A DNA stretch of 64,000 bases, taken from NCBI RefSeq assembly GCF_021365465.1, contig NZ_CP089932.1:1860001-1924000 (forward strand), given 5' to 3'. This document shows positions 1 through 64,000 of this stretch, piece by piece. How positions within the stretch are numbered: the stretch's first letter is position 1; each line of letters opens with the position of its first letter. The position numbers and the translations under genes are program-made. Source of the DNA: Erwinia tracheiphila (GTDB taxonomy: Bacteria; Pseudomonadota; Gammaproteobacteria; Enterobacterales; Enterobacteriaceae). Below the pieces are notes generated by a model. That model did no database searches and was not told the DNA's origin. It saw nothing but the letters and a program-made list of their open reading frames with translations.

Positions 1-687
1 GAGTATCAGGCGTTTCCATTCATCATAATCCCGGATGTGGGCCAGCGACGGCGGCAGGGACAGGGCCCCCCAGGCCGACAGCAGGAACTGACGCACGTTC
101 CATATCCACCTCTCCCTGACCTTCGGCAGCGCGAACGACATCTTTTTCCAGTCCACATGCGAGTTTATCCCTCCCGTGGTCCACGACAGGTGCAGATGGC
201 AGTTCCAGTTAAACTGGCGACCGTAGGTGTGCAGTGCGCCAAAAATGCCGATGGGGAGTCCGCGTTTCTCTGCGGCGTACAGCAGGTTGTCGGCCGCCAG
301 AGCAAACAGATGGTCCGTGAGCCAGCGGTTGACGGCAAACAGTGGCCACAGGGTGTCCGGGAGCGTGAAGGTGCCGTGCTGGCAGGGCGTGTCGGGCAGA
401 CGAGCCATCATCGTCGCAATCCAGATATCGGTGGCCTTTTTGCCACAGGTCGGGCATCCCCTCCCGTTACAGCTCTGGTGCACATAGCGGTGATGCGTAA
501 AGCCGCCGTTCTCACAGCAAAACTCCCGGCTGCCCATCAGCGGCGTGCCGCAGGCCAGCATCTTTGTGACGACCTCCACCTCCACGTCCCGGAGCGGGTA
601 CGTCTCTATGATGTCAGCCCGTGTCCCGTTGCGCTGGAACAGCGATTTCATTGGCCGGGGCTGGAAGGCGGGATCAGAACCAGCCAT
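1..687 (-). CDS. IS91-family HUH transposase (C-terminus outside window)
   Basis: The minus-strand reading frame opens at ATG 687 and stays open to base 1 (229 codons visible). The N-terminal zinc-binding region is visible as Cys residues near 57, 58, 73, 78 and 81 (GCPTCGKK). The HUH-type metal site is CHLHLS near residues 163-168, the signature of rolling-circle Y-transposases of the IS91/ISCR group. The catalytic tyrosine region lies outside the window. Its start overlaps the stop of the upstream small ORF by 14 bases, which suggests translational coupling. No stop or frameshift is visible, so the copy may be intact. Confidence 0.8.
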   Translation of the reverse strand, partial: MAGSDPAFQPRPMKSLFQRNGTRADIIETYPLRDVEVEVVTKMLACGTPLMGSREFCCENGGFTHHRYVHQSCNGRGCPTCGKKATDIWIATMMARLPDTPCQHGTFTLPDTLWPLFAVNRWLTDHLFALAADNLLYAAEKRGLPIGIFGALHTYGRQFNWNCHLHLSWTTGGINSHVDWKKMSFALPKVRERWIWNVRQFLLSAWGALSLPPSLAHIRDYDEWKRLIL

Positions 688-904
688 GCTCACCAGGCAT
701 GAATGGCTCATCTTCGTACAGTTCAAACGACCGGGTGAAATAGCGGTAAGCGGTATAGCGGTAAGGGGAGTCGGGGTACAGGCGAAAGAAGGTGGTCCAG
801 AACAAATCAATACACAAGGGCTCTTCCTCGATAAAACGACGAAAGAGCACCTGGTAAGAAATCTGTGACTCACTGGCCAGCGTTCTGAGAACATGCTTAA
901 CCAT
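674..904 (-). CDS. IS91-type leading ORF, 76 aa
   Basis: This small acidic/aromatic-rich protein is encoded immediately upstream of and overlapping the HUH transposase. IS91-family elements commonly carry such a first ORF of unclear role. No catalytic motif is visible. The 14-base overlap with the next gene supports it as a real element gene rather than a chance frame. Function is unknown. Confidence 0.5.
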   Translation of the reverse strand: MVKHVLRTLASESQISYQVLFRRFIEEEPLCIDLFWTTFFRLYPDSPYRYTAYRYFTRSFELYEDEPFMPGEHGWF

Positions 905-998
905 TTTTGTGTGAGTGAGCTGATGCTCTGAGGAATGCGATACGGGATCACCTTCGGCTGATGGGATTCAGAATAACGCTATTCTGCCACACATCGAT

Positions 999-1259
999 TT
1001 GCAGCCGCCAGGCTGCTTCGTTCTGAGGCCAGGCAAACCGACGCAAAACGCATTTATCGAACGGTTTAACCGAACGTACCGGACAGAAATACTGGATTTT
1101 TATCTGTTCAGAACACTGAACGAGGCACGGGAAATCCCGGAGCGCTGGCTGACGGAATACAACAGCGAGCGGCCTCATGAATGCCTGAATAACCTGACAC
1201 CAGAAGAGTACCGGCTAATGGCTGAAAAAGCGGAACTCTCAAAAATTGCATGGACCTAG
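999..1259 (+). pseudogene. IS3-family transposase C-terminal fragment (orfB)
   Basis: The frame encodes the last part of an IS3-family integrase-like DDE transposase. It includes the characteristic stretch PGKPTQNAFIERFNRTYR, containing the third catalytic acid, and a tail with ERPHECLNNLTPEEY. Everything upstream of about residue 200 of a normal OrfB is missing, so this is a dead remnant. It sits between the IS91 element and an IS1 copy. The 8-base IS1 target duplication at 1272-1279 lies just past its stop. Confidence 0.75.
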
Positions 1260-1332
1260 AGCTGGGATACTTACATTTGGGTCGTGACGCAGACTTGCTG
1301 ATCGCGTATGCTTTGCGCTTTGGATGTAACAT

Positions 1333-1608
1333 ATGGCTAAAGTTGATGCCGTCTGCCCTCAGTGCAATGAAACTCATGCTGTACGATGTAACGGACATTC
1401 AGCATCCGGTGCCCAACGTTACATCTGCAAGCATTGTTCAAAGACCTTTCAGCTCAACTTTAGCTACTCCGGTGCCAAACCAGACACACACCAGACCATT
1501 GTTAATATGGCCATGAATGGTTCCGGATGTCGCGATACCGCACGGGTCCCCGGTATCAGCCTCAATACGGTTCTGCGGCACGTAAAAAAATTTCCCCAAA
1601 GCAGGTAG
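1333..1608 (+). CDS. insA: IS1 InsA
   Basis: This 91-residue protein has the InsA zinc ribbon (CPQCNETHAVRCNG and CKHC) followed by a helix-turn-helix region. InsA alone binds the IS1 ends and represses transposition. An A7 tract at 1584-1590 near its 3' end is the expected slippery site for the -1 frameshift that joins it to InsB. All residues of the domain are present, so this copy could be functional. Confidence 0.9.
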   Translation: MAKVDAVCPQCNETHAVRCNGHSASGAQRYICKHCSKTFQLNFSYSGAKPDTHQTIVNMAMNGSGCRDTARVPGISLNTVLRHVKKFPQSR

Positions 1609-2030
1609 CTGAGAATATCGACCCCGAAACGGAGGTTGTTATCTGCTGTGAAGCCGGTGAACAATGGTCTTACGTGCGGTGTAAAAGCAATCCCCGGTGG
1701 TTGTTCTATGCTTATGACCGTATCCGCAAACGTGCTCTGGCCCACGTCTTCGGCCCGAGAAATGCCCCGACCCTGCGACGATTGCTGGCCCTGTTAAGCA
1801 AATTTAACCTTGCCTTTTATATGACAGATGCCTGGCCGGTTTATAAAGTTCTGTTAAGTGCAACAGGCCACGTGGTGAGCAAGAAATATACCCAACGGAC
1901 AGAACGACATAATCTTAATCTTCGCACACATATCAAACGACTGACCCGCAGAACAATTTGCTTTTCGAAGTCAGAGGAAATGCATGATAAGATCATCGGT
2001 TGGTATCTTACTCTTCATCATTATCAATAA
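1527..2030 (+). CDS. insB: IS1 InsB, expressed as InsAB' by -1 frameshift
   Basis: The frame carries the IS1 DDE catalytic domain. After the A7 tract at 1584-1590 it reads VAENIDPETEVV, then YMTDAWPVYK and the C-terminal HLNLRTHIKRL-like region common to IS1. The real product is the InsA-InsB fusion made by programmed -1 frameshifting; the nominal ATG at 1527 is upstream of the slip site and probably unused. No stop interrupts the domain. Confidence 0.88.
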   Translation: MSRYRTGPRYQPQYGSAARKKISPKQVAENIDPETEVVICCEAGEQWSYVRCKSNPRWLFYAYDRIRKRALAHVFGPRNAPTLRRLLALLSKFNLAFYMTDAWPVYKVLLSATGHVVSKKYTQRTERHNLNLRTHIKRLTRRTICFSKSEEMHDKIIGWYLTLHHYQ

Positions 2031-2133
2031 ATCTGCGTCACGACCTACATTTGCAGCAAAAAGATTTGATCCTTTATGCCGAAAAGTGACATTACTATAT
2101 TGGTGCTACAACAATCGGGACGGGTAAGACCAA

Positions 2134-3290
2134 TTATGTTAAAAATCTTGAAATCGAGAAATGTCTATGTTTATTAATCACATTAAATTTCGACCGATCA
2201 CCTGTGATTATTTCAGATAATATAATACCTACTGCCGGAGCTATTGTTAACCCTGAACCTGAAAATCCTGTTGCAATTAATATGTGGTCATTATCAATAA
2301 TGTCTATTATTGGATTTTCGTCTGGCATAATATCCATTAGAGCTGTGCATGTCTGGATGCATTCTATATTGTCGTTAAACAGCCTGCTGGCTGCGGAAAC
2401 AATTCTCCTATATTCAATAGAATTGAATAACCATTTATTATATTTATGTTGTGAGAGATTGCTTTCTCTCCAGAAGAACTTTTTTCTTATGTTGGGGTTT
2501 ATTAATTTATTATACTTTAAATATGAAGATATATTATATCTATTTAATATAATCCCGATACTGGAATTATCTCCTATCATAATATTATTTGTATTTTTTT
2601 AATGATGAGGCCATTTTTTACAAAGTTTTCGTTAAAAGAATACTTGTTATTTGCATATATAGAAGATATCAGGCATGTCATCATTGGAATATCTATTCCT
2701 AACTCATATAAAATCGAACGCGATCCACTGCCTGCACTGATAATTAAATATTTTGAATTAAATCTTTCTTTTTTTGTTTGTATCAAATACGAATTATTCA
2801 TACGGGATAAGTTATAATCATCATATATTATTGGTATCTTACGTCTTATAATTTCTCTATTTAAAAACTCATACACCCCAAAAGGGTTTACTGTTCCATC
2901 ATTCATAGTGGTTAGCCTAAATACATCACAACCACTTTCAGGATGCAACAATATATTATTACAAGAGAATGATTTCGATGAATTATTCCAATCTGTTACA
3001 GCCTTTAATTCATCACTTTTGAAAAAATATGATAATCCTGGCTTCTTGTATTTTATTTCGTTATTAGATTTATAATTCAAAATATTCCATTCATTCAAAG
3101 ATATTAAGGAAAGGTAAAGTTGTTCTTTTTTTCTTAATTGCTGTCTAATAAACCCCCATGAATTTATTGTTTGTTTTGACTGTTCATTCTTATCAAAAAT
3201 ACAAACATTCACACCTTTATCTGAGAGATAATATGCGGCCATTAATCCGATAACGCCACCACCTATAATCACAACATCGTAATTATGCAT
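2134..3290 (-). pseudogene. FAD-dependent glycine/D-amino-acid oxidase-type enzyme, split by a frameshift
   Basis: The first frame (3290-2577) starts with the dinucleotide fold VVIIGGGVIGL. The second (2580-2134) carries the C-terminal flavin site GFSGSGLTIAPAVG. The two together equal one DAAO-family enzyme of about 385 residues. The break is at a run of seven A (minus strand, about 2592-2598): one extra A would read through as IIKKNTNNIMIGDN with no stop. In hydrazine pathways the homologous oxidase (Spb39) is thought to cleave the N-N-linked lysine adduct to hydrazinoacetate and aminoadipate semialdehyde. The start overlaps the cupin stop by 8 bases. It may be dead, rescued by slippage on the A tract, or made as two pieces (ATGA overlap at 2580-2577). 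Confidence 0.8.
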
Positions 3291-3606
3291 TAATCCACCA
3301 AATAGAAATTATGCAAAGTTGGCTACTGGAAGTATTTAGGATTGTATGCTTAGAGTTTGGTTTAAAATAAAGAAAATCACCCATTCTCGCTATTTTATCT
3401 TCACCATCCAAAGTTAATAATCCTTCTCCTTCATGAATAAACCAAATCTCATGGTCATCATGAACATCTACAGGAGTGCAGGTATTTTTATCTACTGAAA
3501 ATTTTGATACACCAATGTTTGTTCCTAATTTTTCCAAGCCTAACATTGGAACTAGCATTTTTATTCCATCTAATGATAGATTAATTTCGGTCATAGGTAT
3601 TTTCAT
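3283..3606 (-). CDS. Small cupin, candidate N-N bond-forming subunit
   Basis: This 107-residue single-domain cupin has motif 1 with His49, His52 and Glu53 (HDDHEIWFIHEGEG). Motif 2 is GDFLYFKPNSKH with His87 and Asn91, so the metal-binding set looks complete. In characterised hydrazine synthetases a zinc-binding cupin domain rearranges an O-aminoacyl N-hydroxylysine into the N-N product and is fused ahead of a MetRS-like domain. Here it is a separate gene after the MetRS-like gene, overlapping it by 4 bases (ATGA, 3606-3603), which favours stoichiometric co-translation. A role in ordinary sugar or dioxygenase chemistry cannot be excluded from sequence alone. Confidence 0.82.
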   Translation of the reverse strand: MKIPMTEINLSLDGIKMLVPMLGLEKLGTNIGVSKFSVDKNTCTPVDVHDDHEIWFIHEGEGLLTLDGEDKIARMGDFLYFKPNSKHTILNTSSSQLCIISIWWINA

Positions 3607-5090
3607 TTTTTAATATCCAAATAACGGGGCTGACCGTTTAGGTTTAATTTAGTCCATAACTTCTGAGCAAATGATGGACATATAGGATATATAAAGGCAG
3701 ACAAAAATATAATTTGATTCCTGTCATTGACATTGATGACATTTAGCAACGAGATAACTCTATCTGCGACCTTTTTAAGGTTTAAGCACCCTGGGGATAA
3801 ATCAATATAATTTTCAAAGAAGTAATTATACATATCTAATGCGGGTATATCCGCATCATTTTTGTTATATTCGCCAAATGAATATATTTTATTAAAGATG
3901 ATTGAAATATTTTTAGAAAAGCATTTGAATTCATTCTCATCAAAATTAGTAGATGTATTTTCGTCAGGACATGTGTGACATAAATATAATCTAATTATAT
4001 CAACAGAAGAGCCTAACGTTTCAACACAATCTCTAGCCCAAATGACATTTCTCCTGCTTGTTGAAAATTTTGAATTATTCAGATGATAAAACCTATTGAC
4101 AAGGCAGTGACTATAATCTTTGTACTCACCTAATATTTTACTGAACATTGGGGGGTATATTAATAATGGAATAGTATTATCAAAACCAAATGAGAATATT
4201 ATTTCAAATTTACTATTATGTTCAAATGGGTTTTTTTCTAAACTAAATTCTATTTTTAATAACTCACCTAAAAATAATGAATAAAAGTAAGATGAGCTAT
4301 ATGAATATATAACGTGCTCATTATTTAAAGTTGCATCTTTTATTCCCCAACTTCCAAGCTCAGTTAGTCTTGCATAATCATTTTTTAATATATATTTATA
4401 TGCTAGTCGTAATGTATCTCTCCCTAATGATTTTTTTTTAGCACTATCTATTATATGTTTTTTATCCAAAATCAAATAATAGTCATCCGTTTTAACTAAT
4501 GCTAATTGATCTTTCGGATGATACTTGTCATAGCTGCTTTTAAGTGTATCAGCAGGGTTATCCATACCGCACACTTCGCAATAGTAACCAGAGCCATTAT
4601 TATTACACTCAGGGCACTTTCCAATTAGAGAAGAGCCTGTTATGTAGTTTTTTGTATTGCTGTTGTATGGAACTAAATGCTCAATTTTACATGTGAAATT
4701 GCTTTTTATCAGTTTTGTATGCATTCTTACCAAAAAAGATGTGTAATCATCTTTAATCTTATTATCACTCGGATTAATGAATAAATCGACATCAATAGAT
4801 AGTTTTTCTAGGCTTATTTGTATACATTTTTTATTAGTTAAGCAAGTTTCCTCAATAGTGCAGGAATTACGTAATGCCTCTGGAATAACATGAGATTCAT
4901 AAGAGTCAGTGCCGGTTGCAATATATATCTCATTTCCTAATTGTTTGTTAAATCTTTTTAAAATATCCATTTTTAAAAATGGACCAGCTATATGGCCTAA
5001 GTGTAGATCACCATTAGGTGTAGGCATTGCTGCAATCCCAAAATATCTTTCTCTTTTGTTATTTTTAATAAATCTATGTATTTTATTCAT
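3603..5090 (-). CDS. Methionyl-tRNA-synthetase-like ligase of a hydrazine synthetase
   Basis: This 495-residue class I synthetase fold has the HIGH-type motif PTPNGDLHLGH at residues 23-33. Four zinc cysteines are at about 159, 162, 171 and 174 (CPEC, CEVC), and a KMSKS variant KFSTSR is at 341-346. It is shorter than housekeeping MetRS (E. coli 677 residues), diverged, and very AT-rich. Its position between a lysine N-hydroxylase and a cupin, not beside tRNA or translation genes, argues for ATP-dependent ester formation between an amino acid and N-hydroxylysine, the role of MetRS-like domains in hydrazine synthetases. A spare MetRS for antibiotic resistance is the main alternative, but the operon context is against it. 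Confidence 0.85.
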   Translation of the reverse strand: MNKIHRFIKNNKRERYFGIAAMPTPNGDLHLGHIAGPFLKMDILKRFNKQLGNEIYIATGTDSYESHVIPEALRNSCTIEETCLTNKKCIQISLEKLSIDVDLFINPSDNKIKDDYTSFLVRMHTKLIKSNFTCKIEHLVPYNSNTKNYITGSSLIGKCPECNNNGSGYYCEVCGMDNPADTLKSSYDKYHPKDQLALVKTDDYYLILDKKHIIDSAKKKSLGRDTLRLAYKYILKNDYARLTELGSWGIKDATLNNEHVIYSYSSSYFYSLFLGELLKIEFSLEKNPFEHNSKFEIIFSFGFDNTIPLLIYPPMFSKILGEYKDYSHCLVNRFYHLNNSKFSTSRRNVIWARDCVETLGSSVDIIRLYLCHTCPDENTSTNFDENEFKCFSKNISIIFNKIYSFGEYNKNDADIPALDMYNYFFENYIDLSPGCLNLKKVADRVISLLNVINVNDRNQIIFLSAFIYPICPSFAQKLWTKLNLNGQPRYLDIKK

Positions 5091-5099
5091 GGTTATACT

Positions 5100-6374
5100 C
5101 TAATCAAAATTTTGAAATATATTATTTTTTTGTTCTATATAGTAGTGCTTACCAATAATGTCATTTGCAATAATAGAAGCGCGGATAGCACCATATCCCA
5201 GATCTGGTGATGTTAAACCATGCGTGTTGATTTCCATATTTTGTACATAAATAGTTCCATCCCCATTGTATTTAACTTTGTAATTAAAATCCAAATCTAT
5301 AGTTTCTTTATCTGTAAGTTTTATTTTGTTCTTTAATTTATCCAGGAAAGCGGGTATTTCGTATTTGTAACCTGTGCAACATATTAGATAATCTGTTAAT
5401 ATAGTTTTATTTTGTTCAGTTCGAGTATTTTTGAACTTCATGATAATATTATTTTTTTGTTCTATTTCTATCAAGTCTAAAAATGGGTGTATTAGAACAT
5501 AATTATCAATGTCATTATTAATATCACGATGATAAAGAGCATTGTATATGTCTGATATTGTGCTATAGCTTATTCCTTTGTATATAAAAGCCTGAGATTT
5601 TACTAATTTTTTTTTATCGCCATGCCCATGATAAAAAAACTTCGTGTGATCCAATGAACTAAATTCAAGGCCAAATTTAGAATACTCCATTTGAAATAAT
5701 CCCTGGCTCCTTGTCAGCCAATTTAAAAAATATTTTTTCTTACCATTCTCCATTTGTTCATTGAATAAAAATTTAAAAATTTCTGCTGAAGATTGCCCCG
5801 ATCCCAAAATTGTTATGTTAGCATTTTTCTTTATTTTACATTGATTTTTATAAAAATCAGAACTATGAATAATATTTTTATTTTGTTTAACACATTCTGG
5901 CGTGTAGGGTACGGTGCCAATACCAATAACAATTTTTCTAGTATATATCTTTCCTTTTGATGTTTGTATAGCAAAGCCTGTTTTTGTTTCTTTAATAGAT
6001 ATTGCAGCACAATCAAAAATTATTTTTTCTTTAATCTTTTCACAAGCCCATTGACAATAGTTATTGTATTCTCTTCTTGGTACTTTGAAGTCTTCAAAGA
6101 AGAAAAATTTTTGTAATCTATTTTTTTCATGTAAATAATTCAAATAGGTAAACTCACTTCTTGGGTTTACCATTGTACTTAAATCAGCTAAAAAAGGAAC
6201 CTGTAATGTTGTGCCCTCTAGTAGCATACCTTCATGCCAGCTAAAACTCTCTTTTTGCTCAATAGCTATATAGTTTTCAAACCCAGCTTCGTGTAGTAAA
6301 ACGGATAAACTTAAATTAAAAGGGCCTAATCCTATACATACTACGTCCGTCTCTTTAAAAAAATCACCCATCAT
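5100..6374 (-). CDS. Lysine/ornithine N-monooxygenase (N-hydroxylase)
   Basis: This 424-residue flavin enzyme of the IucD/PvdA/SidA type has the FAD motif GLGPFN at residues 15-20. The NADPH motif GSGQSSAE is at 191-198 and the C-terminal CCTGY at 333-337 matches the family ATGY signature. These enzymes hydroxylate the side-chain amine of lysine or ornithine. In siderophore loci they sit with synthetase genes, but none is here; the partners are a MetRS-like enzyme and a cupin, so N6-hydroxylysine for N-N bond formation is the likely use. It starts in an ATGA overlap with the restored GNAT frame and ends 9 bases before the next gene. Confidence 0.88.
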   Translation of the reverse strand: MMGDFFKETDVVCIGLGPFNLSLSVLLHEAGFENYIAIEQKESFSWHEGMLLEGTTLQVPFLADLSTMVNPRSEFTYLNYLHEKNRLQKFFFFEDFKVPRREYNNYCQWACEKIKEKIIFDCAAISIKETKTGFAIQTSKGKIYTRKIVIGIGTVPYTPECVKQNKNIIHSSDFYKNQCKIKKNANITILGSGQSSAEIFKFLFNEQMENGKKKYFLNWLTRSQGLFQMEYSKFGLEFSSLDHTKFFYHGHGDKKKLVKSQAFIYKGISYSTISDIYNALYHRDINNDIDNYVLIHPFLDLIEIEQKNNIIMKFKNTRTEQNKTILTDYLICCTGYKYEIPAFLDKLKNKIKLTDKETIDLDFNYKVKYNGDGTIYVQNMEINTHGLTSPDLGYGAIRASIIANDIIGKHYYIEQKNNIFQNFD

Positions 6375-6422
6375 TTTATGTCCTTATTATATGCAAAAAA
6401 GATGTCATCACGCACATAGCTA

Positions 6423-6803
6423 TTATTTTTTATATAATTTCTGGCCGACATAATTATCTTTGACTGTACTCAATGTGATAAATTCTGATTCTGTTTCTTT
6501 TGCCAGTTCCTCCGCTTTATTTAGTAGCATTGTACCTGTTCCTTGACATCTCGATTCCGCCATTGTATGTAAATCATATAACAGCCATATTTGTTTCATT
6601 TCCAGAGAAAATAATAACGGATGCAGATTTGTAAGATCTAATGTTTTTTTATTCTCATCCTCTACATAATAGATAACAGATTCATTTTTTTTTACTCTAT
6701 CTAATAGATAATTTTTAATATCATTAATATTCGATGTTGCATGGTAAAATTCATGATCTTTCTTAAAGAGAGGAACTATTTTATCAACATCGTTTATATT
6801 CAT
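6423..6803 (-). CDS. GNAT acyltransferase, C-terminus lost by a frameshift
   Basis: This is the first gene of the operon, 126 residues as it stands. The acetyl-CoA loop region is visible around CQGTGTMLLNKAEELA. The frame stops right after GQKLYKK. Removing one A from the A6 tract at 6426-6431 would extend it with NNSYVRDDIFFAYNKDIK, a typical GNAT tail. That extended frame ends at 6371, overlapping the next start as ATGA, so it is almost surely the ancestral one. A GNAT also accompanies hydrazinoacetate chemistry in triacsin-type clusters, so N-acylation of a hydrazine intermediate is a reasonable inference. Whether the short form is active is unclear. Confidence 0.78.
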   Translation of the reverse strand: MNINDVDKIVPLFKKDHEFYHATSNINDIKNYLLDRVKKNESVIYYVEDENKKTLDLTNLHPLLFSLEMKQIWLLYDLHTMAESRCQGTGTMLLNKAEELAKETESEFITLSTVKDNYVGQKLYKK

Positions 6804-6834
6804 TTTATTTGTCTTTTGTAATTATGTTATTTCC

Positions 6835-6877
6835 TATATTAGCTTATAATTGACAATTATATGTGATGAATGTCACA
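6835..6877 (-). promoter_or_regulatory. Perfect CRP-type site and putative class II promoter of the hydrazine operon
   Basis: TGTGATGAATGTCACA at 6862-6877 is a perfect TGTGA-N6-TCACA palindrome. An AT-rich hexamer TAATAT (minus strand, 6841-6836) lies where a -10 box is expected for a class II CRP promoter (palindrome centred near -41.5). The first ATG is at 6803. This suggests activation of the operon under cAMP-CRP control. Confidence 0.6.
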
Positions 6878-6948
6878 ACCTGTGGCTTTAGTGCATAGAT
6901 GGCTAATAACGTATCATTAACGCCTGCTCACTCTAAAGTCTGTTAACG

Positions 6949-7410
6949 ATGCCACATAAGCATAACACCAAAAAGCGTCATCACATTCCCAAAGCAAAAT
7001 ATACCATCACTAACTGGTCGCAATACGAAGCGGGATTGAAACAACGTGGCAGCCTGGCGCTCTGGTTTATCCCTGAGGCCATTACGCACCGAAAGGCTGC
7101 AGTCCGTACCTCTCCGGGTGAACAGCCGCGTTATTCCGACCTCGCCATCCAAACCTGTCTGATGCTCCGTACCGCTTTCAGTATACCCTTGCGTCAGACC
7201 GAATGCATGATGCCGTCGGTTTTCAGTATTATGGCAGTGAGTCTCTCTGTGCCGGACCATACCACCGTCAGCCGACGGGTCGTGAGATTGCCGCCACTTC
7301 CTCGCATCTCCGCTGAAGGGGCGGCCCACATCCTTATCGACCACTACTGGGCTAAAGGCCTATGGCGTGGGCAATGGCTGGAGGATAAACACGGAGCTAA
7401 ATCCCGATAA
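6949..7410 (+). pseudogene. IS5-family (IS903-like) transposase remnant
   Basis: The frame starts like IS903-group transposases (MPHKHNTKKRHHIPK, then NWSQYEAGLKQRG) and ends near WLEDKHGAKSR. It is only 153 residues, about half the normal length. Local frame disturbance is visible around 7340-7370, where the expected IDSTGLKVYG-like stretch is garbled. The catalytic C-terminal part is missing and the fragment runs straight into another IS5-family remnant. Confidence 0.75.
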
Positions 7411-7701
7411 GGCTCGTCACGGCGGCTCAACCGGTCTGTTTTCAGCCCGGGCGCTTCGTCGCCTTTGTTCGGGCAGAGTCCGGGTTTTTGCCCCGGGTGC
7501 CCCGTCTGAAGAGCACCGGGTGTGCCCGCCACCAGTTTGATGTCATGCCTGTTTGCTGCTGCGACGACCCGTGACAGAGGAAGCACGCCAGCATCTGTCA
7601 TCAGACTGCGCTTTACGCCCTGTTTCCCTTTACTGCCTGCCATACTTTGCCCTCAGATATTACCGTGATGCATTATACGATAACGCCTTTTGGGACAGGC
7701 T
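7411..7701 (-). mobile_element. Internally deleted IS5/IS427-type element fragment
   Basis: The right end (GGGACAGGCT then CTAA at about 7691-7705) is the terminal sequence of the same IS type found at 50539-51395. Inside, the transposase start is joined directly to the middle: MAGSKGKQGVKRS here against MAGGKGQISDE and, about 130 residues later, the GKQGVKRS-equivalent sequence in the longer copy. The joint falls at a shared GG, so it is a microhomology deletion. It has no coding capacity for a working transposase. Confidence 0.65.
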
Positions 7702-7720
7702 CTAAGGCGCGTGTCCACTA

Positions 7721-7909
7721 TTGGTGGGTAAGATAAAATTTCATCAGCCTGCACGGGGGCTCGAATGGTTTGAATTTCCTATACGTCAAGAAGTGGTATT
7801 CAAGACCCTCCCGGAACCTGATAGCAAAGTGCGATTTGATAGCCTGCGGAATATTTATGTATTCACTTGCCCCACATTTTTACATCGCGTTAGCGGTGAT
7901 GAGTTATAG
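7721..7909 (+). CDS. Hypothetical small ORF, 62 aa
   Basis: This short plus-strand frame lies between IS debris and the flavoprotein gene. No family is recognised and no clear ribosome binding site is visible. It may be a fragment of a larger gene cut by the IS to its left. Existence as a gene is doubtful. Confidence 0.2.
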   Translation: MVGKIKFHQPARGLEWFEFPIRQEVVFKTLPEPDSKVRFDSLRNIYVFTCPTFLHRVSGDEL

Positions 7910-8154
7910 ATGATGTAAGTATTCCTTAGTCAACATCAGTAATGCACACAAAAGCTAATGGATTAAATGGAAGATAAAACACTTAAATTTAAAGATTACA
8001 TATTCATTAGTTCTTGTGTCGAAATTAATAAGCATAAAAATCATGATCTTAACATTATTTAAATTTTATCTAAACATTTATTAAAATTTGTTTACATTTT
8101 TTCTACATTGAGGTTGTATAAGATTCCTAAATAATTAAAAAGGAATAACTGGCC

Positions 8155-9603
8155 ATGTACGATGTTGCCATTGTTGGACTTGGCGCAACAGGCGTAAGCC
8201 TGCTCAGTCAGATTCAGGATGAAATATATAAAGTCAGGACAGTGAAACCTCGTATTGCTGTTTTTAATCCTCCCTGCAGTTTCGCTAAGGGCAAAGCGTT
8301 TGGTGATGCCGATGCCGTGCATAAAGTGAATACCCCTCCGGCAGTGATGGCGGTAACGTCGACAGAGCCTGAACAGTTCATTCACTGGATGTATTCGGCC
8401 TTCAGTACACATGAGCAATGGCCATCTCGTCTAAAATACTCAGATTTTATCAGTCAAACCTACCGTGATATCAGGCATGCAGGGATACTTCACATAGATG
8501 AGTGGCGAAACAGCGTAACGGAAATGTGCCGGAATGCCGGTGGATTTGCATTAAAAGATGATAAAGGTGATGTCATTTATGCCCGAAAAGTAGTGATGTG
8601 TCTGGGGTCACTGGCTGCGGATATTTTTCCTGATTTTAAAAGCCACCACGGCTTTATTACACACTATACGCAATTTGATCAGTTTTCAGAAAAGCCGTTG
8701 CTCATTGCCGGAAGCGGACTTACCGCCATTGATGCATTCCGCTATGCACGCAGTAAAAGCCCCGTCGATATTCATCTTTACTCCCGCAGTGGCTACGCTC
8801 CTACCTGCCTGACGACGCGGAATACTTACATTCCGGTTCATCTGACGTGGCGTAATCTTATAGCTGCCAGTGCGGGATCAGACGATGTCCTCAGCGTCTT
8901 CTTGTGCCTGCTTCGCCGGGAATTTAATCTGCTTCTCCAGCACTGCGAGTTCAGACCTGCAATGAAATTGCTACGTGAGGGAAGACAGGTGGACTATTTT
9001 CGTTTACTGCTGTCACGGGCTGAGAAGGGAGACCTTCCCTGGCAGGATGTCCTAGTTTCAACAAGACCCTACATGCATAAATTATGGATTGCATTCACCC
9101 CCGGACAGAAGCAGCGGTTTATGAAAATGTATGGTGCCGTGTGGGCGGCATGGCAGCATCCGGTTCCACAGGAAGTTTATAGTGAACTACTGGAAGCCTC
9201 TGCCGCAGGAAAGCTCAAATTTCATCAGGCCCTGTCTTCTCCAGAGTGTGAGGGGGGGTTATTCCTGTTGAAAACCAGGTCTCAGATGCTCTCATTCACG
9301 CGTCTGTGGGATGCAACAGGGGGGCGGCTGCATATTGAATCCATGGAGCATCCTCTGTTGCGTCACCTGCTGAACCAGCAGTTGATTGAGGGGCATCCGT
9401 GTGGAGGAATCGATACCGATCCTCTCACTTGCCAGTGCAGAGTTAATAACCGCAATGTTCCGGGTCTTTATAATATTGGTCCACTCAGCAAAGGAAGCCT
9501 CTTCTCGACGAATTCCATCTGGTTCAATGCGCGGTGCACTGAAAGCTGGGCAAAGAAGTGGGCTGTCGAGTTTTGCGAAAACGTTGTTAAGGAAACACTT
9601 TGA
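8155..9603 (+). CDS. COG4529-type FAD/NAD(P)-binding protein
   Basis: This 482-residue flavoprotein has an N-terminal dinucleotide fold (AIVGLGATG) and a second nucleotide motif IAGSGLTAIDA. A KGKAFGDADAVHKVN segment resembles the conserved GxAY...N region of YdhS-like proteins (NAD_binding_9). The substrate is unknown. A purine-rich Shine-Dalgarno (AAGGAA) precedes ATG 8155. Its stop overlaps a TTG start of an AEC transporter gene (TTGA), so the two probably form an operon that oxidises and exports or imports one small molecule. It lies on the far side of IS debris from the hydrazine operon, so a link is only speculative. Confidence 0.72.
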   Translation: MYDVAIVGLGATGVSLLSQIQDEIYKVRTVKPRIAVFNPPCSFAKGKAFGDADAVHKVNTPPAVMAVTSTEPEQFIHWMYSAFSTHEQWPSRLKYSDFISQTYRDIRHAGILHIDEWRNSVTEMCRNAGGFALKDDKGDVIYARKVVMCLGSLAADIFPDFKSHHGFITHYTQFDQFSEKPLLIAGSGLTAIDAFRYARSKSPVDIHLYSRSGYAPTCLTTRNTYIPVHLTWRNLIAASAGSDDVLSVFLCLLRREFNLLLQHCEFRPAMKLLREGRQVDYFRLLLSRAEKGDLPWQDVLVSTRPYMHKLWIAFTPGQKQRFMKMYGAVWAAWQHPVPQEVYSELLEASAAGKLKFHQALSSPECEGGLFLLKTRSQMLSFTRLWDATGGRLHIESMEHPLLRHLLNQQLIEGHPCGGIDTDPLTCQCRVNNRNVPGLYNIGPLSKGSLFSTNSIWFNARCTESWAKKWAVEFCENVVKETL

Positions 9604-10486
9604 CAATATTTGTACCGTTAATTTATCTTTTTGCCGGCTGGCTGGCTGGCTGGCTGGCAAAACGGCTTGGAATTTTAAAACAACTGCCTCATTGATTTTA
9701 ACGCGCGTGGCAATTCCGGTTGTCATCACCTTTAACATAGCCACGCGCTCTGGCAGCATGAGTACCATTATCATCGTGACGGCCATCAGTATGCTCGTAA
9801 TGCTGATGGTGTCCAGGTATGTTCTTCGTGATCCTGTTAAAAGCCTGTGCTTCAGTTACCTGAATATAGGATGGCTGGGGCTGCCGATGGCAACAGCCCT
9901 GTTTGGCAATGAAGCCGCAACCATTGTTATCGCTGCCTACGTGGGTAGCTCTATCGTGGGCAACTCGGTCGGTGCTGCTATGCTCTCCGGTCACCGGTTT
10001 AATCTGTTCAAATTAGCGCAGACTCCGCCTGTGTTGGCACTGATTGTTGGGGCTGCGCTCATTCCATTCAGCCAACAGTTACCTCTGTGGTTTGACGGTC
10101 TTTATAATGTCGCGAAGTTCCTTATGAGCTTTCTTGGCATGGCGGTGCTTGGAATATGGCTGTCAAAAACTGAGCTAACGCTAAAAGATCTCCGACAGGA
10201 AATTCACCCGTATATGTTTAAATCAGCTGTGATGTTGATTCTGATCTCGCTGATATTATGGCTTGCCAGAACGTTAGACTTCAGACTGGTAACAGACAAT
10301 TTCGCGACGCTTTATCTCTTTTGCTTTCTCCCTCCGGCAGCGAATATCATCGTTCTTGAAACACATTATCTGGGGACTGGTCGGTCGGCCAAGATCATAA
10401 CCTGTGGAACCTGCATCAGTATTATAGCAATAGGCTTATTTGCAGCAGCTATCGCTATAAGCAGAACGATGGGCCTCGTCTCCTGA
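9600..10486 (+). pseudogene. AEC-family (auxin efflux carrier-like) transporter, frameshifted
   Basis: From TTG 9600 the frame reads TIFVPLIYLFAGWLAG, a first membrane helix, and stops at 9693-9695. The rest (ILTRVAIPVVITFNIA onward, about eight further helices) continues in another frame to 10486. One missing base near 9694 (CATTGATT instead of CATTGGATT) would restore LPHWILTRVAIP. The first helix is partly encoded by a tetranucleotide repeat of GGCT (9636-9658). Gaining one unit would also give an open frame, so reversible switching is a formal alternative to simple decay. AEC proteins move small organic anions. Coupled to the flavoprotein by a 4-base overlap. Confidence 0.7.
9636..9658 (+). 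repeat. GGCT tetranucleotide repeat, 5.75 units
   Basis: Five full GGCT units plus GGC lie inside the 5' end of the AEC transporter gene. Tetranucleotide tracts in coding starts can cause slipped-strand phase variation. Here a gain of one unit would connect the TTG start with the long downstream frame. Confidence 0.75.
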
Positions 10487-10580
10487 GGTTACACTGTCCC
10501 ATTCCAGGAAGTGATTTGAACAGTTCTGCATCCGGAAGCGTATCGAATAAGGATTCAATACGCTCGTCGTAGGTTCTGAT
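10487..10580 (-). pseudogene. IS110-family transposase fragment
   Basis: The minus-strand translation gives YDERIESLFDTLPDAELFKS followed by LPGMGQC, resembling the start of the C-terminal transposase domain of IS110-type proteins. It is under 100 bp and joined directly to an IS6-type remnant. It has no function. Confidence 0.45.
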
Positions 10581-10589
10581 TGCCGTGAT

Positions 10590-10885
10590 AACATTCAATG
10601 ACGTTATTCAGGCTCTTAATCTGTCGGTGTTCAACATCGGGCGGACACCGGCCCTCCCGTTTCAGTCACGCCAGCGCCCGGCCATAAGTGGGAGCCTTAT
10701 CTGTGTTGATGAGACAGGGGGCCTGCCAGCCTTTCACGTTATTTAAAATCTTCCCGGGAAAACGATATGCCGCTTTGCTGTTACGACGCTAAGAGAGATA
10801 AAAATCGATGGTGCGTCCTTTGCTGTCAACAGCCCGGCACAGGTAAGTCCATCTGCCGTTAACTGTGATATAAGTTTCACTGGGG
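10590..10885 (-). pseudogene. IS6-family transposase fragment
   Basis: Minus-strand translation shows TYITVNGRWTYLCRAVDSKG, then FYLS, a stop, RRNSKAA, and INTDKAPTYGRALA. These are typical IS6/IS26-type DDE segments. At least two in-frame stops are present and both ends are missing, so it is dead. Confidence 0.65.
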
Positions 10886-10961
10886 TGCAAGAACGAAGCA
10901 GCCTGGATTGCCATTTTGCTTGAGTCTGCCAGCAATGAATCCTTTATCCGGAGGTGCATTA

Positions 10962-11600
10962 ATGCGTTCCGATAATGTGGTAGTAAAAGAGAGCGGTATT
11001 GATAACGATGAGATAAATAATCAGGACGACAGAATATTTCCGGTTTTCTTTATGTTTATCTCGCTTGTCAACCTGATTTTTTGTCTTGGTTTTATCTTTT
11101 TTATCGATCTGAAAATTGCTTTTATGATTGCGTTGTCGTGTTACCTGTTAATCGTTGCTCTTGAACTGAAGCATGACATCAGGTCACCTGTCTCGATCTT
11201 TATGCTGATGATGTATGTGGTATTAACAATATTGTCATGGTTCGACGTTTATATCGGTCATCGCACTGGGATTATTATATTTACTTCGCTGGCGCTGCTG
11301 GTTGGAGGGTTTTTACTTTTACTGGCGAATAAACCATTTACAGCATTCTACTCTACCGGGCGGGGATTGCAATCGCTGCACTACACCAATTCTGCCCTGT
11401 GGTTGCTGGCGTATCTGCTGTCACTCTTTTTCAGTATCTGGTTTGTTCCGGAAATTGAATTTATCCTGGTTCCCTACGCGGTCTGCATTACGGCTGGCGT
11501 GGTCACTATATTGTTGAGCCTGGTGTGGTTTGGCAATGCCAATATCAGAAAAGACGCCTTTTCTATCAATAATTTTGATTTCAAAAGAATCAGGTCGTGA
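10962..11600 (+). CDS. Multi-span membrane protein, C-terminus cut by IS1 copy B
   Basis: ATG 10962 follows a strong GGAGGT and is preferred over upstream frames. The product, about 212 residues, has about six hydrophobic helices (for example FPVFFMFISLVNLIFCLGF). The last two codons and the stop come from the IS1 end at 11593, so the native C-terminus is missing or replaced. No family is recognised. The IS1 copy lacks a target duplication, so the missing part was probably lost by a rearrangement and is not on the other side of the IS. Confidence 0.55.
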   Translation: MRSDNVVVKESGIDNDEINNQDDRIFPVFFMFISLVNLIFCLGFIFFIDLKIAFMIALSCYLLIVALELKHDIRSPVSIFMLMMYVVLTILSWFDVYIGHRTGIIIFTSLALLVGGFLLLLANKPFTAFYSTGRGLQSLHYTNSALWLLAYLLSLFFSIWFVPEIEFILVPYAVCITAGVVTILLSLVWFGNANIRKDAFSINNFDFKRIRS

Positions 11601-11645
11601 CGCAGACTTGCTGATCACGTATGCTTTGCGATTTGGATGTAACAT

Positions 11646-11735
11646 ATGGCTAAAGTTGATGTCGTCTGCCCTCAGTGCAATGAAACTCATGCTGTACGAT
11701 GTAACGGACATTCAGCATCCGGTGCCCAACGTTAG
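11646..11735 (+). pseudogene. insA: IS1 insA with nonsense mutation (copy B)
   Basis: The frame begins normally (MAKVDVVCPQCNETH) but codon 30 is TAG (11733-11735), where copy A has TAC for Tyr. This removes most of InsA and the route to InsAB', so copy B should not transpose on its own. The ends could still be moved by transposase from other copies. Confidence 0.85.
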
Positions 11736-11839
11736 ATCTGCAAGCATTGTTCAAAGACCTTTCTGCTCAACTTTAGCTACTCCGGTGCCAAACCAGACAC
11801 ACACCAGACCATTGTTAATATGGCCATGAATGGTTACGG

Positions 11840-12343
11840 ATGTCGCGATACCGCACGGGTTCTCGGTATCAGCCTCAATACGGTTCTGCGGCACGTAAAA
11901 AAATTTCGCCAAAGCAGGTAGCTGAGAATATCGACCCCGAAACGGAGGTTGTTATCTGCTGTGAAGCCGGTGAACAATGGTCTTACGTGCGGTGTAAAAG
12001 CAATCCCCGGTGGTTGTTCTATGCTTATGACCGTATCCGCAAACGTGCTCTGGCCCACGTCTTCGGCCCGAGAAATGCCCCGACCCTGCGACGATTGCTG
12101 GCCCTGTTAAGCAAATTTAACCTTGCCTTTTATATGACAGATGCCTGGCCGGTTTATAAAGTTCTGTTAAGTGCAACAGGCCACGTGGTGAGCAAGAAAT
12201 ATACCCAACGGACAGAACGGCATAATCTTAATCTTCGCACACATATCAAACGACTGACCCGCAGAACAATTTGCTTTTCGAAGTCAGAGGAAATGCACGA
12301 TAAGATCATCGGTTGGTATCTTACTCTTCATCATTATCAATAA
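11840..12343 (+). CDS. insB: IS1 InsB frame, copy B
   Basis: The catalytic frame is intact and nearly identical to copies A and C (YMTDAWPVYK region present). Because insA is interrupted upstream, the normal InsAB' fusion cannot be made from this copy. The A7 slip tract is still present. Confidence 0.75.
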   Translation: MSRYRTGSRYQPQYGSAARKKISPKQVAENIDPETEVVICCEAGEQWSYVRCKSNPRWLFYAYDRIRKRALAHVFGPRNAPTLRRLLALLSKFNLAFYMTDAWPVYKVLLSATGHVVSKKYTQRTERHNLNLRTHIKRLTRRTICFSKSEEMHDKIIGWYLTLHHYQ

Positions 12344-12358
12344 ATCTGCGTCACGACC

Positions 12359-12669
12359 CTTTTTTGTAGAAGCTTTAACACTTCAAGGTTATCACCCTCG
12401 ATCATCAGATTCTTGGTGTTATCCCAATCAACGCTTTCATCTTTACATGGGCGTAAGGTGCCACGGGAAGGGGTAAGAGCAAGCTGACGAGCCTGACGCT
12501 TACCATGCCAGTTCAGGCCATAGCGTTCTTCTTTTTCGTCTACATTTTCACCCAAAAGATGTTTTAAAACGTCAAAATCAATGCCGTTTTCATTAAAGGC
12601 TTCAGGAAACAAAGAGTTAAGTTTGCTGATATTATCTTCAGTGATATTCATTGATTGTAGTTCTGTCAT
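12359..12669 (-). pseudogene. Type III restriction-modification methyltransferase (mod), N-terminal fragment
   Basis: Starting at ATG 12669, the frame encodes the N-terminal region typical of type III Mod proteins, including KNLMIEGDNLEVLKLLQK just ahead of where the methyltransferase catalytic DPPY motif should come. IS1 copy B replaces everything after that point. The methyltransferase domain and the partner res gene are absent from the window. It was probably cargo of the integrative element whose integrase lies at 14183-15350. Confidence 0.72.
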
Positions 12670-12867
12670 ATCAGAAGTTATTTTTTTTCATAAAAAGTAT
12701 CCGTCATGAGGTCACGGGAAAGCAGTGTCCGAAATTGGTAAGCATTTTACGGTATGAAGTGATAGCCATCAACCAGTGGTGGTTATTCAAATACATTCAA
12801 AACAAAGGGTTACATGCGGTTATGTGATGGGTTATCAAGCAGTTAGCCGTAATTTTCTAACTCAAAG

Positions 12868-12981
12868 TGTTCACCTCTGGGCAAACTCAAACGGTCTGAC
12901 CATACCGTTGATGTTGGCATCAAGGAAATCAGCCTACCACTGCAACATCAGGCGGCGCTGGTCAGGGTGCCTGGCTTTATG
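12868..12981 (-). pseudogene. Integrase 3' end, separated from its gene by the IS481-family element
   Basis: Minus-strand translation reads HKARHPDQRRLMLQW, a stop, ADFLDANINGMVRPFEFA. This matches the C-terminus of the second integrase (QRRLMLQWWADFLDANKNS). It is the continuation of the integrase at 14183-15350, displaced by the 1201-bp IS. The internal TAG in place of a Trp codon shows further decay. Confidence 0.8.
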
Positions 12982-14182
12982 TGTATTAGTCGCGACTTGA
13001 TCTGACACTGGACCTTGAAAGGTTGAGAGTTACCGGTTTTGATATGGGTGTCTAATCCTTAAACAAAACGCGAGGTAACTCTCATGATTCATACTAACAA
13101 TCCCATCATCAAACACAAAGCCGGCCTGCTCAATCTCGCCGAAGAACTCGGTAACGTATCAAAAGCCTGCAAGATCATGGGCGTGTCACGCGACACGTTT
13201 TACCGTTATCAGGAACTGGCTGCTGAAGGCGGCATCGATGCGCTGATTAACCAGAACCGCCGCGTCCCCAACCTGAAGAACCGCGCCGACGAAGCCACTG
13301 AACGCGCTGTTGTTGAATATGCCGTTGAGTTCCCGGCCCACGGGCAACACCGGACCAGTAATGAGCTGCGTAAAAAAGGCGTGTTTATCTCCGGTAGCGG
13401 CGTGCGCTCCATCTGGCAACGGCACGACCTGGAGAACTTCCGTAAACGCCTGAAGGCACTTGAGGAAAAGGTCGCCAGAGAAGGCATCGTGCTTACCGAC
13501 GCTCAAATCGCAGCGCTGGAGAAGAAGGCCCACGATGACGAGGCCAGCGGAGAAATCGAAACTGCTCACCCGGGTTATCTCGGGTCGCAGGACACCTTCT
13601 ACGTGGGCAATCTGAAAGGTGTGGGTCGTATCTACCAGCAGACGTTCGTGGATACGTACTCGAAAGTGGCACACTGCAAGCTGTATACGAGTAAAACGCC
13701 GATCACCGCCGCAGACCTGCTCAATGATCGCGTACTGCCGTTCTACGAGGCTCAGGGACTGCCGATGCTGAGGATCCTGACCGACAGGGGAACGGAGTAC
13801 TGTGGTAAGGTGGAGCAGCATGATTACCAGCTGTATCTGGCCATCAACGATATCGACCATACAAAAACGAAGGCGATGTCTCCGCAGACGAACGGCATCT
13901 GCGAGCGCTTCCATAAAACTATTTTGCAGGATTTTTATCAGGTTACGTTCCGTAAGAAGTTATACGAAGACCTGGAGAGCCTGCAAACGGATCTGGACAA
14001 CGGGTTGTGGCATTACAATAATGAGCGAACTCATCAGGGAAAAATGTGCTGCGGGCGTACGCCAATGGCCACGTTACTTGATGGTAAACGAGTCTGGGCA
14101 GAAAAAAATCTGAACCAGATGTAATCTGACAGACACCTGTATAAATAACCGGTAACTGTCAGATCAGGTCTGAGCTAGTACA
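12982..14182 (+). mobile_element. IS481-family element, copy 1 (1201 bp)
   Basis: The ends are TGTATTAGTCGCGACTTGAT and, inverted, TGTACTAGCTCAGACCTGAT, i.e. imperfect terminal repeats with TGT...ACA. It contains one transposase gene. A second copy of identical length is at 17658-18858. The 7-bp target duplication is exact. Confidence 0.9.
13084..14124 (+). CDS. IS481-family DDE transposase, copy 1
   Basis: This 346-residue protein has an N-terminal helix-turn-helix (ELGNVSKACKIMGVSRDTFY) and an integrase-core DDE domain. The core includes the DTYSKVAHCKLY and LTDRGTEYCG segments and a final acid near NGICERFHKTILQ. The frame is intact, so it may be active. It differs from copy 2 at only a few residues (for example AAEGG against AEEGG). 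It is inserted in the opposite orientation to the integrase it disrupts. Confidence 0.9.
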   Translation: MIHTNNPIIKHKAGLLNLAEELGNVSKACKIMGVSRDTFYRYQELAAEGGIDALINQNRRVPNLKNRADEATERAVVEYAVEFPAHGQHRTSNELRKKGVFISGSGVRSIWQRHDLENFRKRLKALEEKVAREGIVLTDAQIAALEKKAHDDEASGEIETAHPGYLGSQDTFYVGNLKGVGRIYQQTFVDTYSKVAHCKLYTSKTPITAADLLNDRVLPFYEAQGLPMLRILTDRGTEYCGKVEQHDYQLYLAINDIDHTKTKAMSPQTNGICERFHKTILQDFYQVTFRKKLYEDLESLQTDLDNGLWHYNNERTHQGKMCCGRTPMATLLDGKRVWAEKNLNQM

Positions 14183-15350
14183 CTTTATGGGTATAAGCTG
14201 CACGGACACTGTTGCTTTCCTTATGGCTCATCTGAAGCTCTACAGCGTCTTCTGACCATAGCCCGGACTCAATTAAGGCAACTACATCCAGTGTTCGGAA
14301 ACCGTGTCCACAGATGTCCTGCTTCGTGTCATAGCCCATATTGCGAAGCGCTTTGTTGATGGTGTTTTCACTCATGGGCTTAAACGAGTCATAACAGCCA
14401 GTAAAGATTAATCCGTCATCATGACCTTCTTCATAAGTCAGTTGTCGGATCTCTTTCAATATCTTCATGGCCTGCTTACAAAGGGGAACGAAGTGCTTAC
14501 GCTTCATTTTGGCCCCACGAGTCGAATGTTTGACGTTTTCAATTGCTTCCCGCTGTTCGGGTATCACCCATAACTTACTTTTGACATCAATTTCAGACCA
14601 GCGAGCGAAACGTAGTTCACTGGAACGAATGAAAATCATCAGATTGAGCTGAATAGCCAGTATGGTTAACCTGCGACCTTTGTATCCGGCAATTTTTTTC
14701 AGTAGTTGGGGTATTTCTTCCAGTTCCAGCGCAGGGCGGTGTTCAGTATGAGGTTTCTGAACAGCACCTTCCATATCATAGGCTGGGTTATGGCGTATCA
14801 GTTTTTGCTGTACGGCATGACGGAGGATCGCGGTAATATATTGCTGAATGCGCATGGCGACTTCAAGATAACCAAGAGCCTCCACCTTTTTCACCGGAAC
14901 CAGCAGATTACCCGTATCCAGTTCGGCAACATCTTTATCTCCAGTCGCCGGGAAGACATAGGTTTCAAGGCGCTTCCATACGGAATCACCATAATCTTCT
15001 GACCATTTTGTTTTCGTGGAGAACCAAGCTTTAGCTACAATACTGAAAGAGCGTGTCTTATCACGCTTGGCCTTTAGTTCTTTAACTTCGGCTTGTTTCC
15101 TGGCGTTAGGATCAATGCCCTGAGCAAGAAGCCTTCTGGCCTCATCACGCCGTTGTCTCGCATCAGCAAGTGAAACAGCAGGGTAGACACCGATGGAGAA
15201 GATTTTTTGCTTTCCTTCGAAGCGATAAGCCATCTGCCAGTATTTGTAACCCTTCGGGGTAACGCGAAGGAACATACCAAAGCCGTCGGTCAGCTTGTAT
15301 TCCTTCTCGAGGGGTTTTGCATTTTTTGCTTTACTATCAGTCAGTGACAT
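14175..15350 (-). pseudogene. P4-type tyrosine integrase 1, C-terminus disrupted
   Basis: This site-specific recombinase of the P4/tRNA-island type (MSLTDSKAKNAKPLEKEY start, arm-binding domain, then catalytic core) has the RSSELRFARW Arg region and HGFRTLD. The catalytic Tyr lies in RAAYTHK just before the IS481 insertion at 14183; the last codons to 14175 come from the IS. The native tail is at 12868-12981. It lies next to an att-like copy of the tRNA-Asn 3' end at 15528-15551, as expected for an element inserted at that tRNA. Confidence 0.88.
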
Positions 15351-15489
15351 GCCCTCCCCTCGTTTGTTGGTAAAAGCGCAATCGAACTACCATTACCAAC
15401 ATATTTACCAGCAAATGGGTATGGCTTCGAGTGGTTTTTGGTGAACGAGGGTGAATGACTGAAGAGAGATAACCAACGGATAGAAATGA

Positions 15490-15551
15490 AGAAAGCAGAC
15501 GTTAGTGAACGTCTGCTTTCTTGAATATGGCTCCTCTGACTGGACTCGAAC
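15490..15551. other. Attachment-site repeat (tRNA-Asn 3' end copy) between tandem elements
   Basis: Bases 15528-15551 (TGGCTCCTCTGACTGGACTC and GAAC) repeat exactly the 3' 24 bases of the tRNA-Asn gene at 22093-22116. A terminator-like hairpin precedes the repeat (GCAGACGTT/AACGTCTGC, 15495-15516), parallel to the hairpin at 22057-22084. Beyond base 15551 the similarity ends, so this is an att scar, not a tRNA gene. Confidence 0.85.
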
Positions 15552-15781
15552 TTCATCTGTAACTCCTTCTGTTATTGGGTTTTAAAAAGTTAACTGACTT
15601 TTTACCAGCATTTTTACCAACATTATTTAATCTGTATGGGTGAAAAGTCAATAATATTCAATTATTTATCTCATTTTACGTCAGTAGACATCACAAGAAT
15701 TGTTACCTAAGAAAATCAAACCTGTCAACTTTTGGAAACCGCTATCGTATAGTAACAGCCTGTTTATAAGAGGGATTACTG

Positions 15782-16740
15782 ATGGCAACCGTAGCTAAAA
15801 AAGTTGAGTTAACAAAATGGTTTAAGCCTGAAAATTATAATGTTTTAAAAGATATAACCGTAATGCAACTTTGCCAGGAGATCCGCAAACGAAAGGCAAT
15901 GTTCGAAGAACTGGAAGAAGAACTGGAAGAAGAACTGGAAGAAGCGCTGGAAAGCGATGAACCTGAATGGTGTGTGAGTCAGGCTAACCTTGAAGAAAGG
16001 GAGTTAATATTCTCAGGGAAGCCCTTGTGAGCCTCTGGGCCAACAGAATACGATGCAGAGTCTTATGAAAGTGATCAACATGTCAGGCTTATGACTGCTG
16101 GTAAGCTTTATCAGTTGGAAGGGTACATCAAAGAGACCGGATTGCTTGACTACGGAGAAAAAACGGTAACATTCCACACAGAAAAAACAGGTACGGGTTG
16201 CAGCTACCTATCCTGCGATACAAACAGATACGTGTTCAGCAACTGATTGAATCTCGGAATCTTACTGACGAGCAGAAAAAGAGCCTGGTTCGAAGGGCAA
16301 TAAGTGTGATCAATCTTGAGATTGATATGAGTCTGTCAACGGATGATCAAATCATTGAATCAATGCGCTATCTGTTAGACCGATGGCGTAAGCAAATTGG
16401 CATCAAGCCGAAACCAAGCCAGTATATTTATGGTTTCGGGGAAGCGATGGTTCAAAAAATAGTTGATTTTCGAGTCATTCCTCTTTTAGACCTTCTTTAT
16501 CACGCAAAATTAAATAATTACAAACTCAGTGACAAGGATCTGGAACAGCTTCTCTACCATTGGGGCATGGAGGATTGCCGTGATCAGGTGCAAATCAAAG
16601 AAACAGACAGGCCACTTGCCAAGAAAGCACTTACCAACGAATTTGATAATCTCTTCACGATGTTTTTGTATAAAAACATACACTTAATGGATATGAAGGT
16701 AAGCGAAGTGTACGAGCTGAATGAGAAGAAAAAAACATAA
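15782..16740 (+). pseudogene. Broken accessory gene (DUF6387-like guess)
   Basis: The first 82 codons include a run of EELEEELEE from a GAAGAACTGGAA repeat and end at TGA 16028-16030. The same frame then continues open to about 16195 (HVRLMTAGKLYQLEGYIKE). A one-base shift near 16195 leads into a 180-codon frame ending at 16740 (KPSQYIYGFGEAMVQKIVDF). The three parts probably form one gene of about 315 codons with one nonsense and one frameshift mutation. Similar WF...Y-starting proteins are common beside P4-type integrases; the family name is only a guess. If real in pieces, 15782-16030 and 16198-16740 would be the ORFs. Confidence 0.5.
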
Positions 16741-16889
16741 TGTGAAAGTCAAGGGATAAGAGAAATAGTCTTATCCTTGTAAACAAGCTTCTCAGAGATC
16801 CCCAGAAACATCTCGTTAATTCCATCAATTTTTTCATACCCCCAAATCTCCGATAATTCTCCTCGTCGAAACAAACAGGAGAAAACAAC

Positions 16890-17078
16890 ATGAATAAAAA
16901 ATTAATAAGAATGCACGAAGTCCTTAACAGAACAGGATTTTGTAGGGCATGGATTTACAAGCTTATTAAACAGAAACGGTTTCCTGAACCAATAAAGATC
17001 GGTGAAAGAGCTATTGCCTTTATAGAAAGTGAAGTTGATAACTGGATAGATAATTTAGTTAACAGTGCAAGATCTTAA
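16890..17078 (+). CDS. AlpA-family excisionase/regulator
   Basis: This 62-residue winged-helix DNA-binding protein has the AlpA layout: VLNRTGFCRAWIYKLIKQKR, then FPEPIKIGERAIAFIESEVD. AlpA-type proteins in P4-like islands act on the integrase gene or as excision factors. A GGAGAA precedes the ATG. The context with integrase 2 in the same element fits. Confidence 0.88.
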   Translation: MNKKLIRMHEVLNRTGFCRAWIYKLIKQKRFPEPIKIGERAIAFIESEVDNWIDNLVNSARS

Positions 17079-17112
17079 ATTTGAAAATTAAAAAATAACA
17101 GAGGAATGAAAC

Positions 17113-17409
17113 ATGAATAAAGATAAATATTACGAAATGCTCCATACGACTGCTTACATCATCAAGAAAGGACACGATGAAGCTAAAAAATCACTGTCAT
17201 TAACAGATGAAGGATTAAAAGACTGCATGGATTTAATAAATCCTATTCTTGAACTTATGATCACCAGATCATTAGAAGAAGAATATGGCATAGAAGAAAC
17301 CAATGAGTTTTTAGAATTATTTTCTAATGCGTCAGGTGAAGATTTTGAAAATCATATTCAAAATATGATTATTAATGGCGATGCAGTCGAATTAAAAAAT
17401 AACAAATAA
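17113..17409 (+). CDS. Small acidic hypothetical protein of element II
   Basis: A good GAGGAA ribosome binding site precedes ATG 17113. The 98-residue product is acidic and predicted largely helical. It has no recognised family. It follows the AlpA gene by about 35 bases, likely in the same transcript, and is closed by the hairpin at 17423-17451. Function is unknown. Confidence 0.6.
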   Translation: MNKDKYYEMLHTTAYIIKKGHDEAKKSLSLTDEGLKDCMDLINPILELMITRSLEEEYGIEETNEFLELFSNASGEDFENHIQNMIINGDAVELKNNK

Positions 17410-17422
17410 CATTCAAGTAAGG

Positions 17423-17451
17423 GTAAGTATCCCGTTCAACGGGATACTTAC
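17423..17451 (+). terminator. Perfect hairpin after the AlpA/hypothetical pair
   Basis: GTAAGTATCCCG and CGGGATACTTAC form a perfect 12-bp stem around a TTCAA loop. There is no strong T run, so it may act as an mRNA stabiliser or a weak bidirectional terminator. Confidence 0.6.
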
Positions 17452-17657
17452 ATTGCAACCATGTGAGATTTTTAATCTCACCAATGGGTTTCGATCGGAA
17501 AATGTTACTAAAACTGGACGTGCCGTCAGTTTGTATAACTATTAAGAATGATTTTCTTAATTTTTTTTATGTATAGAACCCCGCACAACCTTATGTTGTG
17601 CCTGTGAGGTTCATGATGGTTGAAGATCTTCATCATTAACTCAGTAGAAAAATAATA

Positions 17658-18858
17658 TGTACTAGCTCAGACCTGATCTGACAGTTACCGGTTATTTATA
17701 CAGGTGTCTGTCAGATTAAATCTGGTTCAGATTTTTTTCTGCCCAGACCCGTTTACCATCAAGTAAAGTTGCCATTGGCGTACGCCCGCAGCACATTTTA
17801 CCCTGATGAGTTCGCTCATTATTGTAATGCCACAACCAGTTGTCCAGACCTGCCTGCAGGCTTTCCAGGTCTCCATATAACTTCTTGCGGAACGTAACCT
17901 GATAAAAATCCTGCAAAATGGTTTTATGGAAGCGCTCGCAGATACCGTTCGTCTGTGGAGACATCGCCTTCGTTTTCGTATGGTCGATATCGTTGATGGC
18001 CAGATAAAGCTGATAATCATGCTGCTCCACTTTACCACAGTACTCCGTACCCCTGTCGGTCAGTATTCTCAGCATCGGCAGTCCCTGAGCCTCGTAGAAC
18101 GGCAATACGCGATCATTGAGCAGGTCGGCGGCGGTGATCGGCGTTTTACTTGTATACAGCTTGCAGTGTGCCACTTTTGAGTACGTATCCACAAACGTCT
18201 GCTGGTAGATACGGCCAACCCCTTTCAGATTGCCAACGTAGAAGGTGTCCTGCGAGCCCAGATAACCCGGATGTGCCGTCTCGATTTCTCCGCTGGCCTC
18301 GTCATCGTGGGCCTTCTTCTCCAGCGCTGCGATTTGGGCATCGGTAAGCACAATGCCTTCTTTAGCGACTTTCTCCTCAAGCGCCTTCAGGCGTTTACGG
18401 AAGTTCTCCAGGTCGTGTCGTTGCCAGATGGAGCGCACGCCGCTGCCGGAGATAAACACGCCTTTTTTACGAAGTTCATTGCTAGTCCGATGCTGACCAT
18501 GAGCCGGGAACTCAACGGCGTACTCAACAACCGCACGTTCCGTGGCCTCATCGGCGCGGTTCTTCAGGTTGGGTACCCTACGACTTTGATTAACCAGCGC
18601 ATCAATACCGCCTTCTTCAGCCAGTTCCTGATAACGGTAAAACGTGTCTCGCGACACGCCCATGATCTTACAGGCTTTTGATACGTTACCGAGCTCTTCG
18701 GCCAGATTGAGTAAACCGGCTTTGTGTTTGATGATGGGATTGTTAGTATGAAGCATGAGAGTTACCTCGCGTTTTGTATAAGGATTCGACACCCATATCA
18801 AAACCGGTAACTCTCAACCTTTCAAGGCCCATTGTCAGATCAAGTCGCGACTAATACA
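17658..18858 (-). mobile_element. IS481-family element, copy 2 (1201 bp)
   Basis: It has the same length and ends as copy 1, in opposite orientation. It is inserted in AT-rich non-coding DNA between the small acidic gene and the RepL region of element II. Exact target duplication and an intact transposase suggest recent movement. Confidence 0.9.
17716..18756 (-). CDS. IS481-family DDE transposase, copy 2
   Basis: This is a 346-residue protein when started at ATG 18756 (MLHTNNPIIKHK), matching copy 1; the upstream in-frame extension to 18801 lies in the IS leader and is not used in copy 1. HTH and DDE segments are all present. A handful of substitutions separate it from copy 1. Confidence 0.9.
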   Translation of the reverse strand: MLHTNNPIIKHKAGLLNLAEELGNVSKACKIMGVSRDTFYRYQELAEEGGIDALVNQSRRVPNLKNRADEATERAVVEYAVEFPAHGQHRTSNELRKKGVFISGSGVRSIWQRHDLENFRKRLKALEEKVAKEGIVLTDAQIAALEKKAHDDEASGEIETAHPGYLGSQDTFYVGNLKGVGRIYQQTFVDTYSKVAHCKLYTSKTPITAADLLNDRVLPFYEAQGLPMLRILTDRGTEYCGKVEQHDYQLYLAINDIDHTKTKAMSPQTNGICERFHKTILQDFYQVTFRKKLYGDLESLQAGLDNWLWHYNNERTHQGKMCCGRTPMATLLDGKRVWAEKNLNQI

Positions 18859-18865
18859 AATAATA

Positions 18866-19888
18866 ACAAGGCATCTGCTTCTATGCCTTTTTGGGGCAAC
18901 CAGCAATCCCTGTATGAGCTGATAGCCATTGGTGACTTTTTTCTTCGCTACATACTCGCTTGCTCGCATTACGCAAAAATAAAAAATTGGGTAAATAGCT
19001 TGTCTTGATTTCGCTAACGCGCTCAATCGCTAAAATCCATGCAAATGTTCTAACGAACGTTTGCTGATTCTCGCCCTTTTGATTTAAATTTTAAAGTAGA
19101 TTTTCTTCATCTGATGAAGTGATTTACTTCATTTTTCACACTTGAAACGAAGAAAAGTCTTCAAGCGATGAAAAAAATGGTTTTGGCAGAAAACCTATAC
19201 TTTTTAAGTCGTCAGTGCGCGTGAGCGCATAGCGGTTTTGCTGACAGTAGGAAGCAAAAACAAGACAGCTTCTGTATCAAAGGTTTTAATTTTAAAGCAG
19301 TATATGAGCAGGCGAATATGCTGCACAGGAAAACTAATAAAAAAGATAATAGTTACGTCCTGACCTGCTGGTTGCCCTTTCAAAGGGCAAAGAAGCATGA
19401 GTCAGGGATTATGTGTGTTTTAGTTAAAGAAGAATTATGATCAAATCCTTTAAACCCAATGACGCAACCTAAAAGTTGCGTAGCTTCTTTAATTAAAAAA
19501 TGAAACCTAATGACGCGGAATAAAATCCGTGTAGGGTTACATAAAATGAACGAAGATCATAAGGTATTTTTATCTCATAAAAAAAATGACGATCATCTGA
19601 CGCTTCGCTATATATTAATAATGAAGAAGGAAACTGCCCTCAGACCAGATATAGACTTAAACAAAGTTCGCGATCCGGTGACTTAAAGTCCGTGGTTTGG
19701 TGACTTTAATCGATTATTATTCTCATTCAAACTCTTCGAGTTCATTTTTGAATAATATTTTGATACTTCAAGTGTCAGTCTTTGATACTTGAAATTCTAT
19801 TTATTTAAAAATAAATGTACTTTAAGTATTGACTAATAAAATAAATATGTTAATTAAAATATAATAACAATAATAAAAGGAAAATAAA
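18866..19888. other. Non-coding region upstream of repL, possible replication control/origin
   Basis: About 1 kb without a convincing gene, rich in short repeats. CTTCATC/GATGAAG palindromes occur at about 19107-19175. Two similar hairpin units with AAACC(C/T)AATGACGC lie near 19452 and 19502. GGTGACTT(T)A is repeated near 19677-19707, and TTTGATACTT is repeated near 19757-19793. Such structure upstream of a rep gene fits antisense-RNA or iteron control. Two tiny frames (19318-19443, 41 codons; 19546-19686, 46 codons) could be leader peptides; neither is recognised. Confidence 0.45.
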
Positions 19889-20440
19889 ATGTCACAACAG
19901 ATAACGAATAAATCAAGAAGAGGATTACAGCGCCATGTGAAAAACCCATTTATAATTTCTGCGAGCAACAATACAAAAGGCGGGGTCAAAAGAATATCAA
20001 CAGGGAAAGACAGACTTATGGTCGTCAATGAGAATACGGGAGAATATTTAGGTGGGGCCGGTTTTTTTCAATACCAGGAAGTGGATAAAACTCAGTTTTT
20101 AAAACTCTATGTTAATGGCGTCAGAGCGATCACTGAGTTATCTTCGGCAGGAACAAAGGTCTTCGAAATACTGTACAGAGCAATGCAGGAGCAGAAGGAC
20201 ACTGACACAATTTTAATGTCGTATGATATTGTAGATAAAACGATTGTTAAAATATCCAGAACGACTTATTTTAAAGGTATGAAAGAGTTGGTGGAAAAGA
20301 GTTTCATTGCTGAAACTATGATCCAGAATTATTACTTCATTAATCCTGATTTTATATTTAATGGTGATCGCCTGTCATTTGTTAAATCTTATATTAAATG
20401 CGAATCAAAAAATTTCAACTTAAACAAAAGCCGTTGTTAA
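19889..20440 (+). CDS. repL: RepL-family plasmid replication protein
   Basis: This 183-residue protein has the C-terminal signature of RepL-like replication/maintenance proteins: FEILYRAMQEQKDTDTILMS, a winged-helix region with ISRTTYFKGMKELVEKSFIA, and FINPDFIFNGDRLSFVKSY. RepL proteins start replication of small plasmids. AAAGGAAAAT lies just before the ATG. Finding it inside a tRNA-integrated element suggests the element replicates as a plasmid when excised, or is a captured plasmid. A hairpin at 20451-20481 ends the gene. Confidence 0.78.
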   Translation: MSQQITNKSRRGLQRHVKNPFIISASNNTKGGVKRISTGKDRLMVVNENTGEYLGGAGFFQYQEVDKTQFLKLYVNGVRAITELSSAGTKVFEILYRAMQEQKDTDTILMSYDIVDKTIVKISRTTYFKGMKELVEKSFIAETMIQNYYFINPDFIFNGDRLSFVKSYIKCESKNFNLNKSRC

Positions 20441-20450
20441 TGTAAAAACT

Positions 20451-20481
20451 GTACCTTAATATATTGTCTGTATTAAGGTAC
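20451..20481 (+). terminator. Hairpin after repL
   Basis: GTACCTTAATA and TATTAAGGTAC form a perfect 11-bp stem with a 9-base loop, 10 bases after the repL stop. It is AT-rich with no long T run, so termination is plausible rather than certain. Confidence 0.55.
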
Positions 20482-20629
20482 AGTTCAATTCACTACGGCA
20501 GTTTATTTGAGCCTGTAATTTAATATTCAGTATTAACATTTTTTGCTTGAATGTCATTGCAGGATTTTATTATTAATTTTTTCTTTACCATTTAGCCCCT
20601 TATAGAGGGGCCTTCCCGTTATCGTTATT

Positions 20630-21913
20630 CTAATGATTTTTATTAGTTGCGAAATCAAACGGTCTTACCATAGAATTCTTATTTGCATCGAGAAAATCAG
20701 CCCACCATTGTAACATTAAGCGGCGCTGTTCAAGATGTTTGGCCTTATGTGTGTAGGCTGCACGGACATTGTTCTTTTCCATATGGCTCATTTGAAGTTC
20801 AACAACATCTTCTGACCAGATACCTGATTCAATCAGAGCACTACAAGCTAGGGTACGGAAACCATGACCGCACAAGTCGGTTTTGGTGTTATAGCCCATT
20901 TTACGTAGCGCCTTGTTGATTGTGTTTTCACTCATAGGCTTCATCGCGTCATAACAGCCCGTAAAGATAAAATCGTTATCATTGTTTACGCCATAAGTCA
21001 GCGTCTTTATCTCTTCAATAATGATTAGAGCCTGATTACACAGTGGCACGTAATGTTTCCTTCGCATTTTAGCACCACGAGCAGAATGCTTAATGCCCTC
21101 AATTGCTTCACGCTGTTCCGGGATGACCCAAAGCCCACTCTTAAAATCGATTTCTGACCATCTGGCGAAGCGTAGTTCACTGGAACGCACAAACGTCAGG
21201 AGATTGAGCTTGATCGCCAGTAACGTGAGCCTGCTACGTCCCTGATAACCATCAATACGTTCCAGAAGTGCTGGTATATCTTCCAGTTCAATTGCAGGTC
21301 GATGTTCTGTCTGTGGCTTCTGTACAGCACATTCCAGATCATAGGCAGGATTGAAGCGGATTATCTTTTGCTGAACAGCATATCGCAGGATAGCGGTAGC
21401 GTACTGTTTTACCCGCATAGCGATTTCAAGATAACCGAGTGTTTCAATCTTCTTGATTGGAACCAAAAGATCACCCGTATCTAACTCACCTATATCTTTG
21501 TTGCCGATATCAGGAAACAGGTAAGTTTCAAGACGAGTCCAGACTGAGCGCTGATAATCTTCTGACCAGGCAGTTTTGGTTGCAAACCAGCTTTTAGCAA
21601 CGGTTTTAAAAGCGCGTGTATTGTTACGCTTTTCCATCTTGGTTTTGTTGTCAGCCAGTTTTTTAGCGCTGGGATCAATTCCGGATGCTAAAAGTTTTTT
21701 GGCCTCGTCTCGGCGTTGTCTTGCATCTGCCAGAGAAACGGTAGGGTATACACCGATGGAAAACACCTTTTGTTTCGCTTCAAAACAATAACCCAACTGC
21801 CAGTACTTTGAACCGTTAGGGTGTACCAGCAGGTAGAGGCCGAACCCGTCAGTGAGCTTGATAGCCTTTTCAGAAGGCTTGGCATTTTTTACTTTTGTAT
21901 CAGTGAGTGGCAT
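20630..21913 (-). CDS. P4-type tyrosine integrase 2 (intact)
   Basis: This is 427 residues from ATG 21913 (MPLTDTKVKNAKPSEKAIKL); a longer frame to 21979 is less likely because the family starts here. Arm-binding N-domain; catalytic core with RSSELRFARW, HGFRTLACS, and the nucleophile Tyr in VRAAYTHKAKH. It is immediately downstream of the tRNA-Asn 3' end (about 180 bases), the usual place for an island integrase. It is clearly related to but distinct from integrase 1, so two separate elements used the same site. No defects are visible. Confidence 0.92.
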   Translation of the reverse strand: MPLTDTKVKNAKPSEKAIKLTDGFGLYLLVHPNGSKYWQLGYCFEAKQKVFSIGVYPTVSLADARQRRDEAKKLLASGIDPSAKKLADNKTKMEKRNNTRAFKTVAKSWFATKTAWSEDYQRSVWTRLETYLFPDIGNKDIGELDTGDLLVPIKKIETLGYLEIAMRVKQYATAILRYAVQQKIIRFNPAYDLECAVQKPQTEHRPAIELEDIPALLERIDGYQGRSRLTLLAIKLNLLTFVRSSELRFARWSEIDFKSGLWVIPEQREAIEGIKHSARGAKMRRKHYVPLCNQALIIIEEIKTLTYGVNNDNDFIFTGCYDAMKPMSENTINKALRKMGYNTKTDLCGHGFRTLACSALIESGIWSEDVVELQMSHMEKNNVRAAYTHKAKHLEQRRLMLQWWADFLDANKNSMVRPFDFATNKNH

Positions 21914-22056
21914 GACGGTATCCTCTATTTGCTGGTAAAAAGAAAACCGAACCAGCTTTACCAGCATTTTTACCGGCAAGAGGGTGTAGCTTCGAGTATT
22001 TTTTAATAGACGTGAGTAGACAAGCTAGAAGGGTTAACCAATTGATAGAAAGCAAA

Positions 22057-22084
22057 AAACCAGACGTCAGTAGACATCTGGTTT
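22057..22084 (-). terminator. Rho-independent terminator of tRNA-Asn
   Basis: On the minus strand, AAACCAGATGTC pairs with GACGTCTGGTTT around a 4-base loop and is followed by a T run (A run at 22054-22059 on plus). It lies 9 bases after the tRNA 3' end. Related hairpins at 15495-15516 and 25721-25748 mark former copies of the same tRNA end. Confidence 0.8.
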
Positions 22085-22092
22085 CTTTAAAT

Positions 22093-22168
22093 TGGCTCCT
22101 CTGACTGGACTCGAACCAGTGACATACGGATTAACAGTCCGCCGTTCTACCGACTGAACTACAGAGGA
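22093..22168 (-). tRNA. asnT: tRNA-Asn (GUU)
   Basis: The 76-nt cloverleaf reads 5' TCCTCTGTAGTTCAGTCGGT and ends GAGGAGCCA, with encoded CCA and anticodon GTT in ACTGTTAATC. The 3' part serves as attachment site for element II. The gene lies beside amn, as asn tRNA genes do in E. coli, where several lie in the amn-cbl interval. The E. coli symbol is approximate. Confidence 0.95.
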
Positions 22169-22186
22169 ATCGTTTGAACGGGGCGC

Positions 22187-22215
22187 ATCATATCCAGCAT
22201 GCTCAGAGATGTCAA
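22187..22215 (-). promoter_or_regulatory. sigma-70 promoter of tRNA-Asn
   Basis: On the minus strand TTGACA (22215-22210) and TATGAT (22192-22187) are separated by exactly 17 bases. A GC-rich GCGCCCC discriminator follows, typical of stringently controlled stable RNA genes. The mature tRNA begins about 19 bases further on. Confidence 0.85.
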
Positions 22216-22586
22216 AGTCTGTTTTTATATAAACCGTTCGATTGCTGAATAAAACAGCATTTTTATGCATTTATTATTTCAGTCCATAGGATCACGGCAT
22301 TGCCTGGCCATATGCCATGCTCCAGACCGAACCTCTCTGGTACATCGCGTGGGGCATTTTCCATGAAATTTTTATGGGGATCGTTATAACTTGCTATTGT
22401 TCCAGAACGTTATTTGTAAAAGTGCTGACTGAAGGTTTTTATTGCCTGTGCGACGAAAACCCGCATGTCGACGACTTCTCATCCTGGCCGGGTGAGTCAG
22501 CGGGATGACAGAGCGCTCTCTGATGCGATTGCAGTGATCCAGCCTGGCAAATCGATTTAATCCGGCAGGCTTGCCTGCCGTGAATT
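22216..22586. other. Intergenic region between tRNA-Asn promoter and amn
   Basis: No gene recognised. It contains a perfect GC-rich hairpin CGGCAGGC-TT-GCCTGCCG at 22563-22580, just past the amn stop, that could end the amn transcript. Confidence 0.5.
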
Positions 22587-24038
22587 TTATCTGAATGGGG
22601 GTTCGTCAAAGGTACGTAGTTTGCGGGAATGAAGCCTGTCGCCCTCAGCCCGAAGCAGGTTGATGGCACAAATGCCAATTTGCAAATGTTCCGATATTGC
22701 CCCTTCATAGAAGCGATTGGCCTGGCCCGGTAACTTGATTTCACCATGCAACGGTTTGTCAGAAACACACAGTAACGTACCGTAAGGTACTCGAAAACGG
22801 TAGCCCTGGGCAGCAATGGTGGCACTCTCCATATCTACCGCCACCGCACGGCTGAGATTAAAACGCAATGCCGAAGCCGCATAGCGAAGCTCCCAGTTAC
22901 GATCGTCCGTGGTCACCACCGTGCCTGTGCGTAAGCGCTGTTTAATCTGCTCACCGTGCATGCCGCTCACCTCACGGGTGGCATCAAACAGTGCGCGCTG
23001 GACTTCGGCAATGCTGGGAACCGGAATACCCGGCGGTAGTAGGGCATCAAGCACATGATCGTCGCGCAGATAAGCATGTGCCAGCACGTAATCACCAATG
23101 CCCTGACTTTCACGCAGTCCGCCGCAGTGGCCTATCATCAGCCAGGTATGCGGGCGCAGTACCGCAAGATGGTCGCAAATGGTTTTCGCGTTGGATGGGC
23201 CAACGCCGATATTGATGAGCGTAATGCCCTGGACATCTTTAGCAATCAGGTGCCAGGCTGGCATCTGGTGATTTTTCCAGGCAAGCCCGGAAATGGTTTC
23301 CTGTGGATTTGGTGTATCTGCATTAACGTAGATACTCCCCGCGCAGGAGAGCGCTTCATAGGGTGAGTGAGGATCGGCAATTTGCTCACAGCCCCAGCGG
23401 ACAAATTCATCGACATACCGGGTGTAGTTGGTGAACAGAACATAAGACTGAAAATGTTCTACCGGAGTGCCGGTGTAATGGCGCAGTCGTGCTAATGAGA
23501 AATCAGTGCGCAGGGCATCAAAGTGCGACAGTGGCAGCGCGATACCCGGCTGATAAATACCGTCGGCATTTTCATCGCCAATTTGTGCCAGTTCAGTGGT
23601 GGGAAAATGTCTGGCCAGTCCGGAGCTTATGCTGCGATCCAGACTAAAACTAGCCCCGTCAATGACATAAGGAAAGGGAATTTCCTGGTGTGAGGGGCCG
23701 ACTTCAAGCTTAATGGGGTATTCACTGCTCAATATCTCCAGCTGTTCGGCCAGATAATGACGGAAAAGAGCGGGGTGGGTCACGGTGGTAGCATAGCTGC
23801 CAGGACGGGTGAAACGACCAAATGCGCGCGACGTTTTATGGTGGGTATCATCACCTTCCCAGCTTACGCGTAGCTCAGGATAGACAAACAACCCTTTCTC
23901 ACGCAGCGTTTCATCCGGCAATAAACCATTCTCGGTATAGTCAGTGATGGCTTTGCGCAGCGCATCAACGGCATTTTCATAATATGACTCCAGCTGATCC
24001 AGAGCTTCCATTACCGATAAGTGTGCAGATTGCGTCAT
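22587..24038 (-). CDS. amn: AMP nucleosidase
   Basis: This 483-residue enzyme is nearly collinear with E. coli Amn (484). It hydrolyses AMP to adenine and ribose 5-phosphate in purine balance. The N-terminal Amn domain shows GRFTRPGSY and the HYTGTPVEHFQSYVLFTNYT segment. The nucleoside-phosphorylase-like C-terminal half shows TLINIGVGPSNAKTICDHLA, IGHCGGLRESQ and VDMESATIAAQG. The frame is intact and starts at ATG 24038 with AGGAATGAGGATATAAG upstream. Its place beside tRNA-Asn fits enterobacterial synteny. Confidence 0.97.
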   Translation of the reverse strand: MTQSAHLSVMEALDQLESYYENAVDALRKAITDYTENGLLPDETLREKGLFVYPELRVSWEGDDTHHKTSRAFGRFTRPGSYATTVTHPALFRHYLAEQLEILSSEYPIKLEVGPSHQEIPFPYVIDGASFSLDRSISSGLARHFPTTELAQIGDENADGIYQPGIALPLSHFDALRTDFSLARLRHYTGTPVEHFQSYVLFTNYTRYVDEFVRWGCEQIADPHSPYEALSCAGSIYVNADTPNPQETISGLAWKNHQMPAWHLIAKDVQGITLINIGVGPSNAKTICDHLAVLRPHTWLMIGHCGGLRESQGIGDYVLAHAYLRDDHVLDALLPPGIPVPSIAEVQRALFDATREVSGMHGEQIKQRLRTGTVVTTDDRNWELRYAASALRFNLSRAVAVDMESATIAAQGYRFRVPYGTLLCVSDKPLHGEIKLPGQANRFYEGAISEHLQIGICAINLLRAEGDRLHSRKLRTFDEPPFR

Positions 24039-24379
24039 CTTATATCCTCATTCCTGTTTGTTCGTGGACATGTTAGCCGAAAGTTAAGGGCGGCGTCTGC
24101 CAGGAGCGAAATTTAACACTGGCGGTCATGTGCCGATAAAAAGCGGGTGCTGTGCAGGAAGAATGCCGCAAGCGATGCGCGCCTGCCTGCCGTGTTTTCT
24201 GGCTGCGTTAAAGCAGATCTGACGTGGCTTTCAGCCCACATCGATCGGTGCGCCAACAAAGCGGGTTTTAGTTGCCAGACGAAATCCACCTGAGTTGCGC
24301 GGAATTTGCGGGCCAGTAGAGTCATCGTAATCAGAGAAGGCCGCACTGTTATCATCGGCACCTTCTGTAAGTGCGGGGG
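24039..24379. other. Intergenic region between amn and MFS gene
   Basis: 340 bases with no recognised gene. It must hold the amn promoter near 24050-24100 (minus strand). Nothing else is distinguished. Confidence 0.4.
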
Positions 24380-25516
24380 TTACTCCAGGGATCGTGATTC
24401 AAGCAGTTTTCTGATACTGAATGACAATATTGCGGCGAATACCATCAGTCCTGTGACAAGAATAAAACCATGTGTAACAGAACTGTGATGAGCGATATAG
24501 CCAATTATTGCTGGGCCGGCCAGCACACCGATGTAGCCCAGCGTCGTCACCGCTGGCACGGCAACCATCTGTGGCATGCTGGTTTGTTTGCCAATCTGCG
24601 TGAACATAATGGGTACCACGTTGGCACAGCCAGCGCCAATCAGCAGATAACCCAAAAGCACTACGGGTAGCGTCTCAGCATTGATCACCAGCAGAAATCC
24701 TGTTATGGCGGTACTGCTACCTGCCATGACTACCTTCAGCGAGCCATATTTCGCGACGATCCTGTCACCGCTCAGTCTGCCAATGGTCATTGCCGTGGCA
24801 AACGCAGCAAAGCCCAGACCTCCAAGGGTATCCGGAAGATGGCGGCTTTCCACCAGATAGAGCGCGCTCCAGTCAAGTACCGTGCCTTCTGCCATAAAAA
24901 AAATGAAGCAAATCAGCCCCAGGATTAATACGGTGCCCCTTGGGATTGCGAATACCGGGCCTTCCGCAGGGTTTGCGTATGGCAGCATGCCTTTATAACT
25001 GAGCAACAGCAGCAGCGAAACCGTTGCGACGACAGCCAGAGTGGCACTAACAACACTCAGTCCACTGCTCATTAATCCCGTCATTATCCCCGCACCCGCA
25101 ATGCCGCCTGCACTGAACATACCGTGAAAACTTGACATCACGGGCTTATCCGACAATTTCTCCACCAGAATAGCCTGCACATTCATCGCGCAGTCAGTGA
25201 TGCCGACGCCGACACCAAAAATTAACAGGCTCAATGCCAGTAAAATTGGACTGCTGACTACCGCCAGAAAAGGGATGGAAAAAAGAATAATGCAGGTTGC
25301 AGCGGTAATAACCGCCCTGCATCCCCATCTGGAGGTCAGGGTTCCGGTTAGCGGCATAGCAACAATCGCGCCGAAGCCCAGGCAAAGTAGCAGTGTGCCC
25401 AGCAACGCTTCATTGACGCCAGTGTTTATCCTGGCAAAAGGAACAATCACCGCCCAGGCAGCGGTAACAATCCCGGCAATAAAGAAAACGATCCGTGTGG
25501 ATAATGTTTCACTCAT
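24380..25516 (-). CDS. YbjJ-like MFS transporter
   Basis: About 378 residues from ATG 25516 (MSETLSTRIVFFIAGI); an upstream TTG frame is less likely because ACGGA sits at the right distance for this ATG. It has twelve hydrophobic segments and the MFS loop TGTLTSRWGCRA, and it strongly resembles E. coli inner-membrane protein YbjJ, whose substrate is not established. The frame is intact. In E. coli ybjJ is elsewhere, so this is a lineage-specific location between two asn tRNA sites, perhaps brought by island activity. Confidence 0.8.
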   Translation of the reverse strand: MSETLSTRIVFFIAGIVTAAWAVIVPFARINTGVNEALLGTLLLCLGFGAIVAMPLTGTLTSRWGCRAVITAATCIILFSIPFLAVVSSPILLALSLLIFGVGVGITDCAMNVQAILVEKLSDKPVMSSFHGMFSAGGIAGAGIMTGLMSSGLSVVSATLAVVATVSLLLLLSYKGMLPYANPAEGPVFAIPRGTVLILGLICFIFFMAEGTVLDWSALYLVESRHLPDTLGGLGFAAFATAMTIGRLSGDRIVAKYGSLKVVMAGSSTAITGFLLVINAETLPVVLLGYLLIGAGCANVVPIMFTQIGKQTSMPQMVAVPAVTTLGYIGVLAGPAIIGYIAHHSSVTHGFILVTGLMVFAAILSFSIRKLLESRSLE

Positions 25517-26182
25517 TCTTATGTCCGTCAAAAGTGGCTAAAAAGAAGATAGCGCCAGCATCATTTTCTACAGGTTGTAAGTGGATATAGCCCGGTAAGG
25601 TAATCAGGTTTTGTATGAGAATAATAAGTGTGGTCATATCAGGCCAGCAAGACGCCGCCGCGCAGAATGGCTCTATATCATAAATGAAGAGGGATGATCA
25701 GAACATTGATAAAAAGCAAAAAACCAGGCGTCGGTAGACATCTGGTTTCTTTAATTTGGCTCCTTTGACTGGAGAGTTGATTTCTAATAACATCATGTAT
25801 TATATGGATTTTTTATTCATAATAAAAATACCGAAAAAGACCCAAAAGTTAAAAAATAATTTTTTTGTATTATATTTTTGAGGTGGTGGTTAATAAATGA
25901 ATACTTGTACATGAACCATTTCAAAATTTTTGTTAACAGATGACCTGGAACAATACACTTAGCGATACCTGCGGCTCAGGCAGTAAAAAATGTTTTGTTA
26001 TAATTGCTAAATAACCCGTCACATGAGGTGCGTGAACTGATGCTGGTTGGCTAAAGGTGCGCTGAGAAGCCACCATGCTGTTATCACTAAAAAGCATATA
26101 AGACCTCTTTTTATTATTTGTTGCTATCGATTTGCATCCTTAACATGATGCGAACCGAACGATAAGAAAAAGAGGAATCTGC
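25517..26182. other. Intergenic region before cbl with tRNA-Asn remnant
   Basis: No gene. Besides the tRNA-end scar at 25716-25775 it is AT-rich around 25800-25920. The cbl promoter presumably lies in 26000-26180; no confident hexamers were picked. Confidence 0.45.
25716..25775 (-). other. Remnant of a second tRNA-Asn 3' end and terminator
   Basis: The hairpin AAACCAGGCGTC/GACATCTGGTTT (25721-25748) and TGGCTCCTTTGACTGGA (25757-25773) repeat the tRNA-Asn terminator and the last 17 bases of the tRNA, with one mismatch. The rest of the tRNA is missing. In E. coli several asn tRNA genes flank cbl and amn, so this is most likely a deleted tRNA-Asn copy or an old att scar. Confidence 0.7.
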
Positions 26183-27145
26183 GTGAATTTCCAGCAGCTT
26201 AAGATTATCCGTGAAGCAGCACGCTGCGATTTCAATCTTACCGATGTCGCTAACACGCTGTTTACTTCTCAGTCCGGTGTCAGCCGCCATATCCGCGATC
26301 TGGAAGAAGAACTGGGCGTGGAGATATTCATTCGTCGTGGCAAACGGTTACTCGGCATGACCGAGCCGGGTAAAGCACTGCTTACCATTGCTGAACGCAT
26401 TCTTGATGAGGCTGGGAAAATTCGTCGCCTTGCCGATGTGTTCACCAACGAATCCAGCGGTGTGTTAACCATTGCCACCACGCATACGCAGGCCCGTTAC
26501 AGTCTGCCTGAGATCATCAAAGCTTTCCGTACCCTTTACCCGAGTGTACGACTGGTACTTAATCAGTGCTCACCGCAGGAGATTGCTTCCATGTTGCTGT
26601 CGGGAGAGGCGGACATCGGCATTGCCAGCGAGCAGGTGATGAGTGTACCTTCGCTGGCGGCATTTCCCTGGTTCAACTGGCATCACGCTCTGCTGGTGCC
26701 GAACGACCATCCGCTGGAATCTGAACAGCCGGTTTCTCTGGCTGCTCTTAGCCGCTATCCGCTGGTTACCTATCGACAGGGTATTACTGGCCGTTCGCGG
26801 GTTGATCGTGCTTTCCAGGCCGCAGGGCTGACCCCGGATATTGTACTTAGCGCACAGGACAGTGATGTGGTGAAAACCTATGTCAGTCTGGAGTTGGGCG
26901 TCGGCATCTTGGCGGACCAGGCCTGTCAACCAGATGAGCATTCCGGTATGACCAGACTGGAGGCGAAACATCTGTTTGAATCTAATACGGTGTGGCTGGG
27001 GCTGAAGCGTGGTCAGCTCCAGCGTAATTACGTCTGGCAGTTTCTTGAGTTGTGCAACGCCAATCTGTCGTTGGAGGAGATCAAACGCCAGGCATTGTCG
27101 CCTGAGCCCGACGACACGCCGCCCGCGATTGATTTTCAAATCTGA
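26183..27145 (+). CDS. cbl: LysR-type regulator Cbl (sulfonate/sulfur utilisation)
   Basis: This 320-residue LysR protein starts at GTG 26183 after AGAGGAATCTGC. The N-terminal winged HTH reads FNLTDVANTLFTSQSGVSRH and the effector domain has TTHTQARYSLP. It is closely CysB/Cbl-like; Cbl controls ssu and tau genes under sulfate limitation. The position near tRNA-Asn matches E. coli, although the usual neighbour nac is absent. Confidence 0.9.
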   Translation: MNFQQLKIIREAARCDFNLTDVANTLFTSQSGVSRHIRDLEEELGVEIFIRRGKRLLGMTEPGKALLTIAERILDEAGKIRRLADVFTNESSGVLTIATTHTQARYSLPEIIKAFRTLYPSVRLVLNQCSPQEIASMLLSGEADIGIASEQVMSVPSLAAFPWFNWHHALLVPNDHPLESEQPVSLAALSRYPLVTYRQGITGRSRVDRAFQAAGLTPDIVLSAQDSDVVKTYVSLELGVGILADQACQPDEHSGMTRLEAKHLFESNTVWLGLKRGQLQRNYVWQFLELCNANLSLEEIKRQALSPEPDDTPPAIDFQI

Positions 27146-27149
27146 AACA

Positions 27150-27734
27150 CAGCGTGGTACTTCATTGTGGGCGGTGGTAAGGCGATCTCCGATGCCCGGT
27201 AAAGTCTGTCGCTTCGGAACGAAAGATGGGTTTAATGCATCGGAAATGGGTAAAGCGCTCTATAAGAAGCTGGGCTTTGTGGAAACTGGTATGGTTGAAC
27301 AGCATCAGTGCCGTGAGCTTCCCTCGGTGATGGTGGTTGCGCCAGTGCATAACGTAGCGATGCGCGTGGCCCGGCGTGAGGATACCTATGTGCTGGTGGC
27401 GCTGGAACGACAGGCACACGGGCAGTATCGCCCGGAGCTGATTGCCAGCCTGTTTGACAGCGCACAGCGTTTTCTGCTGCTGGAGCGTGCAGGGCGTATC
27501 ACGGGTTTTGCCTGCCAGCGTTCTTTTGGTCATGGACAGGCTATCGGCCCGGTGATAGCAGAAGATCTGGCTGGGGCGAAAGTACTGGTCAGTGAATTAC
27601 TCAGCGGCCTTGACGACTGTCTGAATGCTCTGGGGATAGCGCAGGTAGACAGTTCCACTACCATGGTCAGAGGTATGGCATGGCAGCCTGACGGCGTGCA
27701 GTCATTCTGGCTGATGACCCAAGCGATGGCTTGA
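27150..27734 (+). pseudogene. GNAT acetyltransferase, N-terminus missing
   Basis: Readable GNAT sequence begins around 27225 (NASEMGKALYKKLGFVETGM). It continues as a second, weaker domain to 27734 (RITGFACQRSFGHGQAIGPV). The acetyl-CoA binding part that should precede it is not found; upstream bases run into the cbl end without homology. Probably a remnant of a two-domain GNAT protein. No start codon or ribosome site is convincing. Confidence 0.6.
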
Positions 27735-27877
27735 TGGCGCTGCTGTGTAATATGCCAGCTTTGCTGGCAACATGGGCAGCGGATTTATCTTTTCTCTAAT
27801 GGTGAGATCTCGGCCGTTCCCATTTAGCGCAGGTATCTTGTGGCGAGCCTGGCGGTGTAAAGGGGCGGAAGTGGGGG

Positions 27878-27978
27878 GACCCTGTACACGATTCTGTGTA
27901 AATGCCTTTTCTCAGTAGTGACCGCCTGAGCGTTCACCTTTGACGTGGTGGCAGTTACACAGAATTATTTACAGGGTC
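27878..27978. mobile_element. 101-bp mini-element with IS256-type ends
   Basis: It begins GACCCTGTACACGATTCTGT and ends in the inverted ACAGAATTATTTACAGGGTC. Just inside the right end, GACCGCCTGAGCGTTCACCT and TTGA encode DRLSVHL-stop, equal to the C-terminus of the IS256-family fragment at 59583-59745. It is therefore an internally deleted IS256 derivative (MITE-like). No target duplication is evident. Confidence 0.65.
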
Positions 27979-28028
27979 TAGCAGGTGGCATTGATTTCGC
28001 CCCACAGGGGCGCACTAAGTCCAGACTC

Positions 28029-28622
28029 AGAGAGCCTTCCCTTCACACTTCTTTCAGTGGAAGCTGGCTCTCTTCAACTTCATGTTTTTCCTGATACTTC
28101 ACGTACTTTATTATCATTTCTTCGTTTATACCTACGGTATCGACACAATAACCTCTTGCCCAAAAATCATTCCCCCACTGCTTGTTCTTACGCAGGCAGG
28201 GAAATTTACTGAACAATCGAAGGACTGCTTTACCCTTTAAGTCGCCTGTTACATGGGAAATCGAAAGCCATGGAGGCACTTTTACCCGCAAATGGACATG
28301 GTCTGTCTGGACATTCAGCTCCACTACTTCTATCCCGGGCTGCTCACCTGAGATCCTTATCGGCTTACAGACCTCTTTACCAACATTGTTCCTGAGAATG
28401 CGAAACCTGTACCTGGGTGTCCATACGATATGATATTGACAACACCAGAGCACATGAGATGCTTTCTGGTATCTGCTCATGGTTAAATCCCTGGCAGTTA
28501 TGGGGATAACAGATTCGGATTTTCCCATGAGTAGCATGACTGGCACAGCCAGCTTATTGCTGACCACCTCCACAGGAGGTGGTGTTCATGCAGGGATAAA
28601 AAGCCCTGGTCTTGCCGGGGCT
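28029..28622 (-). mobile_element. IS200-type element (approximate limits)
   Basis: It contains a tnpA gene between two subterminal hairpins: AGAGAGCC/GGCTCTCT at about 28029-28073 and AGCCCTGG/CCGGGGCT at 28602-28622. A second perfect hairpin ACCACCTCC/GGAGGTGGT at 28563-28582 can sequester a Shine-Dalgarno, typical of IS200 leader control. The element lies a few bases past the rne stop. Confidence 0.75.
28043..28480 (-). CDS. tnpA: IS200 TnpA (Y1 HUH transposase)
   Basis: 145 residues from ATG 28480 (MSRYQKASHVLWCCQYHIVW); an upstream in-frame extension to 28573 crosses the leader hairpin and is rejected. The HUH motif is in TDHVHLRV, and the catalytic Tyr is in the C-terminal helix IIKYVKYQEKHE. 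Single-strand transposition needs no target duplication. The frame is intact. Confidence 0.9.
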   Translation of the reverse strand: MSRYQKASHVLWCCQYHIVWTPRYRFRILRNNVGKEVCKPIRISGEQPGIEVVELNVQTDHVHLRVKVPPWLSISHVTGDLKGKAVLRLFSKFPCLRKNKQWGNDFWARGYCVDTVGINEEMIIKYVKYQEKHEVEESQLPLKEV

Positions 28623-28644
28623 GTTACATTCAGGTCCGCAGATG

Positions 28645-31600
28645 TTAGTGCGGTCGCGTTGCTGGTGCTGTTGCTTTGTGGGTGGCGGAATGCCCACCTG
28701 CCGAGCCTTTCCCGGCAAAGTTAAACATCGGCCGCACCCAGTCGCTGTGACGAACCGATTCCGGCTGCCAGTCCGGGGCGGGCGCTTTGGTTATCGGTGC
28801 CATTGCGTGATGTTTAAAGGCTGGTTGGGCAATCGCAGCGTCAGTTTCCGTCTGCTCAGTGTGAGTTGGGAATGATGCAGCTTGTTCAGGCTGCTCTTCT
28901 GCAACATGCACTGGCTCCGTTGGATGGGCAACCGCCTGATCCCGCGCCGGAACTGGTGCGTGAGGCTCTGTTACCTCAACTGGCGCAGCATTTTGCACTG
29001 CGTCAACGTCAGCGATCGTTTTTGTACTGGTGTCTGACACGATCGCCGTCGCAGTATTTTCCCTTTCTTCGACGTGCTTTACGACAGCTTTTGTTTCTGT
29101 CGGTGCCTCGTTAGCTGGCTGTGTTTCAGCCAAGATCTCACGGGCGGTAGCCTGGTCGGCGACAGAAATAACGGCAGGCTCTTGGTTAACCGATACAGCA
29201 ATGGCCTCACTTTCACAGTTGTGAACCGACGTGATTTGCGGCTGGTGTTCCGGCATCGTCGCAGAGTGCTGAACAGACCCGGCGTCGACCTGCGCTTTTT
29301 CCTCAGGGATGTTTTCATCCATGACGGTTGCCGCCATTGCGTCAGCGGTTTCCTCATGGCCATAATCCGGGACAACAGAGCGTTCGATCTCACTCTCTTC
29401 GGCCACCTGTGCGACAGGATAGGAAATCCAGACTTTGCCAGACGCCATTTCTGGCGATGCAGCAGCAAACGTCAGCGGCATTGGCGACTGAGCTGGATAA
29501 CGCTCATCACGATAACGGCGGCGGCGTTGTCCACTGACGCGCAGGTGGCGCGGTGAACGACGCGAGCGGCGCGGCATGCTGTTAGTATCCGTCTCTTCTG
29601 GCTCTGCCACACTTTCAGCCGTGTGTGTAGTCGGTTGAGTGTCAGGTGTCTCGGTGGCAAACGCGCGGGCAGCCGTTTGCTCTGCCGTTTCGATGCGGAT
29701 TTTTTGACTCAGCTGGCGCGGTTTACGGCGAGGCATCACCTGAATCTGCTCTTCGCTGTTATCAACGATCGGCTCGGCCTGAGGGATTTCGCTGACTTTT
29801 GCTTCCTGTATCGCAGGCCGTTCAGTTCGGTGCTTACGATCGTTACGGCGTCCAGGCTGAGTGTCATCGCGCTGTTGGCTATGGTTTTCTTCGGCTACCT
29901 GTTGCTCGTCGCGAATTTCGCTTTGAGCAGCATTGCTACGTTTGTTACGGCGGCTGTCTTCCGCTGTGGTATCGCGGTCACGCACCATACGTTGGTTGCG
30001 GTTGCTGTTACGTTCATTCCGAGCACTTTTGTTGCGTTCGGTATTACGCTCGTTGTGTTCACTGCTATTACGCTCGCGGCGATTATTCTGACGACGGCTG
30101 TTGCGCTGTTCATTACGCGGCGCACTGCTGTCCTCGGATTTCGTCGTTTCACCTGAGGCTGCCTGTACTTGCGCTTCCGGTTGGCTGTCCGCACTGAAAA
30201 GACGCTTTAAACCTCGCGCAAGGCGACTCAGTAGCCCGGGTTTATCGCTTTGTTCTGTGCTGTCTGTCTGTGGTTGTGCTGAATGGGCGCTGCCCTGTTG
30301 CTGTACTGGAGGCGCGTCCGTCATCACAAAGGCGGAAAGGGCGGGTTGTTCAGAGCGTTTACGCTCCGCATGCTCTTCTTCAGAAGAAGGTAATGCCATT
30401 TCGGCTTCATGCAGCTTAGGAAGATGGTAGCTTAACGTCTGGGTTTCTTCGCCACTGCGTACGCGCAGAACGGAATAATGTGGGGTTTCCATCAGATCGT
30501 TTGGTACGATAATAGCCCGTACGCCACCCTGACGTTTTTCAATCGCACTCACAGATTCACGTTTCTCATTCAGCAGATACGATGCAATCTGTACCGGAAC
30601 GATAGCGTGTACTTCTTTAGTGTTCTCCTTCAGCGCCTCTTCTTCAATTAAGCGCAGGATGGAAAGCGACAGCGATTCGTTATCACGAATGGTGCCTGTG
30701 CCGCTACAGCGCGGGCAGACATGATGGCTTGATTCACCCAGCGAAGGGCTGAGGCGCTGACGTGACATTTCCAGCAGGCCAAAACGGGAAATATGGCTGA
30801 TTTGAATGCGCGCCCGGTCCTGGCGTACCGCATCACGCAGGCGATTCTCCACCGCGCGCTGATGACGGACCGGCGTCATATCAATAAAGTCGATCACGAT
30901 CAGGCCACCAAGATCGCGCAGGCGTAACTGACGGGCGATTTCATCGGCCGCTTCAAGATTGGTGTTAAAAGCGGTTTCTTCAATGTCGCCCCCACGCGTG
31001 GCACGGGCGGAGTTGATATCGATTGCGGTCAGCGCTTCGGTAGTATCAATAACAATGGAGCCGCCGGAAGGCAAGCTCACTTCACGTTGGAAGGCTGATT
31101 CAATTTGCGATTCAATCTGGTAGTGGCTGAATAGCGGGATTTCACCCGTGTAAAGCTTAATTTTGCTGCTAAAGTCGGGGCGCCCCAGCGCAGCGATATG
31201 CTGACGGGCCAGTTCCAGAATTTTTGGGTTATCAATCAGGATTTCACCGATATCCTGGCGAAGATAATCGCGGAATGCGCGCACGATAACGTTGCTTTCC
31301 TGATGGATCAGGAAAGGTGCAGGGCGGCTTTCGGCGGCTTTCTTAATGGCTTCCCAATGCTTAATGCGAAAGCTCAGGTCCCACTGCAATGCTTCCGCTG
31401 ATTTACCCACGCCAGCGGTTCGAACAATCAGCCCCATACCTTCAGGAAGTTCCAGTGCGGACAGCGCTTCTTTTAATTCAGTGCGGTCATCACCTTCAAT
31501 CCGACGTGAAATCCCCCCCGCGCGAGGATTATTGGGCATTAATACCAGATAGCTACCCGCCAGGCTGATAAATGTGGTCAGGGCTGCACCTTTGTTACCG

Positions 31601-31926
31601 CGTTCTTCTTTATCAATCTGAACAATAACTTCCTGACCTTCACGCAGCACGTCTTTGATATTGGGACGACCGTGGGAAGAATAATTAGCGGGAAAGTATT
31701 CGCGTGAGATTTCTTTCAGGGGAAGGAAGCCATGTCTTTCAGCACCATAATCGACGAAGGCAGCTTCAAGGCTGGGTTCAATGCGGGTGATTTTGCCTTT
31801 ATAGATGTTGGCTTTCTTTTGTTCGTATCCGGGACTCTCGATATCCAGATCGTACAGGCGCTGTCCGTCCACAAGTGCGACACGCAGCTCCTCCTGCTGA
31901 GTTGCGTTTATTAACATTCTTTTCAT
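28645..31926 (-). CDS. rne: Ribonuclease E
   Basis: This 1093-residue endoribonuclease is the scaffold of the RNA degradosome. The N-terminal S1/5'-sensor region follows [20 protein letters not shown]. The DNase I-like catalytic part has [15 protein letters not shown] and [13 protein letters not shown] (the two metal Asp residues), and the Zn-link is CPRCSGTG. The C-terminal half is disordered, rich in Arg/Asn ([11 protein letters not shown]) and ends at [19 protein letters not shown]. Length is like E. coli (1061), so degradosome-binding segments are probably kept. IS200 lies directly downstream. It is divergent from rluC with a long leader, as in E. coli, where the leader mediates feedback control. 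Confidence 0.97.
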
Positions 31927-32495
31927 CGTAACTTACTCATTATTCTTGCATTAGTGACAAAGCTACGGGCAGTAGTAACGCTGGACGTGGTCAACCGATG
32001 ACCCCAGGTCTCATGGCAAAGCCGTCAACCTCCCGGATGTCGGTAGCTACAGGGGCGCAAATTCTCGGCAGCCTGTTTTTCAGCTGGAAAAACAGCACTT
32101 TTAAAAGGGGGGAACCGCCAGTGTGAACCTGAATGAACCAATCCCGTCTTTCGTCCAGGCTGCAACCCGCAGCCCGTTAAATGCCTGATTACACAAAACG
32201 TCTTATGCCATTGCTGCGTGTATGGGTTATCAGGCAAAATTTTTTAAGCAATTTTCTTGTTTACCCGGGGTTAACATGGGAAACCGAAACATTATTCCAT
32301 TGCTAACGTTGTGATAGCAAGGTGACTTTTCTTGCTCCGCCAACTTTATGCCAGCTTTTATCACTATTTCGCTCAGTTTGTTCTACAAACTGATTGAAAA
32401 CTGTACGAATAACGTTTCTGGCTTAACGCCGCCAATGAGTAAAGCACAGAAAAAGAGGTGGCGCTATTCACAGCCTCTATTTAGAATCCCCGACC
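31927..32495. other. rne leader and rne/rluC divergent promoter region
   Basis: About 570 bases without a gene. By synteny the rne-proximal half is the long rne 5' UTR, which in E. coli folds into hairpins bound by RNase E for autoregulation. A CTGTTTTTCAGCTGGAAAAACAG hairpin region (about 32069-32091) supports structured RNA. The rluC promoter lies toward 32400-32490. Confidence 0.6.
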
Positions 32496-33458
32496 ATGAA
32501 AACCAATACTCCAGTCGTACAGAAGGTGACAATTTCTGCTGATGAAGCAGGTCAACGCATCGATAACTTTTTACGCACGCAGCTTAAAGGCGTACCTAAA
32601 AGTATGATTTATCGCATCCTGCGTAAGGGAGAGTTGCGCGTTAATAAAGGCCGAGTTAAACCAGAATATAAACTGGAAGCGGGGGACGAAGTGCGTATTC
32701 CCCCGTTGCGTGTGGCTGAACGTGAAGAAGAAGCCGTTTCCCCTAAGCTTGCAAAGGTTGCAGCACTGGACGGGGCAATTTTATTTGAGGATGATCACCT
32801 GCTGGTGCTGAATAAACCTTCCGGCACAGCGGTACATGGCGGGAGTGGACTTAGCTTTGGTGTTATTGAAGGATTAAGGGCGCTGCGGCCCGATGCGCGA
32901 TTCCTGGAACTGGTGCACCGGCTTGACCGCGATACATCCGGTATTTTGCTGGTGGCGAAAAAGCGCTCTGCTTTGCGTTCGCTTCACGAACAGCTCCGTG
33001 AGAAAGGAATGCAAAAGGATTATCTGGCATTGGTAAAGGGACAGTGGCCCTCACATCTCAAAACGGTGCAGACACCGCTGCTGAAAAATATTTTGCAAAG
33101 TGGTGAGCGGGTGGTCCGGGTCAGCTCCGAGGGAAAACCTTCAGAGACCCGTTTTAAAGTTGAAGAGCGCTACGCATACGCGACGCTGGTTAAAGCCAGT
33201 CCTGTGACCGGACGCACTCACCAGATTCGTGTACATACCCTGCACGCTGGACATCCAATTGCTTTTGACGATCGCTATGGAGAGAAATCCTTTGATATGC
33301 AGCTGGCAGGCAGCGGGTTGAAACGGCTTTTTTTGCACGCGCTGGCCTTACGCTTTACCCATCCTGCAACGGGCGAAGTGATGCGTGTAAAAGCCCCATT
33401 GGATGATGAACTCAAAGGATGTCTGCAGGCGCTACGTAAAAATGCGCCGATGAAGTAG
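32496..33458 (+). CDS. rluC: 23S rRNA pseudouridine synthase C
   Basis: This 320-residue protein has an N-terminal S4 domain (GQRIDNFLRTQLKGVPKSMI) and an RluA-type catalytic domain with the nucleophile Asp in HRLDRDTSGILLVA. It then has TGRTHQIRVHTLHAGHPIA. RluC makes pseudouridines 955, 2504 and 2580 in 23S rRNA. The frame is intact and divergent from rne as in E. coli. Confidence 0.97.
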   Translation: MKTNTPVVQKVTISADEAGQRIDNFLRTQLKGVPKSMIYRILRKGELRVNKGRVKPEYKLEAGDEVRIPPLRVAEREEEAVSPKLAKVAALDGAILFEDDHLLVLNKPSGTAVHGGSGLSFGVIEGLRALRPDARFLELVHRLDRDTSGILLVAKKRSALRSLHEQLREKGMQKDYLALVKGQWPSHLKTVQTPLLKNILQSGERVVRVSSEGKPSETRFKVEERYAYATLVKASPVTGRTHQIRVHTLHAGHPIAFDDRYGEKSFDMQLAGSGLKRLFLHALALRFTHPATGEVMRVKAPLDDELKGCLQALRKNAPMK

Positions 33459-33500
33459 TCAGGGTTGTAATGGCGAATTAACGGTTCGACGCCAGCATAT

Positions 33501-34085
33501 TTACTGCATCAAAGGATTGATTCCTGCTTCACGCAGCATCTCGCACAGGGCAATAAGTGGCAACCCCACTAGCGTGTTGGGGTCCCGGCCTGTCAATGTG
33601 TCAAACAGTGTTATCCCAAGCCCCTCGCTTTTAAAGCTGCCGGCACAATTCAGTGGTTGTTCTTTGCGCACATAATGGATGATTTCGGCCTCGGTAAGCT
33701 GGCGAAATGTCACGCTAAAGGGTTCACAGATCACATTAAGGCGATCGAAACGGGTGTCCAGCAGGGCCAGCCCAGTATAAAAAATGACGGACTGACCGCT
33801 GGCAAGGCGTAATTGTTCATACGCATCTGCTTGCGTGTGAGGTTTGCCGGTTATTTTCTCGTTTACCATGCATACCTGATCGGAGCCGATAATAACGTGT
33901 TGAGAATAGCGCGTTGCCAGTGCACGGGCTTTTTCTTCCGCCAGACGCATAACTAACTCGGTGGCAGATTCGTCGGGAAGGAGCGTTTCATCGACCTCGG
34001 GTGCCGCTGTCATGAAGGGCATTCCCAGTTTTTCTAAAAGTGATTTTCTGAATGGTGAAGTCGAGGCAAGGATAAGCAGCGTCAT
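33501..34085 (-). CDS. yceF: Maf-like nucleotide pyrophosphatase (YceF)
   Basis: 194 residues from ATG 34085 ([20 protein letters not shown]) after AGGAAAAAA; longer frames to 34154 lack a ribosome site. Maf motifs STSPFRK, EVDE, GSDQV and ITGKP are present. E. coli YceF hydrolyses m7GTP. It sits between rluC and the yceD-rpmF operon, the usual enterobacterial order. Confidence 0.94.
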
Positions 34086-34227
34086 TTTTTTCCTGATTGA
34101 GATAGCAAGCCAATAGTGGACATTCTGGATAGTGTGCCTCATCCGTTGCGACATTTCAGGAGAAAGATGCTGTAAAACAGCCTTTTTCTTTGACTCTGTG
34201 TCATGACAAAGTTAATATTCGCGCCCT

Positions 34228-34749
34228 ATGCAAAAAGTAAAATTACCTCTGACTCTCGAGCCGGTACACGCCGCTCAAAAACGTCTTGATTATCAGGGCG
34301 TTTATACTTGCCAGCAGGTGGAGCGTCTTGCTGAATCGGTAGTCAGCGTGGATACAGATGTGGAATGTTCCATGTCTTTTGCGATTGATAATCAGCGTCT
34401 GGCTGTGCTTAAGGGTACTGCTACTGTTTCCGTTACGCTGTGTTGTCAACGCTGTGAGCAGTCTTTTCCCCATGCCGTCCATGTAAAGTATTGTTTCAGT
34501 CCGGTTGTCAATGACGATCAGGCTGAGGCTCTGCCGGAAGCGTACGAACCGGTCGAAGTCAATGAATTTGGCGAAATCGATCTGTTAGCAGTAGTGGAAG
34601 ATGAGATCATCCTCGCTCTGCCTGTCGTTCCGGTTCATGATTCTGAACACTGTGAAGTGTCCGAGGCGGACATGGTCTTTGGTAAACTGCCTGAAGAGGC
34701 GGAAAAACCAAATCCATTTGCCGTATTAGCCAGTTTAAAGCGTAAGTAA
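34228..34749 (+). CDS. yceD: DUF177 protein YceD, 23S rRNA accumulation factor
   Basis: This 173-residue protein has the Cys pair CCQRCEQ of the DUF177 family. It is the first gene of the rpmF-fab cluster and ends 14 bases before rpmF. The family affects 23S rRNA maturation in several bacteria and plants. The frame is intact. Confidence 0.93.
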
Positions 34750-34763
34750 CAGGAGTAAGGTCC

Positions 34764-34934
34764 ATGGCCGTACAACAGAACAAACCAACCCGTTCCAAAC
34801 GTGGTATGCGTCGCTCTCACGATGCATTAACCACCACCACTCTTTCCGTAGATAAAGTTTCTGGTGAAACACATCTGCGACATCACATCACTGCGGATGG
34901 TTATTACCGCGGCCGCAAGGTCATCACTAAGTAA
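34764..34934 (+). CDS. rpmF: Ribosomal protein bL32
   Basis: This 56-residue protein reads [20 protein letters not shown] and ends [10 protein letters not shown], the highly conserved bL32. It was too short for a typical ORF cutoff but has an AGGAG 9 bases upstream. Co-transcription with yceD and plsX couples ribosome and lipid synthesis. Confidence 0.98.
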
Positions 34935-34957
34935 TTTCTGGCCCAGCCGGCGATACT

Positions 34958-35992
34958 TTGACACGATTGACCTTGGCGATAGATGTGATGGGCGGGGACT
35001 TCGGTCCTTGCGTAACAGTGCCTGCGGCAATGCAGGCACTGGCTTCTGATTCGCAGCTGTATCTCCTTCTTGTCGGCGATCCCGATGCTATCTCGACATC
35101 ACTTACAACAGCGGATTCTGCCTTGACGGCACGTTTGCAGATTATTCCTGCCGAATCAGTTATTGCCAGTGATGCCAGGCCTTCTCAGGCTATTCGTCAG
35201 AGCAAAGGCTCTTCGATGCGCGTGGCGCTTGAGCTGGTAAAGGCAGGAAGAGCAGATGCCTGCATTAGCGCGGGTAACACCGGTGCCCTGATGGGACTGG
35301 CAAAGCTATTACTTAAACCGTTGGACGGTATTGAACGACCGGCATTAATGACGGTGTTGCCTAATCAACAGCAGGGCAAGACCGTGCTGCTCGATCTGGG
35401 TGCAAATGTGGTGTCTGATAGCGCAATGCTGGTGCAGTTTGCTGTGATGGGCACTGTCGTTGCGGAAGAAATTCTTGCCATTATGACCCCAAGAGTGGCT
35501 TTACTGAATATTGGTGAAGAAGAAAGTAAGGGCCTGGACAGCATTCGTGAGGCTGCGGCTGTCCTTCGTAACTTGCCAGACGTCAACTATATTGGATACC
35601 TCGAAGGCAACGATCTTCTGACTGGAAAAACTGATGTGCTTGTCTGTGATGGCTTTATCGGTAACGTAACGCTGAAAACGATGGAAGGCGTGGTCAGAAT
35701 GTTTCTTTCTCTGTTTAAGTCGCAGCCTGAAGGGACAAAAAGGCGCTGGTGGCTGACTCTGGCCGGGCGGTTGCTGAAAAAGCGTCTGGCGAAGCGTTTT
35801 GGTCATCTTAATCCAGACCAGTACAATGGTGCCTGTCTGTTAGGGTTGCGCGGAACGGTGATCAAAAGTCACGGCGGTGCCAGTCAGGCAGCGTTTACTG
35901 CGGCAATAAAACAGGCAGAGCAGGCGGTGCGGCGGCAGGTTCCTTGGCGGATTGCCACGCGCCTTCAGGCTGTATTACCTAAGAGTGACTGA
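34958..35992 (+). CDS. plsX: Phosphate acyltransferase PlsX
   Basis: 344 residues. The start is TTG 34958 (then [16 protein letters not shown]), the same unusual start used by E. coli plsX. It converts acyl-ACP to acyl-phosphate for phosphatidate synthesis. Motifs [17 protein letters not shown] and GANVVSDS are visible. It ends 6 bases before fabH. Confidence 0.96.
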
Positions 35993-35998
35993 GCGTAC

Positions 35999-36952
35999 AT
36001 GTATACGAAGATTATCGGTACCGGCAGCTATTTGCCCGAAAAGGTGCGGACTAACGCCGATCTGGAAAAAATGGTGGATACCTCTGATGAGTGGATTGTC
36101 ACTCGAACCGGTATCTGTGAGCGGCGCATTGCGGCTGCCGATGAAACTGTTGCATCAATGGGTTTCCAGGCGGCAGAGCGCGCACTGGACATGGCGGGTA
36201 TAGAACAGAATGAGATTGAGCTGATCGTGGTCGCAACCACCTCTTCCAGCCATGCTTTTCCAAGTTCTGCCTGCATCATTCAGCAAATGCTCGGTATTAA
36301 CGATGCCACTGCGTTTGATCTCGCAGCAGCCTGTGCTGGTTTCGCTTATGCCTTAAGCGTTGCCGACCAGTATATTAAAAACGGCACGGTCAAACACGCG
36401 TTGGTTATTGGGGCAGATGTGTTAGCGCGCACGCTTGATCCGGATGACCGCAGCACCTTGATTTTGTTTGGTGACGGTGCAGGTGCGGTTGTGCTGGGTG
36501 CAAGTGAACAACCCGGTATTATTTCGACTCATCTTCACGCAGATGGTCGTTATTCACAATTACTGACGCTTCCCTACCAGGATCGTCAGCATCAGGAACA
36601 ACCTGCCTATCTGACCATGGCGGGCAATGAAGTTTTCAAAGTCGCCGTAACTGAACTTGCACATATCGTGGATGAAACGCTACAGGCTAACAACCTCGAT
36701 CGCGAGGCAATTGACTGGCTGGTGCCTCATCAGGCTAACTTGCGTATTATCAGCGCGACCGCTCGTAAGTTGGGGATAGGCATGGAAAAAGTGGTGGTGA
36801 CGTTGGATCGCCATGGTAACACGTCCGCAGCTTCTGTACCTTCGGCGCTGGACGAGGCGGTGCGTGATGGCCGTATTCAGCGAGGCCAACTGATTTTGCT
36901 GGAAGCGTTCGGTGGCGGTTTTACCTGGGGCTCGGCACTGGTCCGTTTTTGA
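35999..36952 (+). CDS. fabH: 3-oxoacyl-ACP synthase III
   Basis: This 317-residue condensing enzyme starts fatty-acid synthesis from acetyl-CoA and malonyl-ACP. The active-site Cys is in [13 protein letters not shown], His in [11 protein letters not shown], and Asn in [12 protein letters not shown]. Length equals E. coli FabH. It is in an operon between plsX and fabD. Confidence 0.97.
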
Positions 36953-36968
36953 TTATCAGGATAGAAGA

Positions 36969-37892
36969 ATGACGCAATTCGCAATGATTTTTCCCGGACA
37001 GGGTTCGCAAGCCGTCGGCATGTTGGCCGAACTGGCCCTAGAGAACGAGCTGATCGAGCAAACATTCCAGGAAGCATCCGATGCGCTCGGTTACGATCTC
37101 TGGGCGTTGGTGCAGCAGGGGCCTGCGGAAGAACTGAATAAAACCTGGCAAACACAGCCTGCCCTGCTGGCCGCCTCCGTGGCTATTTTTCGCGTCTGGC
37201 AGGAAAAAGGCGGCAAGCCTCCGGCAATGCTGGCAGGGCACAGCCTTGGCGAGTATAGCGCACTGGTTTGTGCTGGCGTGATTGATTTTAGCGACGCCAT
37301 CAAACTGGTGGAATTGCGCGGCAAGCTGATGCAGGAAGCTGTGCCAGCGGGTACCGGGGCGATGCAGGCCATTATCGGTCTGGATGATGCGGCCATTGCA
37401 AAAGCCTGTGAAGACTCTGCTCAGGGGCAGGTGGTTTCTCCGGTTAACTTTAACTCGCCTGGCCAGGTGGTTATTGCAGGCAATAAAGAAGCCGTTGAGC
37501 GAGCTGGCGCGGCCTGCAAAGCAGCCGGTGCGAAGCGTGCGCTCCCTTTGCCGGTCAGCGTGCCATCACATTGTGCGCTGATGAAACCCGCCGCTGAAAA
37601 ACTGGCCATTGCTCTGGAAGCGCTAACCTTCAACGTTCCTTCCATTCCGGTTATTAATAATGTCGACGTAAAATGTGAAACGTCACCAGAGGCAATCAAA
37701 AGTGCACTTATTCGTCAATTATACAGTCCTGTGCGCTGGACAGAGTGCGTGACATCTATGGCCGATCAGGGTGTAGTATCGCTGATTGAAGCAGGGCCAG
37801 GTAAGGTGCTCACCGGTCTGACCAAACGCATTGTTGACGCCCTGACTGCGACAGCGATAAATGATCCCGCCAGCCTTTCAGCGGCGGTTTAA
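36969..37892 (+). CDS. fabD: Malonyl-CoA-ACP transacylase
   Basis: 307 residues from ATG 36969 (MTQFAMIFPGQGSQAVGML), 16 bases after fabH, with AGGATAGAAG upstream. The catalytic Ser is in GHSLGEYSALVC and His in VPSHCALM. It loads malonyl groups on ACP. The frame is intact. Confidence 0.97.
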   Translation: MTQFAMIFPGQGSQAVGMLAELALENELIEQTFQEASDALGYDLWALVQQGPAEELNKTWQTQPALLAASVAIFRVWQEKGGKPPAMLAGHSLGEYSALVCAGVIDFSDAIKLVELRGKLMQEAVPAGTGAMQAIIGLDDAAIAKACEDSAQGQVVSPVNFNSPGQVVIAGNKEAVERAGAACKAAGAKRALPLPVSVPSHCALMKPAAEKLAIALEALTFNVPSIPVINNVDVKCETSPEAIKSALIRQLYSPVRWTECVTSMADQGVVSLIEAGPGKVLTGLTKRIVDALTATAINDPASLSAAV

Positions 37893-37913
37893 CTGACAGA
37901 CGAGGAGGATGCT

Positions 37914-38648
37914 ATGAACTTTGAAGGAAAAGTCGCACTGGTAACCGGTGCCAGCCGTGGTATTGGCCGTGCTATCGCCGAAACCTTGTCCGCGCGTGGT
38001 GCTAAAGTGGTCGGAACGGCTACCAGCCAGAATGGTGCTGACGCAATAAGTGATTATCTTAGCGGTAACGGTAAGGGCTTGCTGTTCAATGTTAATGACA
38101 GCGCTTCTATTGACAGCGTGCTCCAAAATATCCGTACTGAATTTGGCGAAGTCGATATTTTAGTTAATAATGCCGGCATTACGCGTGATAATTTGCTGAT
38201 GCGTATGAAAGATGATGAGTGGCAGGATATTTTGGACACAAATCTGACGTCGGTTTTTCGCCTGTCAAAGGCAGTATTACGCGCTATGATGAAGAAGCGC
38301 ACAGGCCGAATTATTACTATCGGTTCCGTTGTGGGAACCATGGGTAATGCAGGACAGGCAAATTATGCGGCAGCGAAAGCAGGCTTGATCGGTTTTAGCA
38401 AATCGCTTGCGCGTGAGATCGCGTCGCGTGGCATCACTGTAAACGTTGTTGCTCCGGGTTTTATCGAAACAGATATGACTCGTGCGCTGAATGAAGAACA
38501 GCGTGCGGGCATTCTGGCGGAAGTGCCTGCGGGACGCCTTGGCGGTGCGCAGGAAATCGCCAGCGCAGTTGCATTTTTAGCTTCTGACGAAGCGGCGTAC
38601 ATTACAGGTGAAACGCTGCACGTCAACGGCGGAATGTATATGGTCTGA
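37914..38648 (+). CDS. fabG: 3-oxoacyl-ACP reductase
   Basis: This 244-residue SDR enzyme has the cofactor motif [10 protein letters not shown], the NNAG segment, and the catalytic Ser/Tyr/Lys in GSVVGTMGN...NYAAAKAG. It reduces 3-oxoacyl-ACP with NADPH. Length matches E. coli. An AGGAGG lies 5 bases before ATG. Confidence 0.98.
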
Positions 38649-38802
38649 CATTCACGAAAATTATTTGCGTTATTTGCGGTTATGCCCGCAAAATAGCGTT
38701 AAATCGTGGTTGGACCAGCCGGGATTTAGTTGCATCTTTTTCAACATTTTATACACTACGAAAACCATCGCGAAAGCGAGTTTTGATAGGAAATTTAATA
38801 GT

Positions 38803-39039
38803 ATGAACACTATCGAAGAACGTGTTAAGAAAATCATTGGTGAGCAGCTTGGCGTTAAGCAGGAAGAAGTTGTGAATGCTGCCTCTTTTGTAGAAGACCT
38901 GGGCGCTGATTCTCTTGATACCGTTGAGTTGGTCATGGCTCTGGAAGAAGAGTTTGACACCGAGATTCCGGACGAAAAAGCTGAGAAAATCACAACAGTC
39001 CAGGACGCTATTAATTACATCAATGATCACCAGGCATAA
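38803..39039 (+). CDS. acpP: Acyl carrier protein
   Basis: This 78-residue acidic protein carries the phosphopantetheine site Ser in [20 protein letters not shown]. It starts at ATG 38803 with AGGAAATTT upstream. The 154 bases before it probably contain the strong acpP promoter. Residues differ only slightly from E. coli ACP ([12 protein letters not shown]). Confidence 0.98.
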
Positions 39040-39122
39040 GTGAGCGTCTCCAGGCGGTCATAATGACCGCCTGAGTTTTATCCGTAGCAGATCTTTCTTT
39101 TTACCCTCCCTGGAGGATGAAC

Positions 39123-40364
39123 GTGTCTAAGCGTCGTGTGGTTGTGACCGGTCTTGGCATGTTGTCTCCTGTCGGCAATACCGTAGAGTCTACCTGGAAT
39201 GCTCTTGTTGCCGGTCAGAGTGGCATCAGCCTGATCGATCATTTTGATACTAGTGCCTACGCAACGCATTTTGCTGGCTTAGTAAAGGATTTTAACTGTG
39301 AAGCGTTTATCTCGCGCAAAGATCAGCGCAAGATGGATGCTTTTATTCAGTATGGTGTTGTTGCTGGTGTTAAGGCTATGCAGGATTCCGGGCTGGTTGT
39401 TACCGATGAAAACGCTGCCCGAATTGGTGCGGCTATTGGTTCTGGAATCGGTGGCCTCGGTCTAATTGAGGATAATCACTCTGCGCTTCTCAACGGCGGC
39501 CCGAGGAAAATGAGCCCCTTCTTTGTTCCTTCCACTATCATAAACATGATAGCCGGGCATCTGACTATCATGTTTGGTATGCGTGGGCCAAGCATCGCTA
39601 TCTCTACCGCCTGTACAACGGGTGTGCATAATATCGGTCTGGCTGCGCGTATGATCGCCTGCAATGATGCGGATGTCATGCTGGCAGGTGGTGCTGAAAA
39701 GGGTAGTACGCCACTGGGCATCGGTGGATTTGGTGCCGCACGCGCGCTTTCTACCCGTAATGATGATCCACAAGCGGCAAGCCGCCCGTGGGATAAAGAT
39801 CGTGATGGTTTTGTTTTGGGAGATGGTGCCGGCATCATGATGCTCGAAGAGTACGAACACGCGAAAAAACGTGGAGCAAAAATCTACGCCGAACTGGTAG
39901 GTTTTGGCATGAGTAGTGATGCCTATCATATGACCTCACCGCCTGAAAATGGCGCGGGCGCGGCCTTGGCAATGGAAAATGCATTGAAAGATGCGCGGGT
40001 TTCTCCCGAAAAAATTGGTTACGTTAACGCCCACGGTACTTCCACGCCTGCCGGGGACAAAGCAGAAGCGCAGGCAGTGAAGTCTGTTTTTGGTGCCAGT
40101 GCCAACCGGATTATGGTGAGTTCAACAAAATCTATGATCGGGCATCTGTTAGGGGCTGCGGGTGCAGTTGAGTCAATTATCTCAATTCTTGCATTACGTG
40201 ACCAGGTTATTCCACCGACGATCAATCTGGACAACCCGGATGAAGGTTGCGATCTGGACTTCGTGCCCCATACGTCGCGGCAGATCAAGGGACTGGACTA
40301 TGTCCTGTGTAACTCCTTTGGTTTTGGCGGCATTAATGGCTCACTGATTTTCCGTAAAATCTGA
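39123..40364 (+). CDS. fabF: 3-oxoacyl-ACP synthase II
   Basis: 413 residues from GTG 39123 ([12 protein letters not shown]). GGAGG at 39111-39115 is spaced correctly for this GTG, while the ATG at 39117 overlaps it, so the shorter start, as in E. coli, is chosen. The catalytic Cys is in [11 protein letters not shown], His residues are in [11 protein letters not shown] and GHLLGAAGA, and GFGG is near the end. It controls cis-vaccenate formation at low temperature. Confidence 0.97.
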
Positions 40365-40396
40365 TGTTTTTTTCGTACGAGTCAGTTCGGTCAGCA

Positions 40397-40430
40397 ATGC
40401 CAGTCAGCTAATCCCTGACTGGCATTTTTG
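40397..40430 (+). terminator. Terminator after fabF
   Basis: ATGCCAGTCAG and CTGACTGGCAT form an 11-bp stem with a 7-base loop followed by TTTTTG. It is a clear rho-independent terminator closing the fab cluster. Confidence 0.88.
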
Positions 40431-40600
40431 TATGGTGAATTTTCAGATAAGCTTTTCTGTAAAGCCGCGTTGAGCTGCATTGAAGATATAATTCACCAGC
40501 TCGTTTGATAAAAAACCACTCGTTGCAAACGCGGGATGAATCTGTCAGGTATTACAGGTAATCTTTACGTTCAAATAACAACCTGCAGGGAGCCTGTACG

Positions 40601-41395
40601 GTGTGGGTAAACGGTCAACTTCAGGATAACGTTGCAATTGGCGATCGTGCAGTACAGTTTGGAGATGGTTGCTTCACCACTGCTCACATTAGTCAAAGTG
40701 AGGTGAAAGCGCTGGATGCCCATTTGATGCGTCTTCAGCTTGGCTGTGAACGCCTGCTGATTGAATCGGTAGATTGGCAGCGACTGCGCGAGGAAATGCT
40801 TAATGCTGCTGTCGGCCATAGTGAGGCGGTGCTTAAAGTGATTATTTCGCGAGGAAAAGGAGGGCGAGGGTACAGTGCTTCAGGCTGCGGACAGCCCACG
40901 CGGATACTGACGGTATCTGATTACCCTGGCCATTATTACCATTTGAAGGTCACGGGGGTCAGTCTGCAACTCAGTAGCATCAGACTGGCGAGAAACCCCT
41001 TTCTGGCAGGTATTAAACATCTCAATCGGCTGGAACAGGTGCTTATTCGTGCAGAGCTTGAGCAGACCGATGCTGACGAGGCGCTGGTGCTTGATACCGA
41101 AGGTATGCTGGTGGAATGCTGTGCGGCGAATTTATTCTGGCGCAAGGGGAATGACGTTTTCACCCCTTGCCTGAGTGATTCAGGCGTAAATGGCATTCAG
41201 CGCCAGCAGGTCATTAAGCTATTACGCGAAACGGGAACAATCGTCTCTGAAGTCAGGAACTCACCTGATGTACTGCAAGAGGCTGATGAAGTGTTGATCA
41301 CGAATGCATTGATGCCCGTTCTGCCAGTCCGTCAGATAAGCCAGCATTTTTATCATGACCGAAATCTTTATAATTTCCTTATCTCCCGGATTTAA
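40601..41395 (+). CDS. pabC: 4-amino-4-deoxychorismate lyase
   Basis: This 264-residue PLP fold-type IV enzyme starts at GTG 40601 (then [20 protein letters not shown]). The PLP Lys is in [12 protein letters not shown]. It releases p-aminobenzoate and pyruvate for folate. It ends 11 bases before mltG, the usual pabC-mltG-tmk-holB operon. Confidence 0.95.
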
Positions 41396-41406
41396 TAAGG
41401 GATTTT

Positions 41407-42426
41407 ATGGCTTTAAAAAGAAAAATTTTCACCGGGATAATCGTTATCGTCGTCGCGTCAGTGCTTTTCAGCTACTGGCAGGTCAGACAGTTTGCGCAGT
41501 CACCGCTATCCATTAACAATGAAACCCTCTTTACGTTACCCGCCGGGTCGGGGCGGGTGGTGCTTGAAGCCGAACTCAACCGACAAAAGATCGTGCCACA
41601 AACGATTTGGTTCGGCTGGCTTCTGAAGCTGCATCCTGAACTGGCGAAATTCAAAGCAGGCACCTATCGCCTGACACCGGGTATGACTGTTCGGCAGATG
41701 CTGACGCTACTAGCCAGTGGTAAGGAAGCCCAGTTTCCCATGCGCTTCGTGGAAGGGACCCGTATGAGGGACTGGCTGGCTGAATTACGGGCTGCCCCCT
41801 ACATAAAGCATACCCTTGCCGATGATAATCTGGCGACGGTTGCTTCGGCGCTGGGTTTACAGGCACAAAATGTTGAGGGGTGGTTCTGGCCGGATACCTA
41901 TTCCTATACCGCTAATACCGCCGATGTGGTCATTCTTAAACGAGCCCATCAGCGAATGACAACGCTGGTGGCGAGTGTGTGGGCGGGTAAAGCGGAAGGA
42001 CTGCCCTATAAGGATCAGAACGATTTGCTGACCATGGCCTCAATCATTGAAAAAGAAACGGCCGTGCATGAGGAACGTAGCAAAGTGGCCTCGGTGTTTA
42101 TTAATCGTCTGCGCTCAGGAATGCGCCTGCAAACCGATCCTACCGTCATTTATGGCCTGGGAGACGGCTACACCGGCACACTGACCCGCAGGGATCTTGA
42201 AACGCCCACGGCATATAACACCTACACTATCGCCGGGATGCCGCCGGGGCCAATAGCCATGCCGGGGAAAGCATCGCTGGAGGCTGCAGCGCATCCGTCA
42301 AAAACCGACTTTTTATATTTTGTTGCAGATGGTCAGGGCGGACATACCTTTACCACTAATCTTGCCAGCCATAATCGGGCGGTGCAGGCGTGGCGCCAGG
42401 CGCGGAAGGAAAAAAATGCACAGTAA
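41407..42426 (+). CDS. mltG: Endolytic murein transglycosylase MltG
   Basis: This 339-residue inner-membrane protein has an N-terminal anchor ([17 protein letters not shown]) and a periplasmic YceG domain. The catalytic Glu is in [11 protein letters not shown]. It cuts nascent glycan strands and sets their length. Its last 11 bases overlap tmk. Confidence 0.96.
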
Positions 42427-43048
42427 ATTTATCGTTATCGAAGGTCTGGAAGGCGCGGGCAAAACCACGGCGCGTGACGTGGTGGTTGCTGTCCTGAAAG
42501 AAGAGGGTGTGAGCGAGGTTGTATTCACTCGTGAGCCTGGCGGTACGCCGCTGGCAGAAAAACTGCGTGAGCTGATCAAGCAGGGTATGGCAAGCGAAGT
42601 GGTCAGCGATAAAGCGGAGCTGCTCATACTTTATGCTGCGCGAGTACAGCTGGTCGAAAATGTGATTAAACCGGCGCTGCAACAGGGCTGCTGGGTGGTG
42701 GGTGATCGGCACGATCTCTCTTCGCAGGCCTATCAGGGCGGTGGCAGAGGAATGAACAGTCAACTTATGCAGCAGCTGAAGCAGAGTGTGCTGGGCGATT
42801 TTGCCCCCGATCTGACGCTCTATCTTGATGTAATGCCAGAAACGGGCCTGGGGCGTGCCAGAGCGCGAGGGGAACTGGACCGTATCGAACGTGAGTCGCT
42901 CGAATTTTTCAACCGCACGCGTGAACGCTACCTGGCGCTGGTAGCGGCTGACGACAGCATCAAAACGATAGATGCCAGTCAGCCGATAGAGCAGGTTTCC
43001 TCGGCTATCAGAGAAACGGTGCGGCAGTGGCTGCGGGAACAGCAGTGA
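42416..43048 (+). CDS. tmk: Thymidylate kinase
   Basis: 210 residues from ATG 42416 ([20 protein letters not shown]). P-loop [21 protein letters not shown] and an Arg-rich lid are present. It phosphorylates dTMP. An upstream ATG at 42320 lies inside mltG and is rejected. The start overlaps the mltG end by 11 bases and the stop overlaps the holB start. Confidence 0.96.
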
Positions 43049-44040
43049 ACTGGTATCCATGGCTTAATCATCCCTACCGGCAAATTATTGCACAGCACCA
43101 GACTAATCGTGCGCATCACGCGCTGCTTGTGCATGGTCTGCCTGGAATGGGTGACGAATCGTTGTTGTGGGGGATTAGCCGCTGGCTGATGTGCCAGCAG
43201 CGAGAGGGGTTAAAAAGCTGCGGTCACTGTCACGCTTGTCAACTGATGCAGGCGCATACCCACCCGGACTGGCATCTGCTGGGTGTTGAAAAAGGTAAGA
43301 GTTCGCTCGGTGTTGACGCTGTGCGTGCCGTAACAGAAACGCTTTTTCATCACGCGCAACAGGGAGGGGCTAAAATTGTCACTGTGCCAGACGCCTCATT
43401 GTTGACCGAGGCTGCAGCTAATGCGCTCCTGAAAACGCTGGAAGAGCCACCCAAAAACTGCTGGTTTTTGCTTTTTAGCCAGCAGCCCTCGCGTTTGCCA
43501 GCAACTCTGCGTAGCCGATGTTTTCGCTACCATCTTGCTGTTCCTGATGAAGAACAAGGGCTGGCATGGTTGCAAAAGCAAATTTCCGTGACGGAGTCGG
43601 AGGCTCTTAGCGCACTGCGTCTAAGTGGTGGTGCCCCGGCTGCGGCACAATCGCTGCTGGAAGCGTCTGTCTGGAGATCTCGCCATGCGCTTTGTCAGGT
43701 CCTGCCACTGGCATTACGTGGCGATATACTCACCCTTATCGGTGAATTAAATGATGACAATGTGCAACGTCGTACTGGGTGGTTGTATTCATTGCTGGTT
43801 GATGCACTGAAATGGCAACAGGGTGGTGGCGAGTTTATCGCCAATGTCGATCAGCAAGCACTGATTGCGGATATCGCTGTTTTATTGCCTGCTAACGCAC
43901 TTAACGAAAGCCTCCGGCTATGGATAAATTGCCGTGAACAACTCGGGATAGCATCTGTTAATCGCGAACTTATCCTGACAGACCAGTTATTAACCTGGGA
44001 GCAGGCACTGCGTGGCTTGCAGACTGGCTCACCCAATTAG
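43045..44040 (+). CDS. holB: DNA polymerase III delta prime subunit
   Basis: 331 residues from GTG 43045 (then [15 protein letters not shown]), in a GTGA overlap with tmk; the further upstream start is rejected. Zinc Cys residues are in [11 protein letters not shown], with [10 protein letters not shown] and the SRCF segment as in clamp-loader subunits. It is more diverged than neighbouring genes, as holB usually is. Confidence 0.95.
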
Positions 44041-44050
44041 AGACGTATTT

Positions 44051-44845
44051 ATGTTTTTAGTCGATTCCCACTGTCATCTTGATGGCCTGGATTATGAAAA
44101 TTTGCATCAGGATGTCGATGATTTATTAGCGAAAGCTGCTGCGCGAGGCGTTAAATTTATGCTGGCTGTGGCGACCACGCTGCCGGGATATCAGGCTATG
44201 GTTGGCTTGATCGGCGAGCGGCACAATGTGGTGTATTCATGCGGCGTTCATCCATTAAATCAGCAGGAGCCGTATGATTTTGCTGAACTGCGCAGGTTGG
44301 CGGCTGACGTGCGCGTAGTGGCGATGGGGGAGACGGGCCTTGATTATCATTATCAGAAGGAAACCAAAGAACAACAGCAGGCGTCCTTTCGTGAACATAT
44401 TCGCATTGGGCGCGAACTGAACAAGCCTGTTATCGTCCATACCCGGGATGCACGTGAAGATACGCTGGCACTGCTTAGGGAAGAAAAGGTTGAGGAGTGT
44501 GGCGGGGTGCTGCACTGTTTTACTGAAGATCGCAAAACGGCAAAAAAAATACTGGATTCAGGAATGTATATCTCCTTTTCCGGCATTGTTACCTTCCGCA
44601 ATGCTGAAGCAATCCGGGAAGCCGCACGCTATGTCCCGCTGGACCGTATCTTAGTGGAAACAGATTCACCTTATCTGGCGCCCGTCCCTCATCGTGGTAA
44701 AGAAAATCAGCCTGCTTATACCCGTGATGTAGCAGAATATATGGCTGTACTGAAAGGGGTGAGTATTGAAAAGCTGGCGGATGTGACCACGAAGAATTTC
44801 TCCCGTCTTTTTCATATCACTTTGGATCGCCTGACCGAGATTTAA
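44051..44845 (+). CDS. ycfH: TatD-family metal-dependent hydrolase (YcfH)
   Basis: 264 residues from ATG 44051 (MFLVDSHCHLDGLDYE). Metal ligands are in SHCHLD, GETGLDYHY, VIVHTRDA, HCFTED and VETDSPYLAP. TatD-like proteins have nuclease or deaminase-type activity; the role of YcfH is not well defined. Synteny holB-ycfH-ptsG is kept. Confidence 0.94.
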   Translation: MFLVDSHCHLDGLDYENLHQDVDDLLAKAAARGVKFMLAVATTLPGYQAMVGLIGERHNVVYSCGVHPLNQQEPYDFAELRRLAADVRVVAMGETGLDYHYQKETKEQQQASFREHIRIGRELNKPVIVHTRDAREDTLALLREEKVEECGGVLHCFTEDRKTAKKILDSGMYISFSGIVTFRNAEAIREAARYVPLDRILVETDSPYLAPVPHRGKENQPAYTRDVAEYMAVLKGVSIEKLADVTTKNFSRLFHITLDRLTEI

Positions 44846-45102
44846 TTTTCAGCCCGTAATTAGTCCACATTAGACGTAAAGTGCACCGCTTTATCGAGAT
44901 ATAAGAGGCTTATATTGGCTCAGGAAAAGCACAATATCCCGATATTTTGTGAAACGTGATAGTCATCAAACAAATATTCTCTGATTTATTTTACAGTTCG
45001 TAATAAATACGAGAGCGACATAAATGCTCCATCATAATGGGTTCTCCCCTTGTTATGACGCGCCCTGCGCGAAACAGCACCTTTACTCAGGAGTGTATTG
45101 TT
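44846..45102 (+). promoter_or_regulatory. ptsG leader with conserved SgrS target
   Basis: ACTCAGGAGTGT at 45086-45097, just before the ptsG ATG, closely matches the E. coli ptsG segment (ACTCAGGAGCACTC) bound by the small RNA SgrS, and includes the ribosome site. CAGCACC upstream is also conserved. CRP and Mlc sites were not assigned with confidence. Confidence 0.6.
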
Positions 45103-46536
45103 ATGTTCAAAAATGCTTTTGCAAATCTGCAAAAGGTTGGCAAATCGCTGATGCTACCGGTTTCGGTGCTGCCGATTGCCGGTATTTTGTTGGGCGTCGG
45201 TTCGGCAAATTTCAGCTGGCTGCCCGCTGTTGTTTCTCAGGTGATGGCCGAGGCGGGAGGGTCTGTTTTTGCTAATATGCCGCTGATCTTTGCTATCGGC
45301 GTCGCGTTGGGTTTCACCAATAATGACGGTGTTTCTGCACTGGCCGCGGTTGTGGCCTATGGCATTATGGTAAAAACGATGGCCGTCGTGGCACCGATGG
45401 TTCTGCATCTGCCCGCAGGCGAGATTCAAACGAAGCATCTGGCCGACACGGGTGTATTAGGAGGCATCATCGCAGGTTCAATTGCGGCATGGATGTTTAA
45501 TCGTTTTTACCGTATTCAGCTGCCTGAATATCTCGGCTTCTTTGCTGGTAAACGTTTTGTTCCGATTATTTCTGGTTTTACCGCGATTTTCGTTGGGATT
45601 GTCCTGTCCTTTATCTGGCCACCAATAGGAAGTGCTATTCAGGAATTTTCACAGTGGGCAGCGTACCAGAATCCGGTGTTAGCCTTTGGTTTATACGGCG
45701 TGGTTGAACGTTCTCTGGTGCCGTTCGGTCTGCATCATATCTGGAATGTACCTTTCCAGATGCAAATCGGTGAATTTACCAATGCCGCAGGGCAGGTGTT
45801 CCACGGCGATATTCCTCGCTATATGGCGGGTGATCCAACGGCGGGTAAACTTTCCGGTGGCTTCCTGTTCAAAATGTATGGCCTTCCTGCCGCCTCCATT
45901 GCTATATGGCATTCTGCTAAACCAGAAAACAGGGCGAAAGTCGCCGGTATCATGATTTCTGCCGCGCTGACCTCTTTCCTGACCGGCATTACCGAGCCAA
46001 TTGAGTTCTCCTTTATGTTTGTGGCGCCAATTCTCTACGGCATCCATATCCTTCTGGCGGGTCTGGCTTTCCCAATCTGTATTCTTCTGGGCATGCGCGA
46101 TGGCACCAGCTTCTCGCACGGTCTGATCGACTTCGTGGTGCTAAGTGGTAACAGCAGTAAAATCTGGTTGTTCCCGATAGTGGGTATTGTTTACGGGCTG
46201 GTTTATTACACCGTGTTCCGCGTATTAATTGCGAAGCTGAATCTTAAAACGCCCGGACGGGAAGAAGCCAGTGCTGAACAGTCTTCTGCTTCATCAAATG
46301 AAATGGCCGCCAGCCTGGTCACCGCGTTCGGTGGTAAGGATAACATCACGAACCTTGATGCCTGTATCACCCGTTTGCGCGTCAGCGTGGCCGATGTGGC
46401 GAAAGTGGATCAGGCAGGACTGAAAAAACTGGGCGCTGCGGGGGTGGTCATCGCGGGTTCAGGCGTCCAGGCCATCTTTGGTACGAAATCAGATAACCTG
46501 AAAACTGATATGGATGATTACATCCGTAAAATGTAA
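45103..46536 (+). CDS. ptsG: Glucose PTS permease EIICB
   Basis: 477 residues from ATG 45103 ([20 protein letters not shown]), the E. coli length. An EIIC membrane domain with many helices includes the [12 protein letters not shown] signature; a linker and EIIB domain follow, with the phospho-Cys in [12 protein letters not shown]. It imports and phosphorylates glucose with EIIA. The upstream in-frame ATG 45037 is in the leader and rejected. Confidence 0.97.
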
Positions 46537-46584
46537 TCTTTTGGGTTGATGAACTGGCGAAGGCGATCCTTCTCTGTTCTGCTA

Positions 46585-46622
46585 ACAAAGTCCCGAACAC
46601 ATACTCGGGACTTTGTTGTTTT
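46585..46622 (+). terminator. Terminator after ptsG
   Basis: ACAAAGTCCCGA and TCGGGACTTTGT form a perfect 12-bp stem with an 8-base loop followed by TGTTTTTG. It is a strong rho-independent terminator. Confidence 0.9.
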
Positions 46623-46726
46623 TGAACGAAAACCCACTGAAAAGAAAAATCACCGAAAGGTTGAAAGAAAACAAATATCTCGCTCATAATGCGATAACTC
46701 AATTTTTTCTCTCAAGGAGTTGTGCA

Positions 46727-47077
46727 ATGGCTGAAGAAACCATTTTCAGTAAGATTATTCGCCGTGAAATCCCGGCTGATATTCTTTATCAGGACGAGCT
46801 GGTTACCGCGTTTCGTGATATTTCTCCGCAAGCCCCCACGCACATTCTGATAATACCAAATATTCTTATTCCGACTGCCAACGATACGGTGCCAGGCCAC
46901 GAAGCGGCTTTGGGAAGGATGATGGTGGTTGCGGCAAAAATCGCCAAACAGGAAGGAATTGCGGAAGATGGCTACCGTGTGATTATGAACTGTAACCAGC
47001 ACGGCGGGCAGGAAGTTTACCATATCCACCTGCATCTGATCGGTGGCCGCCCTCTGGGACCGATGCTGGTTCGCTGA
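46727..47077 (+). CDS. hinT: HIT-family purine nucleoside phosphoramidase
   Basis: 116 residues from ATG 46727 ([20 protein letters not shown]), after AAGGAG. The histidine triad is [11 protein letters not shown]. The protein ends GPMLVR, three residues shorter than E. coli HinT. It cleaves aminoacyl-AMP and AMP-amidates. It starts the hinT-ycfL-lpoB-thiK-nagZ series. Confidence 0.95.
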
Positions 47078-47100
47078 AAATTACGTGGATACGGACAACG

Positions 47101-47474
47101 ATGAGAGGCGCATAACAGTTATCGTGATGGCTCTGATTGCTTTTCTGAGCTGATGCAGCAATGACCACACTACCATCAACACATCACAGTCGCTGGTGAT
47201 GGACGTGCCCGTATTGTCAGCAGGTATTATCACGGACGGGCCAACCATATCAGAGCATGACGGGCAACAGCGTGCGTCAACGCTGCTGGTCAATCAGCAG
47301 GAGAAGGCAGTTGACGTTAATTATCGTTTCTACTGGTATGATGGCAAAGGACTGGAAATCCTGCCTTTTGAGCAGCCTCGTGCGGTCAGTGTTCCGCCAC
47401 ACGGCAAAGTTGAAATATCATCGCAAACGGGTAACCTGACGGCAAGTAAGGTCCCGCTGTATCTGTATCTTTAG
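47101..47474 (+). pseudogene. ycfL: ycfL lipoprotein gene, inactivated
   Basis: A lipoprotein signal is readable: RRITVIVMALIAFLS, then TGA (47151-47153) where Gly of the lipobox should be, then the Cys codon TGC and SNDHTTINTSQSLVMD. The mature part stays open to 47474. The likely ATG at 47101 is one base out of frame with this signal peptide. Nonsense plus frameshift mean no lipoprotein is made; a GTG/ATG at 47196-47201 could only give a cytoplasmic fragment. Confidence 0.8.
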
Positions 47475-47485
47475 GAGGTGAGTGC

Positions 47486-48082
47486 GTGGAACGGCAGAGT
47501 AAACTTTCTGGCGTCATGTTACTGACGCTGGTTCTGACTGGCTGTATCAGTCAGCAGCAAGGGCAACAGCCCGCAAAAACGACGGAATCTGAACCTGCCC
47601 AGCCGGTTCAAAATCCGGTTGCGCCGCCCGCTCACCCAGCACAAACTCTACCGCAACCCCCCAAAATGCAATCCATTAACTGGGATGCCAGCGTTACGCC
47701 ACTGGTGGCGCAAATGCTGAAAGCTCAGGGCATTACGCCGGGCAGCGTCTTGCTGGTGGATGGGGTGAAAAACAGCACTAACGGTAGCCTGCAACGATCA
47801 AAAGCAACGGATGCGTTGAACAATGCACTGCAAAATAACACCGAGTTCACCCTCGTGAAGCCGGAACAGCTGGCTGCTGCGAAGCAGACACTGGGGCTTT
47901 CCGCCAGTGACAGTCTGGGTTCCCGCAGTAAAGCGGTGGGGCTTGCCCGTTATCTGGGCGCACAGTACGTGCTCTATACTAATGTCCGTGGCGACGTGAA
48001 ATCCCCCACGCTTCAGATGCAACTGATGCTGGTGCAGACCGGTGAACTTATCTGGTCTGGTGATGGTGTCGTTCAGTTCTGA
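47486..48082 (+). CDS. lpoB: Outer-membrane lipoprotein activator of PBP1B
   Basis: 198 residues from GTG 47486 after GGAGG. Lipobox LVLTGC is at the end of a short signal. A Pro/Gln-rich linker follows, then the LpoB globular domain (QGITPGSVLLVDGVKNSTNG, ARYLGAQYVLYTNVRGD). It stimulates the peptidoglycan synthase PBP1B. It overlaps thiK by 20 bases. Confidence 0.95.
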   Translation: MERQSKLSGVMLLTLVLTGCISQQQGQQPAKTTESEPAQPVQNPVAPPAHPAQTLPQPPKMQSINWDASVTPLVAQMLKAQGITPGSVLLVDGVKNSTNGSLQRSKATDALNNALQNNTEFTLVKPEQLAAAKQTLGLSASDSLGSRSKAVGLARYLGAQYVLYTNVRGDVKSPTLQMQLMLVQTGELIWSGDGVVQF

Positions 48083-48911
48083 ATCTTCCCTGCAGCGACT
48101 GATTGCAAGACAGTTTCCGGCGGCGAACGCCGCCGGCTCACTTATATCACTTCCCGGCTTGTCGGGTAACACCAGAAAAATAACGCTGGAAAACACTATG
48201 CTGGTGGCCCGTTATCAGCATCCCGATGCGTTTATTCCGGGGGTCGATCGCCGACGGGAATACCGCATATTACGCAAAATCTGCCATGCGGAACTGTCTC
48301 CAGACGTTTTCGGTTATGCCGATCGCTGGCTGTTACTCGGCTGGCAGCCTGGGCAACCGTTGTCACAGAATGAATTTACTCAGCAGTTAAGGGCGATATC
48401 GGCATGCATGGTGTCGCTGCATCGACAGAGACTTAGCGGTTATCGTCTGCAAATGCGCAAAATGCTGGAACGATACTGGCAGATCATCCATCCGCACAGG
48501 CGGCACTGTGGCTGGCTGAAAGCGCTGCGACGCCTGCAGAAACAGGGAGAGCCTGAACCGCTGCGCCTGTGCCTGCTGCACATGGATATTCATGCTGGCA
48601 ACGTTATAAATGACGCTGGCGACCTGAAGCTGATCGACTGGGAATATGCCGGGGATGGTGATGTGGCACTGGAACTGGCTTCGGTTATCATAAGCAATGC
48701 ATTTTCTGCTGAACAGCAATGGACGCTGGTCAGCCATTATGCAGGAATGCAGAATATCAATCCTGACGTACTGCATCGTCAAATACGCCGCTGGCAACCC
48801 TGGCTTCGTCTTCTGGTTGCCTGCTGGTATGAACTTCGCTGGCAACAAAGCGGCGAAACCCTTTTTAAGCAGTTGGCGGGACAAAGCTGGCAACGGATGC
48901 GATCAGAATAA
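48063..48911 (+). CDS. thiK: Thiamine kinase
   Basis: 282 residues from ATG 48063 (MVSFSSESSLQRL), overlapping lpoB. Aminoglycoside-phosphotransferase fold: catalytic loop LLHMDIHAGNVI and metal site LIDWEYAGDGD. E. coli ThiK (YcfN) phosphorylates thiamine for salvage. The frame is intact; the N-terminus is diverged. Confidence 0.92.
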   Translation: MVSFSSESSLQRLIARQFPAANAAGSLISLPGLSGNTRKITLENTMLVARYQHPDAFIPGVDRRREYRILRKICHAELSPDVFGYADRWLLLGWQPGQPLSQNEFTQQLRAISACMVSLHRQRLSGYRLQMRKMLERYWQIIHPHRRHCGWLKALRRLQKQGEPEPLRLCLLHMDIHAGNVINDAGDLKLIDWEYAGDGDVALELASVIISNAFSAEQQWTLVSHYAGMQNINPDVLHRQIRRWQPWLRLLVACWYELRWQQSGETLFKQLAGQSWQRMRSE

Positions 48912-48920
48912 GAGGTGTGT

Positions 48921-49949
48921 GTGGGACCGGGACCGGTAATATTAGATGTGCACGGCTATGAGCTGGATAGGGAAGAACGTGAGATTTTAGAGCATCCACT
49001 GGTAGGTGGCCTTATTCTTTTCAGCCGTAATTATGACAATCCTCAGCAGCTTGCTGAACTGATAAGACAGATCCGCGATGCCTCACGCAACCGACTGGTA
49101 CTGGCAGTCGATCAGGAGGGCGGGCGCGTGCAGCGTTTTCGTGAAGGCTTTACGCGTTTGCCCGCAATGCAGTCCTTTGCCGCGTTGCACGATGAAACTT
49201 CGGCGCTGGCGCTGGCAGAACAGGCCGGCTGGCTGATGGCAGCCGAAATACTGGCGATGGATATTGATATCAGTTTTGCACCGGTGCTAGACATTGGTCA
49301 TCACAGTGCTGCCATAGGCGAACGCAGCTTTCATCATGAACCTGGCGTGGCATTGAAAATGGCGCGTCAGTTTATTAGCGGCATGCGCCAGGCAGGAATG
49401 AAAACCACGGGCAAACATTTTCCAGGTCACGGTGCGGTCAGTGCGGACTCCCATAAAGAGACGCCGCGGGACGACAGGAGCGAGGAAGACATTCGCAGGC
49501 ACGACATGGCTATTTTCAAACAGCTGATTACGGAAAATGCGCTGGATGCGGTGATGCCTGCACATGTTATCTATACTAAGGTGGATACGAAACCGGCCAG
49601 CGGGTCTCCTCACTGGCTTAAACAGGTATTGCGAAAAGAGTTAGGTTTCAACGGCGTCATCTTCTCCGACGATCTGTCAATGGAAGGTGCGGCCATTATG
49701 GGCAGCTATGCAGAACGTGGCCAGGCATCACTGGATGCGGGTTGTGACATGATTCTGGTTTGCAATAACCGCCAGGGTGCAGTCAGCGTGCTTGATAATC
49801 TGTCGCTGATCAATGCCGAACGGGTAACCAGCTTGTATCATCGCCGAACGTTCACCCGTCAGCAGTTGCTGGCATCCCCTCGCTGGCAGGAAGCTCATCA
49901 GGCACTCACCGCGTTACACGCGCGCTGGGAGGGGCGCAAAGGCAACTGA
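48921..49949 (+). CDS. nagZ: Beta-N-acetylhexosaminidase NagZ
   Basis: 342 residues from GTG 48921 (then [14 protein letters not shown]) after AGAGG; an in-frame GTG at 48915 is inside the ribosome site and rejected. GH3 motif [18 protein letters not shown] and [11 protein letters not shown]. It frees GlcNAc from anhydromuropeptides in peptidoglycan recycling. Confidence 0.96.
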
Positions 49950-49977
49950 CCGGCGATAAAAACTGAAGAGGATAGCA

Positions 49978-50538
49978 ATGATAATCTATCTGCATGGTTT
50001 TGATTCAAACAGCCCCGGCAATCATGAAAAAGTGCTGCAATTACAGTTTATCGATCCTGATGTACGTTTGCTTAGTTACAGTGCGCTGCACCCAAAGCAT
50101 GATATGCAACATTTGTTAAAGGAAACCGATAAGCTTCTGCGCAGCAGTCAGGGCGCGCTTCCGCTGATTTGCGGCGTCGGATTAGGTGGATTCTGGGCCG
50201 AGCGTATTGGTTTTCTTAACGGTATTCCTCAGGTTATTTTCAATCCCAATCTCTGGCCTGAAGAAAATATGCATGGAAAAATCGATCGCCCGGAAGAGTA
50301 TGTTGATATTGCCAGCAAATGCGTCACGCATTTTCGCGATAAAAACCGCCAGCGCTGTCTGGCAATCCTTTCACGCCATGATGAAATGCTGGATATGAAG
50401 CGTGCAGCGTTGGTTTTACAGGCGTTTTATCCGGTTATATGGGATGAAGCTGAAGGACACAAATTTAAAAATATTTCTCCTCACCTGCCACGAATTAAAC
50501 TTTTTAAATCTCAATATCATGAGGAGAGGCGGATCTAA
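49978..50538 (+). CDS. ycfP: YcfP (DUF/UPF0227 esterase-like protein)
   Basis: 186 residues, [18 protein letters not shown] with an alpha/beta-hydrolase-like [14 protein letters not shown]. coli YcfP has 180 residues. The end differs ([13 protein letters not shown]) and its TAA is part of the CTAA target of the IS5-family element that follows, but the gene itself is not cut. Function is unproven. Confidence 0.92.
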
Positions 50539-51395
50539 AAGCCTGTCCCAAAAGGCGTTATCGTATAATGCATCCCGGTCATATCTGAGGGCAAAGTATG
50601 GCAGGCGGTAAAGGGCAGATTAGCGATGAACTCCGGGCCAAAATCGCTCCGCTTATCCCGGAACACAAAACCCGCCACCCTCCGGGTACACGCCGAAAAC
50701 GTGTTGATAATCGGGCCGCAATGAACGCCATTTTCTTCGTCCTCAGCACAGCCTGTCAGTGGAATGCACTCAATGCCACCGTGATATGTTCATCGGGTTC
50801 TGCACACCGGCGCTTTCAGGAGTGGCGCGATGCAGGCGTCTTTGAGCGCTTCTGGCAGAACGGTTTGCTGGCCTGCGAGCATCCGGACAGCATTGACTGG
50901 TCCTCGTTGTCGATGGACGGCTGTATGACCAAATCGCCGCTGTCGGGAACAAAAAAACAGGCCGCAAGCCCACGGACAGAGGGAAACAGGGCGTAAAGCG
51001 CAGCCTGCTGACGGACGCCAACGGTCTTCCTCTGTCGCTGGTCGCCGCACCAGCAAATACGCACGACATCAACCTGGTTGTGGATACGCCCGGTGCCCTC
51101 CGGACGGGGCGTCCGGGGGAAAAACCTGGACAAAGGTTACGAAGCTGGATAGCTGAAAACGTATCTACAGAGTCGCCGTTACGAGCCACATATTCAGTCC
51201 CGTAAAGAGGGGTCTGACGCCAGTAAAAACAGGGACTTTAAAGCCCATCATTGGGTCGTCGGGAGGACACATAGCTGGATGAATCGCTTTCGTCGGGTTC
51301 TGACCCGATGGGAAAAGAAGGCCGAAAATGACGAGGCTATGTTGCATTTTTCCTGTGGTCTTATTGTCTGGAATAAAGTTCTGTTGAGACAGGCG
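50539..51395 (+). mobile_element. IS5/IS427-group element, degenerate (857 bp)
   Basis: The left end is AAGCCTGTCCCAAAAGG and the right end inverted is CGCCTGTCTCAACAG. It contains one broken transposase gene. A shortened relative is at 7411-7701. It sits between ycfP and the ndh promoter and does not reach the FNR box. Confidence 0.75.
50598..51390 (+). pseudogene. IS5-family transposase, frameshifted and with nonsense
   Basis: The first frame (MAGGKGQISDELRAKIAPLI) ends at 50996. The second frame continues with GVKRSLLTDANGLPLSLVAA and later THSWMNRFRRVLTRWEKKAE. The switch can be programmed in this IS group, but a further TAG near 51146 (Gly-stop-Leu-Lys-Thr-Tyr) and a disturbed stretch near 51105-51135 make it nonfunctional. 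Confidence 0.75.
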
Positions 51396-51399
51396 CTAA

Positions 51400-51768
51400 G
51401 TTGCCATTACGAAGAGTCTGAAATTGGCAGTATATTGATGTTATGACTTTTTTTACTTATTTTACGGTTATCAAAGCCAGCGATTTAATTTAAATAAATA
51501 TGCTTACTAAATAAAAATAATCAATCAGTTGGTCTGGTAGTAAATTTTTTCGGGCGAACAGACGAAGAATAACAATAAAAACCGTGAGGAATAAGGCTGC
51601 GTTAATTAAAACACTGGCTGTAAAATTGATATTAATCAATTTTAACAGGACTGAGGTAGCACCTCATGTTATTCTGCCCGTAGACAGTAATTAAAAGCCA
51701 ACCCTATGTTAATTAAGGATATTAGTTTAACCTCTAGTTAACGATTGGTTCACATATTGAGGGGTCAT
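51400..51768 (+). promoter_or_regulatory. ndh promoter region with perfect FNR box
   Basis: TTGATATTAATCAA at 51626-51639 is a perfect TTGAT-N4-ATCAA FNR box. In E. coli FNR represses ndh without oxygen, so the same control is expected. The TTG start of ndh lies 130 bases downstream after TGAGGGGTCAT. The rest is AT-rich with no gene. Confidence 0.75.
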
Positions 51769-53073
51769 TTGACGAAAGGTATGAAGAGAATTGTAATTGT
51801 AGGCGGAGGTGCCGGTGGACTTGAACTGGCCACACAGCTGGGGCGTAAATTAGGACGCAGAAAAAAAGCGGAAATTATTCTGGTTGACCGCAATCACAGT
51901 CATTTGTGGAAACCTTTATTACATGAAGTGGCGACCGGATCGCTGGATGAAGGAATTGATGCACTTAGCTATCTTGCGCACGCGCGCAATCATCATTTTC
52001 AGTTTCAGCTCGGTACGTTGACAGATATTGACCGTAAAAATAAAACCCTGCAGCTGGCTGAAATTCGTAATGTCGCAGGAGAGTCACTGGTTCCCGCTCG
52101 CGAACTGGGCTACGACACGCTGGTGATGGCGCTGGGCAGCATGTCGAACGACTTTGGTACCCCGGGTGTGAAAGATCACTGTATATTCCTTGATAATCCG
52201 CATCAGGCACGCCGCTTTCACAACGAAATGTTGAATTTGTTCCTGAAATTCTCTGCCAGCCCGGGCATGCAGGAAAAGGTCAATATTGCTATTGTTGGTG
52301 CGGGTGCAACGGGCGTTGAGCTTTCTGCAGAATTGCACAATGCGGTGAAGCAACTGCACAGCTACGGCTATGAGGGGCTGGATAATCAGGCGCTGAACGT
52401 AACGCTGGTGGAGGCGGGTGAGCGAATTTTGCCTGCGCTTCCACCGCGTATCTCTTCTGCGGCCCACCAGGAGCTGACGAAACTGGGTGTTCGTGTGTTA
52501 ACGCAGACTATGGTCACCAGCGCGGACAGCAAGGGCCTTAATACCAAATCCGGCGAGTTTATTGAAGCCGATTTGATGGTATGGGCGGCGGGCATTAAAG
52601 CGCCTGATTTTATGAAAGAGATTGGTGGCCTGGAAACTAACCGTATTAATCAACTGGTGGTATTGCCAACGCTGCGGACAACCCACGATGCGGATATTTA
52701 TGCTATTGGCGATTGCGCCTCCTGTCCGCTGCCTGCGGGCGGATTTGTGCCGCCTCGCGCTCAGTCTGCACACCAAATGGCGAGCCTGGTACTTGGCAAT
52801 ATTCTTGCCGATATGAAAGGACAAAAACTGAAGCCTTATGTTTATAAAGATCACGGCTCGCTGGTATCACTTTCCCGCTTCAGTACCGTTGGCAGTCTGA
52901 TGGGTAATTTGATGCGCGGATCGATGATGGTTGAGGGGCGTATTGCTCGCATGGTCTATATATCGCTGTACCGTATGCACCAGGTTGCGCTGCATGGCTA
53001 CTTCAAAACCGGACTAATGATGCTGGTGGGCAGTATAAACCGGGTGATCCGTCCTCGTTTAAAACTGCACTGA
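51769..53073 (+). CDS. ndh: NADH:quinone dehydrogenase II
   Basis: 434 residues when started at TTG 51769 (then [20 protein letters not shown]), exactly the E. coli length, with GAGGGG just upstream; longer frames to 51745 overlap the ribosome site. FAD fold [13 protein letters not shown] fold [25 protein letters not shown], and the membrane-binding tail [17 protein letters not shown]. It oxidises NADH without pumping protons. Confidence 0.97.
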
Positions 53074-53358
53074 ATCGATTAATCTGGCAAATCCACCTGA
53101 CCGGGCTTATATTGCCACTATCGATATAAGCCGTTTTTCTCTGCTGCTGACAGCTTAGTCGCTAAGAAGACTCTTAAAGACAGGCCGTCAGCACCATGAA
53201 ACTTCATTTCTTCCAGTTTTCTTATTGTCACATTTGACCCTACTGCGCAAAACTTGCCTTAACCAAATACGGCGCTTCACGCACGCTGGGTAACTGTCTC
53301 CACAGATTAAATAAGGTCGGGACGCTGATGCGTGGTAACAATTTCCGGAGGACATCCT

Positions 53359-53898
53359 GTGAATAAATCAATGTTGGCAGGTGTGGGTATTGGTGTAGTG
53401 GCAGCACTCGGGGTTGCTGGCGTGGCAAGTATGAACGTGTTTGACCGCGGACCACAGTTTGCACAGGTGGTGTCTGCCACGCCAATCAAAGAAATAAGTA
53501 AAAATCCGCGTCAGGATTGCCGTAACATCACCCTGACGCATCGCCGCCCGGTACAGGATGAAAACCGTATCGCCGGATCGGTGCTGGGTGCGGTAGCCGG
53601 GGGCGTAATCGGCCACCAGTTTGGTGGCGGTCGGGGCCGCAGCGTCGCGACGGTAGCAGGCGCACTGGCAGGTGGATACGGTGGTAACCAGGTGCAGGGT
53701 GCATTGCAGGAGCGTGATACCTATACCACTACTGAAAAGCGTTGTAAGACCGTCTATGAAAAGCAGGAAAAAATGATGGGCTACGATGTCACTTATAAAA
53801 TTGGTAATCAGCAGGGCAAAATCCGTATGGATCACGACCCCGGCAGCCGTATTCCGCTGGACAGCAACGGACAGCTGATACTGGATAATCAGGCATAG
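53359..53898 (+). CDS. ycfJ: YcfJ glycine-zipper envelope protein
   Basis: 179 residues from GTG 53359 after GGAGGACATCCT. An N-terminal hydrophobic signal (VGIGVVAALGVAGVASM) is followed by the glycine zipper GSVLGAVAGGVIGHQFGGG. Collinear with E. coli YcfJ (179). Linked to biofilm/envelope phenotypes; exact role open. Confidence 0.93.
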   Translation: MNKSMLAGVGIGVVAALGVAGVASMNVFDRGPQFAQVVSATPIKEISKNPRQDCRNITLTHRRPVQDENRIAGSVLGAVAGGVIGHQFGGGRGRSVATVAGALAGGYGGNQVQGALQERDTYTTTEKRCKTVYEKQEKMMGYDVTYKIGNQQGKIRMDHDPGSRIPLDSNGQLILDNQA

Positions 53899-54484
53899 TC
53901 AGCCTGGTGAATAAAAAAGCGGCCCTGGCAGCTTTTTTATTGCCTAATTAACCCCGATCTGTGGGCGTGGTTATCAACATATTTTGGTGCGCCCTTGTAA
54001 TCTTTGAATTTAAATCTGCAAGCATAAGCTTCTTTTGAGGATCACCGTGAGTAGTGTCAAAGCACGCTTATGTGGAAGCGGATTTCATTGGTAACAAAAA
54101 ACACGTCCTTTAATTACGCCCACCAACAGGTATTAGGCACTGTCTTACTTATAATCTTATATAGACAGACCAGAACTTCTTTCTAAGTGGGCAGCTCTAC
54201 TTTATGCGCGGTAACCAAAGGGGGATTTTACCGTTCGTGTAAAACTTCGTGATCTGTCTGTGATGATGCCTGGAAGTTTTTTAATTTTGCTGACGAGCAA
54301 GGCAGCTTTCCTGACTGTTCTGTAAAGCCCGTTAAGCTGCCACCACGCTGTCCTTAGCAAAAGTGGCTTTTTTAATGGTCAGGGTGAATAGGGATAATTT
54401 GCCATCATGACTGCAACGTCTTCCCTCAGTCTGACCGATTACGACGGTAACAAAACGCTGTGCGGAATGAGGTTTTTAATACAA
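53899..54484. other. Gene-free stretch between ycfJ and mfd
   Basis: 585 bases with no recognised gene. A weak AAAAAAGC/GCTTTTTT hairpin near 53914-53940 may end ycfJ. In E. coli bhsA, comR and ldtC lie here; no trace of them is readable, so they were deleted or never present. A 181-codon plus frame starting at 54407 overlaps the mfd 3' part and is a shadow. Confidence 0.5.
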
Positions 54485-57400
54485 TCAGGCGGCATTGGTC
54501 AGCAGCTGATTCATAAAATCCCTCACCCAGTTTATACGAATTTTGCGTTCGGTCAGATCGCGCATAAACCTCAGTCTGGTTGGGCCATCCAGACGCCAGT
54601 GCTGTGGTTCTTTCTGCAACAGGCCAATCATCCAGCCCGGATCAGCGCTGTTTTTGGCGGCAAACTCAATAAATCCGCCTTTGTCATTGGCTTCTACCCG
54701 GCGAATACCAATTTTCTTTGCGGTCAGCCTCAGGGCCGCAATATCCAGCAGGTTTCGCACGGCGTCCGGCAGCGAGCCAAAGCGGTCTATCAGCTCGACT
54801 TTCAGCTCATCCAGTTCGCCATCTTTTTCAGCGCTGGCGATTCGCTTGTAAAAGGAAAGGCGAGTATTGACGTCCTGGATGAAATCATCCGGCAGAAGCG
54901 AGGGCATGCGCAGTTCAATTTCAGTCTGGCTGCTGGTCAAATCCTCCAGTGAAGGTTCACGACCTGCTTTCAGCGCATCCACCGCATTCTCCAGCAGTTC
55001 CATATACAGTGAAAAACCAATGGACTCCATCTGTCCGCTCTGGTCCTCGCCCAACAGTTCACCGGCGCCACGGATTTCCAAATCGTGGGTTGCCAGTGCG
55101 AAACCTGCGCCTAAATCTTCCAGAGAGGCAACTGCCTCCAGCCGCTTATGGGCATCGGTGGTCATTGCTTTTGGGTGCGGTGTAAGCAGCCAGGCATAGG
55201 CCTGGTGGTGCGAACGGCCAACGCGCCCCCTTAGCTGGTGTAACTGGGCCAGACCGAAATGGTCAGCACGCTCAATGATTATGGTATTCGCCGTGGGAAT
55301 ATCAATGCCGGTTTCGATAATGGTGGTACAGACCAGCACGTTAAAACGCTGGTGATGGAAATCATTCATCACTCGCTCCAGCTCACGCTCGCGCATTTGT
55401 CCGTGACCGATGGCGATGCGTGCTTCAGGTACCAGCTCGGCCAGACGCCTGGTCGCCTTTTCGATATTTTCCACATCGTTATACAGATAGTACACCTGGC
55501 CCCCGCGCAGTACCTCGCGCAGAATGGCCTCCCGTACCACCAGGTCATCAAACTCACGAACAAAGGTTTTAACCGCCAGACGGCGGGTGGGTGGGGTGGC
55601 AATAATTGACAGATCGCGCATGCCACTCATCGCCATATTCAGCGTACGGGGGATTGGCGTGGCAGTCAGCGTCAGAATATCCACATCGGCGCGCATCGCC
55701 TTGATACGTTCTTTGTGTCTTACGCCAAAGCGATGCTCTTCATCGACGATCAACAGCCCCAGATCGCGCCATTTGATTTCACTCTGCAACAGCTTATGAG
55801 TGCCAATTAAAATATCAACCTTACCTTCCTGAGTATCATTGAGCACCTGCGCCTGTTCTTTCGCGGTGCGGAAGCGAGAGAGCACCTCAATGCGCACTGG
55901 CCAGTTGGCAAAACGATCGCGGAAATTGTCGTAGTGCTGCTGTGCCAGCAGGGTGGTTGGCACCAGCACTGCCACCTGTTTATTGTTTTCTACCGCAAGA
56001 AAAGCTGCGCGCATTGCCACTTCTGTTTTGCCGAAGCCGACGTCACCGCACACCAGCCGATCCATTGCCAGCGGCTGGCACATGTCGCTCAGAACCGCGT
56101 TAATAGCCTGTGCCTGGTCAGGGGTGGTTTCGTAAGGAAAGCTTTGACAGAACGACTGATACTGTTCCCAGTCGTGTTTGAATGCAAAGCCGACTTTTGC
56201 CGCACGCTGCGCATAAATATCCAGCAGTTCGGCTGCCACATCCCGCACTTTTTCCGCGGCTTTTTGCCTGGCGCGGACCCATACATCGCTACCCAGTTTA
56301 TGCAGCGGCGCATTATCGTCTGCACCGCCGACATAGCGGCTGATCAGGTGTAATGAGGACACGGGAACATAGAGTTTGGCATCGCCAGCGTAGGCCAGCA
56401 TCAGGTATTCAGCAGTAATGCCCCCGGTCTCCAGCGTGGTCAGGCCAATATAGCGGCCCACGCCGTGTTCCAGGTGGACAACCGGCTGACCCGGATGCAG
56501 CTCTGCGAGATTGCGGATAAGCACATCAGGATTGATGGTGCGTCGGCTGTCCTGTCTGGGGCGGCTAATGCGTTCACCCAGTAAATCACTTTCGCATATC
56601 AACGCACGGTTGCGCTGGCTGTCGATAAAACCATGCTCGCTGGCGCCAATCATCAGATAGTGAGAAGGCTTTTCCGCCTCCTGAAGGCGGGTAATGGCCT
56701 TAGGTAAAATTTTAATGCGGGCCAGCAGCTCCTGTAATGCTTCGCGACGGCCTTCACTCTCCACGGAAAAGATGACCGGGCCGGAAAAAGACTCAAGAAA
56801 GCGGCGAAGGGTATCGAGCGGTGTTTTAGCCTGGGCCTGCACCGCCAGATCGGGCAGCGGTTGATAGCCGAGATTGCTATTACTGGCTTTTTCAGCCAGC
56901 GCGTCGTGCTTAAATTGTACGCGTGGCCATTTTTTCAGTTCGCTAAACAATTGATCGGTGCGCAGCCACAGCGTATCAGGGGCAAGCAAAGGACGCATCG
57001 GATCAACACGGCGATTTTCAAAACGACGGTTCACGTCCTGCCAGAAGCGATCGGCACTGGTTTCCACATTACCGCAGGTCACCAGCAGACTGTTTGCCGG
57101 CAAATAACTGAAAAGCGGCACCAGCGGTTGGTCGAAAAACAGCGGCTGCCAGTATTCAATCCCCGCAGGCAACGTGCCCTTGCTGACCTGCTGATAAATA
57201 TGTTCTGGCTCACGGCGCACGTCAAAATGCTCGCGCCACCGCGTGCGAAACAGTTCAATCGCGGTTTTATCTGTTGGAAATTCGTGGGCAGGGAGCAAAT
57301 TGATCGCCGATACTTCTTCCAGTGTGCGCTGGCTGTCAACGTCGAAAAGGCGCAGGCTGTCTATTTCTTCATCAAATAAATCAATGCGATAAGGTTGCAG

Positions 57401-57928
57401 GCTGCCCATCGGAAAAATATCCAGTAGCGCACCGCGCGTGGCATATTCGCCGTGTTCCATCACCTGGTCAACATGACGATAGCCTGCCTGCTCCAGTTGA
57501 GAACGTAAAGTATCACGTGACAGATGCTGACCTTTTTTCATTACCAGCGCGTGGCCGTGCAGAAAACTGTGTGGGCACACCAGCTGCATCAGCGTGTTAA
57601 CTGGCAGGATCAGCACGCCATGCGCCATGTAAGGCAGAGCGTGAAGTGTCGATAAACGGGAAGAGATAATTTCCTGGTGAGGAGAGAAGCTGTCAAAGGG
57701 CAGCGTTTCCCAATCGGCCAGGTTTATCACCGTCTCGCAGGTGAACTGTTTAATTTCATCGTGCAGGCGCAGAGCATTTTGCATATCCGGGGTAATTAAC
57801 ACTACCGGACCCTGATGACGTGCGATAATTTCTGCGGATTCGACCGCGCAGGCGGCACCAGTGAGCTGCCCAAGCTGGCGCTGATCGCCTGCTTTGCTGG
57901 GAAGGGTATAACGGGATTGTTCAGGCAT
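54485..57928 (-). CDS. mfd: Transcription-repair coupling factor Mfd
   Basis: 1147 residues, E. coli length (1148). UvrB-like N-domain, RNAP-interaction domain, then the superfamily 2 motor: GDVGFGKTEVAMRAAFLA (Walker A), VDEEHRFGVRHKE, TATPIPRTL, QLRGRVGRSHHQA. It removes stalled RNA polymerase and recruits UvrAB. The frame is intact although prophage debris starts right behind it; the lolCDE genes found near E. coli mfd are absent. Confidence 0.97.
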   Translation of the reverse strand: MPEQSRYTLPSKAGDQRQLGQLTGAACAVESAEIIARHQGPVVLITPDMQNALRLHDEIKQFTCETVINLADWETLPFDSFSPHQEIISSRLSTLHALPYMAHGVLILPVNTLMQLVCPHSFLHGHALVMKKGQHLSRDTLRSQLEQAGYRHVDQVMEHGEYATRGALLDIFPMGSLQPYRIDLFDEEIDSLRLFDVDSQRTLEEVSAINLLPAHEFPTDKTAIELFRTRWREHFDVRREPEHIYQQVSKGTLPAGIEYWQPLFFDQPLVPLFSYLPANSLLVTCGNVETSADRFWQDVNRRFENRRVDPMRPLLAPDTLWLRTDQLFSELKKWPRVQFKHDALAEKASNSNLGYQPLPDLAVQAQAKTPLDTLRRFLESFSGPVIFSVESEGRREALQELLARIKILPKAITRLQEAEKPSHYLMIGASEHGFIDSQRNRALICESDLLGERISRPRQDSRRTINPDVLIRNLAELHPGQPVVHLEHGVGRYIGLTTLETGGITAEYLMLAYAGDAKLYVPVSSLHLISRYVGGADDNAPLHKLGSDVWVRARQKAAEKVRDVAAELLDIYAQRAAKVGFAFKHDWEQYQSFCQSFPYETTPDQAQAINAVLSDMCQPLAMDRLVCGDVGFGKTEVAMRAAFLAVENNKQVAVLVPTTLLAQQHYDNFRDRFANWPVRIEVLSRFRTAKEQAQVLNDTQEGKVDILIGTHKLLQSEIKWRDLGLLIVDEEHRFGVRHKERIKAMRADVDILTLTATPIPRTLNMAMSGMRDLSIIATPPTRRLAVKTFVREFDDLVVREAILREVLRGGQVYYLYNDVENIEKATRRLAELVPEARIAIGHGQMRERELERVMNDFHHQRFNVLVCTTIIETGIDIPTANTIIIERADHFGLAQLHQLRGRVGRSHHQAYAWLLTPHPKAMTTDAHKRLEAVASLEDLGAGFALATHDLEIRGAGELLGEDQSGQMESIGFSLYMELLENAVDALKAGREPSLEDLTSSQTEIELRMPSLLPDDFIQDVNTRLSFYKRIASAEKDGELDELKVELIDRFGSLPDAVRNLLDIAALRLTAKKIGIRRVEANDKGGFIEFAAKNSADPGWMIGLLQKEPQHWRLDGPTRLRFMRDLTERKIRINWVRDFMNQLLTNAA

Positions 57929-58459
57929 AATTAGTCAGGCTGTCTCTTCGTGATAAGGAGAGCAGGGAACCTGTGGTTGTGGTTCCCTTTCGGCTTACCC
58001 GAGTATACCTCTATTTTGCCGATTGTTGCGTGTAGTGCAAGTCCGGTGCGGTCAATGTTTGCCCACCTCAGCTCTTTTTCCGCGTGGTAGCTGTGGTTTT
58101 CGTCGTCCCACGTAATAGCCGGTGTCAGAGTGATCCTGTTCGAAAATATTCAGCACTATTTCTTCCTTTTATATGAACCCACTGTAACATATCCTTTTTG
58201 TATCAGTGATATAGGGTGGAAAGTTCGAAATAAGTCTAAATTAATTTAAAATAATATCCCACTCATTACCCCTTGAATCCCTGTACCTGTCAGTTATTTG
58301 GGCGGATTTATACCCCAACAATCGTTGTGCAAATTTCGATCCATTTTCTGCGGTATGTAGTCTCGCGGACAGGCACCGGAGTTCGTGGAATGAGGGGGAT
58401 TACCTTTCCATGATAAGCTGCACCTATCTCTAAGCCGGGCAAATTCTCCAGATATTCTT
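57929..58459. other. Region upstream of mfd, start of prophage debris
   Basis: Mfd promoter sequences must lie near 57930-58010. Beyond this, short minus-strand frames are readable (58308-58505; and EEIVLNIFEQDHSDTG near 58130-58160) but no family is recognised. Probably phage remnants. Confidence 0.35.
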
Positions 58460-58505
58460 TTGGGAAGAATGCGAGTCCCTTTCTTCGTACCGATAACATA
58501 TTCAC
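58308..58505 (-). CDS. Hypothetical protein, 65 aa
   Basis: MNMLSVRRKGLAFFPKEYLE at the start; small basic product with no recognised domain. It overlaps the opposite-strand frame at 58460-58771, so at most one of the two is likely to be real over the overlap. It lies in the prophage remnant zone. Confidence 0.25.
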   Translation of the reverse strand: MNMLSVRRKGLAFFPKEYLENLPGLEIGAAYHGKVIPLIPRTPVPVRETTYRRKWIEICTTIVGV

Positions 58506-58771
58506 CAGGAGAGGATACCGGTACAGTGGAAAACGCTATTTATATCTGGACACTCAGTGGCTGGGTGCTGGGTGCAGAAGTTGTTCCTGGCTTGGAGGGT
58601 GAGTTTTGCAACATCCGGGAATCGACTGCAAACATGGGAATCAGGCGCATGACAAACCTTATCGAATACTCAACGGCCTGGGCAGTCGGTAACGGTGTGC
58701 GGCTGCGTGAAGTTCTCACTAAACCTGAATGCGGCGCTGAACCTAAAGCTCGCCGGAGGAATAAGGAGTGA
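58460..58771 (+). CDS. Hypothetical phage-region protein
   Basis: Up to 103 residues; the conserved-looking part begins near GTVENAIYIWTLSGWVLGAE. It ends in a basic tail (KARRRNKE) with a purine-rich stretch after. No family recognised. Located just before antiterminator remnants, so a phage regulatory gene is possible. Confidence 0.35.
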   Translation: MGRMRVPFFVPITYSPGEDTGTVENAIYIWTLSGWVLGAEVVPGLEGEFCNIRESTANMGIRRMTNLIEYSTAWAVGNGVRLREVLTKPECGAEPKARRRNKE

Positions 58772-59118
58772 GTCTTCGAATCTCATAGTGGCCCGCAGCT
58801 CTGACTGCAATAAGGCCGGATAGCCTCTTATGCTGATTTACTTACTGTTCATAGGCAATAAATCGTGACCTGGCTAACCAAAATCCTCAGTCACTTCCGT
58901 CCGATCATCCCCGTTATACAGTCAGCACACTGACAATCCTGGGATTTGCAGCCAAAGAGGAAAAAGCGATGAGAGATATTGAGCAGGTTTTAGAGCGCTG
59001 GGGCGCGCGGGCTGGATAATCAGGAGGATGTCTTCTGGCCTCCGTCGCTGCCGGATTTTACGGTCTGATCCCGTCAAAGGTTAGCCGTCGTGTCCAGTGT
59101 TGTATCGAAGGGGAAAGC
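58772..59118 (+). pseudogene. Phage DUF1133-like/antiterminator fragment and spacer
   Basis: At 58970 an ATG opens MRDIEQVLERWGARAG before TAA. This start is typical of lambdoid late-region regulatory proteins that begin MRDIQxVLERWGAW. Later bases give AAGFYGLIPSKVSRRVQCC in other frames, matching the continuation of that family, so a gene broken by frameshifts is likely. Nothing is recognised in 58772-58960. Confidence 0.5.
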
Positions 59119-59544
59119 ATGAAACTAGAAACCGCAGTAAAATACTTCAGCCCTAACAGTCAGATGGTTACGGACAGTTCTCGCACCACGTCGTCAGTCA
59201 GTCTGATCGGTACGAATTTGATGGGGGCAATTGGTTACTGCCAGTCGAAAGCTGAATTTGGAGTATCGGCGTTCCTGGCTAAGACCGGCTGTAACGGAAC
59301 AGGCCGTATGCGTGACCTTGCAGAATCAGCACGGCAGGGCGCGCCGGTAGACAGGGAGTGTGATCGCTGTTCAGGGCGATGCTTTAAACGACTGCCAGCC
59401 AGCAGGTCAGTTACGCTGCTGCTACCAGAATTAACCCAATCATCATGGTCTCGTAACTGGAAGCTATTTTTTGAAATGCTGGTGACCCGGTGTGAGATTA
59501 AAGAAAATTACGCTGACTCAGTATTTCGTGGGATGACCAGATAA
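59119..59544 (+). pseudogene. Phage antitermination protein Q remnant
   Basis: 141 residues. The start MKLETAVKYFSPNSQMVTDS and the GYCQSKAEFGVSAFLAKTG region resemble lambdoid Phage_antitermQ proteins. The Cys-rich zinc part (CDRCSGRC) follows much sooner than expected and the segment between is missing, so an internal deletion is inferred. Such proteins switch on late phage genes. The reading frame itself is open. Confidence 0.65.
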
Positions 59545-59547
59545 TTA

Positions 59548-59745
59548 GAGCCTATAAATAATTCTGTGTAACTGCCACCATATTAAAGGTGAGCACTCAG
59601 GCGGTCACCAAACCCGATAATAAAACGACTTATCGCCAGCCGCCAGTTCTGGATCGGCATACTCCATTTTTTCGACGCATCCCTGATTGCCAGATAAATC
59701 ACCTTACGCACCGAGTCGTCTGTCGGGAATACTTTGCTTCTGTTT
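59548..59745 (-). pseudogene. IS256-family transposase C-terminal fragment with one end
   Basis: Minus-strand translation from about 59745 reads RKVIYLAIRDASKKWSMPIQ, NWRLAISRFIIGFGDRLSAH, then L-stop, the usual C-terminus of IS256-type transposases. Past the stop lies the end GGTGGCAGTTACACAGAATT (inverted, 59548-59579). The same end and last residues occur in the mini-element at 27878-27978. Confidence 0.75.
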
Positions 59746-59945
59746 ATTGCAAATTATTTTTAACTAATTGTTTATTATGCACTTTAATGAATCTTTAATG
59801 ATAAAAGATCAGCATTTGCAATACACAGGATTAACGCAACCCTGTATCTGGGAGAGAAACACTTCTAAAATATGATGCCCGGATGGACTGCAAGCACGAA
59901 AACAAACATGGGGCTTTTGGCGGTTTTGCTGTCCCACCTGTACCA
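59746..59945. other. Spacer between IS256 fragment and phage genes
   Basis: AT-rich to about 59850, then phage-like sequence. No gene supported. Confidence 0.35.
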
Positions 59946-60062
59946 CTATCGGCGGCGAAGATTGACGGGTTTAGTCCATGTGTAAGTGCTGCTGGCTGAA
60001 CGCTCATGATCCGCCCTGCGGCGCTGTGCGGCCAGTGCTCCAGCAATGTTTTTGTGCTGCAT
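59946..60062 (-). CDS. Small phage protein after terminase
   Basis: 38 residues (MQHKNIAGALAAQRRRADHE) starting 9 bases after the terminase large-subunit stop on the same strand. Small basic proteins are common between terminase and portal genes. Portal sequence does not follow, so the module is truncated here. Unrecognised. Confidence 0.35.
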   Translation of the reverse strand: MQHKNIAGALAAQRRRADHERSASSTYTWTKPVNLRRR

Positions 60063-60071
60063 CGATAATCC

Positions 60072-61729
60072 TCAAATCCCGGTGAATGTCGCCAGGCGTT
60101 GCTTATGGGCCTCGGACATATCAAAACTGAAATCTTCATGCTCGGCCTGCCAGGTGCCGAACGCCATTAATCCCGCTATCGCCGGGTCTATCTTGTTGGC
60201 CAATTTCTTTTTGTTCGGCTTAATGTTTGCGTTGGCGTCAGACTCCATCACCACGTTACCAATCGCCCAGGCCAGAACCGGATCGCCGTTGCGCCGTATA
60301 ACCCCGCGGTTTACGAACACCTCCAGCGACTTCGCTACCGGGCTGAATTTAAGGTTGGTCTGCGGGAACGGCTCAACATCGAGACCCGCGCCCTGTAGCT
60401 GGGTGCGTAAGTGCGTGGCGTTCCAGGTATCGAAGCCCACCAGCTTGATTCCGAACACCTCAGCATCACGCAGAATATTGTCACGGATGCGGTCATAGTC
60501 GATGCAGTCACCCGGCGTGGTGCGCATCCAGCCCGATTTAGCCCACTGGCGGTAAATGGCGCGGTTTTTATTGGCTACGTTGTTCAGCTGCGCTTCTGGC
60601 AGGTAGTGACGGGTCAGCAGCCGGATTTCCCGGTCAGACGGGAACGCATAGCAGACGCTGGTAATGTCCCCGGCAGAGGACAGGGCAGGCCCGGCGTAGC
60701 ACTCCATGCCGTACAGGTCAGACTCGCTGTAATCGTCCTTGCAGGCATCCCATGCGCCGGAACCCATTCACGGCGTGGCACCCTGGCACCAGATATTAAA
60801 ACGCTTTGTAAGCATTTCCACCCACTGCGAGGGTATGCCCCTGGCCTTCTGGATGGTGTCAGCCAGCGCCGCACCGTCAACGGAAATATTCAGGTTGGGA
60901 TTGGCCTTTACCCACAGCGCCGGGGAGTCTAACTCGCTTTCGTCGTCCAGCTCGTAAATCAGGGCAAGAAGGGACTCGTTGGTTTCTTCCCCGGACAGAA
61001 TCTGGCAGCAGTAATCATAGTGCTGCTTACAGGCCGATACCACGTTGCTCCCGGAGGTGGTTATAGCGAACAGCAGCCCTTCAGGCCGTGCGCCCATGCC
61101 CAGCTCAAGTGCGGAGTAAACACCGTTATCCGGGTGCAGGTGGTACTCGTCCACAATCGACAGGCTGGGGTTGGTTCCCTCAATAGTCGCTGCTTTGGCG
61201 GCCAGTAGCTTCAGCAGGCTGTTGGATTTTGCGAAAATCATTTTGTGCTGCTGAATGGTCAGGCGCTTTTTCAGCGGCTTTGATAAAAGGCACATCTGGC
61301 GGGCATCATCAAAAACGATACGGGCCTGATCCCGGCTCACGGCGGCGGTGTAAATGTCCTGCTGGCCGTGCTCCATCACCAGAAACCAGTTAGCCAGCAT
61401 TGCGGCCACGGTAGATTTGGCGTTCTTGCGCGGCACCTGAATATAGGCGCTCTTGTATTTCCGGCGTCCGGTGGCCTTCACCCTGAAGCCCAGCAGGCAA
61501 AGGCGAACTGCTGCCACGGCTCCAGCACAATCGACTGACCACACAGCGGGCCTTTAACGTGAGGACAGAGGCGGGAGAATGTGATAAACCGCTCTACCGT
61601 TGCGATGTCGAAACAGTACAGCGGATTATTCAGGTCATTAAAGTAACGCTCTACGGCCTGTTTCACGCGCTTACAGGCGGGTATGGCACCTGATTTTATG
61701 GCGCTGGCATAATCATTCCAGACGGTCAA
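60072..61729 (-). pseudogene. Phage terminase large subunit (HK97-type TerL), inactivated
   Basis: Three minus-strand pieces make one TerL of about 550 residues. 61729-61478 is the N-terminus (EPWQQFAFAC); 61544-60768 is the ATPase part (QVPRKNAKSTVAAMLANWF as Walker A-like, SIVDEYHLHPDNG as Walker B); 60767-60072 is the nuclease part (GFDTWNATHL). Two bases are missing near 61495-61500. At 60768-60770 TGA replaces the Trp codon expected between CQGATP and MGSGAWDAC in the same frame. The prophage cannot package DNA with this gene. Confidence 0.88.
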
Positions 61730-62045
61730 GCTCGTCTTCCTCTACAGGCGTTTTGCGGCGGCTGACCGGATCGAAGCCCAGCAGCGAAGACATTTTAATC
61801 ATGATCTTCTCGGCATCGGCTTTAGCGCTCAGTGAAGGGTTGCGGCTCTCTCCGCCCTGGCTGTTCACAATGCTGAACCCGCGCCGGGCAAGGTCTTCTA
61901 CTGCTTTGCGGTACATGGCGTAATTGACGCAGTACAGCTCAAGATTGTTCCAGTCGGCGGGGTGCAGATCGCCCCGTTCGGCCAGCTGTTTCGCTTTGGC
62001 CTTCCATTGCTGCCGGGCAATGTCATCAAGGTAAGCGGGCGGTTA
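61713..62045 (-). pseudogene. Terminase small subunit (P27-type), N-terminus lost
   Basis: Minus-strand translation gives LDDIARQQWKAKAKQLAERG, DLHPADWNNLELYCVNYAMY and RKAVEDLARRGFSIVNSQGG, a P27-family TerS. It ends at 61713, overlapping the TerL start. The normal N-terminus is missing; instead it is joined to a capsid-like start (62155-62040) in another frame. Confidence 0.7.
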
Positions 62046-62155
62046 CCCTCGTCGGCGTTCAGATCGCGTTTTTCCTCAGTGGCTTTATCCATGATGGAAC
62101 GCATCTGAGTTTTGAGGGCGTTTTTCTCCTGGCGGAGTTCAGGCAATTTTTTCAT
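62040..62155 (-). pseudogene. HK97-type major capsid protein N-terminal fragment
   Basis: MKKLPELRQEKNALKTQMRS and IMDKATEEKRDLNADE match the coiled N-terminal delta domain typical of HK97-like capsid proteins. After about 38 codons the sequence becomes terminase small-subunit sequence in a different frame. A deletion that removed most of the head module is the simplest explanation. Confidence 0.6.
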
Positions 62156-62323
62156 ATCGTGGTTTCTCGTAACGTTAAATGTTGAGACGTGAAACCAGTC
62201 CGGGAATGGGGAGGCCGTCAGTAGTGAGGAACGCTATGTCAGGAGCGAGGCAAACCTGACGGCCGGTGGCGGCTCACGTCTGAGTGCCACACACCAGGAT
62301 ATAGATGAAAAACAGAAAGAAAA

Positions 62324-62342
62324 CCCCCGTCAGAGACGGGGG
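62324..62342. terminator. GC-rich hairpin at the prophage edge
   Basis: CCCCCGTC-AGA-GACGGGGG is a perfect 8-bp stem preceded by an A run on the plus strand (GAAAGAAAA), so it would terminate minus-strand transcription best. It lies between the capsid fragment and IS1 copy C. Confidence 0.65.
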
Positions 62343-62420
62343 TAAGCACGGGTAATCATGGGTACGAATAATTTACAAAATTTGATACAGTGAGCAGGAA
62401 AAATAGGTCTTGACGCAGAT

Positions 62421-62924
62421 TTATTGATAATGATGAAGAGTAAGATACCAACCGATGATCTTATCGTGCATTTCCTCTGACTTCGAAAAGCAAATTGTTC
62501 TGCGGGTCAGTCGTTTGATATGTGTGCGAAGATTAAGATTATGTCGTTCTGTCCGTTGGGTATATTTCTTGCTCACCACGTGGCTTGTTGCACTTAACAG
62601 AACTTTATAAACTGGCCACGCATCTGTCATATAAAAGGCAAGGTTAAATTTGCTTAACAGGGCCAGCAATCGTCGCAGGGTCGGGGCATTTCTCGGGCCG
62701 AAGACGTGGGCCAGAGCACGTTTGCGGATACGGTCATAAGCATAGAACAACCACCGGGGATTGCTTTTACACCGCACGTAAGACCATTGTTCACCGGCTT
62801 CACAGCAGATAACAACCTCCGTTTCGGGGTCGATATTTTCAGCTACCTGCTTTGGCGAAATTTTTTTACGTGCTGCAGAACCGTATTGAGGCTGATACCG
62901 AGGACCCGTGCGGTATCGCGACAT
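62421..62924 (-). CDS. insB: IS1 InsB frame, copy C
   Basis: The DDE catalytic frame is complete and differs from copies A/B by single residues (for example LLSATSHVV). It is expressed as InsAB' through the A7 slip tract in insA. It may be functional. Confidence 0.88.
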   Translation of the reverse strand: MSRYRTGPRYQPQYGSAARKKISPKQVAENIDPETEVVICCEAGEQWSYVRCKSNPRWLFYAYDRIRKRALAHVFGPRNAPTLRRLLALLSKFNLAFYMTDAWPVYKVLLSATSHVVSKKYTQRTERHNLNLRTHIKRLTRRTICFSKSEEMHDKIIGWYLTLHHYQ

Positions 62925-63118
62925 CCGGAACCATTCATGGCCATATTAACAATGGTCTGGTGTGTGTCTGGTTTGGCACCGGAGTAGCTAAAGTTGAGCA
63001 GAAAGGTCTTTGAACAATGCTTGCAGATGTAACGTTGGGCACCGGATGCTGAATGTCCGTTACATCGTACAGCATGAGTTTCATTGCACTGAGGGCAGAC
63101 GACATCAACTTTAGCCAT
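62843..63118 (-). CDS. insA: IS1 InsA, copy C
   Basis: 91 residues, intact (MAKVDVVCPQCNETHAV to VLQHVKKFRQSR), with zinc Cys residues and HTH. With copy C InsB it forms a coding-competent IS1. Confidence 0.9.
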   Translation of the reverse strand: MAKVDVVCPQCNETHAVRCNGHSASGAQRYICKHCSKTFLLNFSYSGAKPDTHQTIVNMAMNGSGCRDTARVLGISLNTVLQHVKKFRQSR

Positions 63119-63216
63119 ATGTTACATCCAAAGCGCAAAGCATACGTGATCAGCAAGTCTGCGTCACGACCGCTTTTAGAGATGGAAGCCCACTTTTTTG
63201 TGGGCTGTAATGATAA

Positions 63217-63606
63217 TTAAGAGGGAAAAAATATTTTTAATTTTATCATTAGTCCAATAAAACAAATAATAAAAGCAAATCCTATTCCTGTCAGAAATGT
63301 ATAATAAAAAGGTGCGACTGTGTAAATTAGATCTTTGTTTTTATCAGGGAAGTTGTACATTATGTTGTCCCTGTTCAGAAATGGTAATTTTTTTTTGCGT
63401 TGTAATCCAAAAAATAAATAAGCTATCACTGGTGCCCCAATAAATCCCATATTTGCATGATATGCATAAAACGTCGGAAGAATATTTTCTTTTTGTAATT
63501 TATCCAGTAAATGATGATAATTTTTGCGATTTAATCCGTATAAAAAAATACAGGTAATCAAACAAATGAGAGGAATTATAGCTATAAACATTGTGATGGA
63601 TTTCAT
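63217..63606 (-). CDS. Putative membrane immunity protein
   Basis: 129 residues with about three hydrophobic helices (MFIAIIPLICLITCIFLYGL; FIGAPVIAYLFFGL; FLTGIGFAFIICFIGLMIK). Very AT-rich. Its ATG overlaps the stop of the upstream gene (63606-63603), as usual for immunity genes placed after pore-forming or membrane-targeting toxins. No family is recognised; the role is inferred from size, topology and position. Confidence 0.5.
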   Translation of the reverse strand: MKSITMFIAIIPLICLITCIFLYGLNRKNYHHLLDKLQKENILPTFYAYHANMGFIGAPVIAYLFFGLQRKKKLPFLNRDNIMYNFPDKNKDLIYTVAPFYYTFLTGIGFAFIICFIGLMIKLKIFFPS

Positions 63607-64000
63607 TTTTTATTTCTCGAAATAATCAAAAAAATATCGACTAATGAATCGCTTGCCTGACTTCCAGCATAGCCAACGGCTAGCGAACCGACAGCAGCAC
63701 AAGCTACTCCCCCCACACCTACTGTGGCGATACCGATGGCAGCACATACTCCCAGTCCGGCAGCTGAACCGATTGCTCCTGTTCCTAGTCCTACCAGCGT
63801 TCCAGCGCCAAATTTTGAATATTGTCTGTAAGCTACTTTCCTGCATTGCCCCTCCCGTCCTGTCGTACAGGCATCAACCACATCATTCGTTGTACCCGCA
63901 AAAGAAAACCCAATACCAATATATCCCCCGGCCTTAAGGAATCGCGCCGCTCTGGCGGCATTACCGACATAATACGAATAGCCCGGAATACCACTCATTC
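63603..64000 (-). CDS. Glycine-rich C-terminal toxin-like protein (partial)
   Basis: At least 131 residues; the frame starts with Met at 63998 but could begin beyond the window. It has a Cys-containing segment (DACTTGREGQCRK) and then a long Gly/Ala-rich hydrophobic stretch (GTLVGLGTGAIGSAAGLGVC and following) like glycine-zipper pore-forming domains. It ends in a lysine tail. With the overlapping small membrane protein it resembles the C-terminal end of a T6SS, contact-dependent or colicin-like effector with its immunity gene. Family not identified. Confidence 0.5.
   Translation of the reverse strand, partial: MSGIPGYSYYVGNAARAARFLKAGGYIGIGFSFAGTTNDVVDACTTGREGQCRKVAYRQYSKFGAGTLVGLGTGAIGSAAGLGVCAAIGIATVGVGGVACAAVGSLAVGYAGSQASDSLVDIFLIISRNKK

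What the first reader, a model, noticed from the sequence alone, without database searches (positions are those of the whole stretch)
2134..6803. Candidate hydrazine (N-N bond) biosynthesis operon in an Erwinia-like genome
One tight operon encodes a lysine-type N-hydroxylase (FAD motif GLGPFN, NADPH motif GSGQSSAE), a MetRS-like enzyme (LHLGH, zinc Cys x4, KFSTSR), a cupin with a full metal motif, a DAAO-type oxidase and a GNAT. Hydroxylase, cupin, MetRS-like domain and DAAO oxidase are the parts known from s56-p1 (Spb38/40/39) and related pathways, mostly in actinomycetes. No siderophore synthetase is present. The product may be a hydrazinoacetate-like or N-acylhydrazino metabolite.
Basis: partly seen in the sequence, partly recalled or inferred. 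Interest (0 to 1): 0.95.

Follow-up and report, generated by a model that had tools for sequence, protein, structure and literature searches.

The report
Diamine-type hydrazine synthetase operon in Erwinia
A small, probably acquired gene set in the cucurbit-wilt bacterium Erwinia tracheiphila encodes relatives of enzymes that join two nitrogen atoms, and is predicted to build a hydrazine from one of the cell's own short diamines rather than from lysine; two of its five genes are cut or split in this sequence, so it may no longer finish its product.

Summary
Window 2134-6803 (minus strand) carries a GNAT, an FAD N-hydroxylase (NMO), a MetRS-like protein, a cupin and a DAAO-type oxidase in a 28-32% GC block of Erwinia tracheiphila (window 22-64 kb: 51%), between IS elements. 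But the oxidase lies in two frames and the GNAT ends about 20 residues short of its relatives.

The hydrazine reading is well supported: the cupin's best solved relative is RHS1, a proven N-N-forming cupin, with its metal ligands kept; of 80 public loci fetched with the MetRS-like family, 76 have an NMO within 8 kb, 69 a cupin, 65 such an oxidase.

The lysine/s56-p1 reading is not supported. The NMO is diamine-type: it lacks the lysine that anchors an amino-acid carboxylate (kept in 69 of 76 hydrazine-locus NMOs) and shares four substrate-site residues with Robbsia and Ralstonia NMOs. Robbsia's NMO sits in a hydrazine cluster beside genes for 1,3-diaminopropane; E. tracheiphila has relatives of both elsewhere in its chromosome. 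Predicted first product: a 3-aminopropyl-hydrazino amino acid. The amino-acid partner and end product are unknown. Known kind; new, divergent member.

The parts
6423..6803 (-). GNAT N-acetyltransferase, 126 aa, first gene; C-terminal end missing from this frame
   Evidence: PF00583 E 6.2e-7; 30% identical over 123 aa to the GNAT of the Robbsia hydrazine cluster; about 20 residues shorter at the C-terminus than its relatives
5100..6374 (-). FAD-dependent N-hydroxylating monooxygenase, 424 aa, diamine type
   Evidence: PF13434 E 3.6e-94; PDB: putrescine N-hydroxylase 279.6 bits, 6xbb (SsDesB) 271.8, 5o8p (DfoA) 257.7, against 133 or less for the Lys/Orn enzymes listed; substrate-site residues A63 L236 Y265 D391
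3603..5090 (-). MetRS-like amino-acid-activating protein, 495 aa, standalone
   Evidence: PF09334 E 1.4e-32; closest named proteins are standalone class I tRNA ligase-like proteins of Acinetobacter rudis (35%), Kordia antarctica (32%) and Ralstonia pseudosolanacearum (31%); tree
3283..3606 (-). zinc-type cupin, 107 aa, predicted N-N-forming step
   Evidence: best PDB match 5uqp (RHS1), E 2.3e-12; ligands D47, H49, E53, H87 present; H49, E53, H87 invariant in 25 aligned cupins
2577..3290 (-). DAO-type flavin oxidase, N-terminal part (237 aa frame)
   Evidence: PF01266 positions 1-223, E 2.3e-19; hit by the HMM of oxidases next to MetRS-like genes, E 3.2e-16 in a two-sequence search
2134..2580 (-). 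DAO-type flavin oxidase, C-terminal part, in another frame (148 aa)
   Evidence: PF01266 positions 283-352, E 1.3e-8; same HMM E 1.5e-10; a near-identical protein (P0242) runs unbroken through both parts
1280..2046 (+). IS1-like element inserted beside the operon, with inverted repeats and an 8-bp target duplication
   Evidence: inverted repeats, duplication TACATTTG on both sides; family name recalled from sequence, no database call
6941..7700 (.). transposase remnant (IS5-like by eye) on the promoter side of the operon, GC 0.555
   Evidence: ORF 6949-7410; GC; family name and outer limits by eye

Best explanation
This AT-rich five-gene block of Erwinia tracheiphila encodes the parts of a cupin/MetRS-like hydrazine synthetase and is predicted to join an N-hydroxylated diamine, most likely 1,3-diaminopropane, to an amino acid through an N-N bond. 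Step 1 (inferred): the flavin NMO would hydroxylate one amine of the diamine, which the host's own diaminobutyrate transaminase and decarboxylase relatives would supply. Step 2 (inferred from PyrN chemistry): the MetRS-like protein would activate an amino acid with ATP, without tRNA, and pass it to the hydroxylamine oxygen as an unstable ester. Step 3 (inferred from RHS1): the zinc cupin would rearrange the ester, with Glu53 as key residue, into an N-N bond, giving an N-(3-aminopropylamino) amino acid. Step 4 (weakly inferred): the DAO-type oxidase would split this, more likely at the amino-acid C-alpha to leave 3-aminopropylhydrazine, and the GNAT would acetylate an amine or hydrazine nitrogen. 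Shown: the genes, their motifs, kinships and recurring company. In this sequence the last two genes are broken, so probably only the N-N step remains.
For: Cupin: best solved relative is 5uqp, which PMC8664883 identifies as RHS1, shown in vitro to form the N-N bond; its ligands Asp, His, Glu, His are all present; x-H-x3-E is found in 68 of 69 cupins of the loci, with Asp or His as first ligand in 67. Company: of 80 loci found with the MetRS-like alignment, 76 have an NMO within 8 kb, 69 a cupin (4 fused), 65 a DAO-type oxidase on the same strand. Same order NMO-MetRS-cupin-oxidase in L008 (Flavivirga) and L024 (Aquimarina); L006 has all five kinds, GNAT included. Diamine: PDB ranking; residues ALYD identical to the NMOs of Robbsia and Ralstonia and of cyanobacterial relatives, against K in 69 of 76 locus NMOs; NMO tree puts the window with Robbsia, Ralstonia and Acinetobacter proteins, SH-aLRT 96. 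1,3-diaminopropane: Robbsia's cluster is GNAT, diaminobutyrate transaminase, a relative of diaminobutyrate decarboxylase, NMO, MetRS, cupin; the host has relatives of both side by side (60% and 53% identity), and a decarboxylase relative is in 37 of 37 genomes of the genus; N3-OH-DAPN and N4-OH-putrescine are named as shown substrates in PMC11705231 (that DAPN means 1,3-diaminopropane is my reading).
Against: No activity is shown. The MetRS-like protein is divergent (35% at best), its place in the tree rests on a fork of only 82% SH-aLRT and a long branch; Trinickia L028 in that same set has a K-type NMO nearby, so MetRS kinship alone does not fix the diamine. Both trees are quick ones and flag the window rows for long branches and odd composition. 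No structure model could be made. The operon lacks the diaminobutyrate genes, so 1,3-diaminopropane is an inference; putrescine or cadaverine remain possible, and SsDesB, second among solved matches, does not accept 1,3-diaminopropane. The oxidase and GNAT are broken here. Robbsia's 21-kb locus has no oxidase of this type, so step 4 has no precedent with an ALYD-type NMO in what I searched.
Confidence: 0.72

Rival explanations
1. Lysine-based hydrazine pathway as in s56-p1: N6-hydroxylysine plus glycine, cleaved to hydrazinoacetate.
For: Same gene kinds as Spb38/40/39 (PMC11705231). A diamine enzyme of this class, SsDesB, shows low activity with L-lysine.
Against: The carboxylate-anchoring Lys is replaced by Ala, and the other three substrate positions are diamine-type; the Lys/Orn enzymes among solved structures score at most 133 bits against 258-280 for diamine enzymes (the PDB itself labels DfoA 5o8p a lysine monooxygenase, but PMC8009421 treats it as a homologue of cadaverine hydroxylase SsDesB).
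Confidence: 0.08
2. Same operon, but the diamine is putrescine or cadaverine instead of 1,3-diaminopropane.
For: Best solved match of the NMO is putrescine N-hydroxylase; PMC11705231 names N4-OH-putrescine as a shown substrate. That enterobacteria make putrescine and cadaverine is recalled, not tested.
Against: The hydrazine-cluster relative in Robbsia sits with 1,3-diaminopropane genes; other close NMOs sit with diaminobutyrate transaminase and decarboxylase in a cyanobacterial siderophore cluster or in an acinetoferrin cluster (its 1,3-diaminopropane part is recalled).
Confidence: 0.3
3. A decayed relic (not exclusive of the above): the island was acquired, is being lost with other excess DNA of this genome, and makes nothing.
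For: Oxidase split and GNAT cut in this sequence; IS elements on both sides; PMC6168856 reports strong pseudogene formation and mobile-element invasion in this species.
Against: NMO, MetRS-like and cupin frames are whole with all motifs kept; an unbroken oxidase exists in a near relative (P0242), so the breaks are recent or strain-specific. A sequencing slip at A-rich runs is not excluded.
Confidence: 0.35
4. A siderophore or hydroxamate pathway in which the MetRS-like protein only acylates the hydroxylamine.
For: The NMO clade is shared with siderophore enzymes; without a working cupin the PyrN MetRS-like domain gives an N-acyl hydroxylamine (PMC8664883).
Against: A cupin with every catalytic ligand lies between the MetRS-like and oxidase genes; no siderophore synthetase is seen in the operon.
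Confidence: 0.06

Closest known systems
Robbsia andropogonis plasmid p1 cluster (NZ_CP139169.1, L091) and its Ralstonia relatives (a Ralstonia pair Ral1-Ral2 is listed as an identified hydrazine synthetase in PMC11705231)
   Same: GNAT, diamine-type NMO (39% identical), standalone MetRS-like (29%), cupin (39% over 83 aa), same relative order; identical ALYD substrate-site residues
   Different: Robbsia carries a diaminobutyrate transaminase and a decarboxylase relative in the cluster and has no DAO-type oxidase in the 21 kb read; the window has the oxidase, and the diamine genes lie elsewhere in the chromosome. Whether the Ralstonia proteins I found are Ral1-Ral2 or their partners was not checked
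PyrN (pyrazomycin) and RHS1 (Rhodococcus jostii) cupin/MetRS hydrazine synthetases
   Same: cupin ligands D/H-x-H-x3-E...H, MetRS-like partner, NMO; standalone cupin as in RHS1
   Different: they use N6-hydroxylysine and glutamate (PMC8664883); the window's NMO is diamine-type
s56-p1 set Spb38/Spb40/Spb39
   Same: NMO, cupin/MetRS function and DAO-type oxidase
   Different: fused cupin-MetRS and lysine NMO there; separate proteins and diamine-type NMO here
Alkyl-diamine N-hydroxylases SsDesB, DfoA and putrescine N-hydroxylase 7us3; acinetoferrin AcbB; anguibactin AngU
   Same: best-scoring NMO relatives with solved structure or plasmid annotation; AngU, the one I aligned, also lacks the carboxylate-anchoring Lys
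   Different: those are siderophore enzymes; this one sits with MetRS-like and cupin genes

Membership tests
cupin/MetRS-like hydrazine synthetase | cupin with metal ligands D/H-x-H-x3-E and distal H, the Glu invariant | tested here: met
   D47, H49, E53, H87; best PDB match RHS1
cupin/MetRS-like hydrazine synthetase | MetRS-like partner with class I ATP motifs, next to the cupin | tested here: met
   LHLGH and KFSTSR; 4-bp overlap with the cupin gene; kin of hydrazine-locus proteins
cupin/MetRS-like hydrazine synthetase | N-hydroxylating flavin monooxygenase in the same cluster | tested here: met
   PF13434 gene 9 bp upstream of the MetRS-like gene
cupin/MetRS-like hydrazine synthetase | forms an N-N bond from a hydroxylamine and an amino acid | not testable with these tools
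   needs enzyme assay
lysine/ornithine (amino-acid) N-hydroxylase | carboxylate-binding Lys (SidA K107) and partners N293, N323; L467 | tested here: not met
   A63, L236, Y265, D391 (residue roles from PMC8009421)
diamine N-hydroxylase | those four residues replaced as in SsDesB (no Lys, nonpolar, aromatic, Asp), and closest to diamine enzymes | tested here: met
   activity not tested
histamine N-monooxygenase (TIGR04439 equivalog) | score over the 700-bit cut-off | tested here: not met
   356.5 bits; AngU scores 805.9
functional methionyl-tRNA synthetase | NCBIfam MetRS equivalog cut-offs; methionine pocket | tested here: not met
   287.9 of 551, 242.4 of 633, 125.8 of 553, 99.1 of 587, 94 of 336 and 42.1 of 598 bits; pocket residues replaced in alignment with the genome's own MetRS (pocket positions recalled). 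Caution: a Robbsia hydrazine-cluster protein does pass one of these cut-offs, so the cut-offs alone do not separate the two
s56-p1/hydrazinoacetate pathway | lysine-type NMO | tested here: not met
s56-p1/hydrazinoacetate pathway | intact DAO-type oxidase that cleaves the lysine side | tested here: inconclusive
   oxidase present but in two frames here; unbroken in P0242; regiochemistry not readable from sequence

The most novel reading that the evidence does not exclude
A plant-wilt pathogen acquired a diamine-based N-N pathway that I found nowhere else together with an oxidase: hydroxylated 1,3-diaminopropane is welded to an amino acid, then oxidatively cut to release 3-aminopropylhydrazine (or an alpha-hydrazino acid), which the GNAT caps, giving a new class of small reactive hydrazine that acts in the plant or insect vector. 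It plugs into a host diamine route whose decarboxylase relative is in all 37 sampled genomes of the genus, so a four- or five-gene cassette alone would suffice to confer it.
Probability: 0.25. Interest if true: 0.7.

Novelty: new member of a known kind. Interest (0 to 1): 0.45.

Why it matters
It shows the cupin/MetRS hydrazine gene set in Erwinia, on a compact cassette beside IS elements, and gives a simple residue rule (K versus A at the carboxylate anchor, plus L/Y/D) that splits the NMOs of such clusters into likely amino-acid and diamine feeders. That rule makes substrate predictions testable for unstudied clusters, including plasmid-borne ones in Pantoea and Robbsia, and warns that a curated MetRS model labels such a protein methionine--tRNA ligase.

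Tried and rejected
Rejected: housekeeping or second MetRS; lysine-type NMO; histamine NMO (below the equivalog cut-off); composite IS1 transposon (the left IS1 copy has its own 8-bp duplication, so it came in alone; the second copy at about 11593-12359 shows no matching flank). Tried without result: Rfam at gathering threshold (0 hits in 1-12500); promoter scan (31 found against 33.1 expected, no information); papers holding Erwinia, hydrazine and cupin (0), N-hydroxyputrescine and hydrazine (0), the PDB codes 9l8v or 9vq4, the MetRS-like protein's best PDB hits (0); class- and phylum-wide genome searches for close kin (own genome plus one of 369 sampled at E 1e-60; own genome only of 398 sampled at E 1e-110); structure prediction (switched off). 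The primary paper on tested homologues (ref. 82 of PMC11705231) did not turn up in the searches; I rely on the review.

Papers, what I saw: PMC8664883, parts 1-4 of 7; PMC11705231, passages and section 15; PMC8009421, passages; PMC6168856, passages; all others only as search listings with starts of abstracts.

Full report
What is there. The window lies on the larger contig of a 4.96-Mb genome. The first 20 kb of its 37.8-kb second contig are matched at 100% identity over 63% by two Erwinia tracheiphila plasmids, which names the host. Window 2134-6803, minus strand, holds GNAT, NMO, MetRS-like, cupin and DAO-type oxidase genes in one tight run. Their GC is 0.28-0.32 with GC3 0.22-0.28, against 0.509 for window 22-64 kb. 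At DNA level the block is in 1 of 37 genomes of the genus, the own one; in 392 sampled genomes of the family only 5 others have a MetRS-like match at E 1e-30 or better, all 28-29% identical. This is what an acquired island looks like (inference).

State of the genes. NMO, MetRS-like and cupin are open and keep their motifs. The oxidase is spread over two frames, 2577-3290 and 2134-2580, each matching its own part of the DAO family. A near-identical protein from another public source, P0242, runs without a break through both parts (98% and 99% identical to the two pieces, compared apart); its listed start lies 64 residues inside the window's. The truncated form, P0241, is listed on a contig of 1,713 bases. 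So intact copies exist. The GNAT is about 20 residues shorter than its relatives. Real mutation and a sequencing slip in A-rich runs cannot be told apart here.

Why hydrazine synthetase. The cupin's best match among solved structures is 5uqp at 49.9 bits, the next 34.6. PMC8664883 names 5uqp as RHS1 and shows that it turns the ester made by a MetRS-like domain into the N-N product, with ligands Asp63, His65, Glu69, His103, each needed for activity, and Glu69 as the key residue in the calculations. The window has D47, H49, E53, H87. With a MetRS-like alignment I fetched the best 80 of 199 relatives in reference genomes. In 76 of 80 an NMO lies within 8 kb and in 69 of 80 a cupin, 4 of them fused; 65 of 80 have a DAO-type oxidase on the same strand. 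The misses (11 loci lack NMO or cupin) were not followed up. Flavivirga (L008) and Aquimarina (L024) have the window's order NMO-MetRS-cupin-oxidase; a Melainabacteria MAG (L006) has MetRS-NMO-cupin-oxidase-GNAT, its GNAT the window GNAT's best match in the set.

Not a MetRS. The protein scores below the cut-off of all six NCBIfam MetRS models it matches and only 32.6 bits against the genome's own MetRS. The cut-offs alone do not settle it: the Robbsia hydrazine-cluster protein passes one of them. In the alignment the residues that line the methionine pocket in E. coli MetRS (positions recalled) are changed: Tyr to Thr24, Trp/Ala/Pro to YSYSSS with a gap, His to Leu309, Trp to Pro313; the amine-binding Asp stays (D62). 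In a quick tree of 75 rows (55 of 80 loci used; one true MetRS as outgroup) it falls in a set of 13 with standalone relatives from Ralstonia, Robbsia, Acinetobacter, Fastidiosibacter, Aquimarina and Trinickia, on a long branch and at 82% SH-aLRT only; the program flags its composition. The Trinickia locus (L028) has a K-type NMO, so this kinship alone does not fix the substrate.

Which hydroxylamine. Among solved structures the NMO is closest to putrescine N-hydroxylase 7us3 (279.6 bits), 6xbb (271.8) and 5o8p (257.7); KtzI 133, SidA 127, MbtG 118, PvdA 88. 6xbb is SsDesB, a cadaverine hydroxylase, and 5o8p its homologue DfoA (PMC8009421), although the PDB labels 5o8p a lysine monooxygenase. 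PMC8009421 explains the difference: SidA K107, N293, N323 and S469 bind ornithine, while SsDesB lacks the lysine and has L237, F267 and, for SidA L467, D391. At these places the window has A63, L236, Y265, D391. Of 76 NMOs of the hydrazine loci, 69 keep K and 7 (all Legionella) have N; none is ALYD. Of the 16 other NMOs compared, 14 are ALYD: Robbsia, two Ralstonia proteins, P0153 (whose longest contig has the same length as that of MetRS-like P0007) and ten relatives from Acinetobacter, Aquirhabdus, Bacillaceae, cyanobacteria and others; AngU has AQYD and the Pantoea protein KNYL. These 14 include 13 chosen as close hits of the window's NMO, so their agreement is partly by choice. In the quick NMO tree (69 of 93 rows) the window sits in a set of 8 with Robbsia, Ralstonia and Acinetobacter proteins, SH-aLRT 96, again on a flagged long branch. 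Robbsia's plasmid cluster runs GNAT, diaminobutyrate transaminase, decarboxylase, NMO, MetRS, cupin (where the decarboxylase is labelled an aminotransferase); the decarboxylase matches the L-2,4-diaminobutyrate decarboxylase model at 423 bits, below its 900-bit cut-off, and the transaminase is over the cut-off of the family model TIGR00709. A close cyanobacterial NMO sits with the same two enzymes. E. tracheiphila has relatives of both side by side at C1:2585406-2588197, and a decarboxylase relative at E 1e-80 or better is in 37 of 37 genomes of the genus (in one of them only a 43%-identical type). Hence 1,3-diaminopropane is my first choice, with the caution that SsDesB itself does not take it. 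PMC11705231 states that N4-OH-putrescine and N3-OH-DAPN have been shown as substrates of such synthetases, so the diamine branch is known.

What stays open. The amino-acid partner, the place where the oxidase cuts (Spb39 and Apy10 differ in this), the role of the GNAT, expression, and whether this strain still makes anything. No paper in the held library holds Erwinia, hydrazine and cupin together; that library lacks most subscription journals.

Verdict. A divergent member of the cupin/MetRS hydrazine synthetases by every sequence test I could make, of the diamine branch, in a crop pathogen, with two tailoring genes broken in this sequence.

Noticed in passing
L095 (Klebsiella pneumoniae plasmid pKPN-8c6e, NZ_CP026396.1), 3667-10829: A MetRS-like gene sits with a KamA-like radical SAM gene, MalY/PatB and an MFS transporter; no NMO, cupin or DAO-type oxidase was found in the 17 kb: a MetRS-like enzyme in some other chemistry.
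   Followed up: partly
L092 (Pantoea ananatis onion plasmid pOC5aB, NZ_CP059085.1), 6377-14428: NMO (amino-acid type, KNYL), cupin, MetRS-like, FAD oxidase, MFS, ATP-grasp, substrate-binding protein, GNAT: a hydrazine-type cluster in Pantoea, only distantly related to the window's.
   Followed up: partly
L091:9983-11473 (Robbsia): The MetRS-like protein of a hydrazine cluster scores 949 bits against NCBIfam NF008861 (cut-off 633), named methionine--tRNA ligase; that model seems to label hydrazine-type proteins as MetRS.
   Followed up: no
L006, L007, L098 upstream of the MetRS-like gene: A PLP decarboxylase-like protein (ornithine/diaminopimelate decarboxylase type, judged by eye only) precedes the MetRS-like gene and may supply or trim the diamine part.
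   Followed up: no
Legionella loci L010, L013, L015, L017, L019, L021, L025: Their NMOs have Asn at the carboxylate-anchor position and no DAO-type oxidase was found within 8 kb; possibly a third substrate class.
   Followed up: no
whole genome G000: The window's NMO is the only PF13434 match in the genome.
   Followed up: yes
window 8155-10486: A PF13454 FAD/NAD(P)-binding protein and a permease-like ORF on the plus strand next to the island, GC 0.485.
   Followed up: no
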